The translations under genes were made by a program, and so were the position numbers. Shown piece by piece: positions 1-43,384 of a DNA stretch of 43,384 bases. The stretch lies in assembly GCF_016792905.1 (NCBI RefSeq), contig NZ_JAEULP010000080.1, forward strand, positions 1 to 43,384, in the 5' to 3' direction. Numbering within the stretch: the first letter of the stretch is position 1; the number at the start of each line of letters is the position of its first letter. This stretch comes from Tabrizicola sp. GTDB lineage: Bacteria > Pseudomonadota > Alphaproteobacteria > Rhodobacterales > Rhodobacteraceae. The notes below the pieces were generated by a model that was given only the letters and a program-made list of their open reading frames with translations, ran no database searches and was not told where the DNA came from.

Positions 1-388
1 GCACCTCGCGCGGGATCAGCCGGGCCCCGGCGCGGGCGATCTCGATCTTGCGGTCGAAGACCGGGACCGCGACTTCCGCCTCGTCCCGCGCCCGCATCCG
101 TTGCAGCGTGTGGTAAAGCCCGCCCACGTCAAACGTCATCGGGGCGCCCTTGCGGGGGCGCAGCCCGGCTGGCACCAGATACAGGTCGTCGTAGTGATAG
201 CCGTCCATCGGCAGGACAGCGGCCAGGCCCGGCTGGCGTCCGTTCAGCTTGCCCACCAGCTTGTCGGCAAGGGTGGATTTCCCCGATCCCGGCGCCCCGG
301 CCAGTGCCGCGATCACCCGCTGCCCGCTGGTCGCGCGGGCCTCCAAGAGGTCGGCGAGCTCTGTCAGCTCGGTCGCCTTCCCCGCCAT
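1..388 (-). CDS. Nucleoside/nucleotide kinase family protein (C-terminus cut by window edge)
   Basis: The visible 129 residues are the N-terminal part of a P-loop kinase of the uridine kinase/pantothenate kinase-like superfamily. A Walker A motif GAPGSGKST lies at about residues 31-39, followed by a substrate-region stretch with MDGYHYDD, typical of small-molecule kinases of this group, and later PVFDRKIEIA. The start at 388 is chosen because the P-loop then sits at the usual distance and a purine-rich GGGGGAAAT precedes it. The substrate cannot be told; a sugar or nucleoside is possible. The gene runs off the left edge. It is separated from uvrD, which lies upstream on the same strand, by about 180 bases that hold a repeat element, so it probably has its own promoter. 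Family is fairly sure, substrate unknown. Confidence 0.75.
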   Translation of the reverse strand, partial: MAGKATELTELADLLEARATSGQRVIAALAGAPGSGKSTLADKLVGKLNGRQPGLAAVLPMDGYHYDDLYLVPAGLRPRKGAPMTFDVGGLYHTLQRMRARDEAEVAVPVFDRKIEIARAGARLIPREV

Positions 389-493
389 GCCATTTCCCCC
401 CGGCGTTTTCCGATACCATGCGCAAGCCGCGCGCCCAACGCAAGACTGGCCCGAATGTCGCCCACCTGGCATCCGGCAAGCCCGGGGCCGGAA

Positions 494-565
494 GTTAAGA
501 AATCCTGAACGTCCGCGATCAACCCATTGATATCATTGACACGAAAAATCTGTCCACCGTGGACA
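494..565 (-). repeat. 72-bp intergenic element, copy A (after uvrD)
   Basis: Read on the minus strand, this starts six bases after the uvrD stop with the 15-base palindrome TGTCCACGGTGGACA and then GATTTTTCG. A second copy in opposite orientation follows pyc at 6632-6703. By hand alignment the two match without gaps at about 57 of 72 positions, the first 24 being identical. The palindrome plus T-run could act as an intrinsic terminator, but similarity continues some 48 bases beyond the T-run, which a terminator alone would not explain. Confidence 0.75.
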
Positions 566-571
566 CCCCGC

Positions 572-2959
572 TCAGAACGGCACGTCGTCCACCTGTTCCG
601 CCGGGATCACCCAGCGGGCGACCACCTTCTTCGACCCGGCATGATCGAACTCCACGTCCAGCTTGTCGCCCTCGATCCCCATGATCTCGCCATAGCCGAA
701 CTTCTGGTGGAACACCCGGTCCCCCAGGACAAAGGGAGACACCGCCTCCATATCGATCACCACATTCCGTGCCTCCTGCGGCTGGCGGACGGGGCGGTGG
801 GACTGGTTCTCCTGCAACCGCCGCCAGCCGGGGGAATTGTAGACGTCGGCCTTGGAAACCCGGTCCTCCAGGCTGGACCCGAACCCGACCGAAGCCGCAG
901 CCCCGAACCCGCCGCCATACAGGCCCGGGGCCGTCAGCACCTCGACATGCTCAACCGGAAGCTCGTCGATGAAGCGGGAGGGCAACTGCGACTGCCACTG
1001 CCCATAGACCCGCCGGTTCGAGGCGAAGCTGATCGTACACAGCTCCTCCGCCCGCGTGATGCCCACATAGGCCAGCCGCCGCTCCTCCTCCAACCCCTTC
1101 AGCCCGCTCTCGTCCATGCTGCGCTGGCTCGGGAACAGCCCGTCCTCCCAGCCCGGCAGGAAGACCACGGGAAACTCCAGCCCCTTCGCCGCGTGGAGGG
1201 TCATGATCGTGACCTTCTCCTCCGCCCCCTCGGTGTCGTTGTCCATGATCAGGCTGACATGCTCCAGGAACCCCTGCAGGTTGTCGAACTGCTCCAGCGC
1301 CTTGATCAGCTCCTTGAGGTTGTCGAGCCGCCCCGGAGCCTCCGGCGTCTTGTCGTTCTGCCACATCTCGGTGTAGCCGCTCTCGTCCAGGATCGTTTCG
1401 GCCAGCCGGATATGGTCGTAATCCGGGTGGAAGGTCGCGGCGTGCCAGCGGTCGACCCCGTCGACGAAGGCCCGCAACTGAGACGCCCCCTTGCCCGGGA
1501 TCACCCCCTTCGCCAGCGCCTCACGCGCTCCGTCCAGAAGCGAGACCCCTGCCCCGCGCGCCAGCACGTTGATCTTCGACTGCGCCGTATCCCCCAGACC
1601 CCGCTTGGGCAGGTTCACCACCCGCTCGAAGGCCAGATCGTCGTCGGGGGAAACCGCCAACCGGAAATAGGCCATCGCATCACGGATTTCCTGCCGTTCA
1701 TAGAACCTTGGCCCCCCGATCACCCGGTAGGGCAGGCCGATGGTGAGGAACCGATCTTCAAACGCCCGCATCTGATGGGAGGCCCGCACAAGGATCGCCT
1801 GATGGTTCAGGTCCCTGGGCTCCATCCCCCGCGTGCCCCGCTGGATCGCCTCGATTTCTTCGCCGATCCATCGCGCCTCTTCCTCGCCGTCCCAATGGCC
1901 GATCAGCCGCACCTTCTCGCCCGGCTCTCCGGCGGTCCAGAGCGTCTTGCCCAGCCGACCATTGTTCTTGGCGATCAGGCCGGAGGCGGTGGCAAGGATA
2001 TGCCCGGTCGAGCGGTAGTTCTGCTCCAGCCGGATCACCTGCGCGCCAGGGAAGTCCTTCTCGAAGCGCAGAATGTTGCCGACCTCGGCCCCGCGCCAGC
2101 CATAGATCGACTGGTCGTCATCACCGACGCAGCAGATGTTCCGGTGCGCCTGGGCGAGGAGGCGCAGCCAAAGATACTGGCAGACGTTGGTGTCCTGGTA
2201 CTCGTCGACAAGGATGTAGCGGAACCAGCGCTGGTACTGTTCCAGAACGTCGGGCCGGGACTGGAAGATGGTGACACAATGCAGGAGGAGATCGCCGAAG
2301 TCGGTGGCGTTCAGGGTCTTCAACCGGTCCTGATAGGCCGCATAAAGTTCCGTCCCCCGGTTGTTGTAGGCACTGGCTTCGGAGGACGGCACCTTCTCGG
2401 GCGTCCAGGCCCGGTTCTTCCAGCCGTCGATCAGCCCGGCCAGCATCCGCGCAGGCCAGCGCTTCTCGTCGATATTGGCCGCAAGGACCAGCTGCTTCAA
2501 AAGACGGATCTGATCATCGGTGTCGAGAATGGTGAAATTCGGTTTCAGCCCCACCAGCTCGGCATGGCGGCGGAGGATCTTCACCGACAGCGAGTGGAAG
2601 GTGCCCATCCAGGGCATCCCCTCGGCCACTTCGCCCAGCATCCGGTGGACCCGCTCCTTCATCTCGCGCGCGGCCTTGTTGGTGAAGGTCACGGCGAGGA
2701 TTTCGTTCGGGCGGGCCTTTCGCAGGTGCAGAAGGTGCACGATCCGCGCCGTCAGCGCGCGGGTCTTGCCCGTCCCCGCCCCCGCCAGCATCAGGACCGG
2801 GCCATCCAGCGCGCGGACGGCTTCAAGTTGCGCGGGGTTCAGGCCGTCGAGATAATCCTCGCGCGCCGACACCTGCGCCCGCCCGGCCAACGCCCGCTGC
2901 GAGAGGGGCACGGGGGTTGCGGCGGCCTCGAAGGCCTGGTCTTCGTCCCATCCGGTCAT
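572..2959 (-). CDS. uvrD: UvrD/PcrA-type ATP-dependent 3'-5' DNA helicase
   Basis: This is a 795-residue superfamily 1 helicase that unwinds DNA in nucleotide excision and mismatch repair and in clearing stalled forks. In order one sees the Q-motif region (LNPAQLEAV, about residue 40), Walker A GAGTGKT (60-66), DEYQDTN (Walker B), DDDQSIYGWRGA, EQNYRS, TLHAAKGLEFPVVF and RLAYVGITRAEE, so all SF1A motifs are present. The C-terminal 50 residues (PFVLGDRVFHQKFGYG onward) match the Tudor-like RNA-polymerase-binding tail of PcrA/UvrD. The start at 2959 (MTGWDEDQ) is preferred to in-frame codons further up because the sequence upstream does not look coding. It is divergent from pyc across about 200 bases. 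Length is normal for the family. Whether to call it UvrD or PcrA is a matter of naming. Confidence 0.95.
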   Translation of the reverse strand: MTGWDEDQAFEAAATPVPLSQRALAGRAQVSAREDYLDGLNPAQLEAVRALDGPVLMLAGAGTGKTRALTARIVHLLHLRKARPNEILAVTFTNKAAREMKERVHRMLGEVAEGMPWMGTFHSLSVKILRRHAELVGLKPNFTILDTDDQIRLLKQLVLAANIDEKRWPARMLAGLIDGWKNRAWTPEKVPSSEASAYNNRGTELYAAYQDRLKTLNATDFGDLLLHCVTIFQSRPDVLEQYQRWFRYILVDEYQDTNVCQYLWLRLLAQAHRNICCVGDDDQSIYGWRGAEVGNILRFEKDFPGAQVIRLEQNYRSTGHILATASGLIAKNNGRLGKTLWTAGEPGEKVRLIGHWDGEEEARWIGEEIEAIQRGTRGMEPRDLNHQAILVRASHQMRAFEDRFLTIGLPYRVIGGPRFYERQEIRDAMAYFRLAVSPDDDLAFERVVNLPKRGLGDTAQSKINVLARGAGVSLLDGAREALAKGVIPGKGASQLRAFVDGVDRWHAATFHPDYDHIRLAETILDESGYTEMWQNDKTPEAPGRLDNLKELIKALEQFDNLQGFLEHVSLIMDNDTEGAEEKVTIMTLHAAKGLEFPVVFLPGWEDGLFPSQRSMDESGLKGLEEERRLAYVGITRAEELCTISFASNRRVYGQWQSQLPSRFIDELPVEHVEVLTAPGLYGGGFGAAASVGFGSSLEDRVSKADVYNSPGWRRLQENQSHRPVRQPQEARNVVIDMEAVSPFVLGDRVFHQKFGYGEIMGIEGDKLDVEFDHAGSKKVVARWVIPAEQVDDVPF

Positions 2960-2966
2960 GACCGGC

Positions 2967-2972
2967 AGTATA
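2967..2972 (-). promoter_or_regulatory. Candidate -10 box for uvrD
   Basis: On the minus strand TATACT ends eight bases before the chosen uvrD ATG. No purine-rich ribosome binding site lies between them. If the box is used, transcription would begin at or next to the start codon, giving a leaderless mRNA. The -35 region is C-rich and does not fit the consensus well. Confidence 0.3.
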
Positions 2973-3101
2973 GCGGGATCGGCGCGGGGGGAAAGGGCCA
3001 GCGTTCCTTCATTGTTCTTGTGGGTCGTCGCTTCCCCGTGCAGCACCGGTTGCGACACCCGCCCATGTCGCAATTCTGTTGGAAATGGCCGTCAAAGTCT
3101 C

Positions 3102-3129
3102 TTGCGCTGCAGCGCAGCACCCCTAATGT
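3102..3129 (+). promoter_or_regulatory. Candidate pyc promoter with overlapping 14-bp palindrome
   Basis: TTGCGC (3102-3107) and TAATGT (3124-3129) are separated by 16 bases and could be the -35 and -10 of pyc. The perfect palindrome TGCGCTGCAGCGCA (3103-3116) covers the -35 and half the spacer, a position suited to a repressor. The regulator is unknown. Confidence 0.35.
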
Positions 3130-3159
3130 GCACCCGTCCTGCTGCCTGGGGAGGCCCGC

Positions 3160-6100
3160 ATGCCCGAGTTCAAGAAGATCCTCGTCGCCAACCGGGGCGA
3201 GATCGCGATCCGCGTGATGCGGGCGGCAAACGAGATGGGCAAGAAGACCGTCGCGGTCTTTGCCGAGGAGGACAAGCTGTCGCTCCACCGCTTCAAGGCG
3301 GACGAGGCCTACCGCATCGGCGAGGGGCTGTCGCCGGTGGGCGCCTACCTGTCGATCCCCGAGATCATCCGGGTGGCGCGGATGGCGGGGGCGGATGCGA
3401 TCCATCCCGGCTATGGGCTGCTGTCGGAGAACCCGGATTTCGTCGATGCCTGCGACAAGGCGGGGATCACCTTCATCGGGCCGCGCGCGGAAACCATGCG
3501 GGCCCTTGGCGACAAGGCCAGTGCCCGGCGGGTGGCGATGGAGGCCGGAGTGCCGGTCATCCCGGCGACCGAGGTGCTGGGCGACGACATGGCGCTGATC
3601 AAACGCCAGGCCAAGGAAGTGGGCTATCCCCTGATGCTGAAAGCCTCCTGGGGCGGCGGCGGTCGCGGGATGCGGCCGATCCTGTCCGAGGACGAGCTGG
3701 AAGGGAAAGTCCGCGAAGGGCGGCGCGAGGCGGAGGCGGCCTTCGGCAACGGCGAGGGCTATCTGGAAAAGATGATCACCCGCGCCCGCCACGTCGAGGT
3801 GCAGATCCTCGGCGACAAGCAGGGCAACTGCTGGCACCTCTGGGAGCGCGACTGCACCGTGCAGCGCCGCAACCAGAAGGTCGTTGAACGCGCCCCTGCC
3901 CCCTATCTTACGCAGGCCCAGCGCGAGGAAGTCTGCGAGATGGCCAAGCGTATTTGCGGCCATGTCGGCTATGAATGCGCGGGCACCGTCGAATTCCTGA
4001 TGGATATGGAATCCGGCAAGTTCTACTTCATCGAGGTGAACCCCCGGGTCCAGGTCGAGCACACTGTCACCGAGGAAGTCACCGGGATCGACATCGTGCA
4101 GGCGCAAATCCTGATCGAGGAAGGCAAGACCCTGCAGGAAGCGACCGGGGTTGCCAGCCAGGCGGATGTGAAGCTGAACGGTCACGCGCTGCAATGCCGG
4201 GTGACGACGGAAGACCCGCTGAACAACTTCATCCCGGACTATGGCCGCCTGACGGCCTACCGTTCGGCGACGGGCAACGGCATCCGCCTTGATGGCGGGA
4301 CGGCCTATGCCGGGTCGGTGATCACCCGCTATTACGACTCGCTGCTGGTCAAGGTCACAGCCCATGCCCAGACACCGGAAAAGGCGATTGCCCGGATGGA
4401 CCGGGCGCTGCGCGAGTTCCGCATCCGGGGGGTGGCGACGAACATCGAGTTCGTCATCAACCTCTTGAAGCACAAGACCTTCCTGGACGACACCTACACC
4501 ACCAAGTTCATCGACACGACGCCCGAGCTGTTCGCCTTCAAGAAGCGGCGCGATCGGGCGACAAAGATCCTCCTCTACATCGCCGACATCACGGTGAATG
4601 GCCACCCCGAGACGGCGGGTCGCGCCAAGCCCCCGGCCGAGGCGAAGGCGCCGAAACCGCCCGCGCCGAAGGCATCGCCGTCGATGGGCACGCGGAACCT
4701 TCTGGAGCAGAAGGGCCCGCAGGCGGTTGCCGACTGGATGAAGGCGCAGACCAAGGTCCTTCTGACCGACACCACGATGCGCGACGGGCACCAGTCGCTG
4801 CTGGCCACCCGGATGCGGTCGATCGACATGATCAAGGTCGCGCCCGCCTATGCCGCGAACCTGCCGCAGCTGTTCAGCGTCGAATGCTGGGGTGGTGCCA
4901 CCTTCGACGTGGCCTACCGCTTCCTCCAGGAATGCCCGTGGCAGCGTCTCCGCGACCTGCGCGCCGCGATGCCGAACCTGATGACGCAGATGCTGCTGCG
5001 GGCCTCGAACGGGGTCGGCTACACCAACTATCCCGACAACGTGGTGCAGTCCTTCGTCAAGCAGGCCGCCAAGACCGGGGTCGACGTGTTCCGCGTGTTC
5101 GACAGCCTGAACTGGGTCGAGAACATGCGCGTCGCGATGGATGCGGTGCTGGAGGCGAACAAGGTCTGCGAGGGGACGATCTGTTACACGGGCGACCTGC
5201 TGGACCCGGCCCGGTCCAAGTATGACCTGAAATACTACCTCGACCGTGCGAAAGAGCTGAAATCCGCGGGCGCCCATGTGCTGGGGCTGAAGGACATGGC
5301 GGGGCTGTTGAAACCCGCCGCCGCCCGGGTGCTGGTCAAGGCGATGAAGCAGGAAATCGGGCTGCCGGTGCATTTCCACACCCATGACACCTCGGGCGCG
5401 GCGGCGGCCACCGTCCTTGCGGCCTGCGATGCGGGGGTGGATGCGGTCGACGCGGCGATGGATGCGTTTTCGGGCGGGACCTCGCAGCCCTGCCTCGGTT
5501 CCATCGTCGAGGCGCTGCGGAATACCGACCGCGACACCGGCCTCGACATCGGCGCGATCCGGCAGATTTCCGACTACTGGGAAGCAGTGCGCAAGCAATA
5601 CGCCGCCTTCGAAAGCGGACTGCAGGCCCCGGCCTCGGAAGTCTACCTGCACGAGATGCCCGGCGGCCAGTTCACCAACCTCAAGGCGCAGGCCCGTAGC
5701 CTGGGGCTGGAGGAGCGCTGGCACGAGGTAGCTCAAGCCTATGCCGATGCCAATCGGATGTTCGGCGACATCGTCAAGGTCACGCCCTCGTCGAAGGTGG
5801 TGGGCGACATGGCGCTGATGATGGTGGCGCAGGGGCTGACCCGGGCGCAGGTCGAGGACCCGAAGGTCGACGTGGCCTTCCCCGAAAGCGTCGCCGACAT
5901 GCTGAAAGGAAACCTCGGGCAACCGCATGGCGGCTGGCCGGAGGGTATCCTGAAGAAGGTGCTGAAGGGCGAGAAGCCGCTGACCGAGCGGCCCGGCAAG
6001 TCGATGCCCGCCGTCGATCTGGAAGCGGTGCGCCAGAAGGTCTCGGCCGAGATGAACGGCATCACCGTCGATGACGAGGACCTGAACGGCTATCTGATGT

Positions 6101-6600
6101 ATCCCAAGGTCTTCCTCGACTACATGGGTCGGCACCGGCAATACGGGCCGGTGCGCACCCTGCCGACGCCGACCTTCTTCTACGGCATGCAGCCCGGCGA
6201 CGAGATCTCGGTCGAGATCGACCCCGGCAAAATCCTGGAAATCCGCCTGCAGGCGGTGGGGGAGACGACCGAGGAAGGCGATGCCCGGGTGTTCTTCGAG
6301 CTGAATGGCCAGCCCAGGGTGATCCGGGTGCCGAACCGGGCGATCAAGGCCAAGACGGCGGCACGCCCGAAGGCTGCGGAGGGCAACCCTGCCCATATCG
6401 GCGCGCCGATGCCGGGGGCGGTCGCCTCCATCGCGGTGACGGTCGGTCAGAAGGTGCGGGCGGGCGACCTTCTCCTCAACATCGAGGCGATGAAGATGGA
6501 AACCGGCCTGCACTGCGACCGCGAGGCCACGGTGAAGGCGATCCATGTCCATCCGGGCAGCCAGATCGAGGCCAAGGACCTGCTGATCGAACTGGAGTGA
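3160..6600 (+). CDS. pyc: Pyruvate carboxylase
   Basis: The 1146-residue protein carries all three parts of a single-chain pyruvate carboxylase, which makes oxaloacetate from pyruvate, bicarbonate and ATP to refill the TCA cycle and feed gluconeogenesis. Residues 1-450 are biotin carboxylase (KILVANRGEIAIRV at the N-terminus, the glycine-rich GGGGRGMR loop, FIEVNPRVQVEHTVTE). Residues about 530-800 are the carboxyltransferase barrel (LLTDTTMRDGHQSL, HFHTHDTSG). Residues about 1070-1146 are the biotin carrier domain, with EAMKMET and the biotinylated lysine at about 1112. Length is normal. GGGGAGG sits six bases before the ATG. It stands alone; a copy of a 72-bp repeat follows the stop. Identification is secure. 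Confidence 0.98.
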   Translation: MPEFKKILVANRGEIAIRVMRAANEMGKKTVAVFAEEDKLSLHRFKADEAYRIGEGLSPVGAYLSIPEIIRVARMAGADAIHPGYGLLSENPDFVDACDKAGITFIGPRAETMRALGDKASARRVAMEAGVPVIPATEVLGDDMALIKRQAKEVGYPLMLKASWGGGGRGMRPILSEDELEGKVREGRREAEAAFGNGEGYLEKMITRARHVEVQILGDKQGNCWHLWERDCTVQRRNQKVVERAPAPYLTQAQREEVCEMAKRICGHVGYECAGTVEFLMDMESGKFYFIEVNPRVQVEHTVTEEVTGIDIVQAQILIEEGKTLQEATGVASQADVKLNGHALQCRVTTEDPLNNFIPDYGRLTAYRSATGNGIRLDGGTAYAGSVITRYYDSLLVKVTAHAQTPEKAIARMDRALREFRIRGVATNIEFVINLLKHKTFLDDTYTTKFIDTTPELFAFKKRRDRATKILLYIADITVNGHPETAGRAKPPAEAKAPKPPAPKASPSMGTRNLLEQKGPQAVADWMKAQTKVLLTDTTMRDGHQSLLATRMRSIDMIKVAPAYAANLPQLFSVECWGGATFDVAYRFLQECPWQRLRDLRAAMPNLMTQMLLRASNGVGYTNYPDNVVQSFVKQAAKTGVDVFRVFDSLNWVENMRVAMDAVLEANKVCEGTICYTGDLLDPARSKYDLKYYLDRAKELKSAGAHVLGLKDMAGLLKPAAARVLVKAMKQEIGLPVHFHTHDTSGAAAATVLAACDAGVDAVDAAMDAFSGGTSQPCLGSIVEALRNTDRDTGLDIGAIRQISDYWEAVRKQYAAFESGLQAPASEVYLHEMPGGQFTNLKAQARSLGLEERWHEVAQAYADANRMFGDIVKVTPSSKVVGDMALMMVAQGLTRAQVEDPKVDVAFPESVADMLKGNLGQPHGGWPEGILKKVLKGEKPLTERPGKSMPAVDLEAVRQKVSAEMNGITVDDEDLNGYLMYPKVFLDYMGRHRQYGPVRTLPTPTFFYGMQPGDEISVEIDPGKILEIRLQAVGETTEEGDARVFFELNGQPRVIRVPNRAIKAKTAARPKAAEGNPAHIGAPMPGAVASIAVTVGQKVRAGDLLLNIEAMKMETGLHCDREATVKAIHVHPGSQIEAKDLLIELE

Positions 6601-6631
6601 TCCGGGCGGCCGGGCCGTGGGTGCAAGACGA

Positions 6632-6703
6632 TGTCCACGGTGGACAGATTTTTCGCACCAGCGAAATCAATGGCTTGCGCGCGGGCGTTAAGGACTTGGC
6701 AAC
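6632..6703 (+). repeat. 72-bp intergenic element, copy B (after pyc)
   Basis: This begins 31 bases after the pyc stop with TGTCCACGGTGGACA then GATTTTTCG, and matches copy A (494-565, opposite strand) without gaps. The two copies have the same orientation relative to the gene they follow. Shared downstream features include ATCAATGG, CGCGG and CGTT.AGGA. I do not recognise it as a named element. Confidence 0.75.
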
Positions 6704-6717
6704 AATTGGGCTGGGTT

Positions 6718-6744
6718 GAATAAGGGCGGGCTTTGCGCCCGCCC
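6718..6744 (-). terminator. Intrinsic terminator of csbD
   Basis: A perfect 8-bp stem (GGGCGGGC at 6724-6731 and GCCCGCCC at 6737-6744) with a 5-base loop is followed on the minus strand by TTATTC. It lies ten bases after the csbD stop. On the plus strand no T-run follows, so it is unlikely to serve pyc. Confidence 0.7.
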
Positions 6745-6754
6745 CACCCGTCCG

Positions 6755-6952
6755 TCAGACTCGGTCGAAGAACTTGCGGACCTCGGTCTGCGCCTCTTCC
6801 TTGGTCTTGCCGTAGCGCTCCTGGATCAGCCCGGCGAGTTTTTCGGCCTGGCCCTGGGCCTGGTCAAGCTCGTCGTCGGTCAGCTTGCCCCACATGACTT
6901 TCGCCTCGCCCTTCAGCTGCTTCCATTGGCCGGCGATCTGGTCCTGGTTCAT
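6755..6952 (-). CDS. CsbD family stress protein
   Basis: This 65-residue protein matches the CsbD-like family: NQDQIAGQWKQLKGEAK at the N-terminus, a GKLTDDEL turn and a charged helical remainder. It has no signal peptide or membrane segment, so it is cytoplasmic. The molecular function of CsbD proteins is unknown; family members are commonly induced by general stress. Three ATG codons stand in tandem; the third (6952) is chosen because AGGAGA then lies about seven bases away. A sigma-EcfG-like promoter lies about 55 bases upstream and a strong terminator follows, so the gene is probably monocistronic. Family call is confident. Confidence 0.9.
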   Translation of the reverse strand: MNQDQIAGQWKQLKGEAKVMWGKLTDDELDQAQGQAEKLAGLIQERYGKTKEEAQTEVRKFFDRV

Positions 6953-7005
6953 CATCATTCTCCTGATGGATGGCGGCGCGATGGGCGCTGCCTTCATGCG
7001 GGAAC

Positions 7006-7031
7006 AACGGTCGGCGCCGCGAGATGGTTCC
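7006..7031 (-). promoter_or_regulatory. Sigma-EcfG-like promoter of csbD
   Basis: On the minus strand GGAAC (7031-7027) and CGTT (7009-7006) are spaced by 17 bases, matching the GGAAC-N16..18-CGTT consensus of the alphaproteobacterial general stress sigma factor EcfG. The predicted start leaves a leader of about 45 bases before csbD. That the downstream gene is csbD, a stress gene, adds weight. Confidence 0.6.
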
Positions 7032-7062
7032 CCGAGCGGATGCGGATCGGCGGAGCCCTGCC

Positions 7063-7092
7063 AAAGGAAAGGGCCGCCCCGAAGGACGGCCC
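7063..7092 (-). terminator. Intrinsic terminator of the EF-hand gene
   Basis: On the minus strand GGGCCGTCC and GGGCGGCCC pair over nine positions (one T-G wobble) around a TTCG tetraloop, followed by TTTCCTTT. It lies 22 bases after the stop of the EF-hand gene. Confidence 0.8.
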
Positions 7093-7114
7093 CCTGTGCG
7101 CGAAACGCAGTCGA

Positions 7115-7360
7115 TCAGGCAGCGGTGAAGGCGCCCGCGTCGACAGCGGCTTTCAGCTCGTCAGCCGACAGTTCGCCCGAGGCGTCGGTGTCGGCGGCCT
7201 TGAAGGCCTCTTCGGTGACGGCGGTGTAGACGGCCTGCACTTCGGCCAGCGAGAAGGTCCCGTTGGCGTCGGTGTCGGCGACAACCGGGGCCGCATCTTC
7301 CGCGAAGACGGCGGTGGCGGTCAGGGCCGAAGCGGCCAGAACGAGGGCGAATTTGGTCAT
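7115..7360 (-). CDS. Small secreted EF-hand calcium-binding protein
   Basis: The 81-residue product starts with a Sec signal peptide (MTKFALVLAASALTATAVFA, probable cut after residue 20), so it should be periplasmic. The mature part has two complete canonical EF-hand loops, DTDANGTFSLAE (residues 29-40) and DTDASGELSADE (57-68), with acidic or polar residues at positions 1, 3, 5, 9 and 12. Calcium binding is therefore likely; the role beyond that is unknown. Two ATGs are possible; 7360 is chosen because TGGAGA lies seven bases before it and only one base before the other. It has its own terminator and no operon partner. Confidence 0.85.
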   Translation of the reverse strand: MTKFALVLAASALTATAVFAEDAAPVVADTDANGTFSLAEVQAVYTAVTEEAFKAADTDASGELSADELKAAVDAGAFTAA

Positions 7361-7665
7361 GGTCATTCTCCAGTTTGCGGCAACGCAGCATGCGCAGCCA
7401 CGCAAGAAGGCGATTTTGCCTTCGAGGCGCAACCTATTCAAAACATTTCCGAATCCAAGTCGATTCTGCTCTTGGTTGCGCAAACCTCACGGCGAGTTTA
7501 CTGCGCCAGCAAAATCGTCGGATGCTGCGATTGCACCGTGGCGGCGGGCCGATATTTCAGCCAACGGTCCGTCGTGGGCAAATGTGCGAGAATTTTTCGC
7601 CGACGTGCACTTTCCCTCTTGCAGGCCCCCGTCGCTCTTTATACATCCCCTCTCGTCCAGACGGT
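7361..7665. other. Intergenic region between EF-hand gene and tRNA-Gly
   Basis: This region of about 305 bases must hold the promoter of the EF-hand gene (minus) and that of the tRNA (plus, see 7619-7645). A 6-bp hairpin GAAGGCGATTTTGCCTTC sits at 7406-7423, within what would be the leader of the EF-hand gene. It is relatively AT-rich for the window. I see no gene in it. Confidence 0.5.
7619..7645 (+). promoter_or_regulatory. Candidate promoter of tRNA-Gly
   Basis: TTGCAG (7619-7624) and TATACA (7640-7645) lie 15 bases apart, slightly short of the ideal, and about 20 bases upstream of the tRNA. It is the only good sigma-70-like pair just before the tRNA. Confidence 0.45.
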
Positions 7666-7740
7666 GCGGGCGTAGCTCAGGGGTAGAGCATAACCTTGCC
7701 AAGGTTAGGGTCGTGAGTTCGAATCTCATCGCCCGCTCCA
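7666..7740 (+). tRNA. tRNA-Gly (anticodon GCC)
   Basis: This is a 75-base cloverleaf with an encoded CCA end. The acceptor arms GCGGGCG and CGCCCGC pair over seven positions; the D arm is AGCTCAGGGGTAGAGC; the anticodon stem TAACC/GGTTA encloses TTGCCAA with anticodon GCC; the T arm is GTGAG-TTCGAAT-CTCAT. All standard features are present. A terminator follows. Confidence 0.97.
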
Positions 7741-7753
7741 TCCGGACCAGACG

Positions 7754-7779
7754 AGGGGCCCCTTGCGGGTCCCTTTGTC
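7754..7779 (+). terminator. Intrinsic terminator of tRNA-Gly
   Basis: AGGGGCCC (7754-7761) pairs with GGGTCCCT (7767-7774) over eight positions with one G-T wobble around the loop CTTGC, followed by TTTGT. It begins 14 bases after the tRNA. Confidence 0.75.
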
Positions 7780-7827
7780 ATTCCGGCCCCGCCGGACAGA
7801 GGGCGACGGGCGGCCCGCCCGGCCCCA

Positions 7828-8631
7828 TCACTCCGGATAGACGCGGGTGTCGTCCTCTTCCATGTAGCGGCACTTGTTCAGCACAACGCCCAGAACCTGC
7901 GTGCGCTTGCCCAGATCGGCGCCGCATTTCTCGATCTCGGCGGCCGTCGTCTCCTCGGCGGCGACGACCATCAGCGCGCAATCGACCTGGTCCAGATAGG
8001 CCAGCGCATCGTCGCTGACCAGCATCGGTGACATGTCGAACAGGATGACGTCCGGGCGCAGCCGGGCTTCAACCTCGTCGATCAGGTCCGCGGTGCGCGG
8101 AGCCGACAGAAGCTCGGCCGGGCTGGCGACAGAGCGCGAGTTCAGCGCCAGGGCCAGGTTCGGGCCGACCCGCCTGATCTGGCCATAGTCCAGCCTGCCC
8201 TCGCCAAGCGATTCGATGAAATTCTGGTCCGGCGACATACCCAGCATCTCGACAAGCGAAGGATGGCGCAGGTCCAGCTCGACCAGCAGCACCTGCTTGT
8301 CGGTCAGCCGCGCCAGGCTGAACGCCAGGTTCAGCGCAACGGTGGACTTGCCGCAACCCGGAGTCGGCGAGGTGATGGCGACACGGGTCCAGCCGTTCGT
8401 GCGCAGCGTGCGCAGGAGGTTGGTGCGCATGACGTCGAAGTTGGCGGCACGCGCGCCCGGTTGGTGTGTCACGACAAGGTTGCGTGCCAGGACCTTCGGG
8501 TCGAGCGCGACCTCGCTCAGGTCTTGCCAGGGATTGGAGCCGGGTGAGGCCTTGCCGCCAGCGCCGGAGGGTTGAAGCTTGCGATCGCGGGCCGAACGCG
8601 CCTTGGCGAGTGCTGACTGGATCCGTTCCAT
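7828..8631 (-). CDS. CpsD/CapB-type tyrosine kinase of the EPS machinery
   Basis: The 267-residue protein is a BY-kinase/ParA-like ATPase: Walker A SPTPGCGKST (88-97), Walker A' VLLVELDLRHPS, Walker B VILFDMSPM. In such systems the soluble kinase binds the cytoplasmic end of a Wzz-type membrane protein, and phosphorylation cycles control polysaccharide chain length and export. The usual C-terminal tyrosine cluster is nearly absent: only two tyrosines occur in the last 15 residues (CRYMEEDDTRVYPE). It starts six bases after the stop of the Wzz gene and is last in the ATPase-Wzz-kinase operon. A ParA-like protein unrelated to EPS is unlikely given the neighbours. Confidence 0.88.
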   Translation of the reverse strand: MERIQSALAKARSARDRKLQPSGAGGKASPGSNPWQDLSEVALDPKVLARNLVVTHQPGARAANFDVMRTNLLRTLRTNGWTRVAITSPTPGCGKSTVALNLAFSLARLTDKQVLLVELDLRHPSLVEMLGMSPDQNFIESLGEGRLDYGQIRRVGPNLALALNSRSVASPAELLSAPRTADLIDEVEARLRPDVILFDMSPMLVSDDALAYLDQVDCALMVVAAEETTAAEIEKCGADLGKRTQVLGVVLNKCRYMEEDDTRVYPE

Positions 8632-8637
8632 GCTGGT

Positions 8638-10197
8638 CTACTCGGTCTTGTTGGCGGCCGCGCCCTGGACGGCTTCGCTGGCTGCGGGGGACTTGGGCGC
8701 GAGGCCAAGCAGGGTACCGATCGGGGCGATGTAGATATGGACGACCAGCGCGAGGAGCGGGATGTTGATCGCAAGAAGCGCCAGCGTCGCAAGCCTGTTG
8801 GCCGACCAGCGTGTGCGGCTCGTGCCGCCGGGAATATAGCCTACCGTTCCGAATGGCGGCGCGCCCAGCACCTTCACCAGATCGGACGGACGGCGCACGG
8901 TCTGATTCAGAATCTCCAGGAGGAGAAGCAGGCCGGTGGAAAGGATCACGCCTGCCCCGAACGCGGCAACTGTGATGCGCTTGCGGTTCGGTTCCGCGCG
9001 GAAGTTCGGCGGCACGGCCTTCTCGATCACAGTGATCCGCTGGCCGCGGTCCGTGACTTCGATACGGTCGCCCATCCGCGCCTCGGACAGGCTGGCCACT
9101 GCCTGCTCGTACTGCACGCGCAGGGTTTCGTAGTTGTTCTGCAACTCGGCCAGATGGATCGAATTGCCCGGCGTCGCATCGATCGAGGCTTCCAGCGTGA
9201 CAAGATCCTTTTCCAGGAGGGTCTTCTGTTCGGCCAGGAAGTTGATCTGTCCATCGATATCCAGCATCTGCACTTCGAAGGCCGAAAGCCGCCCGCCGCC
9301 GGTCGCGCTGAGCTGCGACTTCACCACCTCTTGCAGCGCCTCGACTTCCTTCTGCAGAGCGCTGACCCGCGGGTTCGTCGGTGACAGCACGACCAGAGCC
9401 GAGGCAAGTTCCTGCCTGGCCCGCTCCAGGCGCTCGGCCTCCGGGGTACGGTCGTCTTGCGTCGTGACCATGGCGCCCGTGCGGTCGTAAAGCTCGGTCA
9501 ACCGCTCGCGCCGGTCACGCAGCGCAGCAAGCTCGCGATCCACCTGCAACAGCCGCTCCTGCTGCGAGGCCTGCCGCGTACGCCGATACTCCAGGCTCTC
9601 GGGCAGCGCGTCGCGGTTCGCCTGTTCGAACTCCAGAATCTTGGCGTTCTGCTGCGACAGTTCGTCGGTGAGGCGCCGGACTTCCTGTTCGAAGAAATCC
9701 AGCGTGTTCCCCGAAGCCTCGGTACGCAGCTCCGCGCTCCACTGCAGGACCTGGTCGGCGATCTCGTTGGTGATGTTTGCCGACAGTTCGGGCTCGCCCG
9801 CGGCAAAGGACACCGTGACAACGCCCGTGTTGCCCTGGGTCGTCGGCATGTAGATCGAGACGCGGTCCCCGATCGCGTCAAGCATCTGTTCCTGGGACAG
9901 GTTGGGCGTCGTGACGAACAGGTTGTGCCGTTCGGCAATGGCAAGAAGGTTGTCGCGGGTCATGATCCGCTGCCGGATCGCAAGCAGAATCTCGTCCGCC
10001 GTCGAGCGCACGGTCGAAGCCGCCAGTTCATCCGGGATCTGCGGGTTCTCGATCAGGAGCCTCGCCTCGGCCCGGTAGACCGGCGGCAGGGACACGGCAT
10101 AAAGGATTCCGGCCATTGTGGCCGTAAAGATGATGGCGACGATAATGGGCAGTCGACGCAAAATCAGGGACAGATAGAAACGCAGATCAAGCGTCAT
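8638..10197 (-). CDS. Wzz/ExoP-type polysaccharide chain-length determinant
   Basis: This 519-residue inner-membrane protein has a short cytoplasmic start, a transmembrane helix at about 16-36, and a Wzz-domain stretch (VYRAEARLLIENPQIP). A long periplasmic region of about 350 residues is rich in coiled coil (many Glu, Arg, Gln and Leu heptads), and a second membrane helix follows at about 415-435. A third hydrophobic segment lies near residues 470-495, more than the two helices usual for Wzz. It controls EPS chain length and links the kinase to the export channel. The ATG at 10197 overlaps the end of the upstream ATPase gene by 11 bases, suggesting translational coupling; a GTG four codons earlier is an alternative start. 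It resembles the chain-length proteins of XrtA/PEP-CTERM-type EPS loci. Confidence 0.88.
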   Translation of the reverse strand: MTLDLRFYLSLILRRLPIIVAIIFTATMAGILYAVSLPPVYRAEARLLIENPQIPDELAASTVRSTADEILLAIRQRIMTRDNLLAIAERHNLFVTTPNLSQEQMLDAIGDRVSIYMPTTQGNTGVVTVSFAAGEPELSANITNEIADQVLQWSAELRTEASGNTLDFFEQEVRRLTDELSQQNAKILEFEQANRDALPESLEYRRTRQASQQERLLQVDRELAALRDRRERLTELYDRTGAMVTTQDDRTPEAERLERARQELASALVVLSPTNPRVSALQKEVEALQEVVKSQLSATGGGRLSAFEVQMLDIDGQINFLAEQKTLLEKDLVTLEASIDATPGNSIHLAELQNNYETLRVQYEQAVASLSEARMGDRIEVTDRGQRITVIEKAVPPNFRAEPNRKRITVAAFGAGVILSTGLLLLLEILNQTVRRPSDLVKVLGAPPFGTVGYIPGGTSRTRWSANRLATLALLAINIPLLALVVHIYIAPIGTLLGLAPKSPAASEAVQGAAANKTE

Positions 10198-11266
10198 TCG
10201 AGGTCTCACTCACGTCATATGCGGCATTCGCCGAAAAAAATACACCGTCATCAATGACTTGCTGGACCGTCTGCGCGCTGACGACCTGCTTGCCCCTGGT
10301 AAACGCATAGACCATGGCCAGATCACAGAGCTGGTTCACCAGCCGGGGCACGCCCCTTGTCACGTCGTAGATCAGCTTCACGGCAGGGGCCGAGAAGATT
10401 CGCTTCTCGGTGCCGGCAACCTTCAGACGGTGCGGAATGTAGCCGCGCACGGTCTTGAGGTCCATCGCCGTCAGATGGTAGCTGGCCGCGACGCGCTGTG
10501 CGAATTGCCGCATCTTGGGACGCGAGACCAGGTCGCGCAGCTCGGGCTGGCCGATCAGCACCAGTTGCAGCACCTCGTCCTTGCCGGAGTTGATGTTGAT
10601 GAACATCCGCAGCTCTTCCAGCGCCTCGGCCGTCAGGTTCTGCGCTTCGTCGAAGATGAGGACGACGCTGCGCCCGGCCGCATATTCCGACAAGAGGAAG
10701 TTCTGGAATCGCGAGAAGAGGTCGACGTAGCTTTCGTCCAGTTCGGCCGGCTGGTCCAGCGCGTGCAGCACCCAGCGCAAAAGTTCGGCCCGCGAGCCGT
10801 GCGGGTTCGAGATCAGGCCCACGGTCATCTCGGAGCCGAGCGATCGGACAAGATGCAGAAGTAGCGTGGTCTTCCCCGCGCCGACCTCGCCGGTGATCAG
10901 CGTGATCGGGGCATTGGCGCGGACGCCGTATTCCAGCATCGTGTAGGCGCGCTGGTGCGACTGTGGCCAGTACAGGAAATCCGGGTCGGGCGTCAGGGCA
11001 AAGGGCCGGGTCGTCAGGCCGAAATGCTCGGTATAGATTTCCTGCGTGCGGGTCACGGGCGGCTCGGACAAGAGACGGGTCCGTACCCGTGTCGTGGGAC
11101 GCGGCGGGGCTTCGACGGCGGCCGTCATTTCATAGGAACGCGGGTCCACCTGCTCGGCCTGAAGGACCGGATCGGGCAGCGCGGGTGCAGACTCCGCCCC
11201 GTTCCCGGCATCCGGGTCGAACCATAGGATGCGGGACAACAACTTGCGGGATCTGCTCTGCGTCAT
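10187..11266 (-). CDS. ExeA-like AAA ATPase of EPS locus
   Basis: The 359-residue protein has about 75 poorly conserved residues, then a typical ExeA/GspA-type AAA ATPase start (EIYTEHFGLTTRPFALTPDP). This is followed by Walker A GEVGAGKT (126-133), Walker B VVLIFDEAQNL, and the arginine-containing QRVAASYHL region. Such ATPases accompany chain-length and kinase genes in XrtA/PEP-CTERM EPS loci, where they are thought to energise assembly in or at the inner membrane; their exact task is unknown. AAGGTGAG lies just before the ATG. It is the first gene of a three-gene minus-strand operon that diverges from the PKS gene. Confidence 0.85.
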   Translation of the reverse strand: MTQSRSRKLLSRILWFDPDAGNGAESAPALPDPVLQAEQVDPRSYEMTAAVEAPPRPTTRVRTRLLSEPPVTRTQEIYTEHFGLTTRPFALTPDPDFLYWPQSHQRAYTMLEYGVRANAPITLITGEVGAGKTTLLLHLVRSLGSEMTVGLISNPHGSRAELLRWVLHALDQPAELDESYVDLFSRFQNFLLSEYAAGRSVVLIFDEAQNLTAEALEELRMFININSGKDEVLQLVLIGQPELRDLVSRPKMRQFAQRVAASYHLTAMDLKTVRGYIPHRLKVAGTEKRIFSAPAVKLIYDVTRGVPRLVNQLCDLAMVYAFTRGKQVVSAQTVQQVIDDGVFFSANAAYDVSETSNDA

Positions 11267-11679
11267 CTACTCACCTTAAAGCAATTCCCCGGACTCACAG
11301 GGTCTTGCCCCCTCTCTAATAAGCAAACTTCCCCGGCATGGCGACGCCTTCCAGACTACTGGTGCCGGGCTGGAAACAAAGTATGGAAATCAGCAGGCTA
11401 GGGCTGGTTTTGCCCCAAGTATGGCCACTTTCTTACCCAATATCCGTGCGTATCTAGACGGAGTCATGTAGGAAAGCTCAAGGAAATTTTGACGGCGCAC
11501 GAATCGTTGATGGTCCCGGTCGGGTCCCGGATTTCGGGAAGGTGCAGAACAGGTGAGTTTGTGCTGAGACATTCTGCACTCTTGCCCCGGATCGGGCTGG
11601 AAGATCATCCCGGGCCGCCGCAATTTGCGGTCGGCGACGATGGGTCTGGCCGCCAGAAGGATGTCGAGAGGGCAATCGC
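11267..11679. other. Divergent regulatory region between EPS ATPase and PKS operons
   Basis: About 410 bases contain no credible gene and must hold the promoters of two divergent operons. It is less GC-rich than the genes. I see an 8-base direct repeat AAGTATGG at 11379-11386 and 11417-11424, a TTGACG at about 11487 without a good -10, and TTATTA-type AT-rich stretches near 11320 facing the ATPase gene. GAGAGGG about eight bases before 11680 is the PKS ribosome binding site. No promoter can be assigned with confidence. Confidence 0.5.
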
Positions 11680-14600
11680 ATGAAGGACGTGGTGCAGGAC
11701 CTTCCCGCAGAGACCGATATTGCGATCGTGGGGATGGCCGCGCATCTGCCGGGGGCGGCGGAGATCAGCGCCTATTGGGACAACCTGCGCGAGGGGCGCA
11801 CGGCCGTCCGGCGCCTGACCGAGGAGGAGATACTGGCCTCGGGGGAGAACCCTGCGGCCCTGCGCAACCCGAACTACGTCCCGGCGGCCGCTCTGCTGGA
11901 GGGTTTCGACCGCTTCGACGCGGAATTCTTCGGCTTCTCCCCCAAGGAAGCCGCGATCCTTGATCCGCAGCACCGCCAGTTCCTTGAGGTGGCCTGGGAA
12001 GCTCTGGAAAACGCCGGGCATACGCCCGAGGGCTTCAAGGGCCGGATCGGCGTCTTCGCGGGCTGCGGCATGGGCAGCTATTTCTACTTCAACCTCTGCT
12101 CGAACCCCGCGCTGGTCGAAAGCACCGGCATGTTCCTTCTGCGCCATACCGGGAACGACAAGGATTTCCTGTCCACCCGCGTCAGCCATGTCTTTGACCT
12201 GAAGGGGCCAAGCCTTGGCTTGCAGACAGCCTGTTCCACCTCGCTCGTCGCCACGCACTACGCGATTCAGGCGCTGTTGAACGGCGAATGCGACATGGCC
12301 TTGGCGGGAGGTGTCACCATCGACCTGCCGCAGGGCCGCGGTTACATCTACAAGGAGGGCGAGGTCCTGTCGCCCGATGGCGTTTGCCACGCCTTCGACC
12401 ACCGGGCACAGGGGACGGTTTTCGGCTCTGGCGCGGGGACGGTGCTTCTGCGCCGGATGGACGATGCGCTGGCCGATGGCGACCACATCTGGGCGGTGAT
12501 CAAGGGCAGCGCTGTCAACAACGACGGGGCGGCGAAGGCGGGCTATCTGGCCCCTTCGGTCGAGGGTCAGGCCGACTGCATCGCGACTGCGCTCGCCGTG
12601 GCCGGGACGCCCGCCGAGACGGTGGACTACATCGAATGCCACGGCACCGGCACCTATCTGGGCGACCCCATCGAGGTCGCCGCGCTGACCGAGGCGTTCC
12701 GCCGGACAACCAACGCCAAGGGCTTCGCGCGCATCGGAAGCGTCAAGACCAATATCGGCCACCTCGACACGGCGGCGGGGGTTGCCAGCCTGATCAAGAC
12801 GACGCTGGCGCTGCACCACGGCCAGATGCCGCCCAGCCTGAACTTCGAGGCCCCGAACCCCGCCATCGACTTCGACAACAGCCCCTTCCGGGTGAACGAC
12901 AAGCTGTCCGACTGGCCGCGCCGCATGGGTCCGCGCCGGGCCGGGGTGAACTCGCTCGGCGTCGGCGGGACCAATGCGCATGTCGTCGTGCAAGAGGCGC
13001 CAGCCGTGGCAGCCTCTGAACCGTCGGACTGGCCGTTCCAGCTGATCACCCTTTCCGCCCGCAGCCAGTCGGCGCTGGGCGAGGCCTCCTCGCGGCTGGC
13101 TGCGCATCTTCGGGCAAACCCGGTTCAGAACCTCGCCGATGTCGCCTGGACCCTGAAACAGGGCCGCCGCGCCTTTGAACATCGCCGCGTGCTGGTGGCC
13201 GAAAGCCACGAGGAAGCCGCCAGGATGCTGGAGGCGGGCGATCCGCGCCGCGTCTTCACCCAGCGTCGTCTGGGCGACACGCCCGACGTCGTCTTCATGT
13301 TCCCCGGCGGCGGGGCGCAGTACCCGAACATGGCGCGCGACCTCTACGAGACCGAGCCCGTCTTCGCAGAATGGATGGACCGGGGGCTTGCCGCCCTTGG
13401 CGATGCGGAAGCCGAGACGCGCGCCCTCTGGCTACCCGCCGAGGGGCAGGAGGCCACCGCCGCCGAGGCGCTGCGCCGCCCGTCGAAGCAACTGCCGCTG
13501 ATCCTGATCGTCGAGGTCGCGCTGGCGAAGCTGTGGGAAAGCTGGGGCGTAAAGCCCGCCATGCTGATCGGTCACAGCATGGGCGAGAACGCCGCCGCCT
13601 GTGTGGCGGGCGTCATGACGCTTGAGGCCTGCGTCGGCCTCGTCCGCCTGCGCGGGGAGCTCTTCGACACGGTGCCCGCGGGCGGGATGCTCTCGGTCCC
13701 GCTGTCGGAAGCCGCGCTTAAGCCATATCTCGGCGATCTCGACATCGCCTCGATCAACGCGCCTGAACTGACGGTCGTGTCCGGCTCCGACGCGGGGTTG
13801 AAGGACCTTGCCGCACGGCTCAAGGCCGACGACATCGACACCACCCGCATCGCCATCGACATCGCCGCGCATTCGAAGATGCTGGAAGGCATCCTTGCCG
13901 CCTTCCGCGCGCATCTCGCCGGGATGCAGCTGTCGCCGCCGCAAATCCCGATCATCTCGAACCGCTCCGGCCAGATCCTGACCGATGCGGAAGCCACCAG
14001 CCCCGACTACTGGGTCGCCCACCTGCGCAACACCGTGCGCTTCGCCGACGGCACGACGACGCTGCGGCAGAAGGCGGACCGGGTCTATCTGGAGGTCGGT
14101 CCCGGCCGGGCAATGGCCTCGCTGGCGCAAGCCAACGGCGCGATGGGGGGCCAGCCGGTGCCCTCCAGCCTGCGCCACCCGGAAGATACCGTCAGCGACG
14201 ACCGGCATTTCATCGCCACCCTCGGCCGTCTCTGGGCCTGCGGGGTTGAGCCCGACCTGCATCAGCTTTGGGGCGAGGCGAAGCGGCGGCGCGTGCCGCT
14301 CCCGACCTACCCCTTCCAGCGCTCGCGCTACTTCATCGACCCCGGCAAGGCCCAGGTCGTGACCGAGGCCGACGTGACCGTGCAGCGGCACGACAAGGTG
14401 GAGGATTTCGGCTACCGGGTCGGTTGGCGCGTGATGCCCGCCGACTGCCCGGTCGATGTGGAAACCGAACTGGGGGCGCCCCTGACCTGGCTGGTCTTCG
14501 CCGACGAGGCCGGGCTGGCGCGGGCTGCCGTCCAGCGCCTGCGCAACGCCGGGCATCGGGTGGTGACGGTCCACGCGGGCGACGCCTTCGCGCGGACGTC

Positions 14601-17600
14601 GGACGACACCTACACGCTGGCGCCGGAACACGGGCGCGAGGGCTATGACGCCCTCCTTGCCGACCTGGCACAGCGCGACCTGACCCCGGCGCGGATCGCG
14701 CATTTCTGGCTGGTGACGCAAGGGGAGACCTTCCGCCCCGGTTCCAGCTTCTTCCAGCGCAATCTGGAACAGGGGTTCTGGAGCCTGTTCTTCCTTGGCC
14801 AGGCGATGGGCGAGATCGGGCTGAAGCCCCTGCCCCACCTGACAATCCTCACCTCAGGCGCCGCTCAGGTGCGGACCGAGGCCCTGCCCTACCCGGAAAA
14901 GGCAACGGTGGCTGGCCCCGTGCGGGTGATGCCGCGCGAACTGCCGGGTCTGACGGCCAGCCTCCTCGACGTCGCCCTGCCGGACAACCGCAAGGCGGCG
15001 ATCCCGGCGGAAGCCGTCTCGGCGGTGCTGGAGGAAATGCTCGCCACGCCGGGTAACACGGTGGCGGCGATCCGGGGCAGCCGACGGCTGGAAACCCGGC
15101 TGGTGCCCTCGCCCCTGCCTCCGCAGGCCGAGGTGCCCGAAGGCTCGGTCTGGGTCATCACCGGCGGCTTCGGCGGCATCGGGGTGACGGTGGCCGAACG
15201 CCTGATGCGCGACCGCCATGCCAAGGTCGCGCTGATCGGGCGGCATGTGCCCGAAGCGGGTTCCGTCCGCGCCGGGGTGCTGTCGCGGCTGGAACGCCTT
15301 GGCCGGGTCATGGCCGTCGCCGCCGATGTCTGCAACCCCGAGGACATGCGCGCGGCCTTCGACCGGGTGCGCGCCGAGTTCGGGCCGATCTACGGCGTCG
15401 TCCATGCGGCGGGGACGGTCGACGACGCCCCGCTTCTGGGCAAGGACCCCGGCAGCGCGGATGCGGTCCTGTCGCCCAAGGTCCATGGCACAAAGCTTCT
15501 CGACACGCTCCTCCCCGATGGCAGTGTCGACCGGATCGTGCTGTTCTCCTCGACCTCCACCGTGATCACGCCTGCGGGTCAGGCGGACTACGTCGCCGCG
15601 AACGAATATCTTAACGCCTTCGCCCGCAGCCGGGCGGGCGGGATGACCAAGGTCACGGCGATCAACTGGGGGATCTGGTCGGGGATCGGCATGGCCGCCG
15701 ACGCCGATGCAAAGCGGCAGGGCAAGGACGCGGGCGCCCCGCTGCCCGGCCAGCTGGTGCTGGAGCGGATGCAGAAGGGCGGGGATGAAACCCGGTTTCA
15801 TGCAACCCTGACCAAAGAGCATTGGGTGATGGACGATCACCGCCTTCTGGACGGCACGGCGGTCCTGCCCGGCGCCGCCTGGCCCGAGATAGCTCATGAA
15901 GCGCTGATGGCGGCAGGCGGCAAGGCGGGAGTGCAGCTGAACGACCTTACGGTCTTCCGGCCCCTGCGGCTGGAGGCCGACCTGCCCCGCGACCTGCGCG
16001 TCAACCTGACCCGTGGCCGGGACGGCAACCAGCGCCTGCAAGCCCGCGCCCTTGAGCCGCAAGGCTGGGCGCTGACCGCCGAGATGGGCGTCGCCACCCT
16101 GACTGCGCCGGCGGATACAATCGACCTAGCCGCCATCGCCGCCCGCTGCCCGGACAAGACCACAGCGCCCGGGGGGGAGAACCTGCCCTCGGCGCAAGAG
16201 GACCGCATCGCCTTCGGCCCACGCTGGCAGGTGCTGCGCGCGACCGCGCTTGGAAACCGCGAGGGGCTGGCGACGCTGGCGCTGCCGACGCAAGCCGTGC
16301 AGGACACCGCGACCTGCACGCTCCACCCGGCGCTTTACGACATCGGCACCGGCTGGGGCATCGCGCTACTGCCCAAGGTGCAGGAAGGCTTCGTCTGGGC
16401 CCCGGTGATGACGACCTCCATCCGAATCCATGGCGCGCTTCCCGCCGAAATCCGCAGCTGGGTCCGGCTGGCGGGCGACCCGGCCGAGGACGTGGCGAGC
16501 TTCGATGTGACGCTTACCGACCCCACCGGCAAGGTGCTGGTCGAGGTCGAGGGCATCACCTTCCGCAAGGTCGCCTTCGAGGAGGCCCTCGCCCGCCCCG
16601 CGCCCCCGAACCCGCGCGAGGTGGAACGCGACGACGATCAGCGCGGCCATTCCCCCGCCGAACAGCGGCTGGCGCAGGCGCTTCAGGGCGGCATCCGCCC
16701 CGCCGAAGGGGCCGAGGCCTTCCTCCGCGCCATCGCCGCCGACGGCGCGCAGGTCCTCGTCTCCTCGCTCGACCTTGATGCCCTCGTCCGGCAGGCGAAC
16801 GCCCCCATCGTCGCAGATGCCGAAGGCCCCGGCTTTGCCCGGCCCGAACTGGAAACCGCCTATGTGGCCCCGCGCAACAGCGTGGAACGCACCCTCGCGG
16901 GCTTCTGGGCCGAGCTTCTGGGCGTCGCCGAAGTGGGGGTGGAGGACGACTTCTTCGCCCTTGGCGGCCACTCGCTGATCGCGGTCAGGCTCTTCGCGAT
17001 GATCCGGCGGCAATGGAAGGTCGATTTCCCGATCTCGGTCCTGTTCGAGGCCCCGACCATCGCCCGCTGCGCCGCCCTGATCGCGGATCGCATCGGGCCG
17101 GAGGAAGAGACCGCCGACGCCCCGGCCAAGCTGGCCGACCCGGCGGGGCCGAAGTTCACCCATCTGGTCGCCATGCACCGGGGCGAAGGCGGGCCGAAGA
17201 CCCCGTTCTTCCTGGTCGCGGGCATGTTCGGCAACGTCCTGAACCTGCGCCACCTGGCGAGCCTCCTCGGCACCGACCGGCCGTTCTACGGCCTTCAGGC
17301 GCGCGGCCTGTTCGGCGATGCCGAGCCGCATATGACCATCGAGGAAGCCGCCACCTCTTGCCTCGCCGAAATCCGGCAGGTGCAGCCGAAGGGACCGTAT
17401 CTCCTCGGCGGCTTCTCCGGCGGCGGCCTCACCGCCTGGGACATCGGGCGGCAGCTGCGCGCGGAAGGCGAGGAGGTGGCGCTGATGGTGCTGCTCGACA
17501 CGCCACTGCCAGTACGGCCTTTCCTGACGAAGCCCGACAAGGCGATGATCAAGCTGGCCGAAATCCGCGCAGGCGGCCCGCAGTTCCTCGCGGAATGGGC

Positions 17601-18015
17601 CAGGCGCCGCTGGGAATGGGAACGCTCGCGCCGGGCCAAGGCCGCGAACGAGCCTGACCCGACCGTCCCCTCGTTCCACAACGCCTCGATCGAGGCCGCC
17701 TTCCGCCACGCCATCGGGGTCTACGACCTGAAGGGCTGGGAGGACGGCAAGGTCGTCCTCTACCGTCCGCCGCTTGACCGCCGATTCAAGGTGACGGGTG
17801 GGAACTGGGTCTCGAACGCCCGGGAATATGTCTACCCCGACAACCTGTGGACGCCCTTCGCGCCCCGGCTGGACGTGGTGGAAGTGCCGGGCGACCATGA
17901 TTCCATGGTGCTGGAACCGAACGTGCGCGTATTGGCCGCACGGATGAAGGCCGCGATCCAGGCGGCCGAGGCTGGCGATGTCCGCCATCCTGATCATAGA
18001 CTTGCTGCCGAGTGA
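11680..18015 (+). CDS. Type I polyketide synthase, KS-AT-KR-DH-ACP-TE
   Basis: The 2111-residue megasynthase has one complete module. KS at about 10-430 has the active Cys185 in ACSTS plus HGTGT and NIGH histidines. AT at about 540-830 has Ser633 in GHSMGE and AAHS where HAFH or YASH is usual, so malonyl preference is only likely. A KR structural half (about 895-1150) precedes the catalytic KR (GGFGGIG at 1162, Tyr1304, Asn1308, and a VDD at 1247-1249 that fits the B-type LDD motif). A DH-like domain at about 1380-1640 has His1387 and Asp1554. ACP Ser1765 is in GGHSL. TE has Ser1913 in GFSGG, with Asp1940 and His2073. DH after KR is an unusual order. There is no loading domain, so the starter probably comes from the NRPS encoded 13 bases downstream. 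GAGAGGG precedes the ATG. Confidence 0.93.
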   Translation: MKDVVQDLPAETDIAIVGMAAHLPGAAEISAYWDNLREGRTAVRRLTEEEILASGENPAALRNPNYVPAAALLEGFDRFDAEFFGFSPKEAAILDPQHRQFLEVAWEALENAGHTPEGFKGRIGVFAGCGMGSYFYFNLCSNPALVESTGMFLLRHTGNDKDFLSTRVSHVFDLKGPSLGLQTACSTSLVATHYAIQALLNGECDMALAGGVTIDLPQGRGYIYKEGEVLSPDGVCHAFDHRAQGTVFGSGAGTVLLRRMDDALADGDHIWAVIKGSAVNNDGAAKAGYLAPSVEGQADCIATALAVAGTPAETVDYIECHGTGTYLGDPIEVAALTEAFRRTTNAKGFARIGSVKTNIGHLDTAAGVASLIKTTLALHHGQMPPSLNFEAPNPAIDFDNSPFRVNDKLSDWPRRMGPRRAGVNSLGVGGTNAHVVVQEAPAVAASEPSDWPFQLITLSARSQSALGEASSRLAAHLRANPVQNLADVAWTLKQGRRAFEHRRVLVAESHEEAARMLEAGDPRRVFTQRRLGDTPDVVFMFPGGGAQYPNMARDLYETEPVFAEWMDRGLAALGDAEAETRALWLPAEGQEATAAEALRRPSKQLPLILIVEVALAKLWESWGVKPAMLIGHSMGENAAACVAGVMTLEACVGLVRLRGELFDTVPAGGMLSVPLSEAALKPYLGDLDIASINAPELTVVSGSDAGLKDLAARLKADDIDTTRIAIDIAAHSKMLEGILAAFRAHLAGMQLSPPQIPIISNRSGQILTDAEATSPDYWVAHLRNTVRFADGTTTLRQKADRVYLEVGPGRAMASLAQANGAMGGQPVPSSLRHPEDTVSDDRHFIATLGRLWACGVEPDLHQLWGEAKRRRVPLPTYPFQRSRYFIDPGKAQVVTEADVTVQRHDKVEDFGYRVGWRVMPADCPVDVETELGAPLTWLVFADEAGLARAAVQRLRNAGHRVVTVHAGDAFARTSDDTYTLAPEHGREGYDALLADLAQRDLTPARIAHFWLVTQGETFRPGSSFFQRNLEQGFWSLFFLGQAMGEIGLKPLPHLTILTSGAAQVRTEALPYPEKATVAGPVRVMPRELPGLTASLLDVALPDNRKAAIPAEAVSAVLEEMLATPGNTVAAIRGSRRLETRLVPSPLPPQAEVPEGSVWVITGGFGGIGVTVAERLMRDRHAKVALIGRHVPEAGSVRAGVLSRLERLGRVMAVAADVCNPEDMRAAFDRVRAEFGPIYGVVHAAGTVDDAPLLGKDPGSADAVLSPKVHGTKLLDTLLPDGSVDRIVLFSSTSTVITPAGQADYVAANEYLNAFARSRAGGMTKVTAINWGIWSGIGMAADADAKRQGKDAGAPLPGQLVLERMQKGGDETRFHATLTKEHWVMDDHRLLDGTAVLPGAAWPEIAHEALMAAGGKAGVQLNDLTVFRPLRLEADLPRDLRVNLTRGRDGNQRLQARALEPQGWALTAEMGVATLTAPADTIDLAAIAARCPDKTTAPGGENLPSAQEDRIAFGPRWQVLRATALGNREGLATLALPTQAVQDTATCTLHPALYDIGTGWGIALLPKVQEGFVWAPVMTTSIRIHGALPAEIRSWVRLAGDPAEDVASFDVTLTDPTGKVLVEVEGITFRKVAFEEALARPAPPNPREVERDDDQRGHSPAEQRLAQALQGGIRPAEGAEAFLRAIAADGAQVLVSSLDLDALVRQANAPIVADAEGPGFARPELETAYVAPRNSVERTLAGFWAELLGVAEVGVEDDFFALGGHSLIAVRLFAMIRRQWKVDFPISVLFEAPTIARCAALIADRIGPEEETADAPAKLADPAGPKFTHLVAMHRGEGGPKTPFFLVAGMFGNVLNLRHLASLLGTDRPFYGLQARGLFGDAEPHMTIEEAATSCLAEIRQVQPKGPYLLGGFSGGGLTAWDIGRQLRAEGEEVALMVLLDTPLPVRPFLTKPDKAMIKLAEIRAGGPQFLAEWARRRWEWERSRRAKAANEPDPTVPSFHNASIEAAFRHAIGVYDLKGWEDGKVVLYRPPLDRRFKVTGGNWVSNAREYVYPDNLWTPFAPRLDVVEVPGDHDSMVLEPNVRVLAARMKAAIQAAEAGDVRHPDHRLAAE

Positions 18016-18028
18016 CCGGAGATTTCCC

Positions 18029-21000
18029 ATGACCCTGACCGCCCTTCTGATCGGCAACGAAAGCCTGACGGTCGAATGTGGCAAGCGCTGGCTGGAGCGG
18101 GGACATGCCCTTGCCGCCGTCGTCACGCGTGAACCTAAAGTGGCCGCCTGGGCCTCTCATGCCGGTCTCAGGGTCATCGCGCCGGGCGCCGGGCTGGCTG
18201 CGCGGACCACCGGTCTTGTCGTCGACTGGGTGCTGTCGGTCGCGAACCTCTCGGTGGTGCCCGCACCGGTGCTGGCGCTGGCACGGGCGGGCGGCGTCAA
18301 TTTCCACGATGGCCCCCTGCCCGGCTACGCGGGCCTGAACGCCCCGGTCTGGGCGCTCCTGAACGGCGAGGCGACCCACGCGATCACCTGGCACCTGATG
18401 ACCGGTGGCATCGACGAGGGCGACGTGCTTGCGACGCGCAGCTTTCCCATCGAAGCCGACGACAGCGCCTTCTCCCTGAACGCCCGTTGCTTTGCCGCAG
18501 CAGTGGAGTCGTTCTCCGAAGTCATCACGGCGATGGAGGCCGGGGGTCAGCCGCGCCACCCGCAAGCCTCCGGTCAGCGCAAAATCTGGCGCCGGGCTGA
18601 TCGGCCCCGCGCGGCGGGGCGGCTCGATTTCACCCAATCCGCCGAGACGGTGGCGCGGACGGTCCGCGCTCTGGACCACGGCGGCTATCGCAACCCGCTT
18701 TCGGTTGCGAAGGTCGAGGCTCCGGGTCAGGTCTGGGCCGTCGGCGCGGCCGAGGTCGTGCCCGGATCGGGCGCGGCAGGCGCGGTCCTTGCCCGCGACG
18801 CGGACAGCCTGACCGTGGCCTGCGGCGAGGGCGCGGTTCGTCTTTCTGCACTGACCTGCCTCAAGGGCCTGCCGATCGACACAGGGCGCGCGGGGGCAAG
18901 CCTGGTGTCTCTCACCCCGGACGAGGCGCTGGCACTCGATGCCGAACTTGCTCCGGTCGCCGAGGCCGAAGCCCGGCTGCGTGGCCTTCTCCTGAAACCC
19001 GATCCGGCGCTGACCGCTTCGACAGCCAACGCCCCCGACTGGCGGCAGCTTCCCCTGCCCGCCGCCGGGGCCAGCTGGCTTGCCCTCGCCGCGATCCGCG
19101 CCTTGGGCCGCAGCGGCGGCGACATCGCCTTTGCTTCGGGCAAGGACCCGGCGCCGGGCTTTGTGCTGCCCTGGGTGCCGGTGCGCCTTGATGCCTCCGG
19201 GACAGTCATCGCCGCCGAGGAACGGGTCGCACGGGCGCTGGACGCCGCGAAGGCCGCAACCGGCCTTGCCGCCGATCTCGGCTTGCGGGAACCGGCCCTG
19301 ACGGGGCTGACCCCGTCGGGTCTGGCGGTCAGCGAAGGCGCGGGGCCGCTGGCGGGCACGGCGGTGACGCTTGCAGGCGACGCGCTCTGGCATGACGCGA
19401 CCCAAGTCTCGCCCGACGAGGCCGCGACGCTGGTGGAGCGGATCACCCGCCTCCTGGCCGAGATGGCGGCCCGGCCCGATGCCGACCTGGCCGACCTCAG
19501 CCCGCTGTCGCAGGCCGAAACGCAGGTCTATCAGGGTGCGCTCCGGACCACCGCTCGCGTCTATGACCGCAGCCTGACCATCCCCGCGGCGATCCTCGCT
19601 CAGGCCGCGCGGACGCCGGACGCCGTGGCCGTGATCGCGGGCGAGGCGAAACTCACCTACGCCGCGCTTGCCGCCCGTGCCGCCCGCATCGCCAACACCC
19701 TTGCCACGATGGGCGTCGGCAAGGGCAGTCTGGTCGGCCTGGCCTGTCGCCGGACTATCGACATGGTGGCGGGCGCGCTTGGCATCCAGCTGGCGGGGGC
19801 GGCCTATGTGCCGATGGACCCGGCCTATCCCGCCGACCGCCTGGCGCTCTATGCCGAGGATTCGGGGTGTCCGGTGATCGTCACCGAAGCGGCCGTGGCC
19901 GAGACGCTGCCGAAGGGGCCTGCCCTTCTGGTCCTTGACCGCGATCCCCGGCTTGCCGCTGCCGTGGGCTTGCCCGGTCATGGCCCAACCGCCGAAGACC
20001 CGGCCTATGTGATCTACACCTCCGGCTCCACCGGACGACCGAAGGGCGTGGTCGTCACCCACCGCAACGTGATGAATTTCTGCGCCGGGATGGACGATGT
20101 CGTCGGCACCGACCCCGGAACCTGGCTGGCCGTCACCTCGCTCTCGTTCGACATCTCGGTGCTGGAGCTGTTCTGGACCCTGACCAACGGTTTCACCGTC
20201 GTCCTCGCCGACGATTCAGCCCGGGTGCGGCCTTCGGGCGGGACAGCGGGTGCCTCTGGCGTCAGCGCGCGGGGGATGGAGTTCTCGGTCTACTACTGGG
20301 GCAATGACGACCTGCCCGGCCCCTCGAAATACGAGCTGCTGCTGGAGGGCGCCAAATTCGCCGATGCGAACGGCTTCTGCGCGGTCTGGACGCCGGAACG
20401 CCACTTCCATGCTTTTGGTGGCCCCTACCCCAACCCCGCAGTCACCGGCGCGGCGGCGGCAGCCGTCACGAAGAATATCGGCGTCCGGGCGGGCAGCATC
20501 GTCGCCCCCCTGCACCATCCCGCGAGGATCGCCGAGGAATGGGCGGTGATCGACAACCTGACCAACGGGCGCGCAGGCATGGCTTTCGCCTCGGGCTGGC
20601 AGCCGGATGACTTCGTGCTGCGCCCCGAGAATACGCCCCCCGCGAACCGGCAGGCGCTGTTCGATGCCCTCGACCAGGTCCGCCGGTTGTGGCGCGGCGA
20701 GGCGGTGGAGTTTCCGCGCAAGGACGGCACGCCCTTCGCGGTCAAGACCCAACCCCGCCCGGTGTCGAAGGACGTCGAAGCCTGGGTGACGACGGCAGGC
20801 AACCCCGAGACCTGGCGCGAGGCCGGTCGCGCGGGCGCCAACGTGCTGACCCACCTCCTGGGCCAGTCCATCGCCGAGGTCGAGGGCAAGGTGAAGCTCT
20901 ACCGCAAGGCATTGGCCGAGGCCGGGCATGACCCGTCCCGTTTCAAGGTCACGCTGATGCTGCACACCTACCTCGCCGCGGACCGCGAGACGGCGCGGGA

Positions 21001-22573
21001 AGTTGCACGCGAACCGATGAAGAGCTACCTGCGCTCCGCCGCTGGCCTCATCAAGCAGTACGCCTGGGCCTTCCCCGCCTTCAAGAAGCCGCAGGGCATG
21101 ACGAACCCGATGGACATCGACCTTGGGTCGCTGGCCCCGGATGAACTGGAAGCGATCCTCGATTTCGCCTTCCTGCGTTACTTCGACGATTCGGGCCTCT
21201 TCGGCACGGTCGAGGATGCCGTGAAGCGGGTCGAGGAGCTGAAAGCCATCGACATCGACGAGGTCGCCTGCCTGATCGACTACGGCATCCCGACCGCAGT
21301 GGTTCTGGAAGGTCTGAAGCCTGTGGCCGAGGTCCTGCGGCTGACCAACTCCGGCTCCGGCTCCGGCGCGGACGAGACGATGGCGGGGCTGATCCAGCGC
21401 CACGGCGTCACCCACCTGCAATGCACGCCGTCCATGGCCCGGATGCTGGCGGAAGACGACGGGGCCCGCGCGGCGCTGAAGGGACTGAAGCGGATGCTGG
21501 TCGGCGGCGAGGCGTTGACGGGGCGGCTCGCGGGTGATCTTGCGGGCCTGATCGGCGCGCCGGTCCTGAACATGTACGGCCCGACCGAGACGACGATCTG
21601 GTCCTCGGTCGAGGCGACGACGGGCGCGGATGGTGTGGTCAACATCGGACAACCCATTGCCAACACGGCGCTTTATGTCCTGGACGACCGGCTTTCCCCC
21701 GCCCCCGACGGCGAGGCCGGAGAATTGTGGATCGGCGGCGAGGGCGTGGCGCAGGGCTATTTCCAGCGCCCCGACCTGACCGCCGACCGCTTCCGTCCCG
21801 ATCCCTTCGCAGGCGCCGGGCGAATGTACCGGACCGGCGATCTGGTGCGCAGACGGGCCGATGGCAAGCTCGACTACCTGGGCCGTGCCGATTTCCAGGT
21901 GAAGATCCGCGGCCACCGTATCGAACTCGGCGAGATCGAGACAACGCTTGAAGCGACCGGCGGCATCCGCCAGGCCGTCGTCATCGCACGCGAGGATCAA
22001 CCGGGCGACGTGCGATTGGTGGCCTATGTCACCGCCGACGGGCCGGTCGACGAACAGGCGTTGCGCGCCGAGCTGGCCGCACATCTGCCCGAAGTGATGG
22101 TCCCGGCGCATATCGTCCGGCTTGAGGCCTTGCCCCTCACCCCGAACGGCAAGGTCGACCGCAAGGCGCTGCCCGCGCCCTTCGCTACCGCTGCCTCTGC
22201 GGCCAAACCGGTCGTGGCGCTGGAAGGCGGGGTCGAGGAAACCATCGCCGCTGTCTGGGCCCGCGTTCTTGGCGTGCCGCAGGTCGGGCGGTCGGACAAC
22301 TTCTTCACCCTCGGCGGCCATTCGCTTCTGGCGGTGCAGGCGCATCGCGAGATGAAGGTGGTGCTGAACTCCGACCGGCTGGCGATAACCGACATCTTCC
22401 GCTTCCCCGTCGTCTCGGCGCTGGCCGCGCATATCGGCAAGTCGCTTCCCGCACCGGCTGCCGGCGCGGCCACCCCTGCGGCCGCAGCGGGCGAGTCGGG
22501 CGCCGACAGCCGGATGGATGCCATGGCCCGGCGCCGTGCCATGCGCGAGGCGCGGGAAAAGGCCCTGGGATGA
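18029..22573 (+). CDS. Formyltransferase-NRPS with embedded luciferase-like monooxygenase
   Basis: This 1514-residue protein contains, in order, a formyltransferase domain (1-285; catalytic Asn91, His93, Asp129 in NFH and GGIDEG) and a degraded condensation-like stretch without HHxxxDG (about 290-490). The first part of an adenylation domain follows (about 510-730; YTSGSTGRPKG, FDISVLELF). A flavin-dependent luciferase-like monooxygenase of the MupA/Atu3671 family (about 749-1105) is inserted between motifs A4 and A5. Then come the rest of the adenylation domain (NMYGPTE, YRTGD, NGKVDRK) and a PCP with Ser1432 in GGHSL. Pocket residues D708, I709, L712, Q1131, L1157, G1159, M1182, I1190, W1191 and K1375 differ by one from the glycine code as I remember it. 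It has no TE. GGAGA precedes the ATG; an earlier in-frame start would overlap the PKS gene. It is translated between PKS and PPTase. Confidence 0.93.
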   Translation: MTLTALLIGNESLTVECGKRWLERGHALAAVVTREPKVAAWASHAGLRVIAPGAGLAARTTGLVVDWVLSVANLSVVPAPVLALARAGGVNFHDGPLPGYAGLNAPVWALLNGEATHAITWHLMTGGIDEGDVLATRSFPIEADDSAFSLNARCFAAAVESFSEVITAMEAGGQPRHPQASGQRKIWRRADRPRAAGRLDFTQSAETVARTVRALDHGGYRNPLSVAKVEAPGQVWAVGAAEVVPGSGAAGAVLARDADSLTVACGEGAVRLSALTCLKGLPIDTGRAGASLVSLTPDEALALDAELAPVAEAEARLRGLLLKPDPALTASTANAPDWRQLPLPAAGASWLALAAIRALGRSGGDIAFASGKDPAPGFVLPWVPVRLDASGTVIAAEERVARALDAAKAATGLAADLGLREPALTGLTPSGLAVSEGAGPLAGTAVTLAGDALWHDATQVSPDEAATLVERITRLLAEMAARPDADLADLSPLSQAETQVYQGALRTTARVYDRSLTIPAAILAQAARTPDAVAVIAGEAKLTYAALAARAARIANTLATMGVGKGSLVGLACRRTIDMVAGALGIQLAGAAYVPMDPAYPADRLALYAEDSGCPVIVTEAAVAETLPKGPALLVLDRDPRLAAAVGLPGHGPTAEDPAYVIYTSGSTGRPKGVVVTHRNVMNFCAGMDDVVGTDPGTWLAVTSLSFDISVLELFWTLTNGFTVVLADDSARVRPSGGTAGASGVSARGMEFSVYYWGNDDLPGPSKYELLLEGAKFADANGFCAVWTPERHFHAFGGPYPNPAVTGAAAAAVTKNIGVRAGSIVAPLHHPARIAEEWAVIDNLTNGRAGMAFASGWQPDDFVLRPENTPPANRQALFDALDQVRRLWRGEAVEFPRKDGTPFAVKTQPRPVSKDVEAWVTTAGNPETWREAGRAGANVLTHLLGQSIAEVEGKVKLYRKALAEAGHDPSRFKVTLMLHTYLAADRETAREVAREPMKSYLRSAAGLIKQYAWAFPAFKKPQGMTNPMDIDLGSLAPDELEAILDFAFLRYFDDSGLFGTVEDAVKRVEELKAIDIDEVACLIDYGIPTAVVLEGLKPVAEVLRLTNSGSGSGADETMAGLIQRHGVTHLQCTPSMARMLAEDDGARAALKGLKRMLVGGEALTGRLAGDLAGLIGAPVLNMYGPTETTIWSSVEATTGADGVVNIGQPIANTALYVLDDRLSPAPDGEAGELWIGGEGVAQGYFQRPDLTADRFRPDPFAGAGRMYRTGDLVRRRADGKLDYLGRADFQVKIRGHRIELGEIETTLEATGGIRQAVVIAREDQPGDVRLVAYVTADGPVDEQALRAELAAHLPEVMVPAHIVRLEALPLTPNGKVDRKALPAPFATAASAAKPVVALEGGVEETIAAVWARVLGVPQVGRSDNFFTLGGHSLLAVQAHREMKVVLNSDRLAITDIFRFPVVSALAAHIGKSLPAPAAGAATPAAAAGESGADSRMDAMARRRAMREAREKALG

Positions 22574-23217
22574 CCGGGGGGCGAACCGCCCCGCTGGAAG
22601 CCGCGCTGCGATCGCTGTTTCCGCCAGGGGTGGCGACGGCCGTGGTCCCGATTGGCGGCACGAATGCCCCGCTCTGGCGTGAGGAAGCGGCGGCCATGGC
22701 CGGTGCTGTTCCCGCGCGGGTGGCAGAGTTCGTCGCCGGGCGGACCGCCGCGCGGCGGGCGCTGGCGGATCTGGGTCTGCCGCCCGTGCCCTTGCCGATG
22801 GGTCCGGATCGTGCCCCGCACTGGCCGACCGGAATCTCCGGTTCCATCACACATGCCGCTGGCTATGCCATGGCCGTCGCCCGGCGCGGCGCGCCGCTTG
22901 GTGTCGACCTTGAACAGGACGCGCCGATCCCGCCCGACCTCTGGCCGACCCTTTGCCGGGCAGAAGAGCTGGCGCGGCTTGGCAGGGAGCCCGGACACCT
23001 TGTCAGGCAGATTTTTGCGGCAAAAGAGGCGGTGTTCAAGGCACAAGACACCGGCCGCCGCGCGATGTTCGGCTTCGACGTCGTGTCGGTCACACTTGTC
23101 ACAGGGGGGTTCGAGGCCCATTTCCTTGATGATGCAGGGGCGTTCCGGGCAGGTCAGGTCCTGCAGGGCCGCCTTGCACTCTGTGACGACATGATTCTGG
23201 CGGGGGTGGGGTGGTGA
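22570..23217 (+). CDS. 4'-phosphopantetheinyl transferase (EntD/Sfp type)
   Basis: The 215-residue enzyme transfers the phosphopantetheine arm of coenzyme A onto carrier proteins. Recognisable elements are GSITHAAGYA (91-100), GVDLE (111-115, with the metal-binding Asp113) and the FAAKEAVFK motif (149-157). Its length and motifs fit the EntD branch used for secondary metabolism. The ATG overlaps the NRPS stop as ATGA, so it is translationally coupled. The obvious clients are the PKS ACP (Ser1765) and the NRPS PCP (Ser1432) encoded just upstream. Its presence argues that the PKS-NRPS is a working, self-contained unit. Confidence 0.93.
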   Translation: MTGGRTAPLEAALRSLFPPGVATAVVPIGGTNAPLWREEAAAMAGAVPARVAEFVAGRTAARRALADLGLPPVPLPMGPDRAPHWPTGISGSITHAAGYAMAVARRGAPLGVDLEQDAPIPPDLWPTLCRAEELARLGREPGHLVRQIFAAKEAVFKAQDTGRRAMFGFDVVSVTLVTGGFEAHFLDDAGAFRAGQVLQGRLALCDDMILAGVGW

Positions 23218-24164
23218 TGGCGTCCCGGCGCAAGGCGATAGTGGGCGGCCTTGGAGCGATTGCTGGCGCCGGTGCGATCTACCATCTCTGGACGCGTCGA
23301 CCCTCGGCGGCAGCCGTTCGCGAACGGCTGGCGGGCGAGCTGGCCTCGCCAACCGGGCCGATTTCGGTCTACCATCTCGGCCACAGTCTCGTGAACCGCG
23401 ACATGCCGGCGATGCTTGCCCAACTGGCCCCGCCGGGCCATCGCTATGACAGCCAGCTTGGCTGGGGCACCTCGCTGAAAGCCCATTGGGGCGATGCGGA
23501 GATTGACGGATTTGAGGCCGAGAACGCCCATTCCCGCTTTCGCCCGGCGCATGAGGCGGTGGATAGCGGCGAGTATGACGCCATCGTGCTGACCGAGATG
23601 GTCGAGATCCGCGATGCGATCCGCTATTTCGACAGCGCAACCTATCTGGCGCTCTGGGCGGAAAAGGCGATTGCGGCGCGGCCCGATGTCCGGCTGTATC
23701 TCTACGAGACCTGGCACCGGCTGGACGATCCCGACGACTGGCTGGAACGTCTGGACCGCGACCTCGACCGCTATTGGCTGCGTCAGGTCCTTGGCCCGGC
23801 ACTGCAGGAACTGCCGCAAGGCACACGGATCAACCTGATTCCCGCGGGCCAGGTCCTGGCTGCCTTTGTCCGCGTGATCGAAGCGCAGGGTGGGGTCGAC
23901 AACATCCGCGACCGGACTGATCTCTTCGCGCGCGGCAGCGATGGCGCAGTTGACCCTATCCACTTGAACGACATGGGTAATTACCTTGTCTCACTGGTGC
24001 ATTTCACCGTGCTCTACCATGCTTCCCCCGTCGGGCTTCCAACCGCGCTGCGGAAAGCCGATGGTACCCCCGCCCTCGCGCCGGGCGCGCGGGCAGCGCG
24101 GCTGATGCAGGAAACGACGGCCCGGATCGTCGTCTCCCTGGGGTTGTCAGGCATTGCCGCCTGA
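23217..24164 (+). CDS. SGNH/GDSL-like hydrolase, probable esterase or acyltransferase
   Basis: The 315-residue product starts with a twin-arginine-like or membrane-anchor sequence (SRRKAIVGGLGAIAGAG), suggesting a periplasmic location. The block I serine appears in YHLGHSLVN (Ser57, with GHS in place of GDS), GWGTSL resembles block II, and DPIHLND (Asp246, His249) is the block V dyad. No clear GxN block III is visible. SGNH enzymes in polysaccharide loci often move or remove acyl groups. Its ATG shares one base with the PPTase stop (TGATG), placing it firmly in the PKS-NRPS operon. I infer that it handles the acyl group made by that line, either transferring it to sugar or hydrolysing it. The exact family is unsure. 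Confidence 0.65.
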   Translation: MASRRKAIVGGLGAIAGAGAIYHLWTRRPSAAAVRERLAGELASPTGPISVYHLGHSLVNRDMPAMLAQLAPPGHRYDSQLGWGTSLKAHWGDAEIDGFEAENAHSRFRPAHEAVDSGEYDAIVLTEMVEIRDAIRYFDSATYLALWAEKAIAARPDVRLYLYETWHRLDDPDDWLERLDRDLDRYWLRQVLGPALQELPQGTRINLIPAGQVLAAFVRVIEAQGGVDNIRDRTDLFARGSDGAVDPIHLNDMGNYLVSLVHFTVLYHASPVGLPTALRKADGTPALAPGARAARLMQETTARIVVSLGLSGIAA

Positions 24165-24330
24165 TGTGACATTTAGGCCACCTGGCCGGTCATTCGTTCC
24201 TCAGGCCACCCACGCACCGCAAAACCACCGATTCGCGGATGCATTTCCTCTTTCCGAACCGGTGCGGGACAAATACTGTTGACGCGTCGCAGTCGCGCCC
24301 GTTTTCACTGGACGCCAAGGAGTGTTTTCG

Positions 24331-24930
24331 ATGTCTATCTTTCACCGCCTCGCCGCCGCCCTGCTCCTTGTCCCAATTCTGGCTGTCGCCAGCTGGGCTC
24401 AGGACTACCGAGTCCGCGCGGGCGATGTCCTGCAGATCGAGGTGCTGGAAGACGCGACGCTGAACCGCACCGCCATCGTGCTGCCGGATGGACAGATATC
24501 GCTGCCGCTGGCCGGGTCGGTCCAAGCTGCCGGTCGCAGCCTGGCGCAGGTGCAGGCCGATCTGGCCACCCGCCTGGCCCCGAACTTCGCCACCCCGCCC
24601 ACCGTCTATGTGACCCTCAACTCGCTGGCCGAACGCGCACCCGCTGCCGCGCCGCGCCTGACGGATATCTACGTCCTCGGCGCCGCGACAACGCCTGGGA
24701 AGGTCGAGGTCAAGCCCGGTGCCACGCTGCTGCAGGCACTGGCCGTGGCGGGTGGCGTCACTCCCTTCGCTGCGAAAAAGCGCATCCAGCTGCGCCGGGT
24801 CGACAAGTCCGGCGTCGAAAAGGTCTACAAGTTCGACCTTGACGCGATCGAGCGCGGCGCCGCCGGTGGTTCCACGCGTCTGATGTCTGGCGACGTGATC
24901 GTCATCCCGCAGCGCAAGCTCTTCGAGTAA
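24331..24930 (+). CDS. Polysaccharide export protein (Wza-like, SLBB domain)
   Basis: The 199-residue protein has a signal peptide (probable cut after SWA at residue 23), a Poly_export domain (YRVRAGDVLQIEVLED onward, about 25-110) and an SLBB domain (about 112-165, DIYVLGAATTPGKVEV). It should form or complete the periplasmic and outer-membrane channel for EPS together with the Wzz protein. There is no lipobox cysteine, unlike classic Wza, and it is short. AAGGAG lies eight bases before the ATG at 24331; a GTG at 24322 overlaps that ribosome site and is unlikely. A gap of about 165 bases after the SGNH gene could hold a separate promoter, but I see none that is convincing. Confidence 0.92.
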   Translation: MSIFHRLAAALLLVPILAVASWAQDYRVRAGDVLQIEVLEDATLNRTAIVLPDGQISLPLAGSVQAAGRSLAQVQADLATRLAPNFATPPTVYVTLNSLAERAPAAAPRLTDIYVLGAATTPGKVEVKPGATLLQALAVAGGVTPFAAKKRIQLRRVDKSGVEKVYKFDLDAIERGAAGGSTRLMSGDVIVIPQRKLFE

Positions 24931-24937
24931 TCGGGTC

Positions 24938-26278
24938 ATGCGCCGCACTGGCCTTGCCCTTGGCGGTGTCTGCTCCGCCTGCGCGCTCCTGTCGTCCTCG
25001 GCCGTCCTGGCGCAGGACGGCGGGATACTTCTGACGTTCGGGATCGAGAACCGGCTTGAGATCGTCCGTAATGACGACCTTGCGGTTCCATCCAGCGGTA
25101 CCGATGTTGCCGACGTCACCGTGCTGTCGTTCGGGCTGATCAGCGAGACGGCGATTGACCGTCTTGCCTTCTCGGCATCGGGCGCGCTGATCGCCGAGAA
25201 CACCGCCGACAGTTCCGGGACCGCGCTGGATTTCGGCCGGGCCGCGGTGACGCTCGACTACCATCGCGAAGTGCCAGCGGCGGTGCTCGACGTTACTGCC
25301 ACTTTCCGGAACGACAATGTCGACGCTTTCGACGATCTGGAAGAGGATGACGAGACCGGGACCCGCACCGACCTTGGCGTGTCGGCACGACTTGAAACGG
25401 GCCGGACCTCCTCCATCGGCCTTGCCATGGGGGTGGCCCACGAAACCACCGACTACCAGGATACGGGCGATCCGGATCTGGTCGACTCCACCGAGACGCG
25501 CGCCGATTTCGCGGTGCTACTCCACGCGACCGAAACCACGACGGGCCGCGTGGGCCTGCGCTACCGTCATCGCGAGGAAGAAAGCGTCGGCGACTACAGG
25601 CTTGACGAACGGACCGCCTTTGCCGGACTGGACTACGCCGTCAGCGAGCGGCTCGATCTGTCCGCCGAGATCGGCTACGTCACCTCTGAGATTGAGGAAT
25701 TCGGCATCCTCGACAAGGCGGACGGTCCCGAACTCAGCCTCGGGCTGACCTATGACATGCCCGTCGGCATTGCGACGGCATTGTTTCGTGTCACCACCGA
25801 TGCCGACGAAGGCCAGCGCGAGACGTTCGAAATCGGCCGCGAGCTGGAAACCCCGGCGAACGTCATCTCGGCCCGGCTTGGCATCACCCATGCCGATCCG
25901 ACCGGCACCGACATGATCGGCAGCCTGAGCCTTCGTCACCCGCTGCCGGATGGCTCCATCGGTGTAAGCCTCGAACGCAGCGTCGCGTTTGACGATGATG
26001 ACGACGAGGAAGTCGTATCGTCGCGGGCCAGCGTGAACTGGGCAAAGTCGATCAACGACTTCTCGGCGATCTCGCTGGACATCAGCTACGAGTTGAGCGA
26101 CTCGCCGACCGAACGGATCGAACAGGTGACGCTCGGCGCGGGCTACAGCCACCGGCTGACCGACGCCTGGACCCTGGACAGCGGGATCGGCTATCGGGTT
26201 CGGCACGATGCCGACGGCCATTCTGAATCGCCGAACCTTTTCGTGGCGCTGAGCCGCGATTTCCAGTTCCGGCCCTGA
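24938..26278 (+). CDS. Outer-membrane beta-barrel protein of EPS locus
   Basis: The 446-residue product has a signal peptide (cut probably after VLA, residue 25) followed by alternating hydrophobic and polar stretches, many aspartate- and glutamate-rich turns, and a terminal strand ending SRDFQFRP. This is typical of a barrel inserted in the outer membrane. Position directly after the export-protein gene (seven-base gap) matches the outer-membrane protein of XrtA/PEP-CTERM-type EPS loci, so it may form the outer-membrane exit. Acidic loops such as DDDDEE and LEEDDE may face the outside. No enzymatic motif is visible. A strong terminator ends the operon. Confidence 0.75.
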   Translation: MRRTGLALGGVCSACALLSSSAVLAQDGGILLTFGIENRLEIVRNDDLAVPSSGTDVADVTVLSFGLISETAIDRLAFSASGALIAENTADSSGTALDFGRAAVTLDYHREVPAAVLDVTATFRNDNVDAFDDLEEDDETGTRTDLGVSARLETGRTSSIGLAMGVAHETTDYQDTGDPDLVDSTETRADFAVLLHATETTTGRVGLRYRHREEESVGDYRLDERTAFAGLDYAVSERLDLSAEIGYVTSEIEEFGILDKADGPELSLGLTYDMPVGIATALFRVTTDADEGQRETFEIGRELETPANVISARLGITHADPTGTDMIGSLSLRHPLPDGSIGVSLERSVAFDDDDDEEVVSSRASVNWAKSINDFSAISLDISYELSDSPTERIEQVTLGAGYSHRLTDAWTLDSGIGYRVRHDADGHSESPNLFVALSRDFQFRP

Positions 26279-26301
26279 TGGCTGACTGACGCTGACAGAA
26301 G

Positions 26302-26328
26302 GGCGGCCAGCACGTCTGGCCGCCTTTG
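26302..26328. terminator. Intrinsic terminator between convergent genes
   Basis: A perfect 9-bp stem, GGCGGCCAG (26302-26310) with CTGGCCGCC (26316-26324), encloses a 5-base loop and is followed by TTTGTG on the plus strand. It lies between the barrel gene and the convergent glycosyltransferase; on the minus strand CTTCTG follows, so it may work both ways. Confidence 0.8.
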
Positions 26329-26332
26329 TGCA

Positions 26333-27313
26333 TTAGGGTCGCGCCTTTCCGGACCCAACCAGTTGCCGGGCGGCATGACCGCTCAGGTCGCGCAGGAAAT
26401 GCGGCGGACCGGCGGGAATCTTCGGCTGGGCCAGGCGCCGTACCTGAAGGATCAGCCCGCCCGCCAGATGCGCAATCGTCGCTGCAACCGCCCGCGGCGT
26501 TCCGCCTGATTTCCGGAAGTAGTACCAGCGGCTGTCAAACCAGTATCCCGGCACCCGTTTCCAGGTCTTCATGCCTGTCGAGACCGAACCGATATGCTCC
26601 ACGCGGCTTTCGCGAACGAAATGCGTGGGCCAACCTGCTTCGGCTGCCCGGCGGCAGAGGTCGGTTTCCTCGAAATAGAGAAAGAAGGTCTCGTCGAAGT
26701 CGCCGATCTCGCGCAGCACCACGTCGCGGATCATCATGCTTGCCCCGGCGAGCCAGTCCACCGGACCGGTGGCATCGGGCACGCCGATTGCCACCGAACG
26801 CCCGGCCAGCAGCCGCGAGATCGGCCCGGTCCGTGCCGCGCCCTCGAACTCGGACGCGACCGAGGGGAATCGGAAGCAGGTGACATGCGGCTCACCGTCG
26901 GGACCATGGATGTAGCTTCCCGCGATCCCGACCGTCGGGTGCCGTTGCAGATAGTCCAGCAGCAGGCGGATCGCATCCGGTGCCGGAAAGGCGTCCGAGT
27001 TCAGGATGTAGACATAGTCCGGGCGGCTGCCGTCGGGCAGGCCCAGCCGGATACCCACGTTGTTTCCCGCACCGAAGCCGCCGTTCCGCCCGGATTGCAC
27101 CACGCGAAACCGCGGGCGGTCCTTCAGGGCGTCGCGCATGCGTTCGAACGACCCGTCACCGGAATCGTTGTCGACGACCACGATGCCGCCCGCGACCCCC
27201 TCCATCGCGCGTTCGGCCGCATCTGCGGCGCGCAGCGTCATTTCGGCGGTGCGCCAGTTCAGAAGGACGGTCAGAACCGTCGGGTTTGCAATGGGTTCGC
27301 TCACACTGTCCAT
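26333..27313 (-). CDS. Glycosyltransferase family 2, rhamnosyltransferase-like
   Basis: The 326-residue enzyme has a GT-A fold typical of family 2: TVLLNWRTAEMTL at the N-terminus, VVVDNDSGDGS, SGRNGGFGAGNNVGI, then YILNSDA at the metal-binding DxD position. A later GDFDETFFLYFEETDLCRR matches bacterial rhamnosyltransferase-like enzymes. It should add one sugar to the lipid-linked repeat unit on the cytoplasmic face. The ATG lies 11 bases after the stop of the WecG-like gene, so the two form a minus-strand operon. In-frame codons further upstream fall inside that gene and are rejected. Sugar donor unknown. Confidence 0.88.
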   Translation of the reverse strand: MDSVSEPIANPTVLTVLLNWRTAEMTLRAADAAERAMEGVAGGIVVVDNDSGDGSFERMRDALKDRPRFRVVQSGRNGGFGAGNNVGIRLGLPDGSRPDYVYILNSDAFPAPDAIRLLLDYLQRHPTVGIAGSYIHGPDGEPHVTCFRFPSVASEFEGAARTGPISRLLAGRSVAIGVPDATGPVDWLAGASMMIRDVVLREIGDFDETFFLYFEETDLCRRAAEAGWPTHFVRESRVEHIGSVSTGMKTWKRVPGYWFDSRWYYFRKSGGTPRAVAATIAHLAGGLILQVRRLAQPKIPAGPPHFLRDLSGHAARQLVGSGKARP

Positions 27314-27324
27314 CCTGGATGCCT

Positions 27325-28119
27325 TCACTCGGCAGTGCCCTGCTTCCGCGCGCTGCGGGATGCCAGCGCCTGCCCGGTCAGCGAGGGCAGCACAAGCGCG
27401 CAGTCGAGGTAGCGCCGGGCAAGCCGACGCGGATTCGACAGCATCCGCCACAACCATTCCATCGCGATCCTGCGCACCCAGACCGGCGCGCGGGTCTGAT
27501 GCCCGGCGATGAAGTCGAGCCCCGCCCCGATCGACAGGAAGCCCAGCTGCGGATGGCGTGCCAGCCCGCGGGCGGCCAGCACTTCCTGCTTCGGCGCCCC
27601 GAGCGCCAGAAGGCAGATGCGCGCACCGGACGCGGCGACCTGGTCCAGCAGCGCATCCGCTGCCGGACTTTCGGGGTCGAACCCGTAGGGCGGCGCCAGG
27701 CAGGCCGCGACCACCAGCCCCGGATGGTCCGCCTTGAGCTGCGCAGCGGCCGCCTGCAGCACCGTCTCGGTCGAGCCGAGGAAAGCCAGTGGCGTGCCCA
27801 TCCGGGCGGCCAGGTCGGCGACCGGCGTGATGAGTTCCGAACCGGGAACGAGGCTCACCTCCGGACGTCCGGCCAGGCGCGCAAGCCAGACGACCGGATT
27901 GCCATCCGCCACGACGTGACTGTGCGCCCGGTAGGCGCGCAGGAAATCGGCATTGCGGCGCATCTTCACGATATGGTCCAGGTTCAGCGTCGCGATGGCA
28001 AAGCCCCGCCCTTCCGCAAGGCAGCGGGCGATGTCATCCAGAAGGCTCGCGCTGTCGGGAAAGTTGATCATGTCCGACGGAAGGCCAAGCCCGGTCGGAG
28101 ACATCGTTCCATGCGTCAT
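27325..28119 (-). CDS. WecG/TagA/CpsF family glycosyltransferase
   Basis: The 264-residue protein carries the hallmarks of GT family 26: ATLNLDHIVKMRRN, VADGNPVVWLARL, SLVPGSELI, FLGSTETVL and LLALGAPKQEVLA. Family members transfer ManNAcA, ManNAc or related sugars to lipid-linked acceptors at the membrane. The ATG at 28119 is chosen because AGGA lies about six bases before it; an ATG two codons earlier would leave no spacing. It is first of a two-gene minus-strand operon; a candidate promoter lies about 135 bases upstream. Its sugar cannot be told. Confidence 0.88.
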   Translation of the reverse strand: MTHGTMSPTGLGLPSDMINFPDSASLLDDIARCLAEGRGFAIATLNLDHIVKMRRNADFLRAYRAHSHVVADGNPVVWLARLAGRPEVSLVPGSELITPVADLAARMGTPLAFLGSTETVLQAAAAQLKADHPGLVVAACLAPPYGFDPESPAADALLDQVAASGARICLLALGAPKQEVLAARGLARHPQLGFLSIGAGLDFIAGHQTRAPVWVRRIAMEWLWRMLSNPRRLARRYLDCALVLPSLTGQALASRSARKQGTAE

Positions 28120-28254
28120 TGCCATTCCTGATCGCCGTATCCACCGCGCTGCGACACCCAAGCGACACGACCGTCAGCGCACCGCGTCCATCCACGGCAC
28201 CACCTTGGATGACCACCGTTCCGGACGCCCGCCTGGTCCTTGAGCAGCCGAATC

Positions 28255-28282
28255 TCTAATGGAAAATTGCATTGCGGTCCAA
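28255..28282 (-). promoter_or_regulatory. Candidate promoter of the wecG-like operon
   Basis: On the minus strand TTGGAC (28282-28277) and ATTAGA (28260-28255) are separated by 16 bases in an AT-richer patch of the divergent region. It would leave a leader of about 130 bases. Confidence 0.35.
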
Positions 28283-28360
28283 GGCTTTCGCCTTTGCTGC
28301 CTTGATCCCACTCCGCTTTTCGTTCAGCATTGGCCACTTGCTTGCACCTGGACAACACTT

Positions 28361-29200
28361 TTGACGACCCTTCGCGATATTAGCGTGATCATCCCCGCCC
28401 ATGACGAGGAAGCATGGCTGGATCGCTGCATGAATTCCCTGATGCAACAGGACGATTCCGCGCGGTCCGTCGAGATCATCGTTGTCGCGAATGCCTGCAC
28501 CGATCACACGGCAGACATCGCGCGCGGCTATGGTCCGGCGGCCGAAAGGCGGGGATGGGCGCTCCGCGTGATCGAGGTTCCGCAGGGCGGCAAGCTCAAC
28601 GCGCTGAACCTTGGCGACGCTGCGGCGCAGGGGCGAAGCCGGATGTATCTTGATGCCGACATCACCTGCGATGCCGACTTGCTTGGTCAGATATGCACTG
28701 CGCTGTCGGTCGATGTCCCGCGCTATGCGACCGGAACCCTGGCCATCGCGCGGGCCAGGTCCTGGGTCACGCGCTGCTACGCCTCGGTCTGGCGCCGCCT
28801 GCCCTTTGTCCGGGGGGGCGCAGTCGGCGCGGGGCTTTTTGCGGTGAACCCGGGCGGTCGGCAGCGCTGGACGGCGTTTCCGGCGATCATCTCGGATGAC
28901 ACCTTCGTCCGCCTGCAGTTTTCAGCCGCGGAACGGGTCGAGGTTCCCGCCCGCTATCACTGGCCCATGGTCGAAGGCTTCGGAAACCTTGTCCGGGTGC
29001 GCCGACGTCAGGATGCCGGCGTGACCGAATTGCGCCACCGCTACCCGGCGCTGTTCCGGAACGAGGCCAAGGCACCGCTGACCATTCCGGGCCTTCTCGG
29101 GATCGCCCTGCGCGTGCCAATGGGGTTCCTCGTGTACATGGCGGTTCACATTGCCGTCCGCCTGCGCCCGGCGACGGGCGAATGGACACGCGGGCGCTAG
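28361..29200 (+). CDS. Glycosyltransferase family 2
   Basis: The 279-residue enzyme starts with a GT-A core: ISVIIPAHDEEAWLDRC, EIIVVANACTDHTADIA, VPQGGKLNALNLG, then YLDADIT at the DxD position. A C-terminal hydrophobic segment (TIPGLLGIALRVPMGFLVYM) probably anchors it to the membrane. It should extend the EPS repeat unit. The start is uncertain: TTG at 28361 gives a normal family N-terminus but a weak ribosome site, whereas an ATG at 28259 would add 34 residues whose third positions are AT-rich and which do not look coding. It lies 21 bases before a GT4 gene on the same strand, probably cotranscribed. Confidence 0.8.
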   Translation: MTTLRDISVIIPAHDEEAWLDRCMNSLMQQDDSARSVEIIVVANACTDHTADIARGYGPAAERRGWALRVIEVPQGGKLNALNLGDAAAQGRSRMYLDADITCDADLLGQICTALSVDVPRYATGTLAIARARSWVTRCYASVWRRLPFVRGGAVGAGLFAVNPGGRQRWTAFPAIISDDTFVRLQFSAAERVEVPARYHWPMVEGFGNLVRVRRRQDAGVTELRHRYPALFRNEAKAPLTIPGLLGIALRVPMGFLVYMAVHIAVRLRPATGEWTRGR

Positions 29201-29221
29201 GCAGGAAAGGATCGGAACACC

Positions 29222-30457
29222 GTGACGAATGCCGGGCCGATCGCCTATCTCACCGGGGACTACCCGAAGATCTCGCACACGTTCATCCTGCGCGAGGTCC
29301 AGCAGTTGCGCGCCCGGGGAGTGGAGGTCATTCCCTGTTCGATCCGCAGGCCCGCGCCCGCCGATTTGCCGGGCCGCGAGGAACAGGACGAGGTTGCGCG
29401 CACCTTCTACGTCAAAGCCGCCGCAAAGAACCCGCTGCGCACCCTCGCGGCGCATGGCCGGGCCTTCCGGCGCTCACCTGCAACCTGGGCAAAGACCCTC
29501 GCCCTCGCCATCCGGATGCGGTCCCCGGGGTTGAAAGCCCTGATCTGGCAGCTGTTCTACTTCCTTGAGGCCGGTGTCCTGGCCGACCACCTGCGTCGCA
29601 ACAAAGTGCAGCACCTGCACAACCATTTCGGCAACTCCAGCTGTTCGGTCGCCGTCCTTGCTGCCGAACTGGCCGGCATCCCCTTCAGCTTCACCGAACA
29701 TGGCCCCGCGATCTTCTTCGAGGTCGACCGCTGGGCGCTGCCGGAAAAGATCGCCCGCGCCAGGTTCGTCGTCGCGATCACGCATTTCTGCCGGTCGCAG
29801 CTGATGCTGTTCTCCGACCCGAAGCATTGGGGCAAGATCGCCATCGTCCACTGCGGCGTCGATCCGGCGGCCTATCGTCGCGATCCGGGCGGAACCGGCA
29901 AGCGCGTGGCCTTCGTCGGCAGGCTCGACCCGGTGAAGGGCGCGCTGCTTCTGGTGGAAGCAATGGCCGAAGTGCTGAAAGTCCACCCCGACGCCACGCT
30001 GACCCTTGCCGGCGACGGCCCCGCCCGCGCCCCCGCCGAGGCCCGGACGAGGGAGCTTGGCATTTCAGCGGCGGTGCGCTTCGCGGGCTTCATGACCCAG
30101 GGCCAGGTTGCCGATCTCCTGGCCACCTCCGACATGCTGGTCCTGCCCTCCTTTGCCGAGGGTTTGCCGGTGGTCTACATGGAAGCGCTTGCCTCGCTCA
30201 TCCCGGTCGTGGCCAGTCGTGTCGCCGGGGTGCAGGAACTGGTCGAGGATGGCGTCACCGGCTACACCGTGCCGCCGGGCGACATCGCCTCCATCCTTGA
30301 CCGCATCCTGCGGCTGATGGCGAACCCCTCCGCCGCGCAGGCCATGGGCGAGGCGGGGCGCAAGGCCGTGGAAGCCGGTTTCGACATTTCCCACGAAGGG
30401 GCCTGGCTCGCGCAAATCTTCCGGCAAGGCGGGCCCGAGGGCAAGCTGCGGCCCTGA
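29222..30457 (+). CDS. Glycosyltransferase family 4
   Basis: The 411-residue protein is a GT-B retaining glycosyltransferase. The N-terminal half has YLTGDYPKISHTFILREVQQL and HLHNHFGNSS. The C-terminal GT1/4 domain begins near residue 220 (RVAFVGRLDPVKGALLLVEAM), continues with LTLAGDGP and LGISAAVRFAGFM, and has the donor-binding FAEGLPVVYMEALA with the E-x7-E pattern. A GTG start at 29222 is used; GGAAC sits just before it. It follows a GT2 gene by 21 bases. Colanic-acid-type WcaL-like enzymes start in a similar way, but the donor sugar cannot be told. Confidence 0.9.
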   Translation: MTNAGPIAYLTGDYPKISHTFILREVQQLRARGVEVIPCSIRRPAPADLPGREEQDEVARTFYVKAAAKNPLRTLAAHGRAFRRSPATWAKTLALAIRMRSPGLKALIWQLFYFLEAGVLADHLRRNKVQHLHNHFGNSSCSVAVLAAELAGIPFSFTEHGPAIFFEVDRWALPEKIARARFVVAITHFCRSQLMLFSDPKHWGKIAIVHCGVDPAAYRRDPGGTGKRVAFVGRLDPVKGALLLVEAMAEVLKVHPDATLTLAGDGPARAPAEARTRELGISAAVRFAGFMTQGQVADLLATSDMLVLPSFAEGLPVVYMEALASLIPVVASRVAGVQELVEDGVTGYTVPPGDIASILDRILRLMANPSAAQAMGEAGRKAVEAGFDISHEGAWLAQIFRQGGPEGKLRP

Positions 30458-30582
30458 TGCCGACCAGAGACCCGCAAACCGGACCGCGCTGGCAAACAGG
30501 GAAGGCCCGGTGCCGGGAAAGGTGCGCGCCTTGCCGTCCCCCGGGGTCGACCGGCCCGTCAGGCCATGACCTCGGGGGCCTG

Positions 30583-31554
30583 TCACTTGTATTCGATCAG
30601 CGCCGCACGACGGCGCAAGAGCCGGTTTAGCCAGAACTGCAAGACACCGATGGCTTCGGGAAACTTCCCCAGCACCAGGAAGAAGGCGCGCTCCAGACCA
30701 AACCGCCGCTGAAGCCGCAGGACCTGCACCGGATAGGCGGCAAGGATCAGCGCCGCCCAGGGGCTGAAGAACATGCCCAGAAGGCCCGTCACCGGCAACC
30801 CAAGTCCCCAGGCCAGCGCCCGCCGGGTTTCGGCAACCCAGTGGAACTCCGGCGCCGCGCCGTGCATGGCCGCGCCTTCGGCAAAGGCGAATCCCGCGCG
30901 CCGCGTGCGCTTCCACCATTGCCCGATCCGGTACATCGCCGCATCGTGCAGGGTCATTTCCGCATCAAGCCGCCAGATCCGCCATCCGGCCGCCCGCAGC
31001 CGCAGGCAAAGCTCTGGCTCCTCGCCAGCGATCAGCGCATCGTCGTAGCCCCCGACCTGCCGCACCGCCGCACTGCGCATCAGCGCATCGCCGCCGCAGG
31101 CCTTTGCCTCTCCCGGCGGCGTATCCCATTCGGCATCGCATAGCCGGTTCCAGACCGACGCCTCGGGATGCATTTCGCGCCGTCGGCCGCAGACGACAGC
31201 CACCTCTGGCTGCGCCGCCAGAAAAGCGCGGGCCGCCGGCAACCAGCCCGGCTGCACGAGGCAGTCTCCGTCGACGAACTGCACGAACTCGGGGGTGCCC
31301 TCTTCCAGAAGCCTCGCAAAACCCGCGTTGCGCGCCCGCGCCGCCGTGAACGGGATCGACGTATCCAGTGCAACCACCACGGCGCCCGCCCTTCTGGCCG
31401 CCGCCACACTACCGTCGGTCGAGCCGGAATCGACATAGACCAGCGGCCAGACCCCGGAGGAGAGCGACTCAAGGCAGGCCACGAGCCTTGCGCCTTCGTT
31501 GCGACCAATGACCACCGCGCCAATACTGCCCGCCGCCAAATCACGCTGTATCAA
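30583..31554 (-). CDS. Glycosyltransferase family 2 (membrane-associated)
   Basis: The 323-residue enzyme has a GT-A core: GAVVIGRNEGARLVACLESL, VYVDSGSTDGSVAAA, ARNAGF, QFVDGDCLV (DxD), then GEEPELCLRLRAAGW. The last 80 residues are hydrophobic and basic (LALILAAYPVQVLRL-like region, then LNRLLRRRAA), suggesting membrane attachment. The start appears to be TTG at 31554, since GGAAG lies six bases before it and no ATG or GTG fits. It is convergent with the GT4 gene and divergent from the polymerase gene. A 6-bp inverted repeat (CAGGCC/GGCCTG, 30560-30582) abuts its stop but has no T-run. Confidence 0.87.
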   Translation of the reverse strand: MIQRDLAAGSIGAVVIGRNEGARLVACLESLSSGVWPLVYVDSGSTDGSVAAARRAGAVVVALDTSIPFTAARARNAGFARLLEEGTPEFVQFVDGDCLVQPGWLPAARAFLAAQPEVAVVCGRRREMHPEASVWNRLCDAEWDTPPGEAKACGGDALMRSAAVRQVGGYDDALIAGEEPELCLRLRAAGWRIWRLDAEMTLHDAAMYRIGQWWKRTRRAGFAFAEGAAMHGAAPEFHWVAETRRALAWGLGLPVTGLLGMFFSPWAALILAAYPVQVLRLQRRFGLERAFFLVLGKFPEAIGVLQFWLNRLLRRRAALIEYK

Positions 31555-31733
31555 TCTGCGCTTCCAGACTTCCGGTCCATTTCATTGCAAGAAGCACAGA
31601 TTCCGCCTGTCTCCAAGGGAAAGCGGGATCGCGCTTCTGCACGATCCGGCGTGATTGTGCACGCGGATTGCATTTTCCTCGACCGCCGAACCCGCTACAA
31701 CCGGATCAACCCCTTTCCGCAAGGCCCGTCGGT

Positions 31734-33236
31734 ATGCCGAACATCGTTGCCTATCTGGCGCTTTTCATCTGGCCCATTGTCGCGATCGTGCTGTTCCGGC
31801 TGTTGCCGCTCCAGAAGGCCCTGGTCTGGACGATCATCGGCGGATACCTGCTGTTGCCCACCGCCACCTACATAAAGTTCCCTATGGTGCCACCGATCGA
31901 CAAAACGCTGGTGGCCAGCCTTCCGGCACTGCTCCTCTGCTTCCTGATGGCTCCGCCGCAGCCGCCGAACCCGGCAGCTTCGGCCCGATCCGGGCGGCAT
32001 GTTCTGCTTTTTCTGTTCGCGGTCGTGATCACCTCGCCGGTGCTGACCGTGATACAGAATACCGCACCGGTCATCGACGGCCGCACTTACCTGCCCGGCC
32101 TGCGCCTGTACGATGCGATGAGCATAATCTCGGACACTCTGGTGTCGCTCATCCCGCTCTGGCTTGGCCTGCGCTACCTGAACTCGCGCGCGGGGCTGAA
32201 CGCCATCCTCCAGGTTCTGGCGATCAGCGGCCTGGCCTATACCATCCCGATCCTCTTCGAGGTGCGCTTCAGCCCGCAACTGCACACCTGGATCTATGGC
32301 TTCTTCCCGCACAGTTTCCAGCAGCACATGCGCGAGGACGGCTTCCGCCCGGTGGTCTTCCTGTCGCACGGGCTTCTGATCGGTATCTATCTCTGCATCG
32401 CGACGCTCGCCGCCGTCACGCTTTTTCGTGAGGCCCGGCGCGAGGGGCGCCCCACGGTCTACTGGCTCCTGGCGACGTTTTGGCTCCTGGGGGTGCTGTT
32501 CGTGTCAAAGAACTTCGGCGCGATGATCATAGCGCTGGTGCTGACGACGGCGATCTTCCTGCTCGGACGTCGACCGCAACTCATCATCGGGCTGGCGGTC
32601 GCGACCGTGGTCATGTTCTACCCGATATTGCGCGGAGCGGGCTGGATTCCCGTCGACGCTGTCTATGACTACGTGCAGTCGATCGATACCGAGCGCGCCG
32701 CCTCGCTGAAGTTCCGGCTGGACAACGAGGAGGCCGTCCTGTTGCGCGCCAGCGAAAAACCTCTGCTCGGCTGGGGAACCTGGGGACGCGGGCTGTTGCA
32801 CGATCCGAATACCGGCGCACTGACCAGCGTCGTCGATGGCATCTGGCTCCTGGTGATCTGCGGCTTCGGCTGGCTTGGCTATTTCGGCCGATTCGGGCTC
32901 TTGACCGCGCCGATCCTGTTGTTCGCCCTCAGGCGTCGGTCGGTGGGTGATTCCTTCATTCCCTTCGGCCTGATCGTCACGCTCAGCGCCACGCTGATCG
33001 ACCTCCTGCCGAATTCGGGGTTGGTCAACTATGTCTGGCTCATGGCGGGCGCGGTGGCGGGCCACGTCCTGTGGTGGCGGGGCCCCGAAGCCGAGGCGGC
33101 AGCCAGGAGTGGCGCTGTCGGGCAAGCCGACATGCAGCCCTTTGGCGCACCGCCCCGTGCGGCCTGGTTGATGCCTGACACCGGACCGACCGGCAGGGAA
33201 GGCCGCCACGACCACCGGACGGGCGGCCGACGCTGA
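31734..33236 (+). CDS. O-antigen/EPS polymerase or ligase-like membrane protein
   Basis: The 500-residue protein is very hydrophobic, with about ten to twelve membrane helices spread from residue 4 to about 450. A large periplasmic loop contains the ERAASLKFRLDNE and EKPLLGWGTWGRG stretches; the latter resembles the conserved region of the Wzy/WaaL (O-antigen ligase) family. It would polymerise lipid-linked repeat units in the periplasm. The ATG at 31734 is used because the hydrophobic N-terminus begins there. The last 45 residues are hydrophilic (QPFGAPPRAAWLMPD and RHDHRTGGRR) and end only seven bases from the convergent ABC gene. Family is fairly clear; polymerase is preferred over ligase because of the EPS context. 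Confidence 0.8.
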   Translation: MPNIVAYLALFIWPIVAIVLFRLLPLQKALVWTIIGGYLLLPTATYIKFPMVPPIDKTLVASLPALLLCFLMAPPQPPNPAASARSGRHVLLFLFAVVITSPVLTVIQNTAPVIDGRTYLPGLRLYDAMSIISDTLVSLIPLWLGLRYLNSRAGLNAILQVLAISGLAYTIPILFEVRFSPQLHTWIYGFFPHSFQQHMREDGFRPVVFLSHGLLIGIYLCIATLAAVTLFREARREGRPTVYWLLATFWLLGVLFVSKNFGAMIIALVLTTAIFLLGRRPQLIIGLAVATVVMFYPILRGAGWIPVDAVYDYVQSIDTERAASLKFRLDNEEAVLLRASEKPLLGWGTWGRGLLHDPNTGALTSVVDGIWLLVICGFGWLGYFGRFGLLTAPILLFALRRRSVGDSFIPFGLIVTLSATLIDLLPNSGLVNYVWLMAGAVAGHVLWWRGPEAEAAARSGAVGQADMQPFGAPPRAAWLMPDTGPTGREGRHDHRTGGRR

Positions 33237-33243
33237 CCCCGTA

Positions 33244-35067
33244 TCAGCCCACCTCGGTCGCTGCCGCGGGGGACCCGCCCGCCACCATGCGCCGGAATAC
33301 CTCGCTCGTGGACAGAAGCGCGTCATAGCTGCCCTCTGCCCGCAACCGCCCGCGTTCCATCAGAAAGATCGTGTCGCACCGCCGCACGGTGGACAGCCGG
33401 TGCGCGATCAGGATGATCGTCTTGTCGGCCCGGATGCGCTGAACCGCCTCCATCACCTCGCGTTCAGTGATATTGTCCAGCGCCGAAGTTGCCTCGTCCA
33501 TGATCAGCAACGTCGGGTCGCGGTACATGGCGCGGGCAATGCCGATGCGCTGGCGTTGCCCGCCCGACAGGCGCACGCCACGTTCGCCCACCCGGGTGTC
33601 GTATCCGCCGGGCAGGTCGGACAGGATGAAATCGTGCAGGGCCGCCACCTTGGCCGCACGTTCGACAGCCTCGCGGTTGATCTCGGCCTTCGGCACGCCA
33701 AAGGCGATGTTGGCGGCGATGGTGTCGTCGGTCAGGAAGATGGTTTGCGGCACATAGGCGATCGACGCCTGCCAGGACCGCCGGTTTGCGGCCGTCAGCG
33801 CCGTACCGTCCACCCTGATCGTGCCCGCGTCCGGCGACAGGAGCCCCAGGATCAGATCGACCAGTGTTGTCTTGCCCGCGCCGGTGCCCCCGACGATGCC
33901 GATCGTGGTCCGGGCGGGGATGGTGAGGTTGACCTCGTGCAGCGTCGGCTTGTCCGTGCCGTCATAGGCGAAACTCACCCCTTCAAGCGCAAGCTCGCGC
34001 TCCAGCGGCATCGGTGGCGATTGTGTCGCCGGCGTCGGCGAGGGCGGCGGGCTTGCCGCGAAATCGGCGACGATGGCATCCAGCACAGGCCGGGCACTGC
34101 GAATGGTGACCATGCCGGAGTAGATCTGCTGCACCGAGGGCAAGAGCCGCATCGTGGCAAGCGCGATCACCCCCAGCGTGGGCACGATCTCGGTCACGTT
34201 GCCTCCGTTGCGGAACAGCAGCAGCAGGATCAGCAGGACCAACGTGCCGAAGGTGATCGCCTCCAGGATGAAGCGCGGAATTTCCGCGACCAGCCTCATC
34301 CGCGCCATTGCCTTGGCGGACCTGTGGGCCTCGGCCGAATAGCTTTGGACATAGACCTCTTCCAGGCCCATGACTTTCACGTCCTTGATTCCTCCGGTCG
34401 CCTCCTTCGTGACCAGGTAGCGGGCCTCGAGCGCGTCCTTCATGTCATTGCCGACGCGCACCATCTGTCCGCGGATCCGCAGGTAGATCAGTGCATAGAC
34501 CAACCCGAGCACGCCACCGCAGAACAGCGTCACCAGCGGGTCGACGATCAGAAGGAAGCCCAGGATCGAGATCGCCAGGATGCTGTTCGACACCAGTCGC
34601 AAGCTGGGAGCGATCACCCGCTCGATCAGCCCGTCAACTTCGTTCAGGATGTTCTTTTCCAGTTCGGCGCTGTTGCGTTGCAGGAACCATGGATAGGGAT
34701 GCCGCAGGTAGGCCGACAACAGCCGGGTCGAGATGGTACAGTTCCGCATTGCCGAAAAGCGGATAGTCGCATTGGTGCCGGCCGCCTTGATGGCAAGTCC
34801 GGAAATGACGACGCCCAACACAACCAGCGCAAGCGCAATCTGGAACTCGAAGGGGCTGGTAAAGTCAAACCGGGTGTAGACGAAGGACAGCGCGGACACT
34901 GTCTGGATCTTCTCCGGCGCAGAAATAACGTTGAGCAGCAGCAGAACCGCCGAAAAGCCGCCGATTTCGGCAGCGGCGACCAGGAGCATGATGACCGCCA
35001 GCCACCAGAAATTCCGCCTCTCACGGGCGTCGAGCAGGGCGAACAACTTTTGGTACGTCTCAATCAC
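33244..35067 (-). CDS. ABC transporter, fused permease-ATPase (PglK/MsbA-like flippase)
   Basis: The 607-residue half-transporter has six membrane helices within residues 1-320, then an ATP-binding domain with Walker A GGTGAGKTT, signature LSGGQRQR, Walker B LLIMDEATSAL and an H-loop histidine in LIAHRLSTV. It should work as a homodimer that flips or exports a lipid-linked molecule. No Wzx-type flippase is visible in the window, so this protein is the best candidate for moving the EPS repeat unit, as PglK does. The start is GTG at 35067 with GAGGA six bases before it. Export of the PKS-NRPS product is a less likely alternative. Confidence 0.88.
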   Translation of the reverse strand: MIETYQKLFALLDARERRNFWWLAVIMLLVAAAEIGGFSAVLLLLNVISAPEKIQTVSALSFVYTRFDFTSPFEFQIALALVVLGVVISGLAIKAAGTNATIRFSAMRNCTISTRLLSAYLRHPYPWFLQRNSAELEKNILNEVDGLIERVIAPSLRLVSNSILAISILGFLLIVDPLVTLFCGGVLGLVYALIYLRIRGQMVRVGNDMKDALEARYLVTKEATGGIKDVKVMGLEEVYVQSYSAEAHRSAKAMARMRLVAEIPRFILEAITFGTLVLLILLLLFRNGGNVTEIVPTLGVIALATMRLLPSVQQIYSGMVTIRSARPVLDAIVADFAASPPPSPTPATQSPPMPLERELALEGVSFAYDGTDKPTLHEVNLTIPARTTIGIVGGTGAGKTTLVDLILGLLSPDAGTIRVDGTALTAANRRSWQASIAYVPQTIFLTDDTIAANIAFGVPKAEINREAVERAAKVAALHDFILSDLPGGYDTRVGERGVRLSGGQRQRIGIARAMYRDPTLLIMDEATSALDNITEREVMEAVQRIRADKTIILIAHRLSTVRRCDTIFLMERGRLRAEGSYDALLSTSEVFRRMVAGGSPAAATEVG

Positions 35068-35508
35068 TCGTTGTCCTCACGCTCTGCGGCCACCGCACCT
35101 TGCTGTTTCGGCATGACAAAAGAAAGGCAATCCGGCGCCACAACCGCTTTCCACGATCGACCGATGCCCCAGGTCGACATCCCGCAAGGCCGTGGTCCGA
35201 CGCGGCCCCTGTTTCTCTGTTTCCGGACCCGGTCCCGCACCCGAAATCGAAGCTCGATTGCCATGAAATGAAGCCCATTACAACGGGTTATGGAGCATGT
35301 CCCCGCGGGCGGTGGCCACCACCACCCCGGATTGCATGATTGCAAAGTCCAGTTTCGCCAGAGTTGTCAGCCGCAAGAACGCTCCCGTGGCATGCCTGCC
35401 ACACCGCGCTGGCAGATCCATGAAACGCAGATTCTCCCAAACGCAGCCACAATCTTGCCACGCAGGGCTTGCAATCTGGTGATGTTCTTCGCGTGGGGGT
35501 TGAAGCAC
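35068..35508. other. Divergent intergenic region without recognised gene
   Basis: About 440 bases between the ABC transporter gene (minus) and a small membrane-protein gene (plus). It is less GC-rich toward 35270-35360. ATTGCATG-ATTGCA at 35331-35344 is a short tandem repeat. I see no convincing promoter and no coding stretch with normal codon bias. Confidence 0.45.
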
Positions 35509-35712
35509 ATGCTTGCAGGTCTGGTTCTTTTGTCCGCAGCAGTCGGGTTGGTGGGGATGGGCGTGGCCTTCACCTTGGCGGTTCCGGCCTGGGTCGCCCT
35601 GGCCCTCTACCCGGCGATTTGCAGCCTCATGATGCTCACCAGTGCGGCGATCCTTTCGCGTCGCGCAACCCAGTCCGCGCAAGCCGCCCAATTTCTGCGG
35701 CCGCAGGCCTGA
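35509..35712 (+). CDS. Small membrane protein, two helices (hypothetical A)
   Basis: This short gene encodes 67 residues with two hydrophobic segments (about residues 2-22 and 24-45) and a basic C-terminal tail (SRRATQSAQAAQFLR). The function is unknown. It resembles the product of the gene at 35933-36187: both begin with a run like LGLVL, have a proline-x-tryptophan start to helix two and an LxYP motif in it. The ATG at 35509 follows GGGGGT by about eight bases; an ATG nine codons earlier is possible. Its place between the flippase and the initiating transferase suggests an accessory role in EPS assembly. Confidence 0.55.
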   Translation: MLAGLVLLSAAVGLVGMGVAFTLAVPAWVALALYPAICSLMMLTSAAILSRRATQSAQAAQFLRPQA

Positions 35713-35842
35713 TCTCGCGCCGTCGGCCGACTTCGAGGCGGGAAGCCGCCAGTCGGCGGAAAGCGCGATATTAAGCTTGGGAAGGTCGGCCAAGTTTCGC
35801 CAAGTCTTGAACGAAACATGTACGGTAAAACGATCAGTCACT

Positions 35843-35890
35843 CTTCAGTCTCGACGCTGTGCCCCGAGACGCATAATCTGAAGTCGAGAC
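35843..35890. promoter_or_regulatory. Inverted repeats around a -10-like box upstream of hypothetical B
   Basis: GTCTCGAC (35848-35855) and GTCGAGAC (35883-35890) are perfect inverted repeats; CTTCAG (35843-35848) and CTGAAG (35878-35883) form a second, interlocking pair. Between them lies CATAAT (35872-35877), a good -10 for the small gene starting at 35933. A dimeric regulator or a structured leader is possible. Confidence 0.4.
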
Positions 35891-35932
35891 GGGGAAAGTT
35901 GTAGAACGATTGCTCCGACCAGGGAGACGGGA

Positions 35933-36187
35933 ATGGCGCTGGGGCTGGTATTGATCGCGATGTTCGGCGCTGCCAGCGCGTCGGTGTTCCTTTATGCCTA
36001 TGATTTTCCCATCTGGGCCATTGTTCTGGCCTACCCGCTGACCGGAACGCTCATTCTGCTTCCAGGCGTGGCCATGGTCGGATGGATCAGGCAGAATCCG
36101 CCCGACGCTCCCTCTGGGCAGTTGCTTACTTCCCGGTCGCCCGGAGCACCACACCCACAGTCGCCAGCAGGATCTTCAAATCCCTGA
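35933..36187 (+). CDS. Small membrane protein, two helices (hypothetical B)
   Basis: This gene encodes 84 residues: two hydrophobic helices (about 2-22 and 27-50, with FPIWAIVLAYPLTG) and a proline- and serine-rich tail. I do not recognise a family. It is similar in layout and in the second helix to the product at 35509-35712, so the two are probably diverged duplicates. AGGGAGA lies just upstream of the ATG, a strong ribosome site that supports a real gene. Its last 62 bases overlap the 3' end of the convergent sugar transferase gene, so the tail may be poorly constrained. Confidence 0.6.
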   Translation: MALGLVLIAMFGAASASVFLYAYDFPIWAIVLAYPLTGTLILLPGVAMVGWIRQNPPDAPSGQLLTSRSPGAPHPQSPAGSSNP

Positions 36188-36818
36188 AGAACGACAGGTT
36201 CCGTTCGTACTCGGCATCAAATTCGGCCCGCTGTGCAAAAGTCGACTGGTTGCGGTCGGAAATCTGCCAGGTTCCGGTCAGGCCCGGACGCAGCGCATAA
36301 TAGGCACTGCCCGGATACAGCTCCTTCTGATCCATCATCATCGGGCGCGGCCCGACAAGGCTCATGTCGCCAACGAGCACGTTCCACAATTGCGGCAGCT
36401 CATCGAGCGAGCTCTTGCGCAGGAACTGGCCAAACTCGGTGATCCGCGGATCGCGTGACAGTTTCTGGAACGCCTCCCACTCGGTTCTCGCCGCGTCGTG
36501 CTTCTGCAGGTATTCCTGCAGGCGCGCCTCGGCGTCGGGCACCATGGTGCGCAGCTTCCACAGCTTGAAACTGCGGCCGCTCTTCCCCACCCGCTCCTGC
36601 GTGAAGAACGGCGTGTGGCCTGTCGCCTTCAGCACACCCACCAGAACAAGCAGCACGGGCACGACAAAGGGGGCGGCCATCAGCACGAAGCCGACGTCGA
36701 TCCAGCGCTTCAGGGTGCGACGATAAAACGGCTCTCTCCGAGCGCGAACCCAACCGGAGTTTACGGTGACAGACGGCCGCTCAAATTCATGCTCGTCTAT
36801 TCCGGAACGAACGTCCAT
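36126..36818 (-). CDS. Undecaprenyl-phosphate sugar-1-phosphate transferase (ExoY/WbaP family)
   Basis: The 230-residue protein belongs to the bacterial sugar transferase family that begins EPS synthesis by placing the first sugar-1-phosphate on undecaprenyl phosphate. It has a membrane helix at about 38-60 (WIDVGFVLMAAPFVV), then FFTQERVGKSGRSFKLWKLRTM, SLDELPQLWNVLVGDMSLVG with PRP after it, and RPGLTGTWQIS. It lacks the extra N-terminal helices of WbaP, so it is of the short ExoY type. The ATG at 36818 is chosen because GGAGG lies eight bases before it; earlier in-frame starts have no such site. It is preceded by a long regulatory region. Confidence 0.93.
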   Translation of the reverse strand: MDVRSGIDEHEFERPSVTVNSGWVRARREPFYRRTLKRWIDVGFVLMAAPFVVPVLLVLVGVLKATGHTPFFTQERVGKSGRSFKLWKLRTMVPDAEARLQEYLQKHDAARTEWEAFQKLSRDPRITEFGQFLRKSSLDELPQLWNVLVGDMSLVGPRPMMMDQKELYPGSAYYALRPGLTGTWQISDRNQSTFAQRAEFDAEYERNLSFFRDLKILLATVGVVLRATGK

Positions 36819-36972
36819 CTGCAACGCCTCCGCAAAGGTACCAATGGCAAAGCGAAATTTCCCGGACCCGGCCATATTCCGCCAGCCCGCAGCAAACCGT
36901 CGCACTCGCCACTCAACAACCACGTCAGACTTCTACCATCCGGGCGCCAATGCCGCAATGTGGCGCTCGGTG

Positions 36973-37011
36973 ACATAACGCACAGAAAGTGGTTACTTCT
37001 CATTGGGTTAC
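36973..37011 (-). promoter_or_regulatory. Candidate regulated promoter of the sugar transferase gene
   Basis: On the minus strand TTATGT (36978-36973) could be a -10. Just upstream, overlapping the -35 position, GGTTAC occurs twice on the plus strand (36991-36996 and 37006-37011), 15 bases apart. No good -35 is present, which would suit an activator binding to the repeats. Confidence 0.3.
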
Positions 37012-37255
37012 ACGCTATGGTTGTATCCTCGCGTCGCTGAGGAGACAGCGTCAACCGGGCAGATTTCAACGGACTGGAACCGTCCGTCGGGACCAACACT
37101 TACGCTGCGGCACCACAGTCATGATTTCCTTCGCTTTTTAGCGATCCTGGCAAATCCGGCCTCGCCCCTCTTTGCAGCACGATCGCTTGGGCACGAACAC
37201 GGCTCGGAAATGAGCACTCGTTCTAAGCACGAAATTGTGCGGAATCTCGAAACGG

Positions 37256-37270
37256 TGAATTTTTCGTTAA
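37256..37270. promoter_or_regulatory. CtrA-like box
   Basis: TGAA-N7-TTAA matches the TTAA-N7-TTAA consensus of the alphaproteobacterial cell-cycle regulator CtrA at seven of eight positions. It lies about 440 bases upstream of the sugar transferase start, so its target is unclear. Confidence 0.25.
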
Positions 37271-37334
37271 ACTCCCCCTTTCCCCCTGTGACGACCTGTC
37301 GCCGCTGAAAAAGGTGGCAGGATCGGGCGTGACG

Positions 37335-37371
37335 GGCCGGACGGGGGACTGCTGGGTCGATTCGTCCGGCC
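37335..37371 (-). terminator. Inverted repeat after the membrane-protein gene, possible terminator
   Basis: GGCCGGACG (37335-37343) and CGTCCGGCC (37363-37371) form a perfect 9-bp stem with a 19-base loop, six bases after the stop of the gene at 37377. No T-run follows, so termination by this hairpin alone is uncertain. Confidence 0.4.
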
Positions 37372-37376
37372 GCTCG

Positions 37377-37958
37377 CTACCCGGCAAGAACCGCACGGCG
37401 ACGGCGCATCGCAACCAGCGCGACCAGGGCCGGGCCGGGCAGTTCCAGCAGCCAGTTCATCTTCATTCCCAGCACCCAAGTGCCGATCAGCGCATCCATG
37501 TGGTGAAAGCTCGCCGCGCGCATCAGGACGAAGGCACAGACGAAGCCCAGGCCCAGAAGCGCCAGCCAGACCCGGCCCAGGATACTGCGCATCAGCAGCG
37601 CCATGAGCCCAAGTCCGACCACGCCCGCGGCCGCTACTCCCAGGATGAACAACTCCTGCACCGCAAGGCGCGAGTCATACCAGCCAGACAATCGCGCATG
37701 GCACCGGGCAACCGCGGTCAGCAACGACTGCAGATCCAACTGCTTGTTCAGTGCCAGAAACAACATGACCGCGGCCGAGATGCCCCAGAACAGGCGTTCA
37801 CGCGGGGTATCCGGATCGGCGCGATCAAGCGCCGCAAGAAGCCGGAACGAACCGAGCGCGGCAACCAGGTAGACGACGACCGTCACCCAGCCCATGACAT
37901 TGTTGTCCCCCAGTCCGGGCCCCCATTCGGAGAAGGCGCACCTCAGGACCGTCTTCAT
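37377..37958 (-). CDS. Hypothetical inner-membrane protein, about five helices
   Basis: The 193-residue product has hydrophobic segments near residues 22-43, 56-72, 103-124, 128-150 and 165-187, and little else. A stretch FLALNKQLDLQSLL between helices two and three looks conserved in style but I cannot name a family. It lies 25 bases after the PIG-L gene on the same strand, so it is probably cotranscribed with the deacetylase and ManC genes. A role in EPS precursor handling in the inner membrane is an inference from context only. Confidence 0.6.
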   Translation of the reverse strand: MKTVLRCAFSEWGPGLGDNNVMGWVTVVVYLVAALGSFRLLAALDRADPDTPRERLFWGISAAVMLFLALNKQLDLQSLLTAVARCHARLSGWYDSRLAVQELFILGVAAAGVVGLGLMALLMRSILGRVWLALLGLGFVCAFVLMRAASFHHMDALIGTWVLGMKMNWLLELPGPALVALVAMRRRRAVLAG

Positions 37959-37983
37959 CCACTGTTTTCCCGCTCCCCCGCCC

Positions 37984-38832
37984 TTACCCGGCGCGCAGGC
38001 CGTTCAGCCTGCTCAGGAAGGACCGCATCACGTCGCGCTTCCAGTTCCGCTTCCAGGGATGGGTGGACGCATCGACCTTCGGAAAGACGATGGGCTGGAT
38101 GTCTGCCGCGGTCGCGGCACCGCCTTCGGGGGCTCCTTCCGGATACCATGGCAGGAACCGCTCGAACTCGGGCCAGACATAGTTGTCGAACCAGGTCCAG
38201 GTATCGGTCCGTTTGTAGACCTGGCTGATTTCCTCGGCCAGCGCCGCGTCGACCGGCATCGGCGGGGTCGGGCGGCCAAGAAAGCGCAGGTTCCGGTGCA
38301 TCAGCGCCTCGGTCTTGTGCGCCATGTAGCCAGGAACCCAGACCCGGAAGCCCATCTCCCCCGCGAGCCCTGCCACCGCGCGGAACACCTGCACATGATC
38401 CTCGTGGCCGTATTCGCCCCAGGGGCTATGCACGATCACGTTCTTCATCCCGGCCAGGCTGACCCGCAGCCGACCTTGCAGCTCGGCAAACTGCGCCCGG
38501 TAGCGCCTGGCGTCAAAGCTGGGCAGATGACGCAGCGCCCGGTGCGGATACAGCCCATAGGCGGTTTCCTTCGGGTTGGGCCAGGACGCGCTGTCGGAAA
38601 TTCCGGATTCGATCATCGCGTACCAGTCCAGCGTCTGCAGCGGAAAGGCCGCCATCGCCGCCCGACGACCCTCTGTCAGAGGCTGGTTGCATTGCAATTC
38701 GCCAAAGACCACGACAATCCGCTCAGCTTCGCGCAGCACGGACGCGGCCCAGAGGATCTCGTCGTCAGGATGCGCCATGACCACGGCCAGCCGCTCAAGA
38801 ATATCGGGGGACGCCACCGTCTGATCCTTCAT
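37984..38832 (-). CDS. PIG-L family deacetylase
   Basis: The 282-residue protein has the zinc-binding AHPDDE motif (residues 20-25) at the N-terminus and the partner histidines in HSPWGEYGHEDHVQV, as in N-acetylglucosaminyl-phosphatidylinositol deacetylases and BshB/MshB. It has no signal peptide, so it should act in the cytoplasm on a nucleotide sugar or a lipid-linked amino sugar, leaving a free amine. In this locus such an amine could give the polymer a positive charge or serve as an attachment site for an acyl group. It sits between manC (38 bases upstream) and a membrane-protein gene. Confidence 0.85.
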   Translation of the reverse strand: MKDQTVASPDILERLAVVMAHPDDEILWAASVLREAERIVVVFGELQCNQPLTEGRRAAMAAFPLQTLDWYAMIESGISDSASWPNPKETAYGLYPHRALRHLPSFDARRYRAQFAELQGRLRVSLAGMKNVIVHSPWGEYGHEDHVQVFRAVAGLAGEMGFRVWVPGYMAHKTEALMHRNLRFLGRPTPPMPVDAALAEEISQVYKRTDTWTWFDNYVWPEFERFLPWYPEGAPEGGAATAADIQPIVFPKVDASTHPWKRNWKRDVMRSFLSRLNGLRAG

Positions 38833-38870
38833 ACCGCCTGCTCCTGCATACTGCCTGCTCTTCCCTTGCG

Positions 38871-40316
38871 TTAGCGTGCTGGGCCTTGTTCATCGCCCCG
38901 GGCATAGACGTCCTCGTACCGGACAATGTCGTCCTCTCCCAGATAGGCGCCGGTCTGCACCTCGATCAGCACAACGGGCACCTTGCCGGGGTTGGCCAGC
39001 CGGTGGATCGCGCCAAGGGGAACATAGACCGACTGGTTCTCGCTCAGAAGCTTCACCTCGTCACCCACCGTCACCTGCGCCGTGCCCGACACCACGACCC
39101 AGTGCTCCGCCCGGTGCAGGTGGCTTTGCAGGCTGAGCGCGGCCCCCGGCTTGACCACGATCCGCTTGACCTGGAAGCGGTCGGCCAGCGCCAGCGTCTC
39201 GAACCAGCCCCAGGGCCGGTGATCGCGCGGGAACACCTCGGCCTGCCGCACCGAGCGCGCCTTGAGCTGTGCGACCGCCGTCTTCACCTCCTGGCTGCGC
39301 GCCCGGTCGGCGACCAGCACCGCATCCGGCATCGCGACAACGACCAGATCCTGAAGACCGATGCCCACGACATGCTGGCCCTCGACCTCGGACCGGATCA
39401 GGCTGCCCTCGCAGTCGATCGCCGTGACCGCCCCTTGCGCGACCACATCGCCCTGCGCCCCGCGATTCTCGCGCCAGACGGCATTCCAGTCGCCCAGATC
39501 GGACCAGGCCGTGCCCAGGGGAACGACTTCGATGTTCTTCGCCTTTTCCATCACCGCGAAATCGACCGAGATGTCGCGCAGCCCGTCCCAGGGGGCTTCG
39601 GCCAGGCGCAGGAAATCCAGATCCTGCCGCGCCCCGGCCACCGCCTCCTGCACCGGCGCCACCAGATCGGGAGCCTGCTCGGCAAAGGCCGCCACGAGCG
39701 TCGCGGCCGATGCCAGGAAGATGCCCGCGTTCCACAGGTAGCGCCCCTCGGCCAGCATGGCCTCGGCCCGCTCCAGCGGCGGCTTTTCCACGAAGCGCTG
39801 CACCGGCCGGGCCTCGCCATCCTTTGGCGTTCCCCGCACCTCGATCCAGCCATAGCCGGTTTCCGGCCGGTCGGGCCGTACCCCGAAGGTCACGATCTGC
39901 CCCGCTGCCGCCCTCGGGACCCCGGCCTGAACCGCTGCCCGGAAGGCATCGCTGTCGGGAATGCTGTGATCGGTCGGCATGACCAGCAAAAGCGCGTCAG
40001 GATGGTGCGCCGCCAGGTACACCGCCGCCGCCAGAATCGCCGGGCCGGTATTCTTCGCCGCGGGTTCGATCATGATCGCACCGGGCCGGATGCCCTCAAC
40101 CGCCAGCTGCTCGGCCACGATGAAGCGGAAATCAGCGTTGGTGATGACCAGCGGGCTTTCCACGCCCGGCGCCCCCAGCATCCGGCTGGCCGCCGCCTGG
40201 AACAGCGTCCCCTGCCCGGCCAGCGGCACAAACTGCTTGGGAAAGCTTTTTCGCGACACGGGCCACAGGCGGGTGCCCGACCCACCGCACAGAAGAACTG
40301 GGAAAATCTCAGGCAT
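38871..40316 (-). CDS. manC: Mannose-1-phosphate guanylyltransferase / mannose-6-phosphate isomerase
   Basis: The 481-residue bifunctional enzyme makes GDP-mannose: it isomerises fructose-6-P to mannose-6-P and joins mannose-1-P to GTP. The N-terminal nucleotidyltransferase has LLCGGSGTRLWPVSR and PKQF at about residues 8-29, then VMPTDHSI and VEKPPLERA. The C-terminal type II phosphomannose isomerase cupin begins near residue 365 (RPWGWFETL), with SLQSHLHRAEHWVVVSG as the metal-binding part. Length and order match AlgA/XanB/ManC. The ATG at 40316 starts the conserved domain directly; upstream in-frame codons run into the hisB region and are rejected. It leads a minus-strand operon with the PIG-L and membrane-protein genes. 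Confidence 0.95.
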   Translation of the reverse strand: MPEIFPVLLCGGSGTRLWPVSRKSFPKQFVPLAGQGTLFQAAASRMLGAPGVESPLVITNADFRFIVAEQLAVEGIRPGAIMIEPAAKNTGPAILAAAVYLAAHHPDALLLVMPTDHSIPDSDAFRAAVQAGVPRAAAGQIVTFGVRPDRPETGYGWIEVRGTPKDGEARPVQRFVEKPPLERAEAMLAEGRYLWNAGIFLASAATLVAAFAEQAPDLVAPVQEAVAGARQDLDFLRLAEAPWDGLRDISVDFAVMEKAKNIEVVPLGTAWSDLGDWNAVWRENRGAQGDVVAQGAVTAIDCEGSLIRSEVEGQHVVGIGLQDLVVVAMPDAVLVADRARSQEVKTAVAQLKARSVRQAEVFPRDHRPWGWFETLALADRFQVKRIVVKPGAALSLQSHLHRAEHWVVVSGTAQVTVGDEVKLLSENQSVYVPLGAIHRLANPGKVPVVLIEVQTGAYLGEDDIVRYEDVYARGDEQGPAR

Positions 40317-40386
40317 GCCCTGAAGCAACTCCAACTTTCGCCCGGACAAGACTGGTCCCGGCCCATACCAATGTTTCGCGGCAAGT

Positions 40387-40434
40387 CTGGGCCATATTAT
40401 GCCCAGATTCGGGCAAAGGGGATAGCATTTGCCC
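40387..40434 (-). promoter_or_regulatory. Two adjacent inverted repeats over the probable manC promoter
   Basis: CTGGGC (40387-40392) and GCCCAG (40401-40406) flank an AT-rich core that on the minus strand contains CATAAT, a likely -10. Next to it GGGCAAA (40411-40417) and TTTGCCC (40428-40434) form a second inverted repeat where a -35 should be. The -35 itself is poor, so regulator binding is plausible. Confidence 0.4.
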
Positions 40435-40513
40435 CGTGATTGCAACCGCGCGATCCGGACCTGCCGGACGCCCGGCCCCCCGGAACCGCCTTCCCCTCGC
40501 CGCCCCCGCGCCC

Positions 40514-40519
40514 TATAAG
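40514..40519 (+). promoter_or_regulatory. Candidate -10 box of hisB
   Basis: TATAAG lies 24 bases before the hisB start in otherwise very GC-rich sequence. A matching -35 is not evident. Confidence 0.3.
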
Positions 40520-40542
40520 GCAGCGACACCAAGGGGATGCCC

Positions 40543-41130
40543 ATGCGCGAAGCCACCGTCACCCGCAAGACCGCCGAGACGGACATTTCCGTCTTCCTCA
40601 ATCTTGACGGTACGGGCAAGCACGACTGCCGGACCGGCATCGGCTTCTTCGACCACATGCTCGACCAGCTGTCCCGGCACAGCCTGATCGACCTGACCGT
40701 GCGTGCCACGGGCGACCTGCACATCGACGACCACCACACGGTCGAGGATGTGGGCATCGCGCTCGGCCAGGCCCTGACCAGAGCGCTCGGCGACAAGCGC
40801 GGCATCCGCCGCTACGGCCATTTCCGGCTGGCGATGGACGATGCCCAGATCGCCACCGCGCTCGACCTCTCCGCGCGGCCGTTCCTGATCTGGACCGTCG
40901 ATTTCCCGACCGCGAAGATCGGCACCTTCGACACCGAGCTGGTGCGCGAATTCTTCCAGGCCCTCGCCACACACGGCGGGATCACCCTGCACGTCGACAA
41001 GCTGCACGGCCTCAACAGCCACCACATCGCCGAGGCCGCGTTCAAATCCGTTGCCCGCGCGCTGCGGCAGGCCGTCGAACCCGACCCCCGCCTCGGCGAC
41101 GCGCTCCCCTCCACGAAGGGCGCGCTCTAG
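40543..41130 (+). CDS. hisB: Imidazoleglycerol-phosphate dehydratase
   Basis: The 195-residue enzyme catalyses the dehydration of imidazole glycerol phosphate in histidine synthesis. The start [19 protein letters not shown] and the manganese-binding motifs [21 protein letters not shown] and [13 protein letters not shown] are all present, as in monofunctional HisB. The second of two nearby ATGs is chosen because AAGGGG then lies six bases away. hisH follows after about 70 bases on the same strand, so they probably share a transcript. Confidence 0.96.
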
Positions 41131-41141
41131 CCTTTCATACT

Positions 41142-41179
41142 GGCCCAAATATCCCCGCCGGAGGCTCCCGCACCCTCCG
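41142..41179 (+). repeat. CAAATATCC-type intergenic element with hairpin
   Basis: CAAATATCCCCGCCGGAGG and the following bases lie between hisB and hisH, and CGGAGG (41159-41164) can pair with CCTCCG (41174-41179). From general familiarity, strings like CAAATATCC followed by G/C-rich inverted repeats recur in intergenic DNA of Rhodobacteraceae. The function is unknown; mRNA end formation or stability is possible. Confidence 0.4.
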
Positions 41180-41199
41180 CCCGCGCACCGGATAAAGAC

Positions 41200-41838
41200 A
41201 TGCTCACCGTCCTCGTCGACTACGATTCCGGCAACCTGCACTCCGCCGAGAAAGCCTTCCAGCGCATGGCGGTGGAGGTCGGCGGCGGCGAAATCCTCGT
41301 CACCTCGAAGCCGGACGACGTGGCCCGCGCCGACCGCATCGTCCTGCCCGGCGACGGCGCCTTCCCGGCCTGCCGCGCGGCACTCGGCGCCTACGGCGGG
41401 CTTTTCGAAGCCATCGAAGACGCTGTGATCCGAAAGGCCCGCCCCTTCCTCGGCATCTGCGTCGGGATGCAGATGCTTGCCAGCCGCGGCCACGAATACC
41501 GCCTGACCGATGGCTTCGGCTGGATTCCGGGCGACGTGGTGAAGATCGAACCCGCAGACCGCGCGCTGAAAGTCCCGCACATGGGCTGGAACGACCTCAT
41601 CGTCGAACGGCCCCATCCTGTCCTCGACGGCATCGCAACCGGCGAGCACGCCTACTTCGTCCACTCCTACCACTTCCGCGTGACCGACCCGGCCCATCGC
41701 CTCGCCTTTTGCGACTACGGTGGCCCGATCACCGCCATCGTCGGTCGCGACACCATCCTCGGCACCCAGTTCCACCCCGAGAAAAGCCAGGCCGCGGGCC
41801 TCCGCCTGATCGGCAACTTCCTGCGCTGGACGCCGTGA
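41200..41838 (+). CDS. hisH: Imidazole glycerol phosphate synthase, glutamine amidotransferase subunit
   Basis: The 212-residue class I amidotransferase splits glutamine and passes ammonia to HisF, which forms imidazole glycerol phosphate and AICAR. Evidence: [12 protein letters not shown] at the start, oxyanion region VLPGDGAF, nucleophile Cys87 in GICVGMQ, PHMGWND, and the catalytic His-Glu in QFHPEKSQ. Length is typical. The partner hisF and the usual follower hisA are not downstream here. Instead a glutaminase gene overlaps its stop codon by four bases. Confidence 0.96.
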
Positions 41839-42743
41839 GCAGCGACATCGCGCAACATCTGGCCGAGATCGCGGCCGAGATGGCATCGCGCAGCGACCGC
41901 GGCCAGGTGGCCGGCTACATCCCCGAGCTTGCCGCCGCCGATCCCGGCCAGTTCGGCATCTCCGTCCTCCTCGCCGACGGCAGCCAGCATTCCGTCGGCG
42001 ACAGCGCCGTGCCCTTCTCGATCCAGTCGATCTCCAAGGTCTTCGGCCTGGCCATCGCGCTCGGCCGTCTCGGTGACCAGCTCTGGACCCGGGTCCGGCG
42101 CGAACCCTCGGGCCTTGCCTTCAACTCGATCCTCCAGCTGGAAAGCGAAGGCGGCATCCCCCGCAACCCCTTCATCAACGCCGGCGCCATCGTCACCACC
42201 GATGCAGCCCTCGGCCGCCGTCCCCCGCGCGAATATCTGGCAGAGCTTCTCACCTTCATCCGCACCGCCGCCGGGGACGAGGACATCCACATCGCCAAAT
42301 CGGTCGCCCGGTCCGAAACCCTGACCGGCCATCGCAACTTCGCGCTCGCACATTTCCTCGCCTCGCAGGGCAACCTGACCAACCCGCCCGACCATGTCCT
42401 CGGCGCCTATTTCCACCAATGCGCCATCGCCATGACCGTCGAGCAGTTGGCGCGCTCCGGCCGCTTCCTGGCCGGTCTCCAGCACCTCATTGCGCCCGAG
42501 CGGGTCCGCCGCATCAACGCGCTGATGCTGACCTGCGGCCATTACGACGGCTCGGGCGAATTCGCGTTCCGCGTCGGCCTGCCCGGCAAGTCCGGCGTGG
42601 GCGGCGGCATCCTCGCCATCGCGCCCGGCCGCGCCTCGATCGCTGTCTGGTCGCCCGGCTTGAACGCCCAGGGCAACTCGCAGCTCGGCACCGAGGCGCT
42701 GGAGATGCTGGCCCGCCGCACCGGCTGGTCGATCTTCGGCTAG
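41835..42743 (+). CDS. glsA: Glutaminase
   Basis: The 302-residue protein is a serine-dependent beta-lactamase-fold glutaminase, which hydrolyses glutamine to glutamate and ammonia. The SxxK dyad is Ser65 and Lys68 in [10 protein letters not shown]; other conserved parts are [52 protein letters not shown] and [10 protein letters not shown]. The GTG start overlaps the hisH stop as GTGA, which gives a family-typical length and implies translational coupling. Its stop shares the bases CTAG with the stop of the convergent VOC gene. Confidence 0.95.
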
Positions 42744-43150
42744 CTTTCCGCCCAGAGCCGCGGCTCGGCGAACTCCACCGAATTGCCCGCCGGGTCACGG
42801 ACATACAGCGACCGCGCCCCGTTCGGCCAGTCGAACTCCGCCTCCGCCGCCACGCCAGCCGCCGCCAGCCTCGCGCGCCAGACCGCAATCTCCTCGCGAG
42901 ACGCCGCAAAGCACACATGCCCCGGCCCGCGCGCGCCATGCACCGGAACGGGCAGAGCGGGGTTGTGCGAAGGCACCTCGGTCGCCGCAGGATCGAAGAC
43001 CAGCAGCACTCCCGCCCCCACCCGGAAGAACACATGCCGCCCCGCCACCTCGGCAATCACCGACAGGCCCAGCACATCGCCATAGAACCCCTTCGCCGCC
43101 ACAAGGTCGCGCGCGTAAAGGGCCGTCTCAAGGATCGCTTCCGGTCGCAT
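42740..43150 (-). CDS. VOC (glyoxalase/bleomycin-resistance) family protein
   Basis: The 136-residue protein has two beta-alpha-beta-beta-beta repeats typical of the vicinal oxygen chelate superfamily: [21 protein letters not shown] at the start, [18 protein letters not shown] in the middle, and [17 protein letters not shown] at the end. Candidate metal ligands are the His in GHVCF and the Glu in VEFAEP. Substrate unknown; such proteins may be lyases, dioxygenases or binding proteins. It is convergent with glsA, sharing four bases at the stops. GGGGG precedes the ATG. Confidence 0.88.
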
Positions 43151-43181
43151 CCCCCGATCCTGCGCCTATGGCCAGCCCCGG

Positions 43182-43384
43182 TCAACGCCGCCGGAAAATC
43201 CGCCCGTCGATCATCGCCAGCCCTGCAAGGATCAGCCCCAGCCCCAGCCAGTGCCGGGGTTCCAGCCTCTCGCCCAGCACCAGCCAGCCCAGGGCCGCCG
43301 CCGAGAACGGGATCAGGAACGTCACCAGCGACACCGCCGTCGCCCCCGCCTCGGCCAGGATGCGGAAGAAGATCAGATAGGCCA
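43182..43384 (-). CDS. DMT/EamA family transporter (C-terminal part, cut by window edge)
   Basis: The last 66 residues of a membrane transporter are visible, ending GRIFRRR before a TGA at 43182-43184. Two hydrophobic helices (SLVTFLIPFSAAALGWLVLG and HWLGLGLILAGLAMI) separated by GERLEPR are typical of the final helices of EamA drug/metabolite transporters. The N-terminal part lies beyond the window. It is 31 bases upstream of the VOC gene on the same strand and may be cotranscribed with it. Confidence 0.85.
   Translation of the reverse strand, partial: AYLIFFRILAEAGATAVSLVTFLIPFSAAALGWLVLGERLEPRHWLGLGLILAGLAMIDGRIFRRR

Follow-up and report, generated by a model that had tools for sequence, protein, structure and literature searches.

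A PKS-NRPS line in a Tabrizicola exopolysaccharide locus probably makes an acyl group that decorates the polymer

What does a small PKS-NRPS assembly line do in the middle of an exopolysaccharide (EPS) locus? This question is raised by a 43,384-nucleotide contig from Tabrizicola sp., the whole of which is called the window here. An earlier note, made from the letters alone, described a PKS-NRPS-PPTase-SGNH block embedded in EPS genes, with a thioesterase (TE) in the PKS and a PPTase of the cluster's own. Domain searches and gene order confirmed this description. Positions 11680-24164 hold the following features, flanked by kinase/Wzz/ATPase genes on one side and Wza/barrel genes on the other:

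11680-18015, + strand: type I PKS of 2111 aa, KS-AT-KR-DH-ACP-TE (Pfam domains; active-site motifs in an 82-row alignment)
18029-22573, + strand: NRPS loading module with a formyltransferase (FT, N- and C-terminal parts), a stretch of about 250 aa, an A domain, and a T domain (an upstream ATG at 17978 is possible)
20282-21334, + strand: MupA/Atu3671-type luciferase-like monooxygenase (LLM) inside the A domain (TIGR04020)
22570-23217, + strand: 4'-phosphopantetheinyl transferase, PPTase (PF17837 and PF01648)
23211-24164, + strand: SGNH-fold protein, DUF4886-like (alignment, model, VIA-align, and hydropathy)

The NRPS was examined for what it might load. No condensation domain was matched in either protein of the line (Pfam, E 0.01), and the roughly 250 aa between FT and A had no Pfam match. 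The FT catalytic residues N91, H93, and D129 are invariant in the 39 rows of the NRPS N-terminal alignment, which contains 38 of the 78 relatives plus the window. The A domain is split by the LLM, a feature absent from the earlier note. The LLM scored 470 bits against the TIGR04020 cut-off of 244 bits and spans residues 769-1119 counted from 17978, or about 752-1102 from 18029. It is inserted between A4 (FDIS at residue 708) and A5 (region at residue 1182), both numbered from 18029. When the PDB was searched by sequence, the top match of the whole NRPS was 9meh, with 657 bits over four stretches. The LLM segment alone gave 6ket (PuwE) with 332 bits, which, unlike the window line, belongs to a cyanobacterial lipopeptide context.

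By alignment, the A-domain code of the window NRPS is DILQLGMIWK. The code DILQ(M/L/F/Y)G(M/X)IWK was found in 92 of the 95 rows of the NRPS alignment, in which the window is entered twice; the three rows without the Gly code are multi-module NRPSs of one genome (G294). DILQLGMIWK has been reported as the code of four monooxygenase-bearing Gly A domains (PMC12283262), and the monooxygenase of the myxothiazol and melithiazol systems, which sits between A4 and A5, hydroxylates the glycyl group (PMC10204066). Since the window's code is the glycine code reported for LLM-split A domains, N-formyl-(alpha-hydroxy)glycine is the probable starter of the line.

The PKS had no ER match in Pfam. Its KS cysteine, AT serine, and ACP serine are kept in 82 of 82 rows of the PKS alignment and its TE serine motif in 81 of 82. 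These residues, together with the intact ORFs in the window, argue against a mosaic locus that carries the PKS-NRPS as cargo, either dispensable or in decay. That reading draws on genome G489, which kept its GT2, Wzz, and kinase genes. The G489 NRPS has lost the LLM, the T-domain serine, and the N-x-H motif of the FT, and two ORFs apparently make up the PKS. Overall, we regard the mosaic reading as highly improbable. Another lineage, G477, lost the LLM alone. The SGNH protein has the expected fold and a Ser...Asp-x-x-His motif. Ser59, Asp248, and His251 do not vary in an alignment of 25 rows, made up of the window and 24 of 26 orthologues (one with unreadable residues and one with an over-long start were left out). 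Its N-terminus has a weak signal or anchor, and a simple hydropathy test did not support an N-terminal helix in the window copy.

The type of polysaccharide pathway was read from the genes around the block:

7828-8631, - strand: CpsD/CapB-type tyrosine kinase (TIGR03018, 110 bits, below cut-off; PF10609)
8638-10209, - strand: Wzz chain-length determinant (PF02706, 28 bits, above cut-off; TIGR03007, 160 bits, cut-off 279)
10187-11266, - strand: ExeA-like AAA ATPase, like the TIGR03015 subfamily (256 bits, cut-off 324)
24322-24930, + strand: Wza-type polysaccharide export protein (PF02563, PF10531)
24938-26278, + strand: probable outer-membrane beta-barrel (weak, sub-threshold PF13505/TIGR04390)
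26333-27457, - strand: GT2a, a family-2 glycosyltransferase, start probably near 27313 (PF00535)
27325-28161, - strand: WecG/TagA-family glycosyltransferase (PF03808, TIGR00696)
28259-29200, + strand: gt2b, a GT2 glycosyltransferase (PF00535)
29222-30457, + strand: gt1, a GT4 glycosyltransferase (PF00534)
30583-31554, - strand: gt2c, a GT2 glycosyltransferase (PF00535)
31668-33236, + strand: many-TM protein, which we label a probable Wzy-like polymerase (12 hydrophobic segments)
33244-35067, - strand: PglK/MsbA-type ABC transporter, candidate flippase (NF050066, 329 bits, below cut-off; PF00005)
36126-36923, - strand: initiating sugar-phosphate transferase (PF02397)

The initiating PGT, Wzz, BYK kinase, and Wza of a Wzy-dependent EPS pathway are all present, the kinase by a general ParA/CbiA-type match with its TIGR score below cut-off. 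The 31668-33236 protein had no Pfam match, and its relative L077 has a sub-threshold Wzy_C match. No Wzx was seen among the ORFs scanned; the PglK-like ABC transporter is present instead. An XrtA/PEP-CTERM EPS locus was also considered and rejected despite the similar ATPase, Wzz, and kinase: exosortase (PF09721) had no matches in genome G000, which is 93% complete, and the ATPase and Wzz scores fell below the cut-offs given above. Exosortase was found in 3 of 12 genomes; in G099 it lies about 31 kb from the NRPS, on the same contig.

Across relatives, the block lay near EPS genes much more often than away from them, and the link proposed in the earlier note held. We surveyed 149 Rhodobacteraceae genomes, one per genus. 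Wzz was within 15 kb of 44 of the 55 NRPS copies, compared to 0.9 expected under uniform placement in 4 Mb genomes; 11 of these 44 matches fall below Pfam's cut-off. Matches were accepted to E 0.01 in 48 genomes and to 0.001 in five. For a control housekeeping gene, which adjoins the locus in the window, Wzz was near in 1 of 50 genomes. A second set comprised the loci of the best 80 of 500 relatives. At least two other EPS families were within about 10 kb in 74 of these 80 loci, a count without a random-locus control and with family HMMs (>40 bits) that were built from these same loci and include general glycosyltransferases. Family names came from blast matches to window genes or from the Pfam match of one representative. 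The other six loci had fewer than two such families, four of them with truncated flanks.

Similar kits were seen on Ruegeria and Aminobacter plasmids, in genomes of other families (G265 and G151), and in Hydrogenophaga, where a TIGR03015-like ATPase is immediately upstream of the PKS. Distant homologues occur also outside polysaccharide loci. Modules at 46% identity are in clusters without EPS markers (G307 and G535), and a related module at 42% identity is in G846. We also scanned 20 unlabelled neighbor families, using one representative of each. None of these larger families was a drug exporter, a siderophore receptor, or a resistance gene. Their representatives were flippases, acyltransferases, sugar epimerases, oxidoreductases, one glycosyltransferase, one sugar transferase, an RTX protein, and housekeeping genes, with formate dehydrogenase among the latter.

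These data bear on whether the product of the line is a free small molecule that is glycosylated, such as an antibiotic, signal, or metal chelator. GT2a would then glycosylate the product, and the EPS genes would be neighbors by way of shared surface/specialized-metabolism islands. The TE could simply hydrolyze, the related modules in G307 and G535 lie in non-EPS clusters, and MupA-like enzymes occur in the pathways of the free natural products mupirocin (PMC10952193) and palmerolide (PMC8739492). The Wzz association compared to the control, the recurrence of similar kits in Aminobacter and other families, and the neighbor-family scan all speak against a free product. We give the free-molecule explanation a modest chance.

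The closest partner of the line is GT2a, which the earlier note did not single out. It is the orthologue of a gene that most relatives carry between their PKS and NRPS genes. Among the best 80 of 500 relatives, the order PKS-GT2a-NRPS was found in 62 of the 78 loci holding both PKS and NRPS. In the 61 loci of this set with full flanks, the GT2a family was present in 59 and the PPTase family in 58, but SGNH in just 20 and the ATPase, barrel, and Wza in 12 each. The conserved unit is PKS-GT2-NRPS-PPTase, and not the PKS-NRPS-PPTase-SGNH unit with ATPase and barrel that had been claimed.

In the 149 genomes, the NRPS was present in 53, a GT2a orthologue in 53, and both in 51, with an orthologue line set after seeing the scores, in the gap from E 1e-98 to 7e-56 (at 1e-40, 60 of 149 match). 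The two "GT2-only" genomes do have the NRPS, without the LLM. GT2a was less than 2 kb from 50 of the 55 NRPS copies. Because the genomes are related and the Fisher test on co-occurrence counted them as independent, its p is too small. Spearman distance correlations were 0.77 for PKS-NRPS, 0.35 for PKS-GT2a (weak; 59 loci), and 0.15 for PKS-PPTase. No close GT2a was seen beside the line in three non-Rhodobacteraceae loci (G265, G151, and Aminobacter). GT2-type glycosyltransferases commonly act on lipid-linked sugars, and the sole glycosyltransferase fixed in the operon is of this type, which also argues against a free product.

The position in an EPS locus and the same glycosyltransferase adjoining the line in most relatives suggest that the line probably decorates the polymer and does not make a free drug-like product. 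We consider it reasonably likely that the two proteins of the line form a dedicated acyl-group synthase within a Wzy-dependent exopolysaccharide pathway. In the order of steps that we infer, the PPTase would arm the T and ACP domains. Glycine would then be loaded by the A domain and N-formylated by the FT domain. By analogy to the myxothiazol and solanimycin modules, the LLM probably alpha-hydroxylates the N-acyl-glycyl thioester. The PKS would add one C2 unit, reduce it, and dehydrate it to a C4 enoyl group, bearing either a formamido/carbinolamide carbon or a C4 aldehyde, the latter on collapse of the carbinolamide. The TE may free this group or pass it to a sugar of the lipid-linked repeat unit, with GT2a adding or recognizing the acyl-acceptor sugar. 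The acylated unit would be flipped, polymerized, and exported by the adjoining machinery, and the SGNH protein, probably outside the cytoplasm, may trim or move the acyl group.

The short acyl group of the earlier note is consistent with the domains. Its attachment to the polysaccharide is better put conditionally than as first written: no acyltransferase bound to act on sugar was found, and OafA-type acyltransferases, two families of which are each present in 5 related loci, were not among the window ORFs scanned. Alternatively, the product could anchor or cap one polymer end as an acyl or lipid-like group, as an analogue of the RkpA/WcbR type. Mono-modular PKS genes are known inside rkp/wcb capsule loci (PMC3908369), and one copy of the line per locus, seen in nearly all loci, would suit such a role. 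The PKS without an ER domain and the glycine loading module favor a short polar group over a lipid, and we find an anchor quite unlikely.

A bolder version of polymer decoration is that the polysaccharide carries a masked aldehyde, 4-(formamido)-4-hydroxy-but-2-enoyl or 4-oxo-but-2-enoyl. The N-acyl cap from the FT on the first glycine would allow the LLM to form a carbinolamide before PKS extension. Once exported, the polymer would bear a latent electrophile and cross-link through it to surfaces, proteins, or amino sugars, with the SGNH protein controlling unmasking or turnover. We hold this to be a small chance. If true, lineages that lost the LLM alone, like G477, would serve as a natural experiment, since their version would be non-reactive.

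If the line does serve the polymer, an "orphan" hybrid BGC that is widespread in Rhodobacteraceae (53 of the 149 genera sampled) would be part of a cell-surface polymer and not a drug-like metabolite pathway, and genome miners would have been searching the wrong fraction for what it makes. The line would also show NRPS/PKS logic supplying a Wzy-type glycan pathway. The product class would be testable, as formylated, oxidized glycine plus one C2 unit, with natural variants that lack one tailoring domain.

How does this line compare to known systems? LgrA, which initiates linear gramicidin, has the domain order FT-A-T, as here, and is matched by the top PDB match, 9meh. The window line differs in its inserted LLM, the PKS that it feeds, the absence of a downstream condensation domain, and the 250 aa or so between FT and A that have no Pfam match. 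Atu3671, the namesake of TIGR04020, is presumably part of the fabrubactin pathway. A fabrubactin-type siderophore was rejected and kept as a lead; the alpha-hydroxycarboxylates of fabrubactin are credited to FbnE (PMC12971057), a distinction made by description only. The Gly-A-monooxygenase modules of myxothiazol, melithiazol, and solanimycin (SolF) share the Gly code (PMC12283262), and the A4-A5 position of the monooxygenase is common to the window and the myxothiazol/melithiazol modules (PMC10204066). The introduction of PMC12283262 puts such inserts, including that of SolF, between A8 and A9, unlike the A4-A5 position given for myxothiazol in PMC10204066; by its own motifs, the window LLM is between A4 and A5. 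In contrast to these modules, the line here has a loading module without a condensation-domain match, a formyltransferase as the would-be N-acyl source, and a single PKS module in an EPS locus as its partner.

A 2023 survey reported a hybrid NRPS-like/T1PKS BGC in 18 of 37 species, Roseibaca and relatives, with an NRPS of 4527 nt and a PKS of 6333 nt about 1 kb apart (PMC10584327). Judged by size and spacing alone, it is probably the same system. The survey suggested possible argyrin-like antitumour products for these hybrids, whose gene lengths match those of the window line, which counts toward a free molecule. Its main text has no words beginning polysaccharide, glycosyltransferase, formyl, glycine, or luciferase. 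In the literature searched, openly accessible for the most part, no title or abstract opening links the block to polysaccharide.

The capsule loci of RkpA and WcbR are ABC-dependent, and PKSs of this type have an anchor role. Like the window, they place a single-module type I PKS in a polysaccharide locus, and the accessible text of PMC3908369 does not mention an NRPS partner or glycine loading. The window line has both, lacks an ER, and sits in a probable Wzy-type locus. The promonan (prm) locus of Sphingomonas sp. LM7 is similar in its barrel/porin, Wza, AAA+ ATPase, Wzz, BYK kinase, WecG, Wzy, and GT2s, of which the barrel and the Wzy-like polymerase are probable in the window. The promonan EPS needs acylation by the OafA-type PrmO (PMC11340318), a precedent that favors an acyl-decorated polymer here. 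The promonan gene table has Wzx and no PKS-NRPS, whereas the window has an ABC transporter and the PKS-NRPS line.

The earlier note described a block of PKS, NRPS, PPTase, and SGNH genes in an exopolysaccharide (EPS) locus. This observation was confirmed and extended; all four genes are present with their domains. The formyltransferase-NRPS stands as described, but the earlier note missed a luciferase-like monooxygenase (LLM), which fills the gap in the A domain (TIGR04020, 470 bits against a cut-off of 244). The domain search found no match for an ER domain in the PKS. The genes are as follows:

7828-11266, minus strand: kinase, Wzz, and ATPase genes
11680-18015: PKS, 2111 aa, with KS, AT, KR, DH, ACP, and TE domains
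18029-22573, or starting at an upstream ATG at 17978: NRPS, with formyltransferase (FT) N and C domains, a two-piece A domain, and a T domain
NRPS residues 769-1119: LLM
22570-23217: PPTase, after the NRPS with overlapping frames
23211-24164: SGNH protein, after the PPTase with overlapping frames
24322-26278: Wza and a probable barrel
26333-27457, minus strand: GT2a, a family-2 glycosyltransferase (GT2)
30583-31554, minus strand: gt2c, another GT2
as far as 36923: glycosyltransferases, a probable Wzy, an ABC transporter, and a sugar-phosphate transferase

A tRNA-Gly gene (7666-7740) lies immediately beyond the left end of the EPS locus. A PIG-L deacetylase-like gene (37984-38832; 27 bits, slightly below the cut-off) is flanked by the PGT and ManC genes; its product could free an amine acceptor, but the gene had no labelled BLAST match in the 80 loci taken as the best of 500 relatives.

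To examine the association with EPS genes, one Rhodobacteraceae genome was taken per genus, 149 in all. Of these, 53 have the NRPS (55 copies, a few partial) and 53 have the GT2a orthologue. Both occur together in 51 genomes and neither in 94 (Fisher p 7e-35, ignoring the relatedness of the genomes), and GT2a lies within 2 kb of 50 of the 55 NRPS copies. The NRPS without GT2a was seen in two genomes: in G535 it is a 46% homologue within a larger PKS cluster, and in G510, a draft genome, a partial match. For 44 of the 55 copies (expected 0.9), a Wzz gene lies no more than 15 kb away, with 11 of the 44 resting on matches below Pfam's cut-off; nine copies had no Wzz match on their own contig. The control was pyruvate carboxylase, whose gene lies 3 kb from Wzz in the window. 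It was found in 50 of the 53 genomes, but with Wzz within 15 kb in only one, the window's own.

A genome scan gave loci of relatives, of which the best 80 of 500 were taken. Nearly all belong to Rhodobacteraceae, broadly defined; Hydrogenophaga and one Curvibacter MAG are also represented. In 62 of the 78 loci holding both PKS and NRPS, a GT2 orthologous to GT2a separates the two, and a match above 48% identity is present anywhere in the locus in 73/80. In the Tabrizicola group, GT2a is shifted downstream or absent from the flank. Among these 80, 61 loci have at least 8 kb on each side. Of these, 59 have the GT2a family, which was scored by HMM above 40 bits, so paralogues are possibly counted, and 58 have the PPTase. 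The other families were gt2c (37), Wzz (35), WecG (34), Wzy-like (33), kinase (31), Wzx (22), SGNH (20), and ATPase, Wza, and barrel (12 each). At least two EPS families besides GT2a were present in 74 of the best 80 loci, a count with no random-locus baseline and with HMMs built from the very loci they count; the six others are L024, L030, L041, L050, L061, and L064, four of them with incomplete flanks. Together with the Wzz counts, this supports the EPS link proposed in the earlier note. The attachment of an acyl group to the polysaccharide is putative.

Other neighbors were also seen in these loci. An RTX-repeat (calcium-binding) protein family is near the line in 19/80 (e.g., L062:3-2045). 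Formate dehydrogenase genes (molybdopterin subunit, Nuo51-type subunit, FdhD) are downstream in at most 13/80 (e.g., L036:18604-21495), in related genera (Cypionkella and kin), which may reflect either chance synteny or a tie to formyl chemistry. L076, titled Exiguobacterium profundum (MAG), has Rhodobacteraceae-like genes in broken pieces and is probably mislabelled or error-rich.

In samples wider than the family, the NRPS was matched at E 1e-100 in 16/398 genomes of a phylum sample (G335 and G294 cover only part of the query) and at 1e-200 in 7/385 of a class sample. By positions, 11 of the 16 have Wzz within 10 kb, two of these matches being below cut-off. G265 and G151, from other families, have PKS, NRPS, WecG, glycosyltransferases, Wza, Wzz-like genes, and a weak SGNH match (74-97 bits); in G265, Wza and the Wzz-like gene are farther on in the same locus. 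Plasmid pUSP1 of Aminobacter sp. MSH1 (L126) has a divergent PKS, then NRPS, PPTase, a glycosyltransferase, and an SGNH-like protein (56 bits) whose start resembles a signal peptide, followed by a GH9 glycosidase, O-antigen ligase, Wza, a BcsQ/kinase-like gene, a flippase, and glycosyltransferases. A 787 kb replicon of Ruegeria conchae has the order PGT-PKS-GT2-NRPS-PPTase-SGNH. Since the Hydrogenophaga NRPSs (L032, L034, L035, L039, L040, L043, L050) nest within Rhodobacteraceae in a midpoint-rooted tree, the tree suggests that the cassette passed between classes by transfer. An ATPase (40-46% identity) precedes the PKS in six Hydrogenophaga loci; the one scored reached 280 bits with TIGR03015, below cut-off. 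Several cases count against the EPS link. No EPS markers were found beside the related modules of G307 and G535, nor Wzz near the G099 NRPS; G294 has a different, multi-module NRPS; and G335 has SGNH and acyltransferase-like genes but no further EPS marker within the 36 kb read.

The A-domain code in the window is DILQLGMIWK, which is common to four monooxygenase-bearing, Gly-activating domains (PMC12283262). DILQ(M/L/F/Y)G(M/X)IWK was found in 92 of 95 aligned rows (the window present twice), the other three being the multi-module NRPSs of G294. In myxothiazol and melithiazol synthesis, a flavin monooxygenase between A4 and A5, the same position as the LLM insert, hydroxylates the glycyl alpha carbon, followed by cleavage (PMC10204066; for myxothiazol also PMC9396620), whereas solanimycin retains the carbinolamide (PMC10204066). 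FT residues N91, H93, and D129 are invariant in a 39-row alignment, and we infer that formylation supplies the starter glycine with an N-acyl group of the kind on which such monooxygenases act. Two genomes scored as having GT2a only, G477 and G489, do hold an NRPS, without the LLM (1114 and 1108 aa, respectively). The G477 NRPS (L122:10487-13831) lost only the LLM, keeping the FT motif and, by eye, a DILQLGLIWK-like, Gly-type code; it is a natural LLM-free variant. In the G489 NRPS (L123:11190-14516), the FT N-x-H motif and the T-domain serine are gone as well; that locus still has GT2a, Wzz, and kinase genes, and its PKS is apparently split over two ORFs. The window's genome has a second, separate LLM homologue (G000:C14:50000-51082; 45% identity to the LLM region) with an AMP-ligase homologue nearby.

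In an 82-row PKS alignment, the KS motif TACS(T/S)S, the AT active serine, and the ACP serine are kept in all rows, and the TE GxSGG-type motif in 81. At the AT specificity site, 82/82 rows read (I/V)AAH(S/G), which differs from both textbook motifs and leaves the choice of extender unit uncertain. In the proposed mechanism, the PPTase would prime the line, and glycine would be loaded, formylated, and then probably hydroxylated. After a single C2 extension, reduction, and dehydration, the TE would pass on the acyl group, with GT2a dealing with the sugar concerned. Pks13 with trehalose is a precedent for a sugar-acylating TE.

No earlier account of the EPS link, the glycine/formyl/monooxygenase reading, or the GT2 coupling was found in literature covered mostly by titles and the starts of abstracts. 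Hybrid NRPS-like/T1PKS clusters were reported in 18 of 37 species, with argyrin-like products suggested (PMC10584327). In the Roseibaca domitiana hybrid, the NRPS measures 4527 nt and the PKS 6333 nt, with about 1 kb separating them (PMC10584327), which fits a window-type line with a GT2 in the gap. From sizes and spacing, not sequence, we infer that this is the same system; the main text of that paper has no matches for polysaccharide, glycosyltransferase, formyl, glycine, or luciferase. Acylation of lipid-linked intermediates has been proposed as essential in the promonan and other pathways (PMC11340318). OafA-type enzymes are encoded next to the line in two groups of five related loci each, and by analogy the line could take the role these enzymes hold in such pathways. 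The nearest precedents in kind are rkpA and wcbR, PKS genes of capsule loci (PMC3908369).
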